A stretch of DNA of 64,000 nt from NCBI RefSeq assembly GCF_003473485.1, contig NC_053049.1, forward strand, positions 32,137,292 to 32,201,291. Direction: 5' to 3'. Positions 1 through 64,000 of this stretch are shown piece after piece. How positions within the stretch are numbered: position 1 is the first letter of the stretch; each line of letters begins with the position of its first letter. Made by a program: the position numbers and the translations under genes. The notes beneath the pieces were generated by a model. The model did no database searches and was not told the DNA's origin. It worked only from the letters and a program-made list of their open reading frames with translations. The stretch comes from Medicago truncatula. Taxonomy: Eukaryota > Streptophyta > Magnoliopsida > Fabales > Fabaceae.

Positions 1-3000
1 TAAAAGATTCCAAGTTAATGTCCTTGGAATTCTTATGAACCATAAAACGGACAAGGAAACTGATTCCGGCAAATTCTGTTTGGAAGATGATCTTGAGATT
101 GATTATCTTCTGCTGCCATCTATTGCTATAGAGGAAACACTATCTGTTGATTGGATAACTATTAATTCCATACATCCATCTATAGTTAAGTGTCTGCATC
201 ATGAAGCCAATATATGGACTGAAAAGGGTTTAGTATGCCCTTGCATATTGCAAAATGCTTTGATTTCTACTCCTCATAATGGCCGTACCTACATCACCAC
301 TGGCATAATGGAATTGGATGGAAATTCACCTCTGGAAGTAGGGGATGGAGAAGTAACTACGTACCAGAAGTACTTTGAACAAAAGTAAGTAATTTTTTGT
401 GGTAGATGTTTAGTGTAAAGTTAATCTATCTACTTTGGTGCCTTATATATTATCCGATTAATTTATCTATTTTAGGGCATTATTCTAATTTATCCTTTTC
501 TGAGTTTCAGACATGGCATTCGATTGCGTTTTGAACATCAAAGCCTACTTAAAGCAAGACACGTTTTTCCAGTAAAGAATTATTGTCATGGACATAGGAA
601 AGCGAAGGACAGAGGTTTGAGCTTTAAATTTTTATTTTGTTTTTAGCGGTACCTTGATCTTTACTTATTAAGTACCATACAAACCTTTGGGGTGCATAAA
701 CACACGGAAGATATAGTTTCTTCTATAATCGCCGTCAAACACTTATAATGTGTAATCCGATCTTAATCCTGTGTTTTTCTTTTTCAGATGTGAGCAAGAC
801 CTTTGTTGAGTTACCTCCTGAACTTTGCTCTATAATCATGTCACCAATATCAGTCAAAACTCTTTATACATTTTCATTTATTCCATCGATCATGCATAGA
901 CTTGAGTCATTGCTTGTAGCTTTGAACTTTAAAAAGATGCATTTGAATCATTGTCCGCAGAACCGGATTCAAACATTCAAGGTGGGCTAGTTTTTCTTCT
1001 TTCCAGAATTATGAAATTTAGAAAAACAGTTTCTTTTTTATTGTGTGCTTTTATTTTTAGTTGTCAAACATTTTAGAGATATTCGCACTGATGGTATCTG
1101 CATTTTTCATTATAGGTCTTGGAAGCAATGACCACAAAGTCATGCAAGGAGACCTTTCATTATGAGTCTCTGGAGACACTAGGAGATTCTTTTTTAAAAT
1201 ATGCTGTTAGTCAGCAGCTTTTTAATATGTATGAAAATCATCACGAGGGTCTTCTTAGTGTGAAGAGGGAGAAGATTATTTGTAACGCTGCCCTCTGCAA
1301 GTTAGGTTGCGGTTCTATGCTTCCGGTATCCTTTCTCTCCCTCTCTTTTTTGATATATTAGTCTTTAATCTTTTATACTTACATCTCTTATGAGGCTTAC
1401 TTTCAACACTTTATATATTATATTTTATTCTTTTCCATACAATGTTTCCACCTGTATACTATTTCTTCACTTATATGACTGATTTTCTTAATTAGTTGAT
1501 ATTGTGTTTTTAGAAGTTTGCAGAAGATTATAGTTATTATAATTTTGATCCTATAATATGCTTCTAACTTGGCTGATTATTATGTCGGTATCATTTTTTT
1601 TTTTTTATTTAGTTTTTTGCTTACTTGAAGCACTGAAGATCAAAACGAAAAGTGTAAAATATTCATTATTTACCCTAATAAATATTACGTTCTACAAACT
1701 GTAATGCTTATGAAGTTATGATTATGTTGCATTCTTTGACTATTCATTCTGCAGTATTATTTTGAAACTGTACTTGCGAATAATATATTAATTCTGTTAT
1801 TGATTATCTATTCTTCTGAGTTGCAGGGCTTCATACGGAATGAGCCTTTTGATCCAAAGACCTGGATCATTCCTGGAGTTAAATCAAGATGTTTTAAATT
1901 AGAAGAGACAGTTTTCAAGGGGACAAAAATATATACTCGAGGGAATAGAAAATTGAAACGGAAAGTTGTTGCTGATGTTGTTGAAGCACTAATTGGGGCA
2001 TTCCTTAGCGCTGGTGGTGAGATGGCTGCATTGTTGTTTATGGATTGGGTTGGCATCAAAGTGAATTTGAATATTACACCCTATGAGAGGCAAATCAATT
2101 CTTGTCCAGACAATCTTCTTAATGTCAGCTATCTAGAATCCCTCTTGAAGTACTCGTTTAGGGACCGTTCCCTGTTAGTAGAAGCTATGACACACGGTTC
2201 TTACATGCTGCCTGACGTGCCTAGATGCTATCAGGTACTTACTGTTGGTATTATTCTTGTTACATGTGTTTTGCTTTTGCCTAATTTTTCAAATAATATA
2301 TTCCTTTCCCTGCAGAGACTTGAATACTTAGGAGACTCGGTGTTGGATTATCTCATTACTACACATTTGTATAATGAATATCCTGGCATGACACCTGGGC
2401 AGTTAACTGATATGCGGTCAGCTTCTGTGAATAACGATTGTTACGCAATGTCTGCCATTAAGGTTCAACTGCATAAACATGTACTCCATGCCTCTCAGGA
2501 GTTACATAAACATATTGCAGCTACCCTTGATAAATTTGACGAACAGTCTGCATCACAAACTTTTGGATGGGAGTCTGAGGCTTCATTCCCCAAGGTTAGT
2601 TTGTCGAAATCTTGGAATAACGCTATTACTGTCATAGTAGTGTTTGAGTAGAGAAAACTCTAATATTGTTAGTGCATTTTTTCATGTTGTGAATCTGATG
2701 ATCTAAAATTGTTCCTATTGTTTGCAGGTACTTGGAGACATCATAGAGTCTCTAGCTGGTGCTATACTTGTTGATTCAGGATACAACAAGGAGGTTGTGT
2801 GGCAAAGCATAAGGCCTCTTTTGGAACCCCTTGTGACACCTGATACATTAACGATCCATCCGATCAGAGAATTAACAGAACTGTGCCAGAAAATGGATTA
2901 TACTATGGAGAAGGACTTGTCCAGGAACGACGGCTTTATTAGCTGTAGAATTGAGGTAAATGCAGATGGTGTAATTCATCAATACGAGTACAAAGGTTCT

Positions 3001-3081
3001 ACCGACAAGAAAACAGCTACAAGACTAGCCTGCAAGGGAGTTTTGAATTCCTTGCAGTTGAAGGAAACACTAGACCAGTGA
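1..3081 (+). CDS. DCL2: Dicer-like protein 2 (DCL2), C-terminal part, gene continues off the left edge
   Basis: Plant Dicer that cuts long double-stranded RNA into siRNAs (22-nt class for DCL2), acting in antiviral and transgene silencing. Exons read as 1-384, 511-614, 788-981, 1116-1325, 1827-2234, 2316-2594 and 2728-3081; all introns are GT..AG and phases agree. The first exon is open to the left edge, so ATG 35 is not the gene start. Order: end of PAZ (to about 614), linker, RNase IIIa with signature ESLETLGDSFLKYA and distal acids in ADVVEALIGAFL, RNase IIIb with RLEYLGDSVLDYL and distal acids in GDIIESLAGAIL, then a single dsRNA-binding domain ending at TGA 3081. All four acidic catalytic positions per RNase III domain appear present. 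One dsRBD and the motif GWESEASFPKVLGD favour DCL2 over DCL1 or DCL4. It looks intact as far as visible. Confidence 0.87.
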
Positions 3082-3334
3082 TATACTTGACTTGTGGAAT
3101 TGTAAAAACACAGGGCTGTAATTTTTTAGCTGTGGTATTAGGCTTTCTCCTTTCTATGTGCATCTTCTCTTTTTGTGCTGACATTGTGATTGTGAATACA
3201 TGTTGAATCAATTTTAATTTGGACTTGCAGAAATTATAATGAGTTTGAGATTCAGTTGTTTGATAAGAAAATAAATTTTTCAATTCAGTATATTACCATA
3301 GATTCATGAACTAGATCCATAATATTATATTAAC

Positions 3335-4070
3335 GCAACATGGGTGTGGTGAAGGTGGGGAGGCGTGGAAGTAGAGGAGGAGGTTGTTTGCTTGGAAGGA
3401 GGACCTTTTTAGGTGTTGTTGTTTTTTGCTTCATAATGTTGTTTTGCAGGAAAGTGTAGTTGACCGTTGGAAGTGGTCTCTTGATCCAGTTAAAGGCTAC
3501 TCTATCGGCGATGCATATCAGATGTTCACAGCAACAGACCAAAATCCTAACAGGGCTAACATGTATACCATATGTCATAAACAACTTCCTCTCAAGGTCT
3601 CTTTATTTGTGTGGTGTCTCTTTCACAATTGTCTCCCAACAAAAGATAATCTCTTAAGGCGAGGCATTGTTCACCCAGATGCTACCAATTGTGTAGGAGG
3701 ATTTGCTCTTCCGGAGACTGCGGATCACCTATTCATCACTTGCAGTCATTTCAGCCAGTTATGGGTGCTTGTTCGAAGTTGGCTCGGTTTCTCTTCGGTT
3801 GATACTTTCCGTGCTTTCGATCATGTTGTGCAGTTCGGCCAGCTTGGTGGGTTTCCTCGTTCCTCTCACCATTTTTTGAAACTTATTTGGTTCTCTTGTG
3901 TCTGGACAATTTGGAAGGAAAGAAACAATTGAGTCTTCAACAGCCAAGCTTTGGTGTTACATCAGTTGCTCTACAAAGTTAAATTATTGTCTTTTTTGTG
4001 GCTTAAGGCAAAAAATGCCACACTTTTGTTACTCTTATTATTGTCTACTTGTTGATGATTAAAATAAAGG
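3335..4070 (+). mobile_element. L1-type LINE fragment, ORF2 C-terminal zinc-binding (zf-RVT) region
   Basis: The open frame 3384-3932 encodes the region downstream of reverse transcriptase in plant LINEs: a WKWSLDPVKGYSIGDAY block, then LPLKVSLFVWCLFHNCLPTKDNLLRRG, split here as LPLKVSLFVW and LPTKDNLLRRG, then CVGGF...ETADHLFITC and VWTIWKERNN. The same blocks occur in the larger LINE at 43.5-44.1 kb. After an in-frame stop the similarity goes on (SFLWLKAKNA) to about 4050. There is no RT or endonuclease, so this is a 5'-truncated, decayed copy just downstream of DCL2. No clear poly-A or target duplication was found. Confidence 0.75.
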
Positions 4071-4980
4071 ATTAGAGTTACTTATTGTTTTTGGTACTTG
4101 TAGTAAGAGTAAAGGACCGTTGTGGTTCTGGATGAGGTGATAAATATAATCAACGGATATAAGTGAGGTAATTATCTACAATTCGAAGTGGTGTATCCGT
4201 AAGCAATGAATTAAGCTTAGACGGGTAATGAGTTCTACCAAAGAACAAATTATTTAGGAGAACATGGATTCGTTTCATGGATGGCACAATTCTTAACATA
4301 CTATATTTACCTTACGGCCGAACTCTGGATTACAAGGCTCATTTCCCTTAAAAGATGGATGGTTAACACCTAAAAAAAGTTGTTAGACTAAATAGATTTA
4401 GCTCGACCAAAAAGTTCAATTTTAAGATCTGAAGACTATTTTCGCGAGTGTGATAAAATTGAGAGACAATGCAATTCCGTATTCAATTAGGATTTTAAAG
4501 AATTTTAAAAGGCTTTTTATAAGTCCTTGAAAATAAACTTGTTTTGAGATATTCAATTAAGACTCTTTGTAACTTAATAAAATTTTCAATTTAGTACATG
4601 TATTCAAGAGTTTTTGGTGCAGTATGTTCTTGATGAACTAAAGAGGAGAGTGTAATTTGAGTAGACGATAAAAAATTATTATGGGTAAGATCCTCTTTAC
4701 TCTATAACGAGATCGAATACAATGTGTTGAAGAATACAATATCAAAGATTTCATAGGAAAGATTCCAGAATGTTACCATACGAAATTATATGTGGAACAT
4801 ATCTATTATAAATTAATGGTTTTAACCTTATAATAAACAGATCCAGAATATATTATCAACTCAACATATGCATTCAAAAGTTTGATCAAAACAAGGAAAA
4901 TAGTAGCTTTTATGCATTCAACAGTGTGATCAAAACAAGGAACATAATAGCTTTTAATTTGCGAAAATATGGCTACTATA
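4071..4980. other. AT-rich spacer, nothing recognised
   Basis: No coding frame, repeat end or RNA gene could be supported here. A short stretch recurs imperfectly near 4876-4900 and 4916-4940 (tgatcaaaacaaggaa). Confidence 0.5.
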
Positions 4981-4998
4981 TATCTAATATCTAACTAA

Positions 4999-5559
4999 TT
5001 AGATTTCCACGACAATTCTAAGATGCAAAGTGAACCGACGAGCATCGGAAGGTCCAACTCCAATAGCAAGATCAGAACCAAATAATCTCTCATCGAAATT
5101 GAACAATTCATGAACTTCTGACACGAGCTTCAGTGCTAGTTGCTCGAGTGAATCAGAGGGAAAGTCTTGGTGGAACAAGATAGACCGAAACCAATCTTTA
5201 CCCTCTCGAAAGAACCTTTTGCTGCTAACTTCTTGATAATTGTTGAGTAAGGTGTTAAGACATGTAACTGAGTTAGAATCAACTGAATGCGAGAGAACAT
5301 CGATATGAAAATTTAACCAATCGGTGGGCATGAGCTTGGGGCGCTGCACCTCTAGATTGTAATTCATGCTTCGAAGATATTCATATTGCTCTTGATATTG
5401 TGCAGATAATCCATAATAGCAACTTGCTGGTTCTAAACATTGTGAATAAAAAATAAGACTGTAAGTCATGTGTATATGTATGATGAATTAATATACTAAC
5501 TTTCTTAAAATTCTATTTCTTATATTCATACCTGATTGTGTAGAGAAGGAGGAAGACAT
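4999..5559 (-). CDS. Unrecognised two-exon gene, about 153 residues
   Basis: Read on the minus strand: exon 1 at 5559-5532 (MSSSFSTQS plus one base), intron with GT at 5531-5530 and AG at 5434-5433, exon 2 at 5432-4999. The split codon becomes GAA, giving EPASCYYGLSAQYQEQYEYL and then the long open frame to TAA. I chose this splice because it joins a good start context to the frame without any stop and because a TATA box lies about 90 bases upstream of ATG. The product is soluble-looking, with no signal peptide or membrane segment. Segments such as WLNFHIDVLSHSVDSNS and GPSDARRFTLHLRIVVEI resemble no family I can name with confidence. A longer first exon starting at 5469 is possible but less likely. 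Confidence 0.5.
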
Positions 5560-5647
5560 GATCGTTTCTTTTTCTTCTGAACGCTGAAACTTCTTTATCT
5601 CGTTGAATTTTTTTTTGTGTGCACTTTTTCTTATGGTTGCAAGCCAA

Positions 5648-5654
5648 TTTATAG
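5648..5654 (-). promoter_or_regulatory. TATA box for the minus-strand gene at 5559-4999
   Basis: TATAAAT on the minus strand, about 90 bases before the ATG at 5559. This leaves room for a 5' leader of roughly 60 bases. Confidence 0.4.
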
Positions 5655-5659
5655 ATAAT

Positions 5660-6220
5660 GAGGTTAGGGTTTCTTTTTAAGGTTGCTTTATGGACAAGAA
5701 AGTAATTTGTTGAGATTTTTTCGGCTACAATAATTATTTAGATTTGGATTTAATACATCTTTCGTATGATCAATCCTAAAAAAAACCATTCAAAGATCCA
5801 ACCGTCCAAGTCATCAACCCACACCTAAACCAAATCACCCAATCAAATCACAGAAACTAAATCATATATATATATATATATGTCTATTTTTTTTTCCTTT
5901 TATCATTTAAAAAATGTAACAAACTAAATGAGTATATATTTATACTTACTTTTTCATTATCCCAATTATACTTTTAAACAACTTTTTCTATAATAAAGAT
6001 CGTTGTTGGTGTCATTATCCCAATTATATATATTTTTTTATATTGTTGGTGTCAATAAAATAAACAATTATGATTAGTTTGGTTTATTATAACTTGAAAG
6101 CAGCAAACATTTATATTTTTAATTTTAATCCAAATCAAAATTTCATAAAAAAAAAAAAAAAAAAAAAACATCGTTAATAATTTTCAAAGGTAAGTGAAAT
6201 AAAAAGAGCGGAAAGTCGGA
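5660..6220. other. AT-rich spacer with poly-A and TA tracts
   Basis: Contains a short TA run near 5868-5881 and an A tract of about 20 bases at 6148-6168. No gene is seen. Confidence 0.5.
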
Positions 6221-6262
6221 CACGTGAGTGCCTGTCCACTAATATATATATATATATATAAA
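6221..6262 (+). promoter_or_regulatory. G-box and TA-rich core promoter region upstream of the H2B-like gene
   Basis: CACGTG at 6221-6226 is followed by a (TA)n run ending in TATAAAC at about 6255-6263, 55 bases before the H2B ATG. The arrangement resembles a plant core promoter, but the TA run could equally be a plain microsatellite. Confidence 0.3.
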
Positions 6263-6316
6263 CAAAACACAGCTGAGACAAAAATCTCATTCTTCATCAC
6301 TTCCAATCCTTCAAAA

Positions 6317-6607
6317 ATGGCAAAAGCCGTAGAGAAAAAAGTAGCTGAGAAGAGACCAACGAAGAAGAAGGACACAGAGAAGAAAATCCCAAAGGAAGGA
6401 GAAACATGGAAAAAGAGATCAAAGAAAAGCATTGAAACCTACAAGATATATATATTCAAGGTTCTCAAACAAGTTCATCCTGCCATTGGTGTTTCAAGTA
6501 AAGCTATGGGAGTTATTAACAGTTTCGTGAACGATATCTTTAAGAAACTCGCTCAAGAACTGTTGAGACTCGTGCGTTATTATATAGATACGAATTTTAA
6601 CATATAA
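6317..6607 (+). pseudogene. Histone H2B, C-terminally truncated
   Basis: The start is [18 protein letters not shown], a lysine-rich H2B tail, then [20 protein letters not shown] and [19 protein letters not shown], nearly identical to plant H2B up to the middle of the histone fold (DIFKKLAQE). From LLRLVRYY onward the canonical RYNKKPTITSREIQTAVRL helix and the C-terminal helix are missing; the frame stops after DTNFNI, giving 96 residues against about 140-150. Without the second half of the fold it could not pair properly with H2A. The ATG at 6317 is preferred over an upstream one in the TA repeat. The stop codon lies in the 8-bp sequence duplicated around the adjacent composite hAT structure, but the loss of homology begins about 35 bases earlier, so the insertion alone does not explain the truncation. 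Confidence 0.72.
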
Positions 6608-6612
6608 GATGT
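6605..6612. repeat. Left 8-bp target duplication of the composite hAT structure
   Basis: taagatgt lies directly before CAGGGATGG and recurs exactly at 10515-10522 directly after the last CCGTCCCTG. Eight bases is the hAT duplication length. Confidence 0.8.
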
Positions 6613-6719
6613 CAGGGATGGCCTCAAGTTATAGAGAATGTGGGCATTGGCCGTCACTATCTTTTGGAGAAAAAATTGAATAGCATTTGTATTATTTTTA
6701 ACTCAAATAATGATCTTTG

Positions 6720-6771
<52 letters not shown>

Positions 6772-7310
6772 AATACTAATAATATAGGTATTTTGATTAA
6801 TATTATATATGGTCATGTAAACAAGTGCTCTAAGGGTGTTATTTAAGGATTTCATAAAAATAAATTTTGTTTTGAAAATACTTAGTAATATTTAAAAAAA
6901 AATATATGCAAAAGTTACCACTTTTGATTGTTTAAAAAATTTCTTAAAGGTGTTTGTTAGTATTTTCTTATTTTATGTACATAACAATCTTTTCTATAAC
7001 GTTAGTGGAGACAAGAAAATATGTTGTTCACTCATTGATATATTTCCTTTTAGAGTTTTCTGTGTGTGTATGTGTGACAACTATAATTGTTGAAAGAGTT
7101 TTCTCCACAATGAATATTATTAAAAACTGAACGCGGAATCACAAGAGAATAATTATGAAGTATATTTTTTTGGAAAGAATTATGATGTATATTTATATTT
7201 TCAAAATTAAAGTAGTGTGTGTGTTTGCGCACGCGTGTGGGTGGATGGGTGTGTGCGTACGTGCGTGTGTGTGTTGCCCTCACTACTCAAGACTTTTGGG
7301 TTCGTCCCTG
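6613..7310. mobile_element. hAT-like non-autonomous element, copy E1
   Basis: About 698 bp, from CAGGGATGGCCTCAAG to CTTTTGGGTTCGTCCCTG (approximate inverted ends). The inside holds an (AT)n tract at 6722-6761 and a GT-rich tract near 7209-7275, with no transposase. It is nearly identical to E2 and close to E3 apart from microsatellite length. Confidence 0.75.
6722..6761. repeat. (AT)n microsatellite in E1
   Basis: Pure AT dinucleotide tract followed by a short TG run. The corresponding tracts in E2 and E3 are longer, at about 8314-8371 and 9930-9979. Confidence 0.9.
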
Positions 7311-8204
7311 AGTTAAGTATGCCTCCCTTTTCAACCTACACATTCATTTGGAGCTTAACATATGTACTCCAATGTAGATTCCCTCGCCCCACATTTTGTG
7401 ACAATTATACATTTCAAAGCATCAATCCCTTGTTGTAATCCTAACCAAGTCAATATAACTCGATTTAAAAATAAAACAAGGCAAAATTGTAGCCATTTCA
7501 CGTGTAGAAACTCTTCCATAAGCACAAGCATTCAGAGAAGCATCCAGCACAAAGGGAGCGGCTTCCAGGATATCCCAGGCAGACACTTTTAGTTTCACTA
7601 AAGCATTATCCAATCCAGACCCGAAACTAGAAGAGATGCTGCTTCCTAAGGTCATAGGTGTCAAAGGCTCAGAAGCAACATTTACCTTCCTAAACATCAT
7701 CCTTAGTAAAGCATCAACAATCTGTTGAACAGGCCCTCTAGGCATAAGACCCGAGTGGGTCGAAGCAATGCGTTCTTGATGTTGTCGATGCCAAAAGTTT
7801 AGTTTTGAAAAGGAATCCATATATACATATTCTTTAGGAAAGCGTACAATTTTTGACAATCTTTTGAGCTTTAGACTATCCTTTGTTGATCTTCCAAATG
7901 ATGCAACTCTACTGTTTCGAACCAATAAAAGGTTTTCAGGACTAAATAGATTTTCAAGTGGTGGAGTTGCTTCATTTCCCCTTACTTATTCAATGGGTAA
8001 GTGATCAAACCGTCAGAATCTAAGCAAAAGAGTAAATGCATTAGAGAACACCTCATGAGGAGAGAGTTTTCCTCTGGTTGCGACAGTCCATGAGACATCA
8101 GAAACCCAAGAGCAAAAAATCTCACATATTTGCATTAGCCCTGCTGCAAGTAATGGAACTTGAAATGAAAAAACAACAACATGTATCAGAATCAGAAACA
8201 CAAG
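7311..8204 (-). pseudogene. Mediator subunit MED33/REF4-like gene fragment, copy M1
   Basis: On the minus strand this segment encodes part of MED33 (REF4/RFR1 family), a Mediator tail subunit that represses phenylpropanoid genes in Arabidopsis. Upstream piece, about 8170-8013: PLLAAGLMQICEIF then KLSPHEVFSNAFTLLLRF. Downstream piece, 7925 to about 7430: VRNSRVASFGRSTKDSLK, FPKEYVYMDSFSKLNFWHRQ, PVQQIVDALLRMMFRKVN and VSAWDILEAAPFVLDASL. The order and spacing match the family. The two pieces lie in different frames with a break between them, and coding similarity stops after STREMAT where intron-like sequence follows, so this is a captured genomic fragment and not a cDNA copy. It lies between hAT-like copies E1 and E2. 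Confidence 0.75.
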
Positions 8205-8311
8205 CAGGGACAACCCCAAGTTATAGAGATTGTGGCCATTGGCCGTCACTATTTTTTGGAGAAAAAATTGAATAGTATTTGTATTATTTTTAACTCAAAT
8301 AATGATCTTTG

Positions 8312-8375
<64 letters not shown>

Positions 8376-8932
8376 AAAATACTAATAATATAGGTATTTT
8401 GGTTGATATTATATATGGTCATGTAAACAAGTGCTCTAAGGGTGTTATTTAAGGATTTCATAAAAATAAATTTTGTTTTGAAAATACTTAGTAATATTAC
8501 AAAAAAAAATTATGCAAAAGTTACCACTTTTGATTGCTTAAAAATTTTCCTAAAGGTGTTTGTTAGTATTTTCTTATTTTATGTACATAACAATCTTTTC
8601 TATAACCTTAGTGGAGACAAGAAAATATGTTGTTCGCTCATTGATATATTTCCTTTTAGAGTTTTCTGTGTGTGTCTGTGTGACAACTATAATTGTTGAA
8701 AGAGTTTTCTCCACAATGAATATTATTAAGAACTGAACGCAGAATCACAAGAGAATAATTATGAAGTATATTTTTTTGGAAAGAATTATGATGTATATTT
8801 ATATTTTCAAAATTAAAGTTGTGTGTGTGTGTGTGTGTGTGTTTGCGCACGCGTGTGGGTGGATGGGTGTGTGCGTACGTGCGTGTGTGTGTGTGTTGCC
8901 CTCACTACTCAAGACTTTTGGGTTCGTCCCTG
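8205..8932. mobile_element. hAT-like non-autonomous element, copy E2
   Basis: From CAGGGACAACCCCAAG to GGGTTCGTCCCTG, about 728 bp. It is longer than E1 mainly through its (AT)n (8314-8371) and GT tracts. The 8 bases on its two sides do not match each other, so E2 was not inserted here on its own. Confidence 0.75.
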
Positions 8933-9825
8933 AGTTAAGTATGCCTCCCTTTTCAACCTACACATTCATTTGGAGCTTAACATATGTACTCCAATGTAGA
9001 TTCCCTCGCCCCACATTTTGTGACAATTATACATTTCAAAGCATCAATCCCTTGTTGTAATCCTAACCAAGTCAATATAACTCGATTTAAAAATAAAACA
9101 AGGCAAAATTGTAGCCATTTCACGTGTAGAAACTCTTCCATAAGCACAAGCATTCAGAGAAGCATCCAACATAAAGGGAACGCCTTCCAGGATATCTAAG
9201 GCAGACACTTTTAGTTTCACTAAAGCATTATCCAATCTAGACCCGGAACTAGAAGAGATGATGCTTCCTAAGGTCATAGGTGTCAAAGGCTCAGAAGCAA
9301 CATTTACCTTCCTAAACATCATCCTTAGTAAAGCATCAACAATCTGTTGAACAGGCCCTCCAGGCATAAGACCAGAGTGGGTCGAAGCAATGCGTTCTTG
9401 ATGTTGTCAATGCCAAAAGTTTAGTTTTGGAAAGGAATCCATATATACATATTCTTTAGGAAAGCATAATATTTTTGACAATTTTTTGAGCTTTAGACTA
9501 TCCTTTGCTGATCTTCCAAATGATGCAACTCTACCGTTTCGAACCAATAAAAGGTTTTCAGGACTAAATAGATTTCCAAGTGGTGGAGTTGCTGGATTTC
9601 CCCTTACTTATTCAATGGGTAAGTGATCAAACCGTCAGAATCTAAGCAAAAGAGTAAATGCATTAGAGAACACCTCATGTGGAGAGAGTTTTCCTCTGGT
9701 TGCGACAGTCCATGAGACATCAGAAACGCATGAGCAAAAAATCTCTTATATTTGCATTAGCCCTACCGCAAGTAATGGAACTTGAAATGAAAAACAACAA
9801 CATGTATCAGCATCAGAAACACAAG
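8933..9825 (-). pseudogene. Mediator MED33/REF4-like gene fragment, copy M2
   Basis: Near-identical second copy of M1, 893 against 894 bp, starting with the same agttaagtatgcc after the element end. The minus strand again gives PVQQIVDALLRMMFRKVN and NACAYGRVSTREMAT. Small changes break the long frame present in M1 (VSALDILEGVPFMLDASL here). Neither copy can make a Mediator subunit. The near identity indicates a recent tandem duplication of the E-M unit. Confidence 0.72.
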
Positions 9826-9926
9826 TAGGGACGGCCCCAAGTTATAGAGATTGTGGCCATTGGCCGTCACTATTTTTTGGAGAAAAAATTGAATTGTATT
9901 ATTTTTAACTCAAATAATGATCTTTG

Positions 9927-9982
<56 letters not shown>

Positions 9983-10261
9983 TATTAATAATGTAGATAT
10001 TTTTGTCAATATTATATATGGTCATGTAAACAAGTGTTTTAAGGGTGTTATTTAAGGATTTCATAAAAATAAATTTTGTTTTGAAAATACTTAGTAATAT
10101 TACAAAAAAATTTAGTTTCCACTGTTGATTGCTTAAAAAATGTCCTAAAGACGCTTGTTAGCATTTTCTTATTTTATATACATAACAATATTTCTATAAC
10201 GTTAGTGGAGACAAGGAAATATGTTGTTCACTCATTGATATATTTCCTTTTAGAGTTCTTA

Positions 10262-10296
<35 letters not shown>

Positions 10297-10514
10297 ACAA
10301 CTATAATTGTTGAAAGAGTTTTCTCCACAATGAATATTATTAAGAACTGAATGCAGAATGCCAAGAGAACAATTATGAAATATTTTTTTTTTTGGAAAGA
10401 ATTATGATGTAAATTTATGTTTTCAAAATTAAAGTAGTGGGTGGGTGGGCGGATGGGTGCATACGTGCGTGCGTGTGTTGCCTTCACTGCTCAGGACTTT
10501 TGGATCCGTCCCTG
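9826..10514. mobile_element. hAT-like non-autonomous element, copy E3
   Basis: From TAGGGACGGCCCCAAG (first base changed from C) to CTTTTGGATCCGTCCCTG, about 689 bp. It is the most diverged copy, with extra AT and GT runs around 10261-10297. Its right end is followed directly by taagatgt (10515-10522), the partner of the repeat before E1. Confidence 0.75.
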
Positions 10515-10522
10515 TAAGATGT
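10515..10522. repeat. Right 8-bp target duplication of the composite hAT structure
   Basis: taagatgt is identical to 6605-6612. It delimits 6613-10514 as one inserted unit. Confidence 0.8.
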
Positions 10523-10689
10523 TGTTCCATTTGTCTCAACGAACATTTTCAAAATATCAAATGTTGCTAAGCATGCTTTTCATTTGGATTTATTATAAAA
10601 AATTAAAAATATTAATAATTAAAATTGTGTATTGACGTTGACTTTGACATGTATTTAAGAATGGATAGAGTAACATTTTGTTTTTGCAA

Positions 10690-11620
10690 ATTAAATCATT
10701 TGATGAAATTCTTAAAAAGAGTTGGTGTCAAAGCTTATTCAATTTTATATGAAGGAAAGACTCACGCAGATGATGCAAGTAATTGACCATTCTGCTTTTC
10801 CTTTTGACTGCAGAGATTCAGAAATAGTTTTTGAGTATATGCTTCTTTTTAACATTCATTGACCACCCTTGTCAATTTTATCTTACACCTTTGAAGTTTA
10901 CACTATTACATGTTGTTAATGGAAGCTCATGATAAATGATGGATCTAAAAATTTGAATTAGTGGGGGCACAATAACATAAAAAATTATTATTATTAATGC
11001 ATAAATTAAACAACAATTTGAAGATTATAAATTTATAGTATAATATACCCAAAAATTGAAGATACCTCAACATCTACAAAAATATATTTCATTTTAACAC
11101 TATAAAAAATATATTTCTCTATGCATGTGATCAAATAAATATTAGTGTGGGGGCATCCCTTAATTCCATTGGGTGCATCACTTAATTTTTAATAGAAAAC
11201 ATATAAAATATTTTAAAAAGTAATACTCAAATAAAAATTTGGTGTGGTGCCAATTGCCCGCAATACCTCTAACGTGGATCTTTGTGCTTGCTTATGATAT
11301 CATCTTTTCAATGTGAAGTTAGGTGAACATGACATGTTACTTAATGTTAAAGGCATGATCGATTTTGAAAAAAGTTCATCTTTGAAAACACCATAAATAG
11401 ATTTTTGGCATTTTTCAAATTTCTAAAAATACGCACATGTAATCCAAAAATGCATTTTATAAAATATCATAAAATATATTATTTAATTTTTGTTGAGTGG
11501 AAAATGTATTATTAATTAATGTTTATTATTTTAATTGCAATGAAAATGAAACAGGAATACATGATCCATTGAGGGATGGAAAAGATGATATGTTTGATGA
11601 AGGCAAGTGAGAAGGAAAGG
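10690..11620 (+). pseudogene. ICME-like gene relic, remnants of the last two exons
   Basis: 10700-10775 resembles exon 10 of the ICME gene at 22,849-22,939: cttaaaaagagttggtgtca matches cttaaaagatttggagttaa, and attttatatgaaggaaagac matches the stretch encoding [10 protein letters not shown]. About 780 bases on, 11,555-11,605 (gatccattgagggatgg, gatgatatgtttgatgaagg) resembles the start of exon 11, which encodes [13 protein letters not shown]. Frames are broken, and the intervening intron-like sequence is longer than in the intact gene (about 770 against 311 bases). This is a partial, old duplicate of the gene 12 kb downstream. Confidence 0.6.
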
Positions 11621-11650
11621 CAACAACGTTACGGGGCAAAATAAGGAAAA

Positions 11651-12235
11651 AGTGAGTGACGTCACTTGTAGCAATAGGAACGATTCCTCTAAAAAAATTA
11701 AAGTTAGACACACGACTGCAACGTGAAACAATGTGGACAACCAAACATCACCAACATGAGTTTGATGACTTTAAACCCAAGCTAGAGGGATCCACCGCAA
11801 AACCAAACACATGCTTATAATATATGTTGCACTTATTAATATTTTTGTTTTACCCTATATACTATACTACGATCTCAAGACTCTGTTCATTTGTTTGTTT
11901 GATTAGGACTTAGGAGAGAAGCATGGAAGCATCAAAAGCAAGATTAATCATCTACCTCTTATTATTGAGATTAGAGATGACATCGAGTATTCTTAAGTAG
12001 GAATAAGATATTATAGTATTCATCTTCATACTCACGTTTATAAAATAAGTTTGTATCTAAGTTTATATTTTCGTGGACAATAAATTTGATATTCGTCTCC
12101 GTACTACTTTTTGGGCACCTAAATCTTTGTATCTATGTTCATTACCCGCACTTTCACAACAAAAACACAATAAATAACAAAAAAAAAAAAAAACAATCAT
12201 AACATAACTAAATATGATTTAAAACTTTCAATTTA
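11651..12235. other. Spacer, nothing firm; one 25-codon frame at 11,922
   Basis: An ATG at 11,922 opens a 25-codon frame (MEASKARLIIYLLLLRLEM then TSSILK and stop) downstream of a TATATAC at about 11,857. It resembles the start of a secreted-peptide exon, but no second exon could be attached. I do not call it a gene. Confidence 0.3.
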
Positions 12236-12237
12236 TA

Positions 12238-12384
12238 CTCCCTCTAGTCCTTATTATAAGAAAAAACTGACTTTTTAGGTTCATAGAATAATTAATGTAT
12301 CTTATTATAAATATAGACTAGATACATCACTTATACAATGAACCAAAAAAGTTAATTGTTTCTTATAATAAGGACCGGAGGAAG
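12238..12384. mobile_element. Stowaway-like MITE, 147 bp
   Basis: Terminal inverted repeats CTCCCTCTAGTCCTTATTAT and its near complement ending ATAAGGACCGGAGGAAG, flanked by TA on both sides (12,236-37 and 12,385-86). The TA duplication and CTCCCTC ends fit Tc1/mariner-type Stowaway elements. Confidence 0.75.
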
Positions 12385-12386
12385 TA

Positions 12387-14380
12387 AAATATTACAAAAT
12401 AATTGATGAGGCCTTAAAAACACTGCTCAATCGAGATTGCCAACAAAGTTTGTGATTCCGTGCGTGCATGTGTGTGTCACTCTCAGCAAAACATGGAACT
12501 CTTTCATTCATGATCCCAACCAAAACAACTCTACTGACAACTATTAACAACCTCTATTTTTTTTTTTTGGTCCTAATAACTTCAGTGTGAAGGAAGTAGT
12601 ACGTGGCGACCTAATGTATTCTTAACACATGTACCGATACATTAAGACCATGATGCTGCAATTTCAATTCCACACACGTCCTCTCCATGCCCCACACTCC
12701 AACTGATGCGGCAATTTTTCCATTTGTGTGTTTGGATGAAAAGTTTAGGAGGAAAAGAGACGAGAGAGTTTACTTTTCATTTATAACATACTGATACTAG
12801 GAAATATTTTTAAAAAAGTTAACATATTAACATGATAAACGATCATATGATACTTCAATCACACTTAAGTCATTTAAAAAAAAAAACATGTTAAATAGTC
12901 CGTAATTTAATAAAGAAAAACAAATATTTTCATCTCTTCTTCTCCTAAACTCTCGATCCAAACAAACCCTCAAAATAAGCAAAATTGATACCTCAATTAT
13001 CCACGATGTCCAAAGTGTGAATTCTTCCATACAAATATACATGTCAACTCGAAACTTATTACCCTCTCCCATGATAATATTATATATTTTAATCCACACT
13101 TTTCATATTCTTTTAATTTATAGTTTTTCATTTCTTCTTCAATAAGAATTGTTTATTGGGGATTAGATAGCTAAACTGAAAGATTTAGAGCTGTCAGCTT
13201 TTAAAGGACTACAAAAATCATCAGTGAATTCGTGAAAAGATCATATTACCATTTATAGATGTATTATTATGCGAAACTTTAAGCAAAATATGCACACAAG
13301 AGATCATGTTGTTTAGGATAGTTTAGAATAGTTTCTTTTGAAAAGCATTTTTTGTGATTATAGTTTTTTAAAACAAGTGATTTTTATTTTTTTTTCAAAG
13401 TGTTAATTGTCCTATTATACGCTCACAAAATTAACTTATGATTTTTTTAAACAACACTGCTATATAGTGCGAATTTTTTCTCTTGAAAAATCAAGAATGA
13501 GCATGTATTTATATTGGTTTAAAGTCCGGCATTTACGGAATACAGGATGTTGTGGTGTTAATTTTTTTTTTTGTTGCTACTAGCCAATTTAATCGTGAGT
13601 TAAGCACTTCCCTTTTCTGAAACCTCTAAGAAATTAACCTCTAAATTATTGTTAAAATTGTGTTTTTTGTTTTCAATCCGTAACAAACCCCCCTCTCTCT
13701 ATCTCCCTCTCTCTCTAAATATTATGCCCATATGAGTTTTCTTTAACTAACGTAACTTGAGCGACGTTTAACTTTCCACTTAAGATTATTATCTAATTCG
13801 CTCGCACGCAAACAAGGAAGGTTAGCGGGTCTAAGATGCAACAATAACTTCCATTCAGATCTAATCAAGAGATAAATCCCACAAAAGGCCAAAATGTAGT
13901 CACTTATTTATTAGAGTTTGTTTGGTAAAACACATATTTGAGCGTATGATTAAAAAAACTTGTTTGATAATAGATTGTTCTCACAAGTTTATAACTTTTT
14001 TTCATAAGCTAATTTATTTCAAGTAGTTTATAACTCATCACATTTTATCTCGATTTTACCCATACAATCTTAATTGAAAAATATAAATATTTATTTAATA
14101 TATTTTTTTATATCATTTCATATTTATTAACTACTTTCCTTAAAAAAAAAATATATTTATTAACTATTTCAATCTTTAATTTAATCAAACACTTTAAATT
14201 CAATCTTAGCATATGTTTGATTTTGCGGTGTATAAATTTGATTTTGATATAATTGATTATAGAAATTGATTTTGGTTAAAAATGATTTTGACTAAATGTA
14301 ATGTGCGTTGGATAATTCATTAAAAGTGAATTAAACTTAAAATTTGTAAATAAAAATTAGTTCATAAGCTGAAAACACTG
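12387..14380. other. AT-rich intergenic region
   Basis: No gene is supported. It holds CT-rich simple sequence at 13,690-13,715. Around 13,905-14,215 is a weak inverted arrangement (gtttgtttggtaaaac ... catatgtttgattttgc) of the kind left by decayed hAT-like MITEs. Confidence 0.4.
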
Positions 14381-14382
14381 AT

Positions 14383-15613
14383 CAGAAGCAAATAGAGTTC
14401 TGCTTCTGAAGTGATTTCCATAACTAAATAGCAGCAAATAAAACCGAGAGAGAGAAAGAAGAAGGAGACAAAGCAATTATATAGGTTCCTTCCACAAACC
14501 GGAAGTCAGTCATGTCCCCCTTGCACTTCCAAGGAGAGTTCACTAAAATGTAATATCTGATTACAACTGCTCACTGCTAAACTTAGCAAGAGACTTCAAA
14601 TGCTCAAGCACAACTACAAGAGACTTCCTATGCTCCTTAACACAATCAAGAGACTTCTAATGCTCAAGCACAACTGCAAGAGACTTCCAAATTCAAACAA
14701 AATTACAAAGAAAAATGTTTGAGGTTGAACACTTGATATACAATCAGTGGTGTTCACAATACAAATCAGATACATACTCTTAAAACTATAGAACTTCTAA
14801 GATATGAACTTTGATAAGAAATTATAGGTGAACTTTTGATGCAGAACAATTTTGACAGAGTTTAGGCGCTTTCAAATTGTTGTTGAGTCATGCCATTCTC
14901 TGAGTCTTCACTCCTTTAGATAGAGGTGTAGAAAAGAGACGTTGTCACATTGCCAGCACATCAAAATAGAGTCGTTTGAAGCTTTGATCAATCACCAATG
15001 ATTTTTTGCCTGATATGGTTATTGTCCTCTGAAGGATCAATTTCAAATCCATTCCATGTATGTAGGAACATTGTTGCAGGCAGAGCTGTTATCCTTGTCT
15101 TGTAGCAGAGACACAAACTGAGTAGTGGAGATAGTGGTTGTACACTTCGTACAATTGTACTTTGTCAACGCTCTTCAAAGAACAAGCATACAATGCTTTC
15201 AAATCCTTTCAAAATAGTGGTTGCTTCACTCTTTCAGTCTTCTGCAATGCTTAGACGAGATTAAATTCATTAAACAGTCTTTGGAGCTTTAAGTCTTGCA
15301 TCTCCTAATGAACTACAACTTATGGTGATCTTCAGCTTATGATGAGATGCTTCTGATGAACTTGCTTCTGATGACGTCATCACTTCAGGAGCACTTTTTG
15401 TCTTCAAGAGCACTTCTCTTCAGATGCTTTAAGCTTCCTTTTTGTTGATTCCTCTGCTCTCTTTTGTTCTTCTAGGACCTAATATTGATTCCAATTTTTT
15501 GTCTATGGTCCTGTACACTTGAACAAATATTAGCATATCCAATTGACAATTTTTAATACCTTGTTATCATCAAAACTCTCAAAGGATAATGTTAAACACA
15601 TTTTGTTCCAACA
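14383..15613 (-). mobile_element. Ty1/copia LTR fossil (SIRE/Maximus-like), solo LTR or fragment
   Basis: On the minus strand the segment opens with TGTTGGAACAAAATGTG and runs about 1.2 kb through the CAGAAGC/CTGAAG-rich sequence typical of SIRE/Maximus-type copia LTRs. No gag, pol or primer-binding site lies next to it, so it is a solo or broken LTR. No exact target duplication was recognised and the left boundary is approximate. It is a fossil of moderate age. Confidence 0.55.
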
Positions 15614-16357
15614 AAGCACTCTCACATCACCATTGTACATAGAGCTTGAAGATGAAGACTGACTGTTGTAGCTGTTTTTCCCATACGTCCACCACCATCA
15701 TTTCTGAACACGAAAGCTTGAATAATAACTAATGATTTTTGGATTTTGAATTGAATCAAAAAAATTAGGGTTTTAAGTTTTTTAAATTGGAGAAGAACTT
15801 TGTCATCAATTCATGGAAGAAATCTTGCGGATTTTGAACTCTAGGTGACAAATTATAACATTAGGGTTCCAAATTTATATATTTGGGGAAGAAAGAACCG
15901 TTTATGAGAAGAGACGTTGGTGAAAAAGATACGTTGAGAATTTTGCGATTTTCTGTAAATCAATCAATTTGGTCCTTGATAATTTTATCATTTTCGGCCA
16001 AATAAGTTCCTGCTTGCGTGGCATATGACGTGGTAAACCTTGTAAGCGGTTAATAGTACACATCACCTCCGTTAACAGGCTAACTTAACAGAGGAACTGA
16101 TTTGATTGATATTTTAAAAATTTAAGAACTAAATAGATATTTTGCAAAAATTAAAGATGAATTTAGCTTATTTTTGAAAATTTAAGGACGAAATTGGGGC
16201 AGTAGTACTTGAATCGGTTTTACTTTACAACAACAAAAATCGCAGAATCAATGAGGAGCTTGGAATCAATTATGATCCACACAGCACACACCTCGTCATT
16301 TGATAACTTCAATCAATACCCAACTGGCCCCACATTCCCACCAATGAAAACCTTTAT
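15614..16357. other. Spacer upstream of ICME
   Basis: No gene is seen. 15,965-16,205 has the TTGGTCC...GGACGAAATT arrangement seen at the ends of MULE-type MITEs elsewhere in the window, but its ends could not be fixed. Confidence 0.35.
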
Positions 16358-16364
16358 TATATAA
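16358..16364 (+). promoter_or_regulatory. TATA box of the ICME gene
   Basis: TATATAA preceded by CCAAT at about 16,341 and followed by a CT-rich stretch typical of plant 5' leaders. It lies about 180 bases before the ATG at 16,543. Confidence 0.45.
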
Positions 16365-16542
16365 TTTCATCTTTGCCACTTTCTCTCTCCTCTGCAACTC
16401 AACATCTTCTCTTCCGAATCCGACATCCTCGTAAAAAAAACACAAACTTGAGACCAACCCATCTCAACATTCGCTGTCATACTGCCAATTGTCACAAAAA
16501 TAATATACTCCTATTACTATAAGAAAGAAGAAGAAAAAAAAA

Positions 16543-19500
16543 ATGCCATCTCAGATCCTTCCCATAACCAATTTTCAACCACCAAAGAAGCCTCTTTTTT
16601 CTTCTTCTTCTTCTTCTTCTTCAGCTTCAACAATGTTGCTTAAAGATATTGATGACCCTTTAACTAGTCTTTTAATCTCTTCTTCATTCAAAGACAATAA
16701 CAACGCGATCATGTCCGTTAAACCTCTTCTATCAAAGGCTTCAAGCTTCAACAACTCAATTGGTAGTGGTGGTGGTGGTGGTGTTTCTTGTTTCTATCAG
16801 AAAAGACGAAGGCGTGCTGCTAGTGATGATTCATTATCTTGTGTTTCTAATGGAAGTTCTGAGAGATCTTCTTTTGGTCGTGATGTTAGACATGTTGCTT
16901 CTGAAACTTTTCTTGTCACTCGTCTTGCATTGAAGATGTTGACATATCTTGGGTATGAAACATATTCTGTTATCTATCTTTGTGATCTCAATTTGTTGTT
17001 ATGTCTTTCTTTAAACAAAAATACTCGGTATTTGATCCGATGACTGACTGATCCGAGGGATCAATCACACCGTCCACCAACAGGGCCTCAGTTAAAGGCG
17101 ACTAGTTCATGAAAATTGGCATCTGGAGGATTCAAACTTGAGACCTTGAGAGGAGCATACTCCAAGGTCTCTCAAACATGTACCACCAGGGTGCCTTTCT
17201 GTATGTATTATATATCTAATTGGATCGACTTATTTGAGTTTATCATTTGGCATAAACACTTGTGAGACCATTTGAAAGAACACATAAAAACAATTTAAGT
17301 TATGACTTTTTCACAAGTTGGTTTCAACTTATTTGTATAAGCTCTCCACGATAGCTAATGAAAACAACATATTAGATAGGCGCTTAATTAAGTTGTTTAT
17401 CCACATAGAGTCTATATGTCAATAGATTCAAACTTATTCATTTTGTATATGAGAGAAAACTTGAGCCTCATGTTTATGCATTTTTTGAGTTGTGAGGAGA
17501 TTTTACTTTTCAGTTGATATGTTATCTCTAATGCTGACTGATGGTGTGTTTGGAAGATTTTGTTGTGTCAATTTCTATACTTAGGTGTTTTGGATTGTAC
17601 TAGTAAGATTGTGGAATTATGAGAAAATAAATATTTGAGCTACATCTTTCTTTATGTAGTAGAAAAGAAGATCTAAGCTATCAGCTAGTGTCTTTAACAT
17701 TTACGCATCATTGTGTATCTGTTCCATTCTTAGGGAATATAATATCGGTTACTGGTAGAAGACAAGTCGGACATCGTGAAAACTATTGAGTACAATGTTA
17801 GGATGTTTAATCATGCGCCTTGTGTTTAAGGGGTGTTTGGGTTAACATCTTAATTAAGTTCTTCAATTAACACTTATCACATGAGAGCTTATGGATAAGT
17901 TGTTTCTTCAAATTGCTCTCAATAAAGAGGAACACCAGTTAAGACTCATATTGGTTGTGGATTCTTGCATTTTGATGTTATGTTAAAAATTGTTGTGATG
18001 TTTGTTTGTTTATTTTCCACGAATATCATCCCATATCCCAATTATGGATGCTTTCTAATCACTTATTTCTATTCAGGGTAGGCTATAAATGGATTACGCA
18101 ATTCCTTGCTCTTGGATGTTATGCTCTACTGCTTTTACCAGGCTTTATTCAAGGTTTGAATTCAGTGATCTATGGGATAACTATCATGTATAGTAATCAT
18201 ATGTTTACAAATTGTGATTTGAAAAGATTAGCATCTCACATCAATGGTCTGTTGGAGAAATAAGTATTTTCCTTCTGTTTTGTAGTTGGATATCAATATT
18301 TCTTCTCTAGTCAGATACACAGAAGTATAGTTTATGGAGATAAACCACGAAATAGGTATGCTTTATTTATATTTTAACTCTGCATTCATAGTAATAAGTA
18401 CTGTAATTTTGATTAATAGTATATTTCCTTTGCAGGCTTGACTTGTTTTTGCCTAAAAATAGCGACGGGCCAAAACCAGTTGTTGCTTTCATTACTGGTG
18501 GAGCCTGGATTATTGGGTATGTGATGTCCATATTTTTTTCCTTGTCGAATTTGATATTTACCATACGCTACTAGTTTCATTTTTGAACGGATTCATGTGT
18601 TTGTGTGTCTAGAGACATACGCACACACATTCACTTTCTCCACATGTAAAGTCACTTCAGTCCTTACAAGTTTTGAAGTATTTGTATTTGTGCAGTTACA
18701 AAGCATGGGGTTCTCTTTTAGGTCAACAGCTTTCGGAGAGAGATATCATTGTAGCATGCATAGATTACAGGTGATCTTTTAATTTGTTTTCCCATTTTTG
18801 CAGTAGTAGTTTGCTCTGGCTAATAGATTCAATTTAATAGTATTAAAGTTGATATGGACACAAATGCTTACTATTCTTCTGTTCACGAGCTCTATTTTAA
18901 CCGCATTATCATTGTGCTATCTCTTCTCTGTTGTTTTTATTTCTGCTTTAGTCCCGATCCACCTGTTTTTAGGTTGCACAGAAAAAGGAGAACTCGTTGA
19001 TAGCTCTTTTTGTTTCAAAAATTTCTGTTTAGAAATATCAAATATGGTTATATGATTAGGATAGTCTTAGGGGTTAATATACTTTTGTTCAGGTAATTTT
19101 CACATGATATTGATATGCCAAGCTTTAGTACTTTTCTTAAACCTGAGCATCAAATAGTTGTGTATTTGAGGGTCATTTATTACAAAGGAAATAATTGGTG
19201 TTTGCTCAGTGTGATGAAATCTCTACCCATATCTTTTGTATATATGGTTCCGATTTGCTGTAATTTAACAACCCGACCAATTGTGACCACTGACTACCAT
19301 ATTGTAGTTTGAGAGATCATCAGTCACAACTGCATCGTGATTGTGGCTTCAATGGCTGCAGTTTGTGACATCCCTAAATTTATGTAGAGAAAAATATAGG
19401 AATATACGGAGTTAATTAAAGACAGGAACAAATGACTCAATTTGGGCTTAATGCTTCTAAGCAAAAGTACGGAGAAGAAAAAGCGTAACTATGAAGGACT

Positions 19501-22500
19501 ATATTCAAGTGAAAGAAATTAGGGAAAAAGAAGGGAGGACTAAGGTTCAAAGGAGAACTCCAGTACACTCCCCTTGAAATTGAGGATGAATAAGACTTAT
19601 TTCCTTGAAAAGTGACATCTGTGGAAAAAAGAAACAATGAATTAATGATTTGAATGGTAGTTGTTATTTATTTCTCTTGTTGTCAAGAGCTTAACCTAGG
19701 AAACACATTTGATATCTCACTGAGATCAAGCTCATTACAATGTGGTGAACACGAGCAAAGGCTACAGAGATTACAGGCACTGAATAATAGAAGAAAAGGA
19801 AGATGTCATAAGTTGAACACGATTTTCATTACCAAGACACGAGAGGGCAACCTTTATTAAAATAGGCATTACTTTTAAGTTTTAACAGCTTCCCCTTATC
19901 ACGAACTCGGAATGGACACTGGACTTGTAGAGCTCCTATAATTTTAAGTAGATAACAATTCTTTCTTTTGTCAATGCAATTTTGTTGAGAAGTACTATCA
20001 GCACATGTGAGTTCATGTACAATGTCATATTGCTTTATAGTGATAAAGAGAAGGTTTGGTTGACATACTCCTAACCATTCAGAAAAATACGTTTAACAGA
20101 TTTGCTAAGTTATGTCTGAACCGTATGATAGAATTGAACAAGCAGCTAGTACACTTCTAACTTGTCTATTATCAAGGAAAACTATGTTACTTGAGTACAA
20201 TTATTCAATGAATCAAACAAATCATTTTGTGCATAAATATTTGAAATTGATACAACATCGCTGGTCTTACAGTTGTCCGATAGAATTTTCCCTTCAAAAG
20301 AGTGTACTCAAGTAACCACGCTTGTTAGAATTTTCCCTCTCCAAAATACTAGAGACAAAAACACGCTTGTTAGCAAAGTGAAAAGAGTGTGTTACTTGCA
20401 TATAGCTTCTTCATATTACAGTCTCATCAAACATGTCTTTGTGTGCAGAAATTTTCCTCAAGCAACCATCAGTGATATGATAGATGATGCTTCGCAGGGT
20501 ATCTCATTTATATGCAACAACATTGCAGAATATGGAGGTGACCCTAACAGGTATATATAATCATCCTCTCATTACATGGTGCTCTTTTTTCCTTTTCTCT
20601 AAAGGTAATGGATTCTCTTGATCATCGGTGATCACTTTATCATGTTTTTTCATGTACGCAGAATTTACCTAATGGGGCAGTCAGCTGGGGCACATATTGC
20701 AGCGTGTACAATGGTGGAACAGGCAATCAAAGAGGCTGGTGAAGGAGAGAGTACTTCTTGGAGTCTTTCCCAGATTAAGGCTTATTTTGGTTTATCTGGA
20801 GGGTATGCAGCCTTATCATTTTTTTGTGTTAAATGCAAATTTTGACTGTGTTATGTGACAAAGCATTTGATTTAGTGACACATTGGGGGTCCTTATACAG
20901 TAAATGAAACCAACGATAGTATATGCTCGTCGTTCTATTTGGATAAACGACTTAGTTAAGTGCTTATAGCATAAATATTTATCATATAAATGCTTATGTA
21001 CAAGTTATTTCTATAACAAAAGATAAAATAAAGTCAAAATGTTGTCATCTAAGTTATAAGCTGTTTTCAAGTTATCGTATAGAGCTTATGAAATTAAGCT
21101 GAAAATAACTTAAATAAATAAGCTCAAATCAGATGGACATGCCATAAGTTGTTTCTATAAGTTCTCCCAAACAGTCTCAACTGTTTATGCCAGCAGAGAA
21201 GCTCAAATAAGTCAATCCAAACAGGCTCTAAGTCCATCTTTGCATGCCTTAAGTCCATCATTGCATGATGGTCTTAATCTTAAATGTATAAAAAAGATAT
21301 GGAATAACTACAGATTCTTCCAGTTTTTGTTTAATAATGATTATTGATTTCTCACTTAAATTGAAGTATTTACTTGTTTTTTTTTCTGCTTACCTCAAAT
21401 CAGGTATAATTTGTTTAACCTAGTAGACCACTTCCATAGTAGAGGCCTTTATCGTTCCCTCTTTTTAAGGTACACTCTAAATCTATCTTAAAGTGAGTTA
21501 ATGTTTAGTTAATATATGATTTTCTGCTTCTTTTGCTGTGTTAAACTTTAAAATGACAGATTCTATCTATTACAGCATAATGGAAGGGGAGGAATCACTG
21601 CGGCGGTTTTCTCCTGAAGTAATGGTTCAAGATCCAAACTTTGGAAATGCTGTTTCTCTACTACCTCCTATAGTTCTTTTTCATGGCACCGGAGATTATT
21701 CTATTCCGTCAGATCAAAGGTTCGAGCCTCTTTCATGAGGTTTTCAAATTATGTACTGACAGTAGAAAAAAATCAGTTTTTATAGATTGTTCAATTAATG
21801 TGTCATGTTTTTAAATTTTGATGAAGCACAGACACCTCTGAGATTACGTACGTCTCTGTGTCCAACACCTGTAACATATTTAACAACTTTGACAACTCAG
21901 ACAAGTATCTAAAAAAACTTTTTTTCTTTGCTACGATACACCTTGGACTCCTTAGACATATCTCAGACACACCTATAACTCTAATTTAATTATAATAAAT
22001 GTGTAATACTGTCAATGTTGGATGTTGCAACTCAGACTAGATGAGATAGGATTAGAAATGAAAATGTTAGAGAGTTGGGGTAGCACCTATAGTAGAAAAG
22101 ATGGAGGAAAGTTGGCTTAGGTGGTTTGGGCATATAGAGAAAAGACCATTGGATTCTGTAGTAAGGAGAGTAGATTAGATGGAGGATAGTCATATCACTA
22201 GAGGTAGAGGAAGACCTAGAAAAACTAAAAGAGAAACTAATAGGAAAGACTTGGAGATAAATGAGTCGGACCAAAATTTTGTTTATGATAGAACATTATG
22301 GTGTAATTTGATCCATGTAGCCGACTCCACTTAGTTTTTGAGTGTCGGTGTCCTATGTTTTTGACATTAGTAGTGTCAACGTGTCTGTTTGATATCAGGT
22401 GTGCGTGGCAATATGTTTTGCTGAGATATACATAGGGAGTGTTAATTGTTTTAAGCAATGCAAAGCTTCATGTTATCGTTGAAATACTTCACAAGAAGTT

Positions 22501-23412
22501 ACCAACCTAATTGAATACAAGAAGGATTCAAGTACAAATTCAACTTGTGTGCTAATTTTGGGAACAAACTGTTGAACCTGTGTGTTTTTTGAGATAGGTT
22601 CAAATTAGTTCTGTGCAAATTTTTCTTTTAAATGTGTGCGCTTTAAGACTACTTAACCCTTTAAATTTGGGAGTCAGTAAGTGTACATACAACTTTAAGA
22701 CAGGGTATTCAATTTGTGTGGTGAATTTGAACTGTGATTTGAAGTACAATTATTTTGCTTCTTTTTCTAAATTGAAGCATTTTATTTAAAAAAAATTATT
22801 TATTTTTCTTCAGATTTTGGACTATGATTAATATTTTGTTTTCTGCAGTGTATCATTTGCTGACACTCTTAAAAGATTTGGAGTTAAAGCAGAATCAATT
22901 TTATATGAAGGGAAGACTCATACAGATGTGTTTCTACAGGTAATTCACCACTTTGCATTTCCCATCTGAACTCACATGAGCTTGATCTTTATTACTTAAA
23001 ATCAAAGGCTTGATCGATTTACTCAATCAGTGTATGAAGATCAAATGTATTATCTAACTGTATCACTCACATTACCTCTCTGAACTATCTTATTTTTCGC
23101 ATTTTCACTGCTGTCAAAAATTTGTTAGTTAATGTAGCATACAGATAATGTTTCTCTTTAAGGGTGGTGTTTGATAATTTTTCTGGGAAAAAACTTCTCA
23201 TGGATGATCAACATTAGTAACCATATATTTCAAATGCCTATGCCTTTCAGGATCCTATGAGGGGTGGAGATGATGACATGTTTGATGATTTAGTAGCATA
23301 TATTCATGCTGGCGATGCCGAGGCCCTTTCTAGAGATGCAACAGCTCCTCCAAGGAAACGGCTTGTACCAGAATTCATGTTAAAATTGGCTCATACAGTC
23401 AGTCCTTTCTAG
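16543..23412 (+). CDS. ICME: Isoprenylcysteine alpha-carbonyl methylesterase, 11 exons, 472 aa
   Basis: ICME removes the methyl ester from C-terminal isoprenylcysteine of prenylated proteins at the endomembranes and, in Arabidopsis, promotes ABA responses. Exons: 16543-16952, 18077-18153, 18286-18355, 18436-18516, 18696-18770, 20449-20550, 20662-20802, 21404-21469, 21576-21719, 22849-22939, 23251-23412. All introns are GT..AG and phases agree, giving 472 residues. The N-terminus is Ser- and Gly-rich and variable. A hydrophobic segment follows ([17 protein letters not shown]). The alpha/beta-hydrolase core has the oxyanion block TGGAWIIG, nucleophile elbow GQSAG, catalytic Asp in [10 protein letters not shown] and His in YEGKTHTD. 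The end [19 protein letters not shown] is the conserved family tail. The gene looks complete. A paralogous relic lies at 10.7-11.6 kb. Confidence 0.9.
20937..21228. repeat. MITE-like inverted repeat in an ICME intron
   Basis: The left end tctatttggataaacgactta is an imperfect complement of the right end caaataagtcaatccaaacag, with aagctt/cttatagc-type AT-rich sequence inside. This looks like a decayed hAT-type MITE. The target duplication is not clear. Confidence 0.4.
22020..22340 (+). mobile_element. RTE-type LINE relic in an ICME intron
   Basis: Decayed coding traces of the C-terminal end of an RTE-clade [23 protein letters not shown], then [13 protein letters not shown], then [15 protein letters not shown], interrupted by stops. 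The same blocks occur at 57.2-57.7 kb and, shorter, at 31.6 kb and on the other strand at 38.8-39.1 kb. Confidence 0.65.
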
Positions 23413-24275
23413 CCAACAAACGTAGTTGATTTTATTCATTTTTGTTTTGTACATAACCATTATTGTTGTGGCTTGCTAGATTACTTATCAACTTGGTAGG
23501 TTTAGAAGACTCTCCATTAGTATTTGAGGATTCAACATTTCACACTACTGTTATTTCTGGAAACACCAATAGGAACATAGTCGTTAGGTATAGTGAATGA
23601 AAAGTTGTAACAACTTAGGTTTAGGATTCTTCTGTAAGACTGTAACACTTATCATCTGTATTTTGATTTCAATCTGTTCAACCTTGCTTCCATTTGTTAA
23701 AAATGTCCCAACATATTGTAATGGTGATTTTTTATTTTGTTGATCAATTATATTATGGTGATATTTGATTCCACATGATCTAGTAAAGAGTTGTGGGAAT
23801 ATGTGACCAATCCATTTATGTCAAAAACTTAGCTTGAAGTTTCTAATGAAACTCTGATTTTGTATTTTTTATTTTAATTATTATATTTAAATTCAAAATA
23901 TTTGAAGTTGTTTAGATTTGATTTGATTTAAAATTTGTAAAAAAAAATTGATTTAAAATTTGAATTAGGGTTAGATCAAATTTGAAATTAAGATTAAATT
24001 CAAGTATTTAATTAGTTAAATAATGATAAATTTATAAATAAAAAAAGCGACGGGTTCAAGGTAATTACGGGTTCAAGGTAATTATAATATGACCGACATT
24101 GAACTGATAAAATTATAAATTAATTTGGGGAAAATTGCTCTATAAAGAGCAAGGTAATTAAAATCTGATTGGGCATTGAACCCGTAGTTACGAATTCAAG
24201 GTTCAAACGTTGAATTGGGGTTCAGTCGGGGTTCGATTGGTAATAGATAAATGTAGGATTTTTATAATAAGCAAA

Positions 24276-24282
<7 letters not shown>
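23413..24282. other. ICME 3' region and AT-rich spacer
   Basis: The first few hundred bases probably hold the ICME 3' UTR. A direct repeat gggttcaaggtaatta occurs at about 24,053 and 24,070. No further gene is seen. Confidence 0.4.

Positions 24283-24327
<45 letters not shown>
24283..24327. repeat. (TA)n microsatellite, left flank of a TIR element
   Basis: Pure TA run immediately before the element at 24,328. A second TA run follows the element at about 25,356-25,381. Confidence 0.85.
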
Positions 24328-24330
<3 letters not shown>

Positions 24331-25349
24331 TGACATATCATATGAGAATGACTTTGTTATATGAAAATGATGAGAATGAATATGATCCATTAGATTAAAA
24401 ATTAATGATTGAGATTAAACCTCACTTAATGTACCATTATCATGTGCCATTTTCATTCTCATTCTACTTTCTCTCACCAAATTCCTTTACTGTTCGTCTT
24501 CTCTTTCTCGGCCATCTCTCTCCGGCGACCAACTCTCCTCCGGTGGCCATCTCTCACGGCAGCAACTTCATCTTCCCTCACCGGCGCCACCTTCCACCAT
24601 TGATTCCTTTCATTCAGCCTTTCACCATTTACATCAAGTCTTCTTCCTTCTAAAGCAGTTATTTCTTCTTCCCCACACCATCAATGAACTTCTCCGACGA
24701 CCCCAACCTCCCCGGCGCGAAGCCTGCCATCACCACCTTCAACCATCGGTTCGCGGTCGGAAACCCGCCGCCGCCACCTTCCTGCACATCTTGGCTGTCG
24801 GAAACCCATAAAAGAAAAAGAAACCACTGATCAATTTCACCCACTTAGTGTAACTCACCAAATCTGTATTTTAAATTGGCCCCTTAAAATTGCTTTAGCT
24901 TTTCTTTCACCAAATTAATTAAAATTTTATGCCAATTTTGGATTGAAAAAGGAACAAACAATCAATTACTCCCCGGTACAAATTCTGCTATATGATAAGG
25001 ACAGTGTGACCGTGTTTCTGGTTTATTGTCAATTGAACATATTTACAATAAAAAAGATGAAGGCAAAGAAGCATTATTTCAGGTTTATGCTCAATTAAAA
25101 GATTTGGATCTCATTGTTTATGTTAATGGTGGTGAAGAATGATGTCAACATGATGGCCGTGGGTGTACAGATGAAAGTGGCATTGTTGAATGGTGGTGGG
25201 AAAATGAACAAAGAAATGAGTTAATGAGAATTGATAGAATAGGATGAGACACATGTGAAGTTTTTAATTTAGACCATTAATTTTTGATCTAAAGGTTGAT
25301 AAGTGTTCTCACCATTCTCACATAATTAACTCATTCTCACTAGATATGG

Positions 25350-25355
<6 letters not shown>
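24328..25355. mobile_element. TIR element inserted in a TA microsatellite, with GC-rich gene-like interior
   Basis: About 1.03 kb. The left end GATGACATATCATATGAGAA is a good complement of the right end (tgagaatgagttaatt... read from the other strand, GAGACCATATCTAGTGAGAA). The subterminal part near ttagattaaaaattaatg also matches inversely at 25,265-25,285. It is flanked by TA runs on both sides, as reported for Micron-type MITEs. The interior at 24,490-24,800 is much richer in C and G than its surroundings (ccggcgacc, ccgccgccacc) and resembles coding sequence of a proline/serine-rich N-terminus. No transposase was found. Confidence 0.5.
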
Positions 25356-25381
<26 letters not shown>

Positions 25382-25384
<3 letters not shown>

Positions 25385-26281
25385 CACATTATTATTAAAC
25401 TTCACTTAAAAATTTAAGAAATTATATAAAATAAAAAAACTTTAATAACAAATTTGAATAAAAATACTTATTAAAAAGTACATTATATCTTGTCAACAAA
25501 AATAAGTAAATTATATATTAATGAATTATTGTTATTTATTTAGTTTCTTATTATCCATTTACTTCTACACAATGGTATCTACTTTTGTTAAATGAGTTTT
25601 GCTTCCACTCACTATTTGAAGATAAAAAAAATAAAATAAAAAACTCACTATTTTTTTATTGCTTAAATTTCTAATACACATGTAAAACTACTGTATAGTA
25701 GTAGCAATAAAAGAGTAAAAGAACTTACATTACTAATACACATATAAAACTACTGTAGCCTTGATTTTCAAGTCATGATTGCTTAAATATATATTTTTCA
25801 TTACTCTGTCTTTTCGAATTCAACGTTTCTTACAATTTCATTGACAAAAGCTTCTTAAAAAAAATATTATTCACAAAAATCAATATCTGGTCCCTTAAAA
25901 ATCCAATTAAAACTATTTTAATATGAAGAAGCCAAGCTCCTCAGGCTAGTTTCACACCTCATATCTATATCTAAGCATAAATATTTTTCATAATTCTAGG
26001 AACAACTATAAACTGAATTATTCTAAGAACCTAAAAAATTAAATATTAAATCAAACATTATGATTCATGTCCAGAACTGGAATGACTGCCATGAAATGTG
26101 CAGCATATTCCCTGTTTGACCTCAAAATCTTAAGGACAATAGTTGCATCCACAACTCTTCAAAAACCAAAAGATATGAAATATAAACCTCAGATAAATTG
26201 TGACATTAAACTAATTTATCTCAATTACCCCAGTTGATATTGGGTTGTAACATTACTGATTGGTGGTTTTTTAGCCTAGTG
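25382..26281. other. AT-rich spacer
   Basis: A short sequence near acacatgtaaaactactgta recurs at about 25,676 and 25,738. Nothing else is recognisable. Confidence 0.4.
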
Positions 26282-26655
26282 TCATTTCTTGCCAAGAGCA
26301 ACACCATGCTTCTTGATTATCTCTTCTGCTTGCAGTGCAGATCTCAGCCATGGTCTGAAAGAAAATAGTAAGAATAATGAGTTAAGTCATCTAGTGTAAG
26401 ACTCAACATATGATGTTGTTATGAGAAGCGTACCGTGTTCCTCAAGTTGTATCCCATAGTCAATTCAACAAAGGAGCTTCCTATGCGGGATAAATAACAG
26501 TACGGAAGATCATATTTCAATAAAACTGTTGCACTGGATGTCAACATGCCTGCTACTATATCTTCTAATATAAGGGCAATCTTACTTAAATCCTCACTTT
26601 GCAGAGGGATTTTTGTAAGAATTGCTTTATAAGCAAATGACTCATTCACAACTAC
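26282..26655 (-). pseudogene. MSL1-like mechanosensitive channel gene relic (last exons)
   Basis: MSL1 is the mitochondrial MscS-type channel of plants. Minus strand: 26,655-26,434 after a TTTGTAG acceptor encodes VVVNESFAYKAILTKIPLQS, then EDLSKIALILEDIVAGML, then PYCYLSRIGSSFVELTMG and YNLRNT, which matches from memory the C-terminal cytoplasmic domain (PYCFLSRIESSFAELTLGC-like). After a GTACGC donor and a CAG acceptor, 26,354-26,282 ends in LQAEEIIKKHGVALGKK and TGA. The two exons do not join in frame with those splice sites, and no upstream channel exons lie nearby. I read it as a 3' remnant. The family call rests on recall of the C-terminus only. Confidence 0.55.
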
Positions 26656-27157
26656 CTACAAAGTTAGCATAGAAAAGAAAGTTGTAAGTTGTCAAAAGAT
26701 TTGTAAGAATTGCTGAAAACTGAAATCTATAACAGATGCATTTTAATCAAAGATTCAAACATACTAGCCAAAGCAAGTCTCAGTTATGTGCTACACTGCT
26801 GCAAGTCAAAACAGAGATTTTCCTTAGGATTGGTATGGGGAGTCGAGATCGTAAAATGTGAGAATATGACACTGATCTTAAATTAGATTAAAACTTCTAA
26901 ATTGAACCAATCATCACTTCTAAATTAACAAACTTTGTTTATGTCTTGATGCAATGAATTTTGGGAGAACATGTGTTTCAAATTACACATCAAATATATA
27001 AAAAAAAAAATGAGGGGCAAATATTCGAATTCGATGAACACGATCAACCTATTTAACAATATCAATATTGTCAATTGAGTTAAGCCTTGCCCGTTACTGT
27101 AAAAACTTGAAAGTATTGTTATATACTTCATGTGCAACCATTAAAAAAGAAAAAAAA

Positions 27158-27352
27158 AATGGAAAATGTTACATGAACACCCTTTATTTCTACACCCCAT
27201 TGTACACCCCATGTATTAGGGATATTTTGATAAGTTCATCTCACAACCACACTTTATCTTCTATTTGTGCGGGGTCCAAGTTGCCACGTGTCAGAATTTT
27301 GTGTGGGTGTAAAGGGTGTATTGCCACATGGGGTGGTACATGTATCATTATT
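27158..27352. mobile_element. MITE-like insertion upstream of LTP-A, absent from the B copy
   Basis: The left part aatgttacatgaacacc is inverse to the right part ggtggtacatgtatcatt. In copy B the sequence runs straight from aataaaaaagaaaaaaatta to agcatacgttgtgcaatg, an empty site. The superfamily is not determined. Confidence 0.6.
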
Positions 27353-28198
27353 CAAAAAAAATTAAGCAAACTTTGTGCAATGCAAAACCACACGTGTACT
27401 AGTCTTATAGCTCAAGCATGCTTAGTGGAACAAATTATGAGGTAGTCTAAGTGCATCAAAATTTTGTCTGCCCAACTTTTTCTATGTTCACACTATATTT
27501 TTCAGCTCACCTACTTCTTTGCTATGTCGATAGAATAAGATATGCTTCAACCTGAAGAAGAAAGCATAAGGTCTCTCTCCTAAAACTGTGAGAAAGAGTT
27601 TATTTATAAACTTCTCTTCTCAAATTTATTTCTCAAATTTATTTATATACACATTCATCGTAAAAAAATTACATTCTAAATCAATTATAACCGTTAAATC
27701 ATTATAAACGTTTGACTTTTATCATAACCACTTCTAAAGTCATACATATTTTAATATAGATGGTGCATGAAAATATAAAGCTCCTTCTTAAACTCGTTCC
27801 GGGGTTTCAACTCAACTACTTGAACATGAGACTATTTATAGTTTATCTGAATTTAACACACAAATGTAAATAACTATTATGTTCAAAAATAATCTTTAAT
27901 ACGAAATGTCAAATGTTACATATACAACAAAAACACTTATCTATCTAATAGAGACTTATTCAGCAAGTACTTAAGTTATTGAAATGTTGTATCCATATTT
28001 TTGATACTGGCACACTAAGGTATACACATTTTGTTCTATCCAAGGAACATGCCTATCAAAGGCTACTCAAGGGATACTCTTTGTGAACCTTCTACCATAA
28101 ACATTATCATTGTAGATTGAATATCATAATGTCACAACCACCCCACTAGGGCTAATATCATATTCATGAGTCATGCCCCTTTTTCACTTTACTACTAC

Positions 28199-28205
28199 TA
28201 TATAA
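28199..28205 (+). promoter_or_regulatory. TATA box of LTP-A
   Basis: TATATAA, 100 bases before the ATG at 28,299. It is identical in position and sequence in LTP-B. Confidence 0.5.
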
Positions 28206-28298
28206 CTATGGAACTTGCTCCTTCTAATTCAATGTGCCATATACAAACTAGTCAGTGATTCAAACACATATATTATGAGATTTTCAAAACCAATAGTG

Positions 28299-29084
28299 AT
28301 GGAGTTCAAGGTTAGAACTTTCCTTGCAACAGTAGTGATGTTTCTGTTGGCATCAAGTGTGTTCATTTTGGAAAGTGAAGCAGGTGGAGAATGTGGAAGG
28401 ACACCAATTGGGTCAGCAGCTGCTAGTCTAAGTCCATGTTTGGGTGCTGTACGTAATGTTAGGGCAAAAGTTCCACCAGTTTGTTGTGCTAGAGTTGGTG
28501 CTTTGCTTAGAACTTCTCCAAGATGTCTTTGTTCAGTTCTTTTGTCACCTCTTGCAAAACAAGCTAAGATTAATCCTGCTATTGCTATCACTGTTCCTAA
28601 GAGATGCAACATTAGGAACCGACCTGCTGGAAAGAAATGCGGAAGTAAGTAACAATTAATCATTAATAGCTTGTTGAACTTAAATAATATTTAATAATCA
28701 TATTATATTTAGTGTGTTTGATTACGCGTTTACACATTCCTTAATGTGCGTTCAATATGAAGCTTAGCTACTACTAGTTGTAACTTGTGCCGTGAGCAGC
28801 CTTGGAATGTGAAAATGGCGAACTCATCGTAGTTCCAAAGAGACACTTCGTACATTTTTTAGTGCACACTTGAAATAGTAAGACGCAAGGTCAAAGTAAA
28901 GCCGATAGTTGCAACTTGCAGCGTCGACATTGCAAATTTACCTTAGTTCTGAAAACACTTTAACCTTTCATTGATTCATATTTTTGGTAGACTAGAATTG
29001 AGAATTTGTAAAACTAAAATAGGAAACATATTTACACTTTAACCTTGTTTTTTTTCCTTCTTTACAGGGTACACACTTCCTTGA
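28299..29084 (+). CDS. Type V non-specific lipid-transfer protein, copy A, 120 aa
   Basis: Secreted small protein that binds lipids in a cavity held by four disulfides. Exon 1 is 28,299-28,644, the intron 28,645-29,067 (GTAAGT..TTTACAG), exon 2 29,068-29,084, adding only RYTLP after KKCG. The start MEFKVRTFLATVVMFLLASS gives a clear signal peptide cleaved near SEA-GGEC; an upstream in-frame ATG would bury the signal peptide. The eight-cysteine motif has spacing C-14-C-14-CC-12-CLC-24-C-10-C, which by recall of the Boutrot classification is type V. The intron is about four times longer than in copy B because of an insertion. The protein differs from copy B by only one residue in exon 1 (Gly for Ala after SEA). 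Confidence 0.88.
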
Positions 29085-29225
29085 AACCTAAGCAGGAAAA
29101 TAATACAATACATGTGATATGCAGTATTTAACAGATTAGAGAGCTAAATAAATTATGTAACATGGCATTTTCTACTTGGAGAGTGGCATGTGTCAGCCTG
29201 TAGCATTTTGTATTACTCAGTGTAT

Positions 29226-29735
29226 TGTTTATTACAGAAGCAAGCAAATACAAAAGAAACTGAAGACATTACTTAAAGCACAAGTTACATTTACATTTGT
29301 AATTTCAGATTGCATTTACATTTCATTTAGCTTACATCTAGTTGGTTAGATGTTAGTTACTCTCTAACCTTCTATAAAAGCTTCTCTATATATGTAACAG
29401 ATTCCAGAATAATGAATGATATATAATCACTTTTCCTAGTTTCAGCTTATTCATGGCTTTTCTATTCTTAGATGGTATCAGAGCAGGTTCGTCATACTTT
29501 GCTTCCGCATTGTAAAGATTGAACATTGATCTTGTTGATCTTCGTTGTTATTCTAGATTCATCGATTCGTTATCGTTTCGATTTGCATACTCTATTTTTC
29601 TTTGAGTAGATTCATCTTTGAATCTCTTCGTTTTTTTGTGAAATTGTGTTGCATGATGGTGAGAAACAACAATGGTATGCAGAATCAAGACCAGAGTCTG
29701 TCACAACTATTTAATTGTGATACTGTTTACACTGA
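29226..29735 (+). mobile_element. Ty1/copia 5'-end fossil (LTR plus start of internal region)
   Basis: A short LTR-like stretch of about 245 bp carries TATAAAAGC-type promoter sequence at 29,374. It is followed at about 29,473 by a primer-binding site complementary to initiator tRNA-Met (TGGTATCAGAGC) and a few hundred bases of leader and first gag codons. The rest of the element is missing, so it is a broken fossil. It abuts the end of the LTP-A duplication; copy B has no such element. Confidence 0.6.
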
Positions 29736-30358
29736 AATTTGGTAAACCAGTAAATCTTAAGAGCATATTGTGCTTTGTTTATCTTTCGAAAGTTGTAATG
29801 TTTGTTCTTGAAGAACTTTGATAAAACAAGAATAAATAAAAAAGGAATCGAATCCAACCCAGTTGAATCCAATCGAAGTACGATGCGAATGAAAGTAAAC
29901 AAATTACTCAAAATAAACAAGTAAATTGCAAAAACATTTAAAGAAATGTATTGAAATTGCATTGATTGAATGTAAGTTGGTGCACATATTCATACATTGC
30001 AACTTGTGACTCGTTAGTCGCTTCCATACAGACAATTTGAGCGTAAGTTTTTAGTATGATTGAATTGTGACCCGTTTTTCCTAAGAAAAACTACTATTTA
30101 TACAGATAGGATACTAACTACCTAGTTTAAAAACTATAACTGTAGAAAAAACTACCTAATCCTAGCCATACAATCTAAATATCGAATATAGCCGTTAGAA
30201 CACTTGACCTTATCCGGAGAAATAACTGCTTTCGAGATCCCCTCGTCCATCGAACAAAGACGCGCATCTTCGATTCTCTTCCAAGGAACATAACTTCGAT
30301 ATAACATGCAAGGTCAAGTCCATCTCGTCGGGTCAACCCTTTTGACCATATTAAATGA
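29736..30358. other. Unassigned spacer
   Basis: No gene or repeat end could be identified. The slightly higher GC at 30,200-30,350 hints at more retroelement-derived sequence, but nothing there is diagnostic. Confidence 0.3.
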
Positions 30359-30360
30359 TA

Positions 30361-30619
30361 CTCCCTCCGTCCCTTAATAAGTGACCCATTTGGAATTTTT
30401 TTAATTTTGACCTAACTGACTTTGACCGTATTTTTCAACTAATATACAAAGATAAATAACATCATATAAGATGTCGTTAGATTCGTCTCGATGAGTATTT
30501 TCAAAATATCAAATTTTCATAATTTTTTCCAATATATTATTCAAGATATTTAAACTCAAAATTACGCATTGGTATGCGTAATTGAGTCAACTAGGTCACT
30601 TATTAAGGGACGGAGGGAG
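30361..30619. mobile_element. Stowaway-like MITE, 259 bp
   Basis: Ends CTCCCTCCGTCCCTTAATAA and its complement ...TTATTAAGGGACGGAGGGAG, flanked by TA (30,359-60 and 30,620-21). The inverted repeat continues inward as gtgacc/ggtcac. No coding capacity. Confidence 0.85.
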
Positions 30620-31614
30620 TACCCTTTTACAAATATTTGCTAACAGATACATGCAAAAAAAAAAAAAAATTATAATCGGATATAATAAAATAGATATACA
30701 GCTAAGCTAAGCGCAATAAAAATCCATTTTTTTGCTAGTAATGATCCTAGGTAAAAAGCGATAAAACAATAGATTGTTCGCTAAATTTATTTTGCTGGAG
30801 TGTGCAGGTCAAAGATGCTCGCCTTTTGCCTAAAAAAACTACGGGTTCTTAGCTATTATTTCGGTTCAGATATACAAAACTTTCGCAGAACATCATCTTC
30901 ATGGAACCTGATTCTCTCCTCCCGCAAACTCCATGATGCTTCTTCCACAGGTATCTAAAACTAATGCGTATCTTAGTTTTCTTCTATATTATAATGAACA
31001 CCGACTGTTTGTGAAATTTACTGTTGTACTCAATTCAAATGTAGCTCCTCCTGTTGAGAAGAAGCTTAAGCTTCTTGACTACGCTTCAACGAGACAAGAG
31101 GAAACAATTGAGAGGAGGAAACAACTTAGTGACCGCAAGACACAGATTTCGGATGCGTTGAAAAAGATAGACATTAGATGGTATGTTGCTAATTCCAAGG
31201 TTGATCATATCATAACAAAGATGGAGAATTTGCATGGTGATATTTTGCCTGCTTCCTCTATGTATGAAAAGCTAGTATTTTATTGCAGTGCCGCCGCGGA
31301 TAAGGTGTAATTTTCTCCTTTATTCATTCTCATATTACGGTTATCCATGAGAAGGAAAACGATAACAGGACGTTTGCTCCCTTCATATCGAATTCTCTCT
31401 TCATTCTATTTTCTGTTACCATCATTTTTCAAAACTGCATTTCATTTTTTCTTTTTCACTTATGCAGGTGGATGTAGCTATTGATTTTGTTGATAAAATG
31501 TCTGAAGAAGGCTTTACGCTCTCTAGTCATGTAATGCAATCTTTATTAGAGACTTGTTCGGAAACTGATCAACATTTTCGGGTACTATATATCTTACTTA
31601 AAGCAGCTTCCCTG

Positions 31615-31700
31615 TTGAGGTAGAGGAAGACCTAGAAAAACTATTAAGAGAAACTGTTAGGAAATATTTAGAGGTTAATGAGTTTGAAGGACTTGAACTC
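31615..31700 (+). mobile_element. RTE-type LINE scrap in a PPR intron
   Basis: ggtagaggaagacctagaaa is shared with the RTE relics at 22.2 kb and 57.6 kb (coding RGRGRPRKT). Only about 80 bases are recognisable. Confidence 0.5.
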
Positions 31701-32517
31701 TTGACCTTTCTTTCAGTCATGTGACAACAGCTTTACCGTTTCTCCAAGGCTCACCCTTAAACTTTTACAATTACATAATGAAATTTATGATTCCTTTTTT
31801 CCCCTTAATTGAAGCATTGTTCCTTGTTTGTCTTGTTTTACTAAAATCTGTTTGTTCATTTTCTATTCCTTTTGCTATATTGAAAATCAAGGTTTTTGAA
31901 ATCTATTCCATCATAAGTCGCCATCCCCACCATTTCGAGTTAAATGGAAAGATTTGCTGGCTTTTGGTACACTGTTGTGTAGTGATGAAAGATGTAAGTT
32001 TTACCTTTTTATTTTTATTTTTTTATTTCTTAATGTATGCTTGTTTTCAACAATAATATCTTTTGAAAGAAAGCTTTTTACTAACCCTGATAATGTATTT
32101 ACTTTCATTATGCAGTTTGAATGTGCGTACAAGATGGTTAATGAATTGCAGAAAAAGTATTTCAAATACAAAACAACCATGTATAATGCCATTATGGCAG
32201 GATATTTTTTCGAGGTATCATTGTTGGATTGTGCTCTCACTCAGATTTTCAACTATGAAAGCTTCTCTCTCTTAATGATTTCATTCATTAAAAAATATAT
32301 TTAAATGAGTGTATGAAATCTATTTAAAATAGTTCTTTCATATTCTCACTTTTATCGATATTGTAGAAAAACAAAATTGGTGGGTTGAGGGTTCTCAAAC
32401 AAATGCGAGATGCCAACATAAAGCTCGATTCATACACTTTCAGCTATTTGATTGAAAATTGTGAAACAAAAGAAGAGATTAAGAAAGTAAGTTGAGTTTA
32501 ATAATTTCATATATTCA

Positions 32518-32818
32518 AGTTTGTGGGGGCCTTTGAACGGGGTTTTTGGTTCGACTTCTGATTTCATGTGTCTTATCTCTCTGGTGGGGTTGGCTTGGTC
32601 CATTCTTCATTTGTTTTGGGCACCATGAGGGATGGAGATTTCTTGTGTTGTTGTTTTTGTGATGGTGTTGGTTTTTTAGTTCCCCTAGTAGTGTTGCAGA
32701 TGTTCTTTTTATGTTATTGTTGGGGTTTTTTCCTTGGGCCACCTTTGGTGTGCTTATTCTCTTTGTACATTTGTTATCCTTTTCTTGTATATGTAATTTC
32801 CTTTCCAAAAAAAAAATC
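32518..32818 (+). mobile_element. L1-type LINE 3' end in a PPR intron
   Basis: A severely 5'-truncated insertion with a GT-rich 3' UTR ending in an A run at 32,807-32,816. The 10-base direct repeat catatattca flanks it (32,508-32,517 and 32,819-32,828). This is the classic product of target-primed reverse transcription. Confidence 0.75.
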
Positions 32819-34085
32819 CATATATTCACATATTTTCAACGACTTGGTCGTTAGTTTTAAATCAAGTATTGAGATTAATATTTGATTTTTCAATAATCGA
32901 GTTGCTAATTAGAATATTTACTTGTAGTATTATGAAGAGATGGAACAATCTGGAATCCACTTGACAAAAGAAGTTTTTGTAGCCCTGATTCATGCATATG
33001 TACCTTGCGGTGAATATTATGAAGAACAGGTATGTTTGTGTAAATATGTTGTCTTTCTACGGTTTCTCTTTTGGAGTGACCTTGTAAAGGTCATAGCATG
33101 TTGTAAGTCTCATGGTAGGGTTTTAGATTATTATTAATTATTAATTTATATACTTTCCACTTTCAACCTTAAAACTCATCAATCATTGTACATTCTTGGG
33201 ATAACAAGGATGTGTTATGGAATTTACATGGCGAGTTGGAGAGGGTGCTTCTCCTACTCAAGGAGTTGAGTGGTCAAGATTGGGTTCACGGTTGCAGGTG
33301 GGCTATCCGGTACTCAGTTCAAAACAAAAATTTAAGGTATGACGGTTCTTTTTTCCCAACATTAAATTATGATTTTATTCTGCCATTTGTTTATGTTCAT
33401 TGTATATTTCACAGTTCTACCATTGAACTGTTTAAACAACTCATGGATTATTACAAAAATGATGCACCCGAGAGAAGTGATCCTTTATATTTCGGAAGAA
33501 AGAAACTGGTTTTTAATATTAATGAAGTAAGTTTTTGTTTCCTTATGACTTGAATAAGGATTCACGATTATAAGAATTAAATTTTGATTTAATATTTCTG
33601 CGTGTATGAAGCATGACATATTGGTCTCATGTATGTATAGGCGTATTTTCCAATTTTGGAAAGTGGGTCCACCACATATTTGCAATTTGGATTGGACTTG
33701 CTGAATCTAATAAAAAAAAGAGCTTGATCTTGTTCCTTCACAAATGTGTGTGCTCCTAAAACTTTGCGCCCTATCAGAAGATTTGAATTATGCTAATTTG
33801 GTTTGGAGAGAATATGCATTTGCTGAATGTTCTTATAGTGCATTTAGCTACTTGAGGTGGGCTTCTAACCTTCATACTATTTTTTCCCTTTATTATAATA
33901 TTTTCCTTCTCCTTATGATTTTACTTTATGGTTGTAGTATGTATCAAGTACTTTTGGCCACAGGTGATCACAAATCTGCTGACATTATGGTCAATGAAAT
34001 TCCAAGTATTTTATCTGGTTATGTTTCCTATCTGAAGAAGCGCTATAGCGCTAAAAAGGATGACGTACTGGTATCCGATACGTAG

Positions 34086-36186
34086 GGTTGGCAAAACGGG
34101 TCCAACACGTCGGGATATCCTGTTTAGCCTGTTATTTTTAGCAGACTTGTTTCATATAGTTGACTCGCCTGCTTAACTCGATGAAAAAAGGGGCGGACAC
34201 GAGGCGGGGCAGGTCCTCTCGCTTAACTCGTTTTTCTTTTATTTTTTTAGACTTGTATTATCCTTATTTTAAGATTTGTTTTATGCTTACGATTTTACTT
34301 ATTTTGCTATTATTAAGTATGATGTTGAGTTCGACAATTCGTTATTTACTAGACGTCTACCCGTGCGACACAAATACAATATTTATAGAATTATTCTTAA
34401 TAATCTGTGTACTTTAAATATATTGTTTTGAATATATGTGTGAATAATATTGGTTGCGCTTTCAATTTAGACCTTAAAGAGAATAGGTGCTTGAGTATTT
34501 CAAAGAGTTTTTTTATTTTATTTTAGTGAGTTCATCATGTAAAGTAACCGAGTCAATATTAGTGGTGTGGTTTAGTGGAACGGGGTTAGTGAAATACAAC
34601 TAAAAGTGACATGGTTTATTAGGAAAACTAATTAGAAGTTTATTGATTTTTTTTTGGACGTAGTGATTAGGAGTTTCGGCTAGCTAGACATTTTTAAATC
34701 GAAGAGGAATATAAAAATGTATGTATCATTAAGAACAACAATAAGTAGAGTCCTTCAGCTCTATAACCATGTTCCAAATATTGGAAGCATTGTTTATATA
34801 ACCATGTGCAGTTTGGATTAGCTTATTTTAAAGCTTATATAAAACGGTTTATGCAAATAAATAAATTTTTATGTATGTAAGTTTTTAAGATAGTTTATGA
34901 AAAAACAGTTTATGAAGATACGTTGGTGAGAGCATATAAATTAAAATAAAAGCTTATTTATTTACATAAGTTATTTTTCATAAGCTCAGACCAAACCAAA
35001 CGGGCCCATTTTCCAAATATTGGAAGCCATTATTTAGAATTTTTTTTAAATGGAATCAAATTTTAAATAAAAATAAGAAGTTAAAAACATATTATGTTAC
35101 GATTAAGAAGTTTATATTAATTTATAATTTTTTTTTTCTTCTAAAGAAAAGTCTATGAGAATTTAAAGATCGGTGAAAGTTATATATGGATGGAATGACT
35201 AAGATGAATCAAAATTTAAAAGTAGCACTTATAATGACACTTTGAGATTACTTATGTAGTGGGAGGTTGGATGAGTTCGGTTAAAAAAAATTGATTTTCG
35301 ATCTAAAAAAAGGGTTTTAAATAAACTTTTTCCAAAATATTATTCTCTAAAACCTATAAGAGAAAATATCACAAAGAAAAGAGAAGAGAAGAGAATGAAG
35401 CATGTGTATAATGAGTAGTGCTACACTAATCATCAAAAATAAAAAAACCGTGAATGATAAGGAACATAATATTATAGGCATCCATTTTGTAATGCTTCAA
35501 AGTTCAAATTATAAGCATCCTTCTTGTAGGCTAATGCTTCAAAGTTCAAATAATCTCTTCTCTTAGCTCACATGTTTTTCATAAAGATAATTCATATCGT
35601 AGTCTTTCATGATCGTAAACATATATATTAGAAGAAAAATATATGTATTCATTATTGAAGATTTATGTATTGCATGCTTAGAAAAGAAAGAAAACCTAAA
35701 TCAAAAGGTGCACATGAAATCCTTACTTTAGATATCAAGAGATGGAGACAAATACTTCTAGATATGTTGTTCCTAAGAATAACTTTTGTGTCCGTGAAAC
35801 AAACGCGTCCTTAAAATTTAAGTTTATTATTAATGAGATTTATGCTAGGGTTCACTTATTAAAATGGATATATATCTAGACTCTAAAAAATTGAATTTTA
35901 GTTCGTTTTTCCCCCTATTTTTTATTCTTTTGTTTGTAACTAGTATTTCTTTTATAATATGCTAAAAAAATTACTCCATTCGTTTCAAAATACATGTCAA
36001 TTTGTAATATTAGACAATTGTTATTCTAATGAAACCTTAGCCATCGTTTTTGTTATCTCTCTTTCTTTATTTTGTATCTGTACTGCTAACAATTTGAACT
36101 TTCTCAGAATTTTCTCAGTGTTGATACTGCCAGCTGCCTTCTGTAATAAAGCATACTCATTTAAGTAAGTATAATCTTCCAAGAAA
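34086..36186. other. Intergenic region, AT-rich, MITE-like remnants
   Basis: 34,812-35,003 shows a decayed inverted arrangement (gtttggattagcttatttta ... ataagctcagaccaaaccaaac) of the hAT-MITE type. No gene is seen. A nearly repeated phrase taatgcttcaaagttcaaa occurs at 35,491 and 35,531. Confidence 0.4.
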
Positions 36187-36195
36187 AAACATCAA

Positions 36196-36543
36196 GGCTT
36201 ATTCAATCACCCGGTCCCTTAACTTAATTGATTGTCTCAATTTGGTCCCCAAACTATAGTTTGTACCAATTTGGTCCCCTATATTTTGCTTTGTTACTAG
36301 CTTTAATCATTTCTGTTAGTTTCTCTCGTAAAAACGTTAACTTATGTACCAATTTGGTCTCCTATGTTTTACTCCGTTACTAGTTTTAGTCCTTTCTGTT
36401 AACATTTTTTTGAGAGAAACTGACATAAATGACTAAAACTAGTAATGAAGCAAAACATAGAGGACCAAATTGATACAAATTATAGTTAAGGGACCAAATT
36501 AAAACAATCAATTAAGTTAAGGGACCAGGTGATCAAATAAGCC
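36196..36543. mobile_element. MULE-type MITE, 348 bp, 9-bp target duplication
   Basis: Long terminal inverted repeats beginning GGCTTATTCAATCACCCGGT and ending ACCAGGTGATCAAATAAGCC, with ttggtccc/gggaccaa motifs inside. Flanked by aaacatcaa (36,187-36,195) and aaacattaa (36,544-36,552), 8 of 9 matching. Nine bases with long TIRs indicate a Mutator-like origin. Confidence 0.8.
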
Positions 36544-36668
36544 AAACATTAATGTACCAAGCTCTGAAGTCGTATAACTTTGAGTACCCACAATCTTAGT
36601 GCAAGGAAGGAACCTAGTATGATAAAAAGTAAAACTGAACCGAAAAATAGGTTAGCCATAAAACTTAC

Positions 36669-37222
36669 CGAAGAAGCAAGATCATCATCAATTGTCAACA
36701 TATTAGCAAGACCAAGGCCACCTGCATCCATACATAGCATAAGGATTGGACGACAAAACAAGGCAAAAATTATGAGATTTTCGGACTCCAAACCATAGTG
36801 ACATAATTCTCTTACATGTTGCGAACCACAAATTGGTAATTGCATATCGGTTCATGATAATTTTACGAATTAATTTAACTAATTAAACACTTTTGTAAAA
36901 TAACATAAAAGGTTTTGGTAAGTGAGCACCAGTTTGTTGCAGCTGCCTATTATAATTCTTATACTCTTTCACGCTATTAATTAATTTAACTAATTAAACA
37001 CTATTTAGAGTTCGTTGCACTTGCAGCTTAACATGTTTAATTAGTATTGATACTACGAACTGACATGTAATTGAAAATTATGTGAGTATGGTCGAAACAC
37101 ATTACTGAAGTCAATGTAGTAATATAGTGTAAGGATAGAATGCAGAAAACCATATTACCTAGAGGAGCATCTCGATCCTTAGGGTTATCATCACCACCAT
37201 CATAACCGTCGTGTAAAATGTT
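36669..37222 (-). pseudogene. Two internal exons of an unrecognised gene, minus strand
   Basis: Exon a, 37,222-37,159, follows a GTTGTAG acceptor and encodes NILHDGYDGGDDNPKDRDAP plus L. Exon b, 36,721-36,669, follows a GATGCAG acceptor, encodes GGLGLANMLTIDDDLASS and ends at a GTAAG donor. The one-base phase at 37,159 and two bases at 36,721-36,720 join to GGT, so 117 bases give 39 uninterrupted codons with correct splice sites on all four sides. I could not find the adjacent exons and do not recognise the protein. It is either a fragment of a duplicated gene or the visible part of a gene with long introns. Confidence 0.4.
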
Positions 37223-38330
37223 CTACAACAAAGGGATGAAAACTGTGAATACTAATCACAAATTTAAGATGAAAATGACTATTTACCCAAAAAAAATATT
37301 TAACACTAATAACACCCATAAATATCTAATTACACCTAAATTGATTTAAAATTTAATTATAATATTCAAATTGCCCTTATTTAAAATTAAATTTTTGATT
37401 CATTTTAAAGATTAAAAGTATTATGTTGTGTATAATCAAACACACACCAAATCAAATATGATTAGTAGTAATTAACACTCACTAGCACCTCAAACTAATC
37501 GTTAATAGCTTAAAGTCAATAACTTTAAAATCAATAACTTTATTATCTAACACTCACTAGCACCTCAAACTTTCGAAAATACCTGCACCAGAAGTTTCAA
37601 ATCGTTCGACGATGAATGGTAGTTAAAAATTGTTTTCAAAGACTTTTTAGATCGGTTACACGTTTAATTAACCGTTCTAAAAACTCATAATTCATTAATT
37701 GAAACGACAATTTGTTACATCGGTTATACGTTTAATAACTCTAAAAAGTAGAACTTATTTGAACCACATGATATTGCCCATAAACAAGGATACTTTTTGA
37801 CCGGTTACTCGATTAACTGGTTTAAATAAATAGTGAACACTTCTTAACAACAAATAGCGCGGGAGTATTTTTGAAATTTTGAGATGTTTTTGATTAATTG
37901 CTAGATGTCTAAAGAATAATTTTCATTTTTTTTAAAATTCCATTAGAACTCCAAATAAATATGCTAAAATACCTTTATTTGCAATATAATCAGTTGATTT
38001 TTCATTTTTTTATCTTTCATTTATTTTAATTTTGACAGGCTGACAAGACCATGACTATTGTTTTGTACAAAAAAAAAATGCTCTACTTTTTTATTTTGAC
38101 GTTAACTATCTACGTGTTCCTAACATTTCTCGTTTTTACTGGTTATAGAGTTCTATTTTCTTTTTTACGGAAAAAGAGGTAGGAAAAGGTGCAACAAAAT
38201 GACTTTTACGGGGTTACTCATTTTAATATTTTGTTTTTTTCGCTCAACATGTTTAACTGCAAAATTCTGATGGAATAATGTACATTAATGCAATAACTGC
38301 AAAATTCGGATGGAATAATGTACATTAATG
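37223..38330. other. AT-rich spacer with local tandem duplication
   Basis: A 35-45 base unit (ctgcaaaattctgatggaat...) is duplicated in tandem at about 38,258-38,295 and 38,298-38,333. Nothing else is recognised. Confidence 0.45.
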
Positions 38331-38334
38331 CTAT

Positions 38335-38422
38335 TATTTTTTTATGGTGGCCGGAGTTTGAATCCCGGACCTTGCATATATTATGAATTGTTCCTACCAA
38401 CTGAGTTAAGCTCACGATGACA
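38335..38422 (-). mobile_element. tRNA-derived SINE, short copy, minus strand
   Basis: Minus strand reads gagcttaactcagttggtag (A-box region) and ggtccgggattcaaactccgg (B-box region, split here as ggtccgggatt and caaactccgg), ending in a poly-T on the plus strand. It is flanked by imperfect acattaatgcta/acattaatacta. It is related to, but diverged from, the three longer SINEs below. Confidence 0.6.
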
Positions 38423-38510
38423 CATTAATACTAGTATGATCATAGGTTATTTATTTTAATAAAAAAAATAATAAATACGAATACTATGATATAAAGAGAT
38501 ATTGAAAAGG

Positions 38511-38650
38511 ATCCCCGTGAGCTTAGCTCAGTTGGTAGGGATATTGCATATTATATGCAGGAGCCGGGGTTCGAACCCCGGACACTCCACTTCTCCACAA
38601 TTAAATTGTGTGAGCTCTAACCACGAGGCTACTTGACCAAAAAAAAAAAA
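38511..38650 (+). mobile_element. tRNA-derived SINE with perfect 16-bp target duplication
   Basis: The tRNA-like head atccccgtgagcttagctca carries A box AGCTTAGCTCAGTTGGT and B box GGTTCGAACCCC, then a body ending ctacttgacc and an A run. agagatattgaaaagg is repeated exactly at 38,495-38,510 and 38,651-38,666. The perfect duplication implies a young insertion. Confidence 0.9.
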
Positions 38651-38824
38651 AGAGATATTGAAAAGGTTATTGCCAGCATGGTTGAATTTTTTAGTTTTAT
38701 TTTCAAATAAATTTGCCCATAACAATAAAATTGCTTTCTAATTTAAATTAAAAATATGCAAATACAACATGAACATTGAAATATTTAAATTTGGATAATA
38801 TGTATGTATGTATATAACAAATTA

Positions 38825-39070
38825 AATTAGAGTTAAGTGGAGTCGGTTATATAAATCAAATTATGACATAATGTTCAAATATAAGTCATATTTTCTTCAA
38901 CAATCATAAATTTTATTTAGATCCAACTCATTAACCTTTAAATCTTTCTTAATAGATTTTTCATAGTTTTTCTGCATGTCATTTCAAGTCATCTAAGTCA
39001 ATTTTCTACCATCCTTGTGCTACCCTCAACTCTCTATAACAATGTCATTCCTAATTTTATTCTATCTTAG
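38825..39070 (-). mobile_element. RTE-type LINE relic, minus strand
   Basis: Reversed, it carries the phrases that end the RTE relics elsewhere (tgattcatgtagtcgg-like at its left, ttagtggagtcgg). Coding is heavily decayed. Confidence 0.45.
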
Positions 39071-39097
39071 TCTTATACTATGAATAAAATTATAATA

Positions 39098-39688
39098 AGA
39101 GAAATGATAAATGAACACAAAAATACAGACACAAATACGACATCAAGGGTAATTGTGTAATTTCCTTGAAAAACCAATGGCATAATAGAAATTCCAACTG
39201 AATATGAGGGGCATTTTTTAATTGATTGTTCTTCTCTCTCTCAGTGTCTGTCTGAGCATCCAACAACACCACCGTCCTTCTCACCACCGGAACCTCTGTT
39301 CACATAACCACCGTCGTCATCATCAGTCACCACCACTTCTCGCCACTGTCGTCGTCGATGTACAATCCATTTCAAACCTGGAGAACAACACGTTCAAATC
39401 TTTTCTTCGTCGCCATTTAGATCATTGCGAGAGCACAACGAGAGGGAGAGGGAGAATGGTCGCCGGTGAGATCAAGAGAGCGATCGCCGACGAGACAACG
39501 GTCACCGGTGAGAGAGAGGGAGAGTTGCAGGAGGAGAGATTAATAGAAAAGAGGGAAAGCAAAGGAGGAGAGATGTAGTGCTGTTTGAGAGAAGAAGAAA
39601 AAAAATTAAAAAAAATGATGGTATAAGTGAACAGTAAATACGATGTCGTATTTGTGGCTGGTTATTTGTGTGTCTGATTATCATTACT
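39098..39688. mobile_element. Pack-MULE-like element with GC-rich captured sequence
   Basis: 591 bp with ~45-base inverted ends (AGAGAAATGATAAATGAACA... against AGTAATGATAATCAGACACA... read inward), both running to the shared cacaaatacgacatc. Flanked by attataata (39,089-39,097) and gttataata (39,689-39,697), 8 of 9 matching. The interior from 39,230 to 39,560 is GC- and CT-rich (caccaccgtccttctcacc, ggtcgccggtgagatcaag) and has coding-like frames on both strands, unlike the AT-rich surroundings. This fits capture of host-gene sequence, though the donor gene is unknown. Confidence 0.6.
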
Positions 39689-39879
39689 GTTATAATAAAC
39701 AAAGTGCAAACGTGTTTATAGTAGTATTTTCCTACTATTATATATGTTTTATTTAGCTAAAAATATAATAATTTATTTTGTTTTAATACATATCTAACCA
39801 ATACCTTTTAATTTGCTAACCCCAAAAGGTAAAAACATAGGAGATGATGAGTCTCAAAGAGTAAACATTACTCATTCAA

Positions 39880-40139
39880 TCTCACACACCCATATGTAAG
39901 TTAGTTTGTCAAACGACTATATAAATGTTTAAAGCAAGCAATAATTTTTCGATGTGGAACTCACATTATGTAAAATACAACCCTTCCGGTTCTAGTTTCA
40001 GTAACTCAATTTAATATTTATCAGTTTAATATCTTCATGGTCTCAACATGAGCAAATTTACTATTCAAGAATTAGCATGTAGCTGAACTCTTTGGCCATT
40101 GGAGCAGTTACTTTCCAAATTAAAAGGATCTTAAATCTA
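39880..40139 (+). repeat. Duplicated module, copy 1, left part (interrupted by the LINE)
   Basis: From ttagtttgtcaaacgac to ttaaatctaa. It matches the minus strand of 59,590-59,275 (shared tttcagtaactc, gagcaaatttactattcaag and gcagttactttccaaattaa), apart from one internal deletion after ctattcaagaat. The module continues at 44,228 beyond the LINE. Confidence 0.75.
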
Positions 40140-43100
40140 AAGGTTACAAAGTCTCTTGAGGTGACTCACTTCTCCAATAACGAGTCAGGGTCGGCGGCTT
40201 CGGTAAATAATGATTGGAAAAATTGGGTCGTGTTACGTGGGAATGCTAAGGCGAATGAAGTGGATATCGAAGATATAGGCAAGGTCATTGGTGTATCTTT
40301 TGAAGGTGGCTTAAATAATAGATTTGGTGTGTTGTCTCGGTCTAAAACGTTGGGGGAGGGAGGCCGAGAGCATGGTGGTGGTGTTTAGGAGGGACGGTGC
40401 GGTGTGGGTGTGTGGTGTGGTGGGTTGTGGTGATGCGGTTGGTGTCTTGGAATGTGAGGGGGTTAGGAGGGGTGGAGAAACGGAGGGAGGTGAAGTTGTT
40501 GGTGAAGGAGAAATGTCCGTTGGTTTTGTGTATACAAGAAACTAAGATGATGGTGTGTGATGGGTATGTGCGTTCCTCGTTGTGTAGGGATTCGAGCTAT
40601 GATTATTCGTATCGCTCTTCAGTGGGGGCATCAGGTGGGTTATTGACGATGTGGGATACGACGGAAGTGGAGGTATGGTCGTCGTTTAGTCAGGAACATA
40701 TGTTGCAAATCCATGGCAGAGTTCGTAGTAATAATGAGGAATTTTATTTATTTAACATTTATGCACCGTGTGACTTAAGAGCTAAAGCGGAATTGTGGGA
40801 AGCTATATCAGAAAGATTGCAGTCGCTCAGGGGAAAGAAAGTGTGTGTCTGTGGGGATTTTAACGTAGTAAGAAAGCCAGAAGAAAGAAGATCAGTCATA
40901 GGGGGTGGTGTGTCTTTGGATATTAATGCTTTTAATTTATTCATTGAAGAGAACGGGTTGATAGATTTGCCGTTGAATGGTCGTAGTTTTACTTGGTTTA
41001 AGGGAGATGGTTCGTCTATGAGTCGAATTGATAGGTACTTGTTGTCAGAAGAGTGGTGTTTTAGCTGGCCAAATTGTTTTCAGGTAGCCCTACTCTGGGG
41101 TCTCTCTGATCATTGTCCGTTACAGTTATCTATTGATGAGGAGAATTGGGGTCCTCGTCCGACGCGGATGCTGAAGTGTTGGCGAGAGGTGCCGGGTTAT
41201 TCAGATTTTGTTTCAGAAAAATGGCGTTCATTCCAAGTTGAGGGATGGGGAGGTTTTGTGCTCAAAGAAAAATTGAAATTGATGAAGGTAGCGTTAAAGG
41301 AGTGGCACTCGACACATGCTCAAAATATGCCGGCCAAAATTAATTCTTTGAAAGCCCGTTTGTCGGATTTTGATGAAAAAGGTGCGGTTAGTGGGTTGTC
41401 AGTTGAAGAAATTGATATTATGAGGGGTATTACACACGACATTCATTATATGTCTCGTGTTAATACTAGCATTAGTTGGCAACAATCGAGGCTATTGTGG
41501 TTGAAAGATGGAGATGCTAACTCGAAGTACTTTCATTCGGTTTTATCTCGTCGTCGTCGACGTAATGCCATTGTGTCACTCATGGTTATCGGCTCTCTTG
41601 TAGACGGTGTTCAACCAATTCGTCAGGCAGTTTTCACCCATTTCAGGGACCATTTTGCGGCTCCGGATGTGTTTAGGCCGGGGGTTGATAATTTAACTTT
41701 CAAAAATTTATCCTTTGCGGAAGGAAATGGGTTAATTAAACCTTTCTCAGTTGATGAAGTAAAGACAACAATTTGGGATTGTGATAGCTATAAAAGTCCC
41801 AGACCAGATGGTGTGCACTTTGGTTTCATTAAAGATTTTTGGGAAATGTTGAAAGGGGATGTTATGGGATTCATTCAGGATTTTCAGAGGAACGGTAAAT
41901 TAACCAAAGGTATTAACACTACTTTCATAGCTTTAATTCCTAAATTGGATAGTCCGCAGCGCTTAAATGACTTCCGGCCTATCTCTTTGGTGGGTTGTCT
42001 ATATAAAATTTTGTCAAAAGTGCTTGCAAATCGTCTGAAACTGGTTTTGGGGAGTTTGATAGCAGAGACACAGACTGCTTTTGTAAAAGATAGGCAAATT
42101 CTTGATGGGATTCTCATTGCAAATGAGGTGGTGGATGAGGCTCGCAAATCAAAGAAGGAGTTGATGCTTTTTAAAGTTGACTTTGAGAAAGCGTATGACT
42201 CAATAGATTGGGGTTATCTGGATGCAGTTATGAGTAAAATGGCATTCCCGGTTTTGTGGAGAAAGTGGATAAAAGAGTGTGTGTCGACAGCTACTGCTTC
42301 TGTTTTGGTTAATGGCAGTCCTACAGATGAGTTCCCTTTAAAAAGGGGCCTGAGACAAGGAGACCCTCTTTCACCTTTCCTTTTTTTGCTGGCAGCAGAG
42401 GGTTTGAATGTTATGATGACTTCGTTGGTTGAGAACAATTTATTTACTGGTTACGGGGTGGGTCACGCAAATGCCACTGTGGTTTCGCATCTCCAATTTG
42501 CGGATGATACTTTGATTTTAGGTGAAAAAAGCTGGGCCAATGTAAGATCTTTACGGGCGGTTTTATCCTTGTTCGCGGATATGTCAGGTTTGAAAGTGAA
42601 CTTCCATAAAAGCTTATTGGTTGGAATTAATGTTACGGAATCTTGGTTAAACGAGACGGCGTCTATTTTGCATTGTAAGGTTGGTAAGGTTCCTTTTTTG
42701 TATCTTGGCCTATCGATTGGTGGTGATCCTCGGAAACTAGCATTTTGGGACCCTGTTTTGCATACCATTAAATCTAGATTGTTAGGGTGGCAGAGTCGTT
42801 TCCTCTCATTCGGGGGCCGATTGATTTTGCTCAAGTCTGTCCTGTCCTCTTTGCCTGTCTATGCTCTTTCCTTTTTCAAAGCTCCGTCAGGTATAATCTC
42901 TTCCATTGAATCTATGTTTAAATTGTTTTTTTGGGGAGGGAGTGAGGATAACAGGAAAATTTCCTGGATCGCTTGGAATTATATTTGTTCTCGTAAGGAG
43001 TATGGGGGTTGGGTGTGAGGAAATTGAAGGAGTTTAATCTTGCGTTGTTAGGCAAATGGTGTTGGAGGATGTTAGTTGATCAAGGTGGGTTGTGGTATAG

Positions 43101-44227
43101 GGTTTTGGTGGCGAGATATGGTGAGGAGCCTGGGAGGTTGGAGGTAGGGGGCCGGAGTGTCTCTTATTGGTGGAGGGAGATAGCGAAGATTAGGGATGGG
43201 ATTGGTGTTGACGGAGGGGGCTGGTTTGATGAGAGGGTAGTGAAGAAGGTAGGAGATGGGTTGAATACCTTGTTTTGGTATGATAGGTGGATAGGAGGTA
43301 TTCCGTTGTTTAGGCGGTTTGAACGTTTATTTAGCTTAGCACTTAATAAGCTGAGTACGGTGTCAGATATGTTCATGCGTGGCTGGGAGGTAGGAGGTGA
43401 TGCGTGGAGCTGGAGGAGACCATTGTGGGTGTGGGAGGAGGAGATGTTAGGCGAGTGTTGCATGTTACTTAATACTTTTATTGTGCATACTGATGTTTCT
43501 GACAGGTGGCAGTGGCTCCCGAACATTGGGGGAGGCTATACAGTAAGCAATGCGTATAAGAACTTAACGTTTCAGGCTGCCCCTTTGATTATCGTGACAG
43601 ATGATCTCGTTTGGCACAAGTATGTTCCTTTGAAGGTGTCCATTCTAGCTTGGCGACTTCTTCGCGATAGGCTGCCCACGAAGACCAATCTCTTGCGGCG
43701 CGGCTATCAGATGTGTCGCGGGGTGTGGCTTCGACGAAACGGCACACCATTTGTTTCTTCATTGTGATTTTTTCGGCGGCCGTTGGCATCATATCAGGAA
43801 TTGGCTTGGCTTTTCAGGTGTCGATCCGTTTACCATTCATGATCATTTTTATCAGTTTACTAACTCTATTGGTGGGTCGACGAAGCGCCGGACAATCATG
43901 CAAATGTTTTGGCTCTTGTGTGTATGGATTGTTTGGCACGAAAGAAATAATATAATTTTCAATAATACACAACTTACTATGATAGATCTTGTAGAAAAGG
44001 TTAAGTATCATTCTTTGTGGTGGCTGAAAGCTAACAATGCCAACTTTGTTTATGGCACGAGTAGATGGTGGTCGGACCCGTTACTTTGTTTGGGTATCGA
44101 CTAACTTATTTTTGTAATTATGTAGTGACTGTTTGTTCTTTGGGGTGACCTCTTTAGTACACCTTGTGCTATAGAGAATTCATCGCCGTTGTTAATATAT
44201 TCCATTTTTTATTCTTAAAAAAAAAAA
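40140..44227 (+). mobile_element. L1-type LINE, about 4.1 kb, 5'-truncated
   Basis: Contains the tail of ORF1 (NNDWKNWVVLRGNAK, VIGVSFEGGLNNRFGVLSR, stop at 40,388), all of ORF2, a 3' UTR with the ctttggggtgacctc...ccttgtgctat motif, and an A run at 44,217-44,227. The boundaries are inferred from the uninterrupted copy of the flank at 59,275: the flank reads ...aatctaa before and tgttataagaat after the element, and the same joined sequence (with ta between) in the empty copy. No target duplication is visible. Confidence 0.85.
40433..44104 (+). pseudogene. LINE ORF2: endonuclease, reverse transcriptase and zf-RVT, two frameshifts
   Basis: The start MRLVSWNVRGLGGVEKRREV is the usual ORF2 opening. 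APE-type endonuclease motifs: SWNVRG, CIQETK, YAPCD, VCGDFNVV, SDHCPL. Reverse transcriptase motifs: LNDFRPISLVGCLYK, KVDFEKAYDSIDW, RQGDPLSPFLF, catalytic LQFADDTLIL, then FLYLGLSIGG. After RT come the W-rich connector and the zinc-binding block (LKVSILAWRLLRDRLPTKTN, HHLFLHCDFF, WHERNNIIFN). The first frame is 873 codons, to TGA at 43,018. One-base changes near 43,010 and near 43,710 move the protein into two further frames; the last one ends at TAG/TAA near 44,104. Long open frames mean a fairly recent insertion. Confidence 0.85.
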
Positions 44228-44650
44228 TGTTATAAGAATAAAATCTACATTTTTTTTAATCAAATTGGTCCCAGTGCTGAAATTTGTTATATTATATCTT
44301 ATAAGCAACATGTCTACAAAACAACATAAAGCCATCTTAGCAATATTTACAAGGGTCTATACAGGCACATCTCCAAGTCCTTCTGTTAACCAAATTGTGA
44401 CTAAAACAATAAGTCAGATTCCTTGGATAATGGACACAGCCACACAAAGTCATGCATCAAGTTAGCCAAACTCTTGAACTTTTTTTTGGTTCAGTGCAAT
44501 AAAAGTGAGGAATTGAGTGAGTCACAGGGCATTATTGGTAAAGTGAGTGATGTATTTTTTTAATCTAACAACTCGGTATATTCATTTTACTCTACACTGA
44601 AAAAATCAAAAAATAGTGAGAAGGGAAAAAAAATTAAATAGGAGATTATA
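44228..44650 (+). repeat. Duplicated module, copy 1, right part
   Basis: tgttataagaataaaatct onward matches the minus strand of 59,270 to about 58,860, including acaaaacaacataaa, ccatcttagcaatattt and gttagccaaactcttgaact. Neither copy gives a convincing protein. The module may be an old gene fragment or an unclassified repeat. Confidence 0.7.
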
Positions 44651-45508
44651 TTTTGTAACTTTATTTCTCTTCACATCTATTTTGTAACATTATAAAGTTT
44701 AAATTGTAAATTTTAAGATAAATTATATAATAAATAATATTGTATAGTCTTATCAATGATATGTTGTGAAAAAAAAGTTGTTTGTAACACGAAACTTGAA
44801 ATTTTGTAAGAAAAAGAAAGCAAGGACTGAAATTGAAAACATAATATTTAAAGGGACCAAAAATTAAAGAATTTTGTTATAAAGAATAAAACGAAAATTT
44901 GATATTTTTATAAGGATTAAAACATATTTAACCCAATTGATTTTTTTTTCCAAATTTAAAATTAGATTAGAACTTCTAAATTGAACCAATCATCACTTCT
45001 AATTTAACAAACTTCGCTTATGTCTTGATGCAATGATGAGTTTCAATCATGTATTTCAAATTACACACCAAATATTAAAAAAAAAAAAAACAAAAGTGAG
45101 AGGCAAATATTGGAATCTGATAAATACGATCAACTTATCTAATAATATCAACTTTGTCAGTTGTGATAAGTCTTACCATGGAAATTGAAAGTATTGTTGC
45201 ATACTTGATGTGCAACCAATAAAAAAGAAAAAAATTAAGCATACGTTGTGCAATGCAAAACCACACGTGTACTGGTCTTATAGCTCAAGCATGCTTAGTG
45301 GAACAAATTATGAGGTAGCCTTAGTGCATCGAAATTTTGTATGCCCGACTTTTACTATGTTCACACTATATTTTTCAACTCACCTACTTCTTTGCTATGT
45401 CGATAGAATAAGATATGCTTCAACCTGAACAAGAAATCATAATAAGGTCTCTCTCCTAAAACTTTGTGAGAAAGAGTTTATTTATAAACTTCTCTTATTT
45501 AATTTATT

Positions 45509-45795
45509 GGGTTAACGGTGCTTTATACCCTGTAATATATGTCATTTTTGGTTTTCCCCCCTGTAATTTTATTTTTTGATTTACCCCCTGTAATTTTATT
45601 TTTTTTGGAATACCCCCTAATAGGTCATAAAAAAACGAAAAAATTCTGGAAAAACAAAATAAAGTCGTTTTTTTATGACCTATTAGGGGGTATTCCAAAA
45701 AAAATAAAATTACAGGGGGTAAATAAAATAAAATATTTTACAGGGAGAAAAACAAAAAATGACCTATATTATAGGGGGTAAAGCACCATTAACTC
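45509..45795. mobile_element. MULE-type palindromic MITE, perfect 9-bp target duplication
   Basis: The ends GGGTTAACGGTGCTTTA and TAAAGCACCATTAACTC are inverted, and the whole 287 bp folds as a long hairpin (ccccctgtaattttatttt against aaaataaaattacaggggg). taatttatt flanks it exactly (45,500-45,508 and 45,796-45,804). Copy A of the segmental duplication has the empty site near 27,636. Confidence 0.9.
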
Positions 45796-46266
45796 TAATT
45801 TATTTATATACACCATCATTGTAAAAAATTACATTATCAATCAATTATAACTGTTAAATCATTATAGACATTTGACTTCTATCATAACCACTTCTAAAGT
45901 CATAAATATTGATTGTCATATGTTGACAATGTAAATATTTTAATACAAATGATGCATGAAAATATGAAGCTCCTTTTCTGACTCGTTCGGGAGTCTCAAC
46001 TCAACTACAGGAGATTATTTATAGTTTTTTTGAATTTATCACACTAAGGTTATAAATAACTACTATGTCCGTAAACAATCTTTACTGGCACACTAAGGTA
46101 TACACATTTTGGACTGTCTAGTGAACATGCCTACTCAAGGGATACTCCTTATGAACCTTCTAACATGAACATTATCATTGTAGATTGAATATCATAATGC
46201 CACAACCACCCCACTAATGCTAATGTCATATTCATGAGTCATGTCCCCTTTACACTTTACTACTAC

Positions 46267-46273
46267 TATATAA
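46267..46273 (+). promoter_or_regulatory. TATA box of LTP-B
   Basis: TATATAA, 100 bases before the ATG, conserved with LTP-A. Confidence 0.5.
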
Positions 46274-46366
46274 CTATGGAACTTGCTCCTTCTAATTCAA
46301 TGTGCCATATACAAACTAGTCAGTGATTCAAACACATATATTATAAGATTTTCAAAAACAATAGTG

Positions 46367-46834
46367 ATGGAGTTCAAGGTTAGAACTTTCCTAGCCACAG
46401 TGGTGATGTTTCTGTTGGCATCAAGTGTGTTCATTTTGGAAAGTGAGGCAGCTGGAGAATGTGGAAGGACACCAATTGGGTCAGCAGCTGCTAGTCTAAG
46501 TCCATGTTTGGGTGCTGTACGTAATGTTAGGGCAAAAGTTCCACCAGTTTGTTGTGCTAGAGTTGGTGCTTTGCTTAGAACTTCTCCAAGATGTCTTTGT
46601 TCAGTTCTTTTGTCACCTCTTGCAAAACAAGCTAAGATTAATCCTGCTATTGCTATCACTGTTCCTAAGAGATGCAACATTAGGAACCGACCTGCTGGAA
46701 AGAAATGTGGAAGTAAGTAACTACTAATTATTATGTAATTTTAGATTTTTGGAGTTTTCTTTATTTGAACAATTGTGTAATGTAATTAACCTTGTCCTTT
46801 TTATATTTTATTTACAGGGTACACACTTCCTTGA
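46367..46834 (+). CDS. Type V non-specific lipid-transfer protein, copy B, 120 aa
   Basis: Secreted lipid-binding protein, paralog of LTP-A. Exon 1 is 46,367-46,712, the intron 46,713-46,817 (105 bases), exon 2 46,818-46,834, giving the same KKCGRYTLP end. Signal peptide MEFKVRTFLATVVMFLLASS, mature start near AGECGRTPIG. All eight cysteines and the C-14-C-14-CC-12-CLC-24-C-10-C spacing are intact. The short intron is probably the ancestral form, since the extra 320 bases in LTP-A look inserted. Both copies keep promoter and splice sites, so both are likely functional and could differ in expression through the different upstream MITEs. Confidence 0.88.
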
Positions 46835-46975
46835 AACCAAAGCAGGAAAATAATATATGTGATATGCAGTATCTGACATATTAGAGAGCTAAATAAATTC
46901 TGTAACATGACATTTTCTACTTGGAGAGTGACATGTTTCAGCCTATAGCATTTTGTATTTCTCAGTGTATTGTTG

Positions 46976-47750
46976 CATGGTTTGATGTATTGCTTGATAC
47001 TTATAAGATAATAATCATTATTGTTATTTTGTCCAACTTCTATTATGATTTAATTTGAATTAACCACTTTATTTTCATTAATGAAGTGATTGACTCAAGT
47101 GGTTAACATATAGTTAAATAAAAATTTAGGATAAATTAAGAGGTTTTTTCTACATTACCCTCTCTTGTATTGGGGGTATTTATCCTTTTAAGATATCAAC
47201 CAATCAAAATGTAATATACAAATGTAACATTAAATGTCAAATAAATGAGTCAATTTTTCTATAAAAAAAAAAATCAATTTTAACAAGGTAACTTTTAATT
47301 TTTATTTAATTATATTTATGTATACAATCTTAATTAATTTACATTATAGAGCTTGTAAAAATTAAAATTTTACATCAAATTCAACTCATCATGGCTGTGT
47401 TTCGTAATACGGATAAGCTAGCTTATAGCTTGTTGGACTAGCTTATAAGCTTGTTTTGATATAATAAGATGTGTTGGTAAAATTCTTAAAAAAAAAAGAT
47501 GTGTTTGGTAAAAAGCTTTTTCCACTAGTTTATAGCGTTTTTTGAGAAGCTATTTCAAGTAGCTTTTGAGCTTATAGCTGGTAATTTTTTATATTTTCTT
47601 CCAATTTTAACCCTATTAATTTAATTTAATTATTTTTTAATAAAACAACATGTTCATGGCTTAAAAAATAACGGCCAAGTTCATAGCTTATTTTTTAATA
47701 AAACAACTGCCACGTTTTCTCCTTTGAAAAAAAAACTATCATGCTTTATT
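46976..47750. other. AT-rich spacer
   Basis: 47,390-47,600 has the ggataagctagcttatagct...cttttgagcttatagctgg style of decayed hAT-type MITEs. No gene is seen. Confidence 0.35.
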
Positions 47751-47757
47751 TTATTTT

Positions 47758-47925
47758 GGATTAATAGGTTTTTACCCCATGTAATATAGGTCATTTCTGG
47801 TTTTCCCATGTAAAACTTTTATTTTGATTCACCCTATGTAAAATATTTTTGGTTTGATTTACCCCCCTAATAGGCCAAACAAAAAGCAATTTTATTTTTT
47901 TTTCAAGAAATTTTCGTTTTTTCTT
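47758..47925 (+). mobile_element. Single arm of a MITE related to the one at 45,509
   Basis: ttttaccccatgtaatatag, ttttcccatgtaaaac and acccccctaataggcc follow the same order as the left arm of the 45,509 element. The right arm is missing and the arm runs into a LINE tail. Confidence 0.5.
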
Positions 47926-48024
47926 AGTGACTTTGGGTCAGTGATTCATTTTTTCCACGCCTTGTGTAGGGTGCATCCCCGTTGTTATTAATATAAATCA
48001 TTTTTGTTTGTGCAAAAAAAATAT
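47926..48024 (+). mobile_element. L1-type LINE 3' UTR scrap
   Basis: cgccttgtgtagggtgcatc then ccccgttgttattaatataa and an A run, matching in pattern the 3' end of the 4.1 kb LINE (caccttgtgctat..cgttgttaatata). Confidence 0.55.
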
Positions 48025-48991
48025 TTTGAATAAGAGAGGAGAGAAGTGTATATTTTAACATAAGAGGAGAGGAGAGGAGAGTGTAATTCAAGCATCTTTG
48101 AGGGGAGGGGAGTGTAATTTACTCAAATTTTAATTGTTACAAGCCCTATTGTGTAAATTAATTAAGATTGTATACCTAAATATAATTAAATAAAAATTAA
48201 AAGTTACCTTATTAAAATTGATTTTTTTTTTAGAAAAATTGACTCATTTATTTGACATTTAATATTACATTTGTATATTACCTTATTTGACATTTAATAT
48301 TACATTCTTATGCAAACATAGACGAGGATCATAGATTTGAAGATTGAAAGACCATAAGAAAATAAAATCATAAATTTTAAGCTTAAAAATTCATATGAAA
48401 ATGGACAAAAAGGACCAAATTGAAATGAAAAAAAAAAGATAAAGGGCATTATTTGTTCAATTAGTATGGAGATTGAATCTTGCACTTAAGCATTTCTATA
48501 AATTCATAGAACCTCACTCAAACGACCTCTTCCTATGTGCTGTTTTTATTTCCCTTAAGATCCTCTATTTTCTCATTCTCCCTTGACTTTTGTTTTGTAT
48601 ATTTTTTGTTCTTTGTGTAGATCTGCCATTTCAAAACATCGCGGCACAATGTTCCATACTAAAACTGCAGTTGCTGGAAAATGCATCAAGAAGGACACCA
48701 AAAGAAAGATGGTATGTTCCACATTTTACTGTTTAGCTGCTAAAAGAATGCAAATAGATAATGCACTAGAGAAGAAATCCAAATACCACTTAATGCATCC
48801 CTTAGAGTTACTCGAAACTAAAGTCATTCAAATGAAAACTGTTTACTGGCAAATGAAAGAAGAAAAGAAAATTTAGCAACAAACAACACAAAAGGAAACA
48901 AAAATAAAATAAAAGTTATGTCTGCACAAATTAAGAGGTTCAGGTTGAATGATTGTTGCCCAAAATAGCATAAAGCTTCTATTCTAAAGAA
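48025..48991. other. Spacer with an uncertain open frame
   Basis: 48,620-48,712 reads RSAISKHRGTMFHTKTAVAG then KCIKKDTKRKM before a possible GTATG donor, which could be an exon remnant. No family was recognised and no partner exon found. Confidence 0.25.
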
Positions 48992-48999
48992 GATACATA

Positions 49000-50225
49000 C
49001 AGCGGAGCCAGGAAATTTATGGAGTCCGGGCAAAAAATTAATCGTAAATTCACATGTGACATAATATATAAACAGTCATAAATCGATTTTTTTTTTATTT
49101 TTACCTAAAAAAATTCGAAATAAAAGATGTTTATCATTTTGTCAACAAAAGTACAATTTAAAATAGGGTTATTAATTGAAATTGACCACGTAATATATGT
49201 GAAGTCTGAAAATTGACATTGTAATTAAATAACATGTATTATAACCATGTAATTCGAGATTTTTATTATTTATAACCTGTAAAATACACGAAGTCCAAAA
49301 AAGCAACCGAGAGATTGAATTTTTTCATAATTTCCTAGAGGCGAGTTAAGAACGTTAAAATATGGCTTTAACAACAAAATTATAAATTTTTGACAAACGA
49401 CAAATTAATTATGAATTTTTAAAGTGTCAAAAGCTCAAAAAACAAAACAACGGAAATCTTGATCTATAAATCGAATTTTGAGCTCATTATTTGCAGAGAC
49501 ATCTATAAAAATACATAAAAAGGATCTGTAAAGTTTCATAGCATTTCGAAATCATTTAAATTTATTTTGATTTTTCAACTGAAACGTGCAAAATTGAAAT
49601 TTTGTTCCGCGTAAGCGTATACTCACAAGTCAAATTTAGTTCCCTAATTTTGCAGGCATGACTAGAACACGAAGAACCTTCACAATGAAATTTTGTAATT
49701 TTTAAACGAGATACAAATTAATTATAAATTGTTTAAGAAATTCATAATTATGAGGGAATAAAAATTCATAATTAATTGATCCCTGGTCGAAGAAATTTAA
49801 TTTTGTGTAAAGCTATATTTTAACGTGAAAAAATTCAACCTGTAGGTCACATTTTTAGACTACACGTATATTATAGGGTGGTCAAAATTAAAGAAGAAAT
49901 TCAAGTTTTTTTTTTTTGAAGGAAGAAGAAATTCAAGTTACAATGCTAGAATATATGTTTTGTATTTTATTAGGTCATTTTTCAAACATAAAGTATATTA
50001 CATGGTCAATTTGAGCAATTAACCCGTTAAAATAAGAGAGATGAACCCGTCAATAGTGTGCTAAATAAAATTCGAAGACCTATTTGCGTGTCACAATTTT
50101 CAGATTGCCCAAATTTTTCTTTTTGTAAATGTGTTAATGAGCTTTTGGGTTGAGTCTAATGTGCAAAATTTATCGATCGAGCACGGGCGACCGTCCGGGG
50201 TCGCCATACGGTAGAACCGCCCCTG
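49000..50225. mobile_element. hAT-like non-autonomous element, 1.2 kb
   Basis: Begins CAGCGGAGCCAGG and ends gaaccgcccctg (CAGGGGCGGTTC from the right), hAT-type ends. Flanked by gatacata (48,992-48,999) and ggtacata (50,226-50,233), 7 of 8 matching. The AT-rich interior has no transposase. Confidence 0.65.
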
Positions 50226-50233
50226 GGTACATA

Positions 50234-50753
50234 TGATTCTTCCATTTGCTTTGTGAGATTACAATAAAATATAAATCAAATCAACAAATTTGGAGAATGA
50301 TTTGTGCAATATTTACAAGATCAGGAAAAAAATGTAATTAACTGATTAGAAGACAAATCGAAATTGAAGCAGAAGTCCCAAAATGATGAGTTAATTTCAA
50401 AACCCTCAATTTGTAATCGTAAGCGCGGTGTCACACTCTAAAACGTCGGCGTAGCTCTCGTCGATTTCGCACAACCAGTACAACAAAACCTTCAATATCC
50501 CCTTCCTATGATTTATTTTTCCTTACCCCTAAAAAACTTGTGGCGGAGGGTTACAATGGAAGAATGGTGAGAAAATGAGAGAGAAGATGAACAGAGAGAG
50601 AAGGTATAGATTGATTTTTGTTTTCTTAAATGAGGAGGATTTGTGGGAAAAGGAAAGAGAAGTTGAGATTTTTTTTTCCCTTTGAAATGAACAAATAATG
50701 ATGGGTTGGAAGAAAAAGAGGCTCCTTGAGCGTGCATAGTATTGAACAAATAA
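50234..50753. other. Spacer, possible minus-strand exon remnant
   Basis: On the minus strand 50,485-50,410 reads VLLYWLCEIDESYADVLECD and then stops within 10 residues. No family is recognised and it is not called as a gene. Confidence 0.25.
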
Positions 50754-50766
50754 AGAAGAGGTCGGT

Positions 50767-50905
50767 ATCCCCGTGAGTTTAGTTCAGTTGGTAGGGATAT
50801 TGCATATTATATACAGGGGTTAGGGTTCGAACCCCAAGACACTCCACTTCTCCACAATTTAATTGTGTGAGCTCTAGTCACTAGGCTACTTGACCAAAAA
50901 AAAAA
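50767..50905 (+). mobile_element. tRNA-derived SINE
   Basis: Same family as 38,511-38,650: head atccccgtgagtttagttca, B box GGTTCGAACCCC, end ctacttgacc plus A run. The flanks agaagaggtcggt (50,754-50,766) and aggagaggtgggt (50,907-50,919) match at 11 of 13, an older insertion. Confidence 0.85.
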
Positions 50906-51151
50906 TAGGAGAGGTGGGTTTCAATTTTCATGGAGTGAGATTTGATCAACGGTTGATGTGTTAACCGCTCCTAATTACAATGATCTAATGGTCTGGATTG
51001 ATTGGAGCCAAAAAATTAGGTTTAAGGTTTGGCAATTAGGGTAAGCATATTGCTTGGATTAAATATAAAGGATGATGGGCCATAATGGACCGTATTACGC
51101 TAATCATTACAATCGTATATATACAGTTCATTAGCAATAAATAACAACTAA

Positions 51152-51214
51152 TCCGTAGTAGCACAACTGATCAATTCTTTGGGTGAATTTCCGGGTTCGA
51201 TTCCCGGCTACGGA
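51152..51214 (+). ncRNA. 63-nt tRNA-like sequence with Pol III signals
   Basis: TCCGTAG (51,152-51,158) pairs perfectly with CTACGGA (51,208-51,214) as an acceptor stem. CCGGG-TTCGATT-CCCGG forms a T arm with a B box GGTTCGATTCC. tagcacaactga fits the A-box pattern at all but the last base. A T run starts at 51,219. Only 32 nucleotides separate acceptor and T arm, too few for normal D and anticodon arms, so no anticodon can be assigned. This could be a deleted tRNA gene or a SINE head; no SINE body follows. Confidence 0.45.
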
Positions 51215-51239
51215 AACTTCTTTTTTATTAAATGAAAAT

Positions 51240-52330
51240 TAGTTTTCTATACACAATTAATTTTGGGACTTTTCACTGTTCAAATTTAATGCAAAGAACA
51301 TTTTCTTTAAAACAATCTGCTTATGTTTACACGAACATTTATTTTGACCAAGTCATAATGTAAAGTAATGTTTGAGATTTTTTTTCTTTCTTTTTAGTTT
51401 TTAGTTACAGTAAAGAAAAGATTGTTTTAAATACAAAAAATGTTTTTATTAAAAATGTTATTTCAATTTTAAAACATTTGCGTCAATGAAAGTTGACTAA
51501 GTTAGTAAAGAGTTGACTAACCAGTAAGGTCGTTGGTTCAACTATTGCAGCCGATGTGAGAACCTCTTTTGTGATATGTGAGTACATTTGTAACAGTCTT
51601 TGAGTTTTGAGGCGTGTCTTAACCATGATGAAAATGGAATCCTGAAGTCCAATACATCTAAATTTTTTCTATTAAGTTTTAAAACATTTGTATATGAGAA
51701 TGTAAAAAAGAATTACACTTAATAATTGTAGTCTTAATTGGTCATTTAGTCCCTAACTAAATTATTGATTTTATTTTAGTCCCATGACTCCCAAAATGTT
51801 CTTTTCGGTCCCTCAAGTTAACCTCTATTTGTCAAAGTCGTCCTTGTCAAATTTTAAAACTTGATGAGTGTACATCTCGCAAATGAGGTGACATTTTTGT
51901 ATTGTTTCATGTGTTTGTAGAGAGAGAAACGACTAGTAATAGAAAGAGATGGAGAGAACACGAAAGGAGAAAACTAGTGGATAAGAAGAGGAATTTCAAC
52001 AAAGAAGACGACCCAAAAAATACAAAGTTTTTTTTTTTTTTTTTTGGTCAGGTAAATACTAAGTTACTTGAGCAAAAGGAAATACTAAGTTAAAAACTAT
52101 CATTGAAAAATATAAACATTGTTTTTAGAATTTGAAAGTCACAGCCCACACACATTTATAAATATATCTAAAACAAATAATGATTTCAAATAAATACATA
52201 AATCAATCAAATAAAATCTAAAATTATACAAAAAGACTTGTTAAAAAAATTATAAAAAAAGAAAATGTTTCTTACTACACAAATGGTGATAAAAACAACA
52301 TACACGAATGATGCTCGCCTTAACGTTAAT
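51240..52330. other. AT-rich spacer
   Basis: No gene is supported. A T tract lies at 52,028-52,045. The stretch near 51,740-51,800 (attggtcatttagtccc) resembles one arm of a MULE-type MITE. Confidence 0.35.
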
Positions 52331-52336
52331 GTTATA

Positions 52337-52674
52337 CTCTCTCCGTTCTCAATTATAAGCAAATTTAATTTTTTGGATTCATTTAATTAATGATGTATGT
52401 GGTCCATATTATGAACCACGTACATCATTAACTAAATGAAAATAAAAAGTCAAATTTGCTTATATTTCATCCGTCCCAGATTAACTGAGCTATTTGCTCA
52501 TTTTACATGTATTAAGAAAAAAATATATAAATGAAGGAGAGAGAAAAGTGGTTTTAAGTGTTCTTGTTAAGTATTGGTGCATTCTCCACTATCATAAATG
52601 CAAAGTAGAATATATATTGAATTGGAACTCATGAAAAAATAATTAATATTGTATTGAAAAGTGAAATGACTCAG
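52337..52674. mobile_element. Two adjoining Stowaway-like MITE remnants
   Basis: First remnant: ctctctccgttctcaattat ... gcttatatttcatccgtccc, with inner arms caattataagcaaattt and aaatttgcttatatt inverted. Second: catccgtcccagattaactgag ... actcagttattttatggagta, split here to short ends; its right end was the target of the MULE element starting at 52,684. Confidence 0.45.
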
Positions 52675-52683
52675 TTATTTTAT

Positions 52684-54494
52684 GGAGTAAATAGGCAATT
52701 GCCCCTTGAAATTGTAAGTTTCGTCAATTACCCATGAAATTAACAAAACTTCAATTACCCCCTTGAAATTTTACAACATTAATCAAAATTTACCCCCTCC
52801 ATCAAATTTTTCTGTTAGTGAACATAACATTTTGTAAATACCCCATAAAGTTTTACAAAATGTCCCCACTTAAAAATTTATATATTTTTTTTCTTATCTT
52901 GATCACTAAAATAATATTTTTCTGTTCTTCTCAACCCATTCAGGCCCCGCCACCAAGGAGGAGGTGAGAAATAATCCATGATTAATTGTGTTATGGCTGT
53001 ACCATCTAACTTGCTCCAGGTTTATGGAGTTAAGTTGAAAATTTTACTACAAATATTGTACTAAGAAATAAGAATTATATGATCAACCTAACCTATATGA
53101 ATGATTATTAATTGTTATGCATTTTGTACTGTAAGAATGCAAGACCGTAAATTAGCAGGATAATTAAAGACAACAAATACTCTAAAACTTATTCTCTTCT
53201 TTATTCATTATGCAAAAAGTTACATATGGCACTACCCTCTCAAGGATTTGGAAAATATATTCTCTCCAGCACATGCATTTCTTATTAGTTCTCATGATTC
53301 AAGCTAAGATCATGTACAATGGGAAAAAAATTTCAATACCCTTCAACACCCACTTTTTCAATTCCCAACACTCCACGTCATTTTTCTCTCATAATTCAAC
53401 ACCCATTCAATTTTTAACTCTCCAATAGTTTTTTCATTCAACACCCTACCCCACCACCTTTTATTTCTTATTCTTATTTAATTTTATATTTTTGATTTTA
53501 TAATTACCTAAAATTATCGATTATAATTAAATTAAAATAATACAATTAACTATTTATTTTTTAGTTTTTTTTTGGAAAAACAAAATTTTGTAATTAGAAG
53601 AATTTTGGGTGTTAAATTGATTATTATTGGGATCCATTTCACTAAACAAAGACTAAAACTTCAAAAGAAATGCTAATAATAAGATTAAGAGAGTGAAAAA
53701 TATGATTTTTTTTCTGTGTCCAAATCAAATGATCAAAGTCTCTATTTGTAGAGAAAAAAAAATCACGAATTTTGGTAAAAATAAAAAATAAAAAAAAATC
53801 ATTTGCAATGAAATAATTGAGTCCAAATTATTAAGAAGATAAAAATCCAAACAGCCAATCAGAAAGCACCACGTGTCCCTACATTAACAGAAAATTTTCT
53901 CTCTCCGCGTCCAGCTTTAATTCACGCGCCCTGTCGGCGCGTGCATCACACGCGCCCAAATCAACGAACAGAAACGCGACACGTGGCTACGGTGGCAGAC
54001 TTTCAACATGTTGAAATGGTTCATCATCTCTTTCATCCACCTCATTTTCAATACCCCTTCTCCAATGGTTTCAATAGTTGAAATTTGCTTTCAATAACCC
54101 CATTGTGGATGATCTAACAAGAAGGGTGACTTATTTACCAGATGTACGTTTAAGATGGTAAAATGTGGTTTGAGGAGCTTCAGTCCACAAAAATGCATCT
54201 TTCTTAAGCAGTGCAGTTCAAGGTGCTGCAATTGAGGAATGATTTCGCACATATTTGTGATAAAAAATACTTTGAGTCAAGGATAAGAAAAAACATATAT
54301 AAATTTTCAAGTTCAGAGGTATTTTGCATATAAGTGTAAAATTTCAAGGGGTATTTGCAAAACGTCATGTTCACTAACAGATGAAGTAAATTGATTAACA
54401 TTGTGCAATTTCAAGGGGTAATTGAAGTTTTGTTAATTTTAAAGGAGTAATTGACGAAACTTACAATTTTAATGGAGGAATTGCCTATTTACTC
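52684..54494. mobile_element. MULE-type TIR element, 1.8 kb, perfect 9-bp target duplication
   Basis: Ends GGAGTAAATAGGCAATTGCC and GGAATTGCCTATTTACTC, with inverted similarity over roughly 160 bases (ccccttgaaatt/aatttcaagggg units). ttattttat flanks it exactly at 52,675-52,683 and 54,495-54,503. No transposase is visible. A second element (53,308-54,114) sits inside. Confidence 0.85.
53308..54114. mobile_element. PIF/Harbinger-like MITE nested in the MULE-type element
   Basis: Ends GATCATGTACAATGGG and CCCATTGTGGATGATC are inverted, with cccttcaacaccc and caataccccttc subterminal motifs. Flanked by TAA on both sides (53,305-07 and 54,115-17), the Harbinger target duplication. The GC-rich patch at 53,905-53,990 (acgcgccctgtcggcgcgtg) is unusual here. 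Confidence 0.7.
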
Positions 54495-54503
54495 TTATTT
54501 TAT

Positions 54504-55044
54504 GATAGGCATTGTCAGCATAATGTAAACAAAAGACTATTAACAAAGTCAGCATTGTCGTATTCCCATTCATGCCAGCCATATAGGCATAGTTTACGAG
54601 GGGAGCGTCTAATAATTTTAATAAATTACCTTGCCACTACTAACTAATTATATACATTTTTCTTTTATTCAAAAAATTATATACATTTTTTTTTACTCAA
54701 CTAGTACTATATACATCGATAAAAGAAAAATGCCAGAAGCGCTACCAACTAATTAAAAATGACACTGGCGTATGATACATGCATGTGATAGATATTCAAA
54801 CTAAGTATCTGTTTAAGTGATTATTTAACGAGTTTTTGTTAGGGTTGAATTGTTCGCGAAAATTTGAGGTTGAATTGTGACTATAATACTACCAATCTAT
54901 GGGTATTCTAAAACATTTGGTTAGATGAGGTTTGTGTATATATTACATAACAAATTCTCTCGATTGTTTTTCTATCATTGTTATCCATCTCATTATCAAA
55001 CTTTTTTACCCTCGTTTTTATATTAAAAACCAATCTCACATTTT
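54504..55044. other. AT-rich spacer
   Basis: Nothing recognisable before the LINE tail. Confidence 0.4.
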
Positions 55045-55280
55045 TTCATTTAATGTGAAATCAAATTCTTTGTGGTGGTTGAAAGCTAGTAATGTGGTCT
55101 TTACTTTTGGTACTCATAGTTGGTGGTCGAGACCGCTTGTATGTATGTGCATCAATTGACTTTGTTGTAATCTTACTGGATGTTGTTCTTTTCGTGATTG
55201 TTTTGGCACGTCTTGTGCTATAACAATTACGGTATTTTTGGTAATATATTTCATTTTAGTTTCTTAAAAAAAAAAAAAAA
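55045..55280 (+). mobile_element. L1-type LINE 3' end
   Basis: The coding tail SNSLWWLKASNVVFTFGTHS then WWSRPLVCMCIN and stop parallels the last 35 residues of the 4.1 kb LINE (YHSLWWLKANNANFVYGTSR). The 3' UTR has cacgtcttgtgctataacaa and ends in an A run at 55,266-55,280. Confidence 0.75.
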
Positions 55281-55589
55281 TCGTAAAATTGTTAATACAT
55301 GAGAGAAATATGATTGAGAGAATCTATTTTCATATATTACATTTATCCGGAAATATAAAACTTAAATTTTATTCCTTTCTAATAAGGCTTGTCTGAAATT
55401 TTAACCATGTTAATTATTTCTTTACTAACATAGTTATAATTATTTTACAAGAAACAAAACATATTTTGATTAAAACATAAACTAACTCTATTTTTTTAAA
55501 AGATAAACTTAAAAATATTTTATTAATTTTTAACAAATTTAATAGCTAGTATTACTAACTTTCTTTTTAATTCTAGTAACTAGTAATTT

Positions 55590-55729
55590 TTTTTTTTTTT
55601 TTGTCAAGTAGCCTAGTGGCTAGAGCTCACACAATTTAATTGTAGAGAAGTGGAGTATCCGGGGTTCGAACCCCGACTCCTGCATATAATATACAATATC
55701 CTTACCAACTGAGTTAAACTCACGGGGAT
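55590..55729 (-). mobile_element. tRNA-derived SINE, minus strand, with 15-16 bp target duplication
   Basis: Reversed copy of the family at 38,511: T run, gtcaagtagcctagtggcta, B box GGGGTTCGAACCCC, A box complement accaactgagttaaactcac, end cggggat. tagtaactagtaattt flanks it at 55,574-55,589 and 55,730-55,745. Confidence 0.88.
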
Positions 55730-55745
55730 TAGTAACTAGTAATTT

Positions 55746-56195
55746 AGTTGGTGAAATCATACCTCTAAGGACTGCGATAGTATTAGTAAGATACTGTTTT
55801 AAAAGGATTTCAAATACTATTTTGGACTAGTAGAAATATTAATTTTTCGGATTAAGTCCAATTGTGAATGGGACATTTGATAATTTCTTGTTCGTCTCAA
55901 AATTTCACACACATTAGTCATTTCTTTACAAAAACATCTTTATATTATTTTGGTCTTAACCCTCAAGTTCTCAAGAAGAAGGGAATTAGGTAGTCTAGAG
56001 TTCGGTTAGATGATAAATAAAATCTGATCAAAGATTTGTTTTAAGGATTCAAACTATTGGATTTTCTCTAATGATTTGTTTGTGCTAAAACTTAATAACC
56101 ACTTGAGCTCAATCATTTAGATAAAAGAAATCTCTTTTAATTCATCAGGATTAGACTAAGGTTAACCCTAAGCCCTTACCTTTTCACTTTAGTTT
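55746..56195. other. Spacer before the truncated PPR copy
   Basis: No gene is seen. Confidence 0.4.
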
Positions 56196-56206
56196 TGGAT
56201 GTACTT

Positions 56207-56887
56207 AGTGAGATGCAGCTTAGAGGCTTCACTCCCAACCTTGTTACTTTCAATATACTTATTAATGGACATTGCAAAGATGGAGCAATAATTAAGGCAC
56301 GAGAACCGCTAGAGATGCTTTTAGAAAATAGACTTAAACCTGATATATTCACTTTTAGTTGTATAATTGATGGACTTTGTCGATTAAAGAGGACCGAGGA
56401 AGCTTTTGAATGCTTTAATGAGATGGTTGAATGGGGGGTTAATCCAAATGCTATCATTTACAATATCTTGATTCGGTCTTTATGCAGCATCGGGGAAACT
56501 ACAAGATCAGTGAAGCTCTTAAGAAGAATGCAAGAGGAAGGAATAAGCCCTGACATCTACTCCTATAATGCTTTGATTCAAATTTTCTGTAGGATGAATA
56601 AGGTTGAGAAAGCTAAAAAGCTTTTTGATTCAATGTCAAAATCTGGCTTTAATCCTGACAATTACACATACAGTGCTTTTATAGCGGCGCTGTCTGAATC
56701 TGGGAGATTAGAAGAAGCTAAGAAGATGTTTTACTCAATAGAGGCAAATGGTTGCTCTCCTGATTCATATGTATGTAACTTAGTTATTAAAGCATTGGTT
56801 CGGCATGATCGTGTTGAAGAGGCCCAAAAGATCGTAGAAAGATGCCGACAGAAAGGAATAGCTTTGAACTGTACTCTTGATTCATAG
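56207..56887 (+). pseudogene. PPR40-like gene, 5'-truncated tandem copy
   Basis: From SEMQLRGFTPNLVTFN onward the sequence is nearly identical to the PPR40 gene at 63,827-64,000, 7,620 bases downstream in the same orientation; homology ends abruptly just before 56,207. The frame continues through about six 35-residue PPR motifs (INGHCKDGAI, KPDIFTFSCIIDGLCRLKRT, NPNAIIYNILIRSLCSIGET, SPDIYSYNALIQIFCRMNKV, NPDNYTYSAFIAALSESGRL) and ends CRQKGIALNCTLDS with a stop. It lacks the transit peptide and the first two thirds, so it is not expected to work, although the remaining frame is open. It shows what the off-window end of the downstream gene probably looks like. Confidence 0.75.
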
Positions 56888-57179
56888 ACTTTATCTCTAT
56901 TTGTTTTTGGATGCTGCTACATTATTGAGAGTTCCACAGAGAAGATATTGATACAGGATACAGGTACCTTAAATTATAAAGCTCTATGGACATGGAGGAC
57001 TCGTGTGGAATGTGGATGCATGAACTATTTATTTTTATTTTTGACCAAAGATGCATGATTTAGCTATGCACGTGATGATGGAATATAACTTCAACATAAG
57101 TAGTTCTACCATGGAGGTGAAAGTGGGAGATCATATCATACCCCAAGTTATACGATTTAAACGTCCATAGTTCAAAATG

Positions 57180-57730
57180 ACGGAGAAATAGAAGCATATG
57201 TAAATCATCTTATTCAAGTTGGGTGGTTGAAATGGAGATGAGTTCATGTGTGTTATCTGGTAAGAAAGCACTGCTTAAGTTGAAATGAAAATTCTATCGG
57301 ACAGTAGTCAGAACGATGTTGTATGGTAAAGAGTGTTGAGTGATTAAAAACCAACACGAGAATGAAATAAGCGTAGTGGAGATGAGGATGTTGTGTTGGA
57401 TGAATGGTAAGACTAGACGAGAAAGAATTAAGAATAACACCATTTAGAGAGAGAGAGAGAGAGAGAGTTGGGGTAGCACCTTTAGTAGAAAATATGTTTA
57501 GGTAGTTTCGACATGTACAGAGAATACCGATAGATGCTATAATACGAAGAGTGGATCAGATAGACGAGAGTCAGATCAGAAGAGATAGAGGAAGATCTAG
57601 AAAAACTATAAGAAAAGCTATTAGAAAAGACTTAATGATTAACAAGTTGAATCCAAATATGATTTATGATTGAACTTTATGACGTAATTTGATTCATGTA
57701 GTCGGTCATACTTAGTGAGAGAAGACCTTG
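57180..57730 (+). mobile_element. RTE-type LINE relic, 3' part
   Basis: The longest RTE remnant here: FYRTVVRTMLYGKECWVIKN, VEMRMLCWMNGKTRRERIKN, VGVAPLVENMFRWFRHVQRI and RRVDQIDESQIRRDRGRSRK are recognisable C-terminal blocks of an RTE-clade ORF, with stops near the end. A (GA)n run lies at 57,449-57,466. Confidence 0.7.
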
Positions 57731-57975
57731 TTGTTGTATCGTTAGGAAACAAACTTTTTTTCTCTCATTTAATACCAATAATTGTAAGGGTAATTATGAA
57801 ATACTAACACATTTTTTTAATACATTTAATGCTGCAACTGGTAAATTTTATAAATGTGTCTTATAGCAACCGACAGAGGGGGTATATGGCATAAACAAAT
57901 AAAATCTAAGGGAAAAGTAAACAACAAAAATTAACCAATGCCTTGAAAAATAAGCAACCACCATCGACTTTGCAT

Positions 57976-57982
57976 TATAAAT
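57976..57982 (+). promoter_or_regulatory. TATA box of the small secreted-peptide gene
   Basis: TATAAAT, 47 bases before the ATG at 58,023. This gives a very short 5' leader. Confidence 0.45.
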
Positions 57983-58022
57983 CAGCATGTGATGTACATT
58001 GTGAAATGCAGTAGCAAGATAA

Positions 58023-58398
58023 ATGGCTTCTAAGAAGTGCTCCCTTATTTGGGTGATTCTCTTTTTGTGTATGCTCGGTTTATCTGTCAAGGCTATAGCA
58101 AGAAACATTGTTGGTGCTACTGAAATGTATGCTGGTAAGTTATAGAACCTCAATCACACCTCTCATTGCATTAATTAATTATATCTTACAATTATATATT
58201 TATATGATTAATTTAATTAACCAAGCAAGTATTTCCCATGTTTATTATTTTGTAGTTTCAGATGAAATAATGGGTCAGAATAGAAAGCTGCTTAGCCCAG
58301 ATCAGCGATGTAAGAGAGGAAAAATTCATTATAATCTTCATGATGTTATGACCGATCGCAAGGCATCAAATAATCCACGTTGCCACCATTATCTTTGA
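58023..58398 (+). CDS. Small secreted peptide, two exons, 84 aa
   Basis: Exon 1 is 58,023-58,134, the intron 58,135-58,255 (GTAAGT..TTTGTAG), exon 2 58,256-58,398. The start MASKKCSLIWVILFLCMLGL with SVKA is a strong signal peptide. The mature part has an acidic-neutral linker (RNIVGATEMYAVSDEIMG) and a basic C-terminus, KLLSPDQRCKRGKIHYN then LHDVMTDRKASNNPRCHHYL, with two cysteines 22 residues apart that could form one disulfide. Intron placement right after the signal region, small size and basic tail fit plant signalling or antimicrobial peptides, but it is not a nodule cysteine-rich peptide, RALF, CLE or CEP by sequence. I do not recognise the family. A TATA box lies just upstream. Confidence 0.65.
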
Positions 58399-58860
58399 TA
58401 ATGCTTTGTTGTGTCACAATTTCACAGTTGAAATACCTAAATAAAAGACACATTGATTAGATGTGGGACTATTTTTCATAATTGGTTTAGTTCATGTAAT
58501 TTAATTTGTTCTATGATAATAATAATAATGAATTCATGTAGTTTGTGTTAGAGTAATGATATTCAAACATAAAAAGGTAACAACATAGGTACACTTGTGT
58601 ACTTATCACCGTATTTAAACATCCCTACATCCTTATCATTCTTTAAATGTACAAGTTTATAAATATACACAAATTTAGAACTAAATATGTAAACACATGT
58701 TCTCTCCGAAATATGTAATCCCTACATCCTTATCCTTCTTTATATGTATACAAGATATTATTTATTTAATACTTTAACTATTTATCTTAAATTTAACAAT
58801 TTAATCTTTATAAAGTTACAAAATAGATGTGAAGAGAAATAAAGTTACAGAATAGAATCT
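58399..58860. other. Spacer downstream of the peptide gene
   Basis: AT-rich. ccctacatccttatc occurs twice (58,621 and 58,720). No gene is seen. Confidence 0.4.
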
Positions 58861-59590
58861 CACTCTATCTATTTTTTTTCCCTTCTCTATTTCTTCTTCA
58901 GTTTAGAGTAAAATGAATATACCGAGTTGTTAGATAAAAAAAATACATCACTCACTTAGTCGATGATGTCTTTGTGACTCACTCAATTCCTCACTTTGAT
59001 TGCACTGAACCAGAAAAAAGTTCAAGAGTTTGGCTAACTTGATGCATGACTCTTGTGTGGCTGTGTCCATTATCAAAGGAATCTGACTTATTGCTTAAGT
59101 CACATTTTGGTTAACAGAAAGATTTTGAGATGTGCCTGCAAATCCTTGAAATATTGCTAAGATGGTTTTATGTTGTTTTGTAGCCATCTTGCTTAGCTTA
59201 TAACAAATTTCAGCAACGTGACCAATTTGATTAAAATAAATGTGCATTTTATTCTTATAACATATTAGATCTAAGATTCTTTTAATTTGGAAAGTAACTG
59301 CTACAACGGCCAAAAAGTTCAGCTACATGCTAAGTTCTGGTTGATATGTGTGGTGTTGTCTTTAGTCTTATTCAAATTGAGTGTGTGAGTATAATAGTGG
59401 ATGTTTGTTTTTTGCTACACTTTGATGCCATTCTTGAATAGTAAATTTGCTCATGTTGAGATGAAGATACTAAAACTGATAAATATTAAACAGAGTTACT
59501 GAAACTAGAACCGCAAGTTATTCTACATATCGTAAGTTCCACATTGAAAAATTACTAGGTGCTTTAGACATTTATATATACTGGTCTGAT
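58860..59590 (-). repeat. Duplicated module, copy 2, uninterrupted, minus strand
   Basis: Inverted partner of 39,880-40,139 plus 44,228-44,650. It keeps about 105 bases that copy 1 lost after ctattcaagaat, and it lacks the 4.1 kb LINE. A TATATAAAT lies at its upstream end (about 59,570-59,578 on the minus strand) with small ATG frames after it, so it may descend from a gene. The encoded phrases (VTFQIKRILDLICYKNKMHI, ATKQHKTILAIFQGFAGTSQ) match nothing I know. Confidence 0.65.
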
Positions 59591-59751
59591 GTACTTATGT
59601 TACATGTGGGAGTATAAGGTTGAATGAATATTTTATTTACTCTTTCAATCTTCTACAAACCTGCATTTTTACTTTGGAAAAATGAAATTTTTCTGGGTTA
59701 GCAAATGAAAATGTATTGATTAGATATCTATTAAAATGGGAAAAATTGTTA

Positions 59752-61455
59752 CTACCTCCGTCCCTATATGTAAGACCCTTTTGCTAAAATTACAGGAATT
59801 AAGAAATTGGATATTTGTATTAAAGTTGATGGTAATCACTATTATTTTTACAATTTTGTTCTTAAGAGAGAGTTGATTTATGTTTTCCATATGTTATTTA
59901 TCGCTGATTGAAGAAAAAGATGTATAACAAAATAACGGCTTAATACATCGTTTGGTCCCTTAACTTATTTTTTATTTTCAATTTGGTCTATTAACTATAA
60001 AGTGTCTCAATTTAGTCTCATAAGTCTTCTGCCGTTTACCTTTTTGGTCCTCTCCGTTTGTTTTTAACCTTAAGGCTATGTTTGGATGACATGAGAAAGT
60101 AAGAGGAAAGCTAGTGAAAGGAAAGATGGTATGAGGAAAGAAAGGGAGTGGAAAGTGAAGGGAGACTGTTGTAGCTTATAATGAATCACAAACACCTAAT
60201 TTTTTCCTCCATCTTCTTCCCTATGTTCTTCTTTCATCTTCTTCTTCTATCATCTTCATCAATTTTCAATTAACCCTGAAAAAAACAAACAAAAAAATTT
60301 GGAGAAATATAAAAAACAAAAAACATAAATTTTTTTTTCTCCTTGACATTGCTACGAGACACATAATCATCATCATCTCCATTTCATTCATTCTTCAATC
60401 ATCAAGACTCATTATTACTCAACAACAACAACCTAGAATCATCATGTTAATTCTCATGCTTACTCATTCATTCTTCAATCATCAATTCTCATTCTTATTC
60501 ATTCAACAACAACAGCACAGAGGAACAGATTGAACCCTTTTTTTTTGGCAGAACAATATCTTTTTTTGTTGGACATTTTTACCGTCTCCTTTAATATTAC
60601 CATAATATATAAATTGGGTTGAACGAAATTAAGGATAATATTAATGAGGTAACACTTTGAAAAGAACAGAAGGACTGATTCAAAATCAATTATACAAAAA
60701 CATAATATAAACACACATAATTTATCCATTTAAATTGCCGTAAATTGAAGAAGAATAGCTATTCGAGTTGTTTCCAACAACAAGAGTCATCAATATACAC
60801 ACAACAAGTTCAGGTTTTCATCAATAGTTCTGCTTGCCTTGAAATTAAACGATGTACTGAATAAAATGTTTAAATGGTCATTCATAAGTCGCCTAAGGAT
60901 AACAACAGCAAGGCTCTAGAGTTCTACTTTGCTGCTCAATTCTGATTCTAACCCAGTGTTGTTGTGGTGGTTTTTTGATGGTAAAAATGTGATGTTTAGA
61001 ATTGGAAAATGTAAATGGTAAAAATGTTGGGTTTTATTTTTGGTTAAATGTTGAATTATTTATTTATTTTTTTGTATATTGTATGAAGAAGTGGTGGAAG
61101 GAAGAAGATGAAGAAAGGAAAAAAAATTAGGTGTTGGTGGTTCAGTGTGGTATATAATGGACCTACAATCGAACGGTCGAAAACATATCAAAAATATTAA
61201 ACATTAAAAAACAAACGGACATGACCAAAATGGTAAACGGAAGAAAATTTATGGGACCAAATTGAGACACTTTATAGTTAGGGGATCAAATTGAAAACCA
61301 AAAATAAATTAAGAGACCAAATGATGTATTAAGCCTAAAATAAATAAGGGCATCTATGTAAAGAAATAATTAATATTGGAAATAGCAAATGGATCTTATA
61401 AAAAGTGACAAAAAAATTCTCAAAATGATCTTATAATTAAGGACGGGCGAGGTAG
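59752..61455. mobile_element. Stowaway-like MITE split by a nested element
   Basis: Ends CTACCTCCGTCCCTATATGT and, reversed, CTACCTCGCCCGTCCTTAAT, each flanked by TA (59,750-51 and 61,456-57). The host MITE itself is about 300 bp once the insert (59,937-61,335) is set aside. Confidence 0.7.
59937..61335. mobile_element. MULE-type TIR element nested in the Stowaway-like MITE
   Basis: 1.4 kb with ~130-base inverted ends: GGCTTAATACATCGTTTGGT inward, and ACCAAATGATGTATTAAGCC at the right; ctataaagtgtctcaattta matches its inverse at about 61,260. Same GGCTTA/TAAGCC ends as the 348-bp element at 36,196, so the same family. The flanks caaaataac and taaaataaa match at 7 of 9. The CT-rich interior has no transposase. 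Confidence 0.75.
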
Positions 61456-61479
61456 TATATTTTTAGCTAAATAAACATA

Positions 61480-61679
61480 GAGAAATGCTAAGGACAAACT
61501 CTCAAACACACTCTTTCAACACACTCCAATAATAGGAAGCCACCTCACCCCAATTTTTAATACATTTCAATTTCATATTAGGTTGTCAGTTAATTAAACA
61601 AAGGATGGGGATGATGTGTCAACATGTTATTGGAGTGTGTTGAAAGAGTGTGTTTGAGAGTTTGTCCTTAGCATTTCTC
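61480..61679. mobile_element. Hairpin MITE with 50-base near-perfect inverted ends
   Basis: GAGAAATGCTAAGGACAAAC through caacacactccaataa is repeated in inverse as ttattggagtgtgttg through GTTTGTCCTTAGCATTTCTC. 200 bp in all. The flanks ataaacata and ataaaccata differ by one extra base, consistent with a 9-base duplication. Confidence 0.75.
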
Positions 61680-61739
61680 ATAAACCATAATAGGTTTTTC
61701 TAAAGAAATATAAACACATTTGTACTTTGTTTATTGTAA

Positions 61740-62513
61740 TTTTATTTAGGGAAAATTACATCGACCTCCCCTAAACTTTATGTAAATATAAGATACACCC
61801 CTCTTTTTTTTCACTATGCACAAACCTCCCTTATTTATTTGATAAATCACCGTGAGACCCCCTTTGCCTAACACCGTTAATTGACAGCCATTTGCTAGTG
61901 TAAAGAAGTATGTTTGATCTTGGCTCCTAAAAACGATTGTTTTGTTGTTCCTTTTCTGCGTTCCTATTTATGTTGGTTCCTTAGAAACTAACGAAAGGAA
62001 AATTTGAATTTTCACTCGACTTGAATTGAATCCTATCCAACAATGCAATTTGCTTAACAGTGGTTTTTGTTAGGTTTAAGATCTTATATAAATCATCTAC
62101 ATAGTTCAATCAAGTATTATTTGAATATCAGCTTAATGGGGCTTTGAATCTTACAAGAATTACTGGTTTGTCTATACATTTATCAGAAGATCTTATGTCA
62201 CAGACAAACATCTTTCAAACATTAAATTCTCAGAAAATCTAACCTTAAAACCTCCATCATCTGTGCTGAGAAGTCCAATCTTAACCTAAGCCCACGTCAT
62301 CAACAACTTCTATGCACACTCACATCACAATGGAACCGTGTATTCTTAATCTTATTACTGTTACATTATCATTACTAGCTTTAACTCTGTTTCGGTAACT
62401 TTTCCTCTTTTTTCCCACTAAATTTCTCTTGCTTACAATGTGTTCGATGAAATGCCTCTTTCACTCATCCAATTGAATCTCTAACTTTTCATAACCATAG
62501 CTTCTTCTTCCAA
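61740..62513. other. Spacer and PPR40 promoter region
   Basis: 61,748-61,890 (cgacctcccctaaactttat, gtgagacccccttt) resembles one arm of another TIR element. The rest is the upstream region of the PPR40 gene; no clear TATA box was chosen. Confidence 0.35.
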
Positions 62514-64000
62514 ATGCCTCCCAACATCACACTCAAACCCTCTTCATCTTCTTCCCCATTCAAAAACATCACCTTCCACAACAAACCACCAATTCCAACA
62601 CAACCCATTGATCACTCACACCTCTCACAACTCCTCTCAAAACCCAACTCCGATTGGGTCATTTTACTCAACCACCAACTCCACACCAACAAATTACTAC
62701 TCACACCCCCCTCACTCTCAACTATTTTCCAAAACATTCATAACCCATTACACTCCATCAAATTCTACACATGGGTTTCATCCATCAACTCTTCATTGGT
62801 AAACAACTCTTCCATTCACCGCATTTTAGGTAACACCTTGTACCGAAATGGTCCTGTTGTTTTATCTGCTGAGTTTCTTAATGATGTTCATAAGTCAGGG
62901 TTTAAGGTTAGTGAAGATTTGTTATGTGTTTTGATGAGTAGTTGGGGTAGACTTGGTTTAGCTAGATATTGTGTTGATGTTTTCGGTCAAATATCGTTTT
63001 TAGGGATTTCGCCGACGACTAGGTTGTATAATTCTCTTATTGATGCATTGGTTAAATCGAATTCCATTGATTTGGCTTATTCTAAGTTTCAACAGATGGT
63101 TGGTGATCATTGTTTTCCTGATAGGATAACCTATAATGTTCTTATTCATGGTGTTTGTAAGATTGGTGTTGTTGATGAGGCGCTTCGTTTGATTCGACAA
63201 ATGAAGGATAAGGGACTTTTTCCTAATGTGTTTACTTATACGATATTGATTGATGGGTTTTGTAATGCTAAGAGGGTTGATGAGGCTTTTGGGGTTTTGG
63301 ATATGATGAAAGAGAGTAGGGTTTGTGCAAATGAGGCTACTATTAGGACTTTGGTTCACGGGGTTTTCCGTTGCGTTGATCCGAGTAAGGCGTTTGTGTT
63401 ATTGTCTGAGTTTTTGGATAGGGAGGAGGATTTTTGTTCTGGTAAGTTAGCTTGTGATACAGTGTTGTATTGCCTCGCGAATAATTCTATGGCGAAAGAG
63501 ATGGTTGTGTTTATAAGAAAAGCCTTAGCTAGAGGTTATGTTCCTGACAGTTCTGTTTTCAATGTTATAATGGCTTGTTTGGTTAAGAGAGCTGAGCTTA
63601 GAGAGGCTTGCGAGATATTTGAAATTTTCACGAAGCGAGGTGTGAAGCCGGGAATTGGTACTTATCTTACACTTGCTGAAGCTTTGTACAAGGATGAACA
63701 AAGAGATGAAGGGGATCAGATTTCTGATCAAATGGTTAGTGATGGGTTGATTTCGAATGTCGTTTCATATAACATGTTGATTGATTGCTTCTGCAAAGTA
63801 AGCTTGATGGACAAAGCATCTGAGGTTTTTAGTGAGATGCAGCTTAGAGGCTTCACTCCCAACCTTGTTACCTTCAATACACTTATTAATGGACATTGCA
63901 AAGATGGAGCAATAATTAAGGCACGAGAACTGCTAGAGATGCTTTTAGAAAATAGACTTAAACCTGATATATTCACTTTTAGTTGTATAATTGATGGACT
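62514..64000 (+). CDS. PPR40: Mitochondrial PPR protein, PPR40 (At3g16890) type, continues off the right edge
   Basis: In Arabidopsis PPR40 is a mitochondrial protein linked to complex III and stress tolerance; that role is known for the family, not shown here. ATG 62,514 opens a frame without introns to the window end (495 codons visible). The N-terminus MPPNITLKPSSSSSSPFKN is Ser-rich and transit-peptide-like. Then come IHRILGNTLYRNGPVVLSAE and CVLMSSWGRLGLARYCVDVF, followed by successive PPR motifs such as TTRLYNSLIDALVKSNSIDL, DRITYNVLIHGVCKIGVVDE, NVFTYTILIDGFCNAKRVDE and NEATIRTLVHGVFRC. The gap-like region DTVLYCLANNSMAKEMVVFI is also shared with the Arabidopsis protein. Single-exon structure is usual for P-class PPRs. 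The last 174 visible bases are duplicated at 56,207. Confidence 0.82.
   Translation, partial: MPPNITLKPSSSSSPFKNITFHNKPPIPTQPIDHSHLSQLLSKPNSDWVILLNHQLHTNKLLLTPPSLSTIFQNIHNPLHSIKFYTWVSSINSSLVNNSSIHRILGNTLYRNGPVVLSAEFLNDVHKSGFKVSEDLLCVLMSSWGRLGLARYCVDVFGQISFLGISPTTRLYNSLIDALVKSNSIDLAYSKFQQMVGDHCFPDRITYNVLIHGVCKIGVVDEALRLIRQMKDKGLFPNVFTYTILIDGFCNAKRVDEAFGVLDMMKESRVCANEATIRTLVHGVFRCVDPSKAFVLLSEFLDREEDFCSGKLACDTVLYCLANNSMAKEMVVFIRKALARGYVPDSSVFNVIMACLVKRAELREACEIFEIFTKRGVKPGIGTYLTLAEALYKDEQRDEGDQISDQMVSDGLISNVVSYNMLIDCFCKVSLMDKASEVFSEMQLRGFTPNLVTFNTLINGHCKDGAIIKARELLEMLLENRLKPDIFTFSCIIDG

Follow-up and report, generated by a model that had tools for sequence, protein, structure and literature searches.

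The array at positions 6605–10522 of the window, by which we mean the whole stretch of 64,000 nucleotides analysed here (part of contig C8), probably originated when two small hAT-type elements carried the exon lying between them to C8 as one macrotransposon, the resulting E-exon-E unit being later enlarged in place by unequal exchange. All comparisons were made within one 430-Mb plant genome. From left to right, the array consists of the 8-mer TAAGATGT (6605–6612), the element E1 (6613–7310, 698 bp), the gene fragment M1 (7311–8204), the element E2 (8205–8932, 728 bp), the second fragment copy M2 (8933–9825), the element E3 (9826–10514, 689 bp) and an exact second copy of TAAGATGT (10515–10522). 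The three elements have one common orientation, on the plus strand, and the two fragments, in which an intron end, a 673-bp exon and an intron start can be recognized in M1, lie on the minus strand. E1 differs from E2 at 15/518 and from E3 at 42/503 of the unmasked columns to the right of column 60, and M1 differs from M2 at 30/893 aligned bases, plus one gap. The E-M-E-M-E layout of the original prediction is therefore real, and so is its statement that the inner junctions do not match each other: AGTTAAGT is found to the right of E1 and E2, AACACAAG is found to the left of E2 and E3, and neither matches the other or the outer TAAGATGT pair. The further statement that TAAGATGT occurs only at the outer ends was correct as to the exact outer pair but not as to the rest of the window, where the same 8-mer occurs three more times (at 30467, 47465 and, on the opposite strand, 17845).

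The elements begin with CAGGGATGG, CAGGGACAA and TAGGGACGG in E1, E2 and E3, respectively, and end with TTCGTCCCTG, TTCGTCCCTG and TCCGTCCCTG, i.e., both termini vary between copies and are not uniform as had been thought. Within each element the two termini form short inverted repeats, with 7/9, 8/9 and 8/9 bases pairing, and the inner ends of all three are of full length with few base changes. Short terminal inverted repeats of the CAGGG type are typical of the hAT family, and an 8-bp target-site duplication, the length characteristic of the hAT superfamily, surrounds the unit as the exact TAAGATGT pair; on the ends and this duplication we assign E as hAT-like. The peptide TTIIVERVFSTMNIIKN, which presumably resembles the C-terminal region of hAT proteins, is present in all three elements, and a Pfam search of the residual E peptides returned no transposase domain. 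The window has 17 open frames of at least 120 amino acids, none of them inside an E element. The end pattern taken alone is uninformative, since it gave 507 forward and 515 reverse matches and its reversed control 621 and 583.

Judging by the insertion site, the outer TAAGATGT pair is a genuine target-site duplication. Two random 8-mers of the window are identical by chance with P = 7.8e-5. The array interrupts a dispersed repeat, whose left remainder (6568–6612, plus strand) matches a consensus of related copies and whose right continuation occupies 10515–10690 of the same strand. Among seven related copies that were aligned, four (L061, L064, L065 and L067) continue across a single exact TAAGATGT and have repeat sequence on either side of it; L063 also has one exact TAAGATGT but only about ten matching bases on its left, L066 carries TAAGATAT at the site and L060 is out of register. 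Because the query used for the repeat copies began with TAAGATGT, only the match of the left flank is independent evidence. When 6568–6612 is compared with the consensus of the related copies, 15/20, 19/25, 21/30 and 24/37 of the bases before the 8-mer match, and for these four lengths 3, 1, 5 and 4 of ~128,000 window positions (both strands, the site itself included) are equally good; if the consensus is replaced by the single copy L064, the number of equally good window positions is 4 to 110. On the right, 40 of 150 candidates were scored and listed as matches, the flank itself among them, and 34 of these begin at flank base 1. The continuity of related repeats through one TAAGATGT argues that the insertion duplicated this 8-mer, and a chance pair, the objection that the original prediction had itself raised, is rejected both by the probability given above and by these paralogous copies of the flank, which show one TAAGATGT at the insertion point. 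As a separate observation, the flank at 6260–6612 is histone-like, and a left-flank search started from 6000 gave matches dominated by another repeat.

The source of M is a locus on contig C7 that belongs to a gene which we take to be MED33-like. Positions 34–894 of the M query correspond to C7:44515929-44516789 (93% identical) and positions 1–33 to C7:44517333-44517365 (100% identical), both on the minus strand, and M is collinear with C7 except for 543 bp found only in C7. The C7 gene and its paralog on C2 match over several exons in a tblastx comparison. For the M peptide, Pfam gave nothing relevant and PDB no match; the only match to an M peptide, a sub-threshold Pfam trans-sialidase model, was taken as chance. 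At C7 the exon is open and its splice sites (CAG and AG|GT) are present. A copy of E at 44515500–44515928 of C7 adjoins M at exactly the junction seen in the array as M|E2 and M|E3. The other end of the C7 stretch reads ...AAATAT AGTTAAGT ATGCC..., with one AGTTAAGT and no E, and E1 and E2 in the array stop exactly before AGTTAAGT, as expected of a target site; the single AGTTAAGT of C7 is thus an unoccupied site for a second element. The native right flank of E at C7 is GATACAAG..., and the duplication belonging to this C7 element, hereafter E_b, matches at 5/8 positions (P of at least 5 = 0.044), or at 6/8 if the left flank from the array is used (P of at least 6 = 0.008), and looks decayed. 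Outside the E elements, no match was found between the window and the 10-kb C7 stretch.

In the scenario that we favor, E_a and E_b, in the same orientation, would have occupied two introns flanking one exon of the C7 gene, with E_a at the site that is now a single AGTTAAGT. Transposase would have brought together the left terminus of E_a and the right terminus of E_b and moved the pair directly, so that E_a-exon-E_b, ~2.3 kb long, would have departed as a single macrotransposon, its four element ends all kept intact, and entered the dispersed repeat on C8, duplicating TAAGATGT. The carried exon would then have decayed, and E1 and E3 would be descendants of E_a and E_b. Later, E_a and E_b would have crossed over unequally within the left part of E that contains an AT microsatellite, producing E-M-E-M-E, and a further conversion tract would have homogenised both the right end of E and the first 236 bp of M. 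Two complete end elements and one outer target-site duplication, as expected of a macrotransposon, are found on C8. The prediction that two hAT copies moved a MED33 exon together, with E elements around the same exons at the source gene, agrees with the target-site duplication and with the E at one C7 junction, but there is no E at AGTTAAGT, and because the only E of the C7 locus stands at one end of M, a donor with E at either end is something that we infer.

Where E_a came from is a question of its own. With a probability that we place slightly below even, it was no unrelated arrival but the product of a local jump of E_b, over ~0.9 kb, not long before departure. Over 272 columns, the divergence is 7.0% for E1 and C7, 8.8% for E3 and C7 and 7.4% for E1 and E3, and the M copies differ from C7 by 6.9 and 7.7%, i.e., all these values are at 7–9%, as expected if E_a and E_b had hardly differed at departure; in addition, the tree of right ends places E1, E2, E3 and the C7 element together with a support of 0.944. 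Against this, once microsatellites are masked, an element at C5:6614289 is 8.1–9.3% from E1 and thus about as close to it as the E of C7 (8.6%), and bootstraps in the wider E tree are 17–57 without E2 and 6–68 with E2. Because the masked C5:6614289 comparison removed the resolution of the tree, the idea of E_b as the proven parent of E_a was dropped in favor of a possible one.

It is clearly unlikely that the pair never moved and that a lone E inserted on C8 at TAAGATGT and was later broken, repair from the C7 template giving E-M-E, which then underwent unequal exchange. Such a break could come, e.g., from abortive excision, the outer duplication would be the same, and a matching outer pair alone is compatible with a single E widened by ectopic repair. 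Gap filling is said to account for the majority of single-copy gene captures among animal TIR elements (PMC8277862), and for Ds an error of repair has been suggested (PMC3260210). However, the repair route requires more steps and either a C7 template with two E elements or an end-joining of the exact last base of E to AGTTAAGT; moreover, the right end of E1 is complete and nothing of the native C7 flank GATACAAG... lies between E1 and M1.

The state of the fragments bears on both the manner and the order of events. M has an intron-exon-intron structure with the intron ends included; therefore, the transfer was DNA-based, and copying from spliced RNA is rejected. Both splice sites, intact at C7, are lost in M1 and M2, and both fragments contain stops, two of them in frame in M1. 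M1 and M2 agree with each other and differ from C7 at 50 sites. Judged by the C2 paralog, the change fell on the array branch at 16 of these sites and on the C7 branch at 18; 4 fit neither branch and 12 have no C2 base. Since M1 and M2 have array-only changes and lost splice sites in common, the second E-M unit arose after departure, i.e., decay came before duplication. Of the two sizes that the original prediction had allowed for the mobile unit, 2.3 kb (E-M-E) is thus favored and 3.9 kb disfavored. That the five-part array arrived whole, either in a 3.9-kb move or as an ordinary segmental duplication, is very improbable: the outer duplication would appear identical and an unseen intermediate locus may have existed, but the changes just described speak against it, the C7 locus contains a single M and a single E and not the 3.9-kb arrangement that the prediction had considered for a donor, and a segmental copy is at odds with the lack of a window match to the 10-kb C7 stretch outside the E elements. 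Hardly credible is an independent insertion of E copies around a resident MED33 pseudogene on C8 with outer 8-mers matching by chance, which would agree with inner junctions unlike the outer ones but is rejected given the chance value, the related repeats with one TAAGATGT, E_b at the same C7 junction and, again, no match to C7 outside the E elements.

In a bacterial composite transposon, two complete elements mobilise the DNA between them. The array works likewise, as had been predicted, but the likeness goes no further: its ends are of the plant hAT type, it has no selectable cargo and no insertion-sequence transposase, and no E contains an open frame of 120 amino acids or more. A nearer parallel is provided by the Ac/Ds macrotransposons of maize, for which Huang and Dooner 2008 and Wang 2022 are reportedly the works cited. 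According to the accessible parts of two papers, a linked hAT pair and the intervening DNA move together there, leaving an 8-bp footprint at the excision site (PMC9910405, PMC3260210). The array is alike in that two linked hAT elements would have moved with the DNA between them; it differs in having 0.7-kb non-autonomous ends and a single exon, in being old (~7% divergence) and in having been expanded in place. The naturally occurring compound Ds-l4-483 of maize, which consists of a Ds-like element, a foreign transcribed sequence and another copy of the same Ds with one outer target-site duplication, has the same element-cargo-element arrangement, but its second Ds is truncated, and the portion of the source seen describes neither a one-element donor nor a tandem unit (PMC3260210). 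In Pack-TYPE elements, including Pack-hAT, nearby insertions in the same orientation trap gene DNA when their outer ends act as one, as far as the available text of two reports goes (PMC8903248, PMC13317346). Here, too, an exon of the C7 gene lies between outer non-autonomous ends, but in the Pack-TYPE scheme, as given in that text, the inner ends are deleted or mutated, whereas all inner ends persist in the array. The main text of PMC8903248 contains no occurrence of Medicago, and a literature search by titles and opening abstract text found no paper on this C8 locus. Calling such structures rarely documented was an overstatement, at least in light of the parts of these reports that cover Ac/Ds macrotransposition and Pack-type co-mobilisation, that of hAT included (PMC9910405, PMC3260210, PMC8903248, PMC13317346); because both processes are published, the array is a new and unusually complete example of a process known from maize and other plants.

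The origin of gene pieces inside cut-and-paste elements is still disputed, and natural cases usually show the end product only. In this case, one genome keeps most of the steps: the source gene with an intronic E, the unoccupied site, relatives of the landing site, the inner ends and the expansion, whose exchange point is roughly mapped. The neighbouring-element model can be tested against gap repair in other accessions at three named sites. Since three full-length sets of ends are present, renewed movement of any sub-unit, E-M-E as well as E-M-E-M-E, is conceivable in principle. We also regard as rather doubtful, but worth stating, a two-stage exon amplifier in which a hAT macrotransposon exports an exon and recombination between directly repeated E elements then multiplies exon units; if it existed, captured exons could spread and multiply without loss of inner ends, and tandem exon arrays would arise from gene capture by a distinct and uncatalogued route.

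The expansion in place left its traces in E2, which looks chimeric, with a left end like that of E3 and a remainder mostly like E1, and a chimera is what unequal exchange between the flanking E copies predicts. Derived bases are common to E2 and E3 at columns 26, 32 and 49 and to E1 and E2 at columns 191, 231, 348, 385, 603 and 652, and the mosaic has a max-chi-square permutation p of 0.023, a value based on few sites, with conflicting columns at 588 and, beside a poly-A, at 300 and 301. Together with the M1 and M2 changes absent from C7, the mosaic supports the original proposal that unequal exchange added an E-M unit, and this exchange may have been a crossover. The differences between M1 and M2 are unevenly distributed (0/236 and then 30/657, P = 1e-4), and we propose that the first 236 bp of M and the right end of E were homogenised by a conversion tract.

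The E-M-E-M-E array of the original prediction, at 6605-10522, is borne out by the mapped coordinates and by the outer pair of TAAGATGT 8-mers (6605-6612 and 10515-10522), between which lie E1 (6613-7310), M1 (7311-8204), E2 (8205-8932), M2 (8933-9825) and E3 (9826-10514). The E units are non-autonomous elements of about 0.7 kb, probably of the hAT superfamily, although Pfam gave no transposase domain for their peptides, and M1 and M2 are copies of a fragment (M) of a gene on contig C7 of the same genome. The window itself is C8:32137292-32201291. The inner flanks, AGTTAAGT and AACACAAG, are present in two copies each and are both unlike the outer pair. All three elements terminate on the right in a common ending (CGTCCCTG), but the left ends are less uniform than predicted and come in three variants (CAGGGATGG, CAGGGACAA and TAGGGACGG). 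Nor is TAAGATGT confined to the array edges: further copies are found in the window at 30467 and 47465 and, on the reverse strand, at 17845. The probability that two random 8-mers of the window are identical is 7.8e-5.

The right flank from TAAGATGT on is a dispersed repeat, with 34 of the 40 matches listed (self included; the best 40 of 150 candidates) starting at base 1. Ten repeat loci were fetched and seven were aligned; L058, the window's own copy, was left out, as were L059 and L062, whose matches lie in other parts of the flank. In L061, L064, L065 and L067 there is a single exact TAAGATGT and the repeat is continuous on both sides; L063 also contains a single exact TAAGATGT but matches over only some ten bases to the left of it, L066 has TAAGATAT in its place, and L060 is out of register in the alignment. 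Since the query began with TAAGATGT, the independent evidence is the left flank of the window, which matches the repeat consensus at 15/20, 19/25, 21/30 and 24/37 of the bases before the 8-mer; among the window's roughly 128,000 positions, 3, 1, 5 and 4, the true site included, score as well, and against L064 alone the numbers for the same four lengths are 4, 110, 17 and 10. We take the repeat copies to represent a paralogous empty site, which shows that TAAGATGT was duplicated at insertion. An open frame resembling Histone H2B (Pfam Histone, E 9.2e-10) occupies 6318-6607 and continues into the repeat remnant just ahead of the array; it looks like a gene copy that has been truncated. Dozens of places share about 77-86% identity with a second dispersed repeat, at 6000-6236, and a search with the whole left flank gave at least 46 matches, self included, in the best 40 of 1221 candidates scored.

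A search with M1 of the genome (one assembly of 430 Mb in 42 contigs, on which the whole analysis is based) returned seven matching stretches: M1, M2, the C7 gene, matched in two parts (93% for query 34-894 and 100% for query 1-33), its paralog on C2 (74%) and two short pieces on C6. On the minus strand of C7, M spans AGTTAAGT to AACACTAG, and a 430-bp E copy whose middle is partly missing follows directly (descending from C7:44515928 to about 44515499, ends CAGGGACGG and CCGTCCCTA); this junction is identical to those of M1 with E2 and of M2 with E3. The far side of M reads AAATAT-AGTTAAGT-ATGCC, with no E there and no footprint visible at the AGTTAAGT site. Thus, the idea that E elements flank the same exon at the donor holds for one side of M but not for the other: the donor locus still has one element, and nothing occupies the site of the other. 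A 543-bp GC-rich stretch inside the C7 intron (C7:44516790-44517332) is missing from the M copies of the array. A small internally deleted fragment of the donor gene lies at C6:8536021-8536397, with no E match in the surrounding 8-kb stretch.

Macrotransposition of E-M-E, in which two linked elements and the DNA between them move as one unit, is in our opinion the most likely mechanism and a rather probable one, for it accounts for the inner ends being full length, for E1 joining AGTTAAGT exactly, for the junction at the donor and for there being only one outer duplication. The main rival, a single E at C8 that was widened through ectopic gap repair, seems improbable beside it. Deletion-hybrid, gap-filling or fork-switching have been described as alternatives for gene capture (PMC13317346, PMC8277862), and the accessible part of PMC13317346 mentions neither hAT nor macrotransposition. 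The original prediction considered composite movement of this kind to be rarely documented for plant hAT MITE-like elements, which is an overstatement. As far as the accessible portions of these sources go, Ac/Ds macrotransposons mobilise up to 100 kb by excision and reinsertion (PMC9910405, PMC3260210), Ds-l4-483 is a natural compound Ds in maize with one outer duplication (PMC3260210), and neighbouring insertions moving together have been proposed for Pack-type elements in a paper that reports a shared orientation for 12 of the 15 local hAT pairs in maize (PMC8903248); the C8 array therefore belongs to a process already known. Ac reversed-ends events, according to the accessible part of PMC3744419, also yield tandem duplications with 8-bp target duplications. 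None of the papers listed by our literature searches is on this C8 locus.

M consists of a 673-bp exon together with the end of the intron before it and the beginning of the one after it. Its protein is presumably MED33; Pfam and PDB searches with M yielded no name. The exon is open in C7, where its edges are CAG and AG|GT, and in both M1 and M2 these are replaced by CAAG and ACAATT and two stops are found at matching places. Several exons of C7 align with C2 (tblastx, best five alignments), and C2 was used to polarise the 50 sites at which M1 and M2 agree with each other but differ from C7: 16 changes are assigned to the array branch, 18 to that of C7 and 4 to neither, and 12 sites have no C2 base. 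Private changes number 18 in M2 and 11 in M1. The changes common to M1 and M2 on the array branch imply that their shared ancestor had already left C7, and hence that the moved unit was E-M-E; of the two sizes originally proposed, about 2.3 kb is thus favoured and 3.9 kb disfavoured. The unit may have made an intermediate stop at another locus.

The proposed growth of the array by unequal exchange adding an E-M unit gains support from the mosaic structure of E2. To the right of alignment column 60, in unmasked columns, E1 and E2 differ at 15/518 positions, E1 and E3 at 42/503 and E2 and E3 at 39/503; in the first 60 columns the differences are 3 for E2-E3, 7 for E1-E2 and 6 for E1-E3. In an alignment that includes the E copies of C7 and C5, derived states are common to E2 and E3 at columns 26, 32 and 49 (C7 as outgroup) and to E1 and E2 at columns 191, 231, 348, 385, 603 and 652 (C5, or C5 with C7, as outgroup); columns 300, 301 and 588 conflict, and C7 and C5 disagree at several others. 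Applied to 47 sites without polarisation, the max-chi-square test gave p = 0.023. The likeness of E2 to E3 at the left and to E1 elsewhere is what is expected of one crossover between the proposed ancestral elements E_a, the source of E1, and E_b, the source of E3; the crossover point would lie between column 49 and about column 190, an interval that includes an AT microsatellite. M1 and M2 are identical over their first 236 bases, with all 30 differences falling in the 657 that follow (P = 1e-4), and there are no E1-E2 substitutions after column 557 in unmasked gap-free columns, a combination that points to a later conversion tract, probably spanning the right end of E and the first 236 bases of M.

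The divergences E1-E3 (7.4%), E1-C7 (7.0%) and E3-C7 (8.8%) are similar to those between M and C7 (6.9 and 7.7%), as if E_a and E_b had been near-identical at departure. E_a may have arisen by a local jump of the E of C7. A right-end tree groups E1, E2, E3 and C7 (0.944); in a longer masked alignment, a copy at C5:6614289 is 8.1-9.3% from E1, compared to 8.6% for C7, and bootstrap values in the corresponding tree range over 17-57 if E2 is left out and over 6-68 if it is included. Near-full-length matches to the mid-region are E1, E2, E3 and C5 only (best 40 of 54), and the genome search with E3 covered the best 40 of 128 candidates scored; among the matches listed, E has few long relatives.

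Elsewhere in the window, collinear duplicated segments at 26880-29229 and 44959-46974, with pieces 75-94% identical, each contain a small secreted protein gene (28215-28652 and 46283-46720) that we take to be lipid-transfer-like. A GC-richer stretch at 40397-43767 is strongly G-skewed, and the long open frames in it presumably resemble LINE-type endonuclease/reverse transcriptase. Open frames at 1800-2651 and, after it, 3384-3932 are, we assume, similar to a Dicer-like RNase III domain and reverse-transcriptase-like, respectively. Two 172-bp stretches, 56205-56376 and 63829-64000, are 98% identical; the first is presumably inside a pentatricopeptide-like reading frame, and the second reaches the window end. 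Four near-palindromic stretches, 78-84% self-complementary (12233-12389, 36196-36543, 45511-45793 and 61480-61679), are probably foldback or MITE-type repeats.
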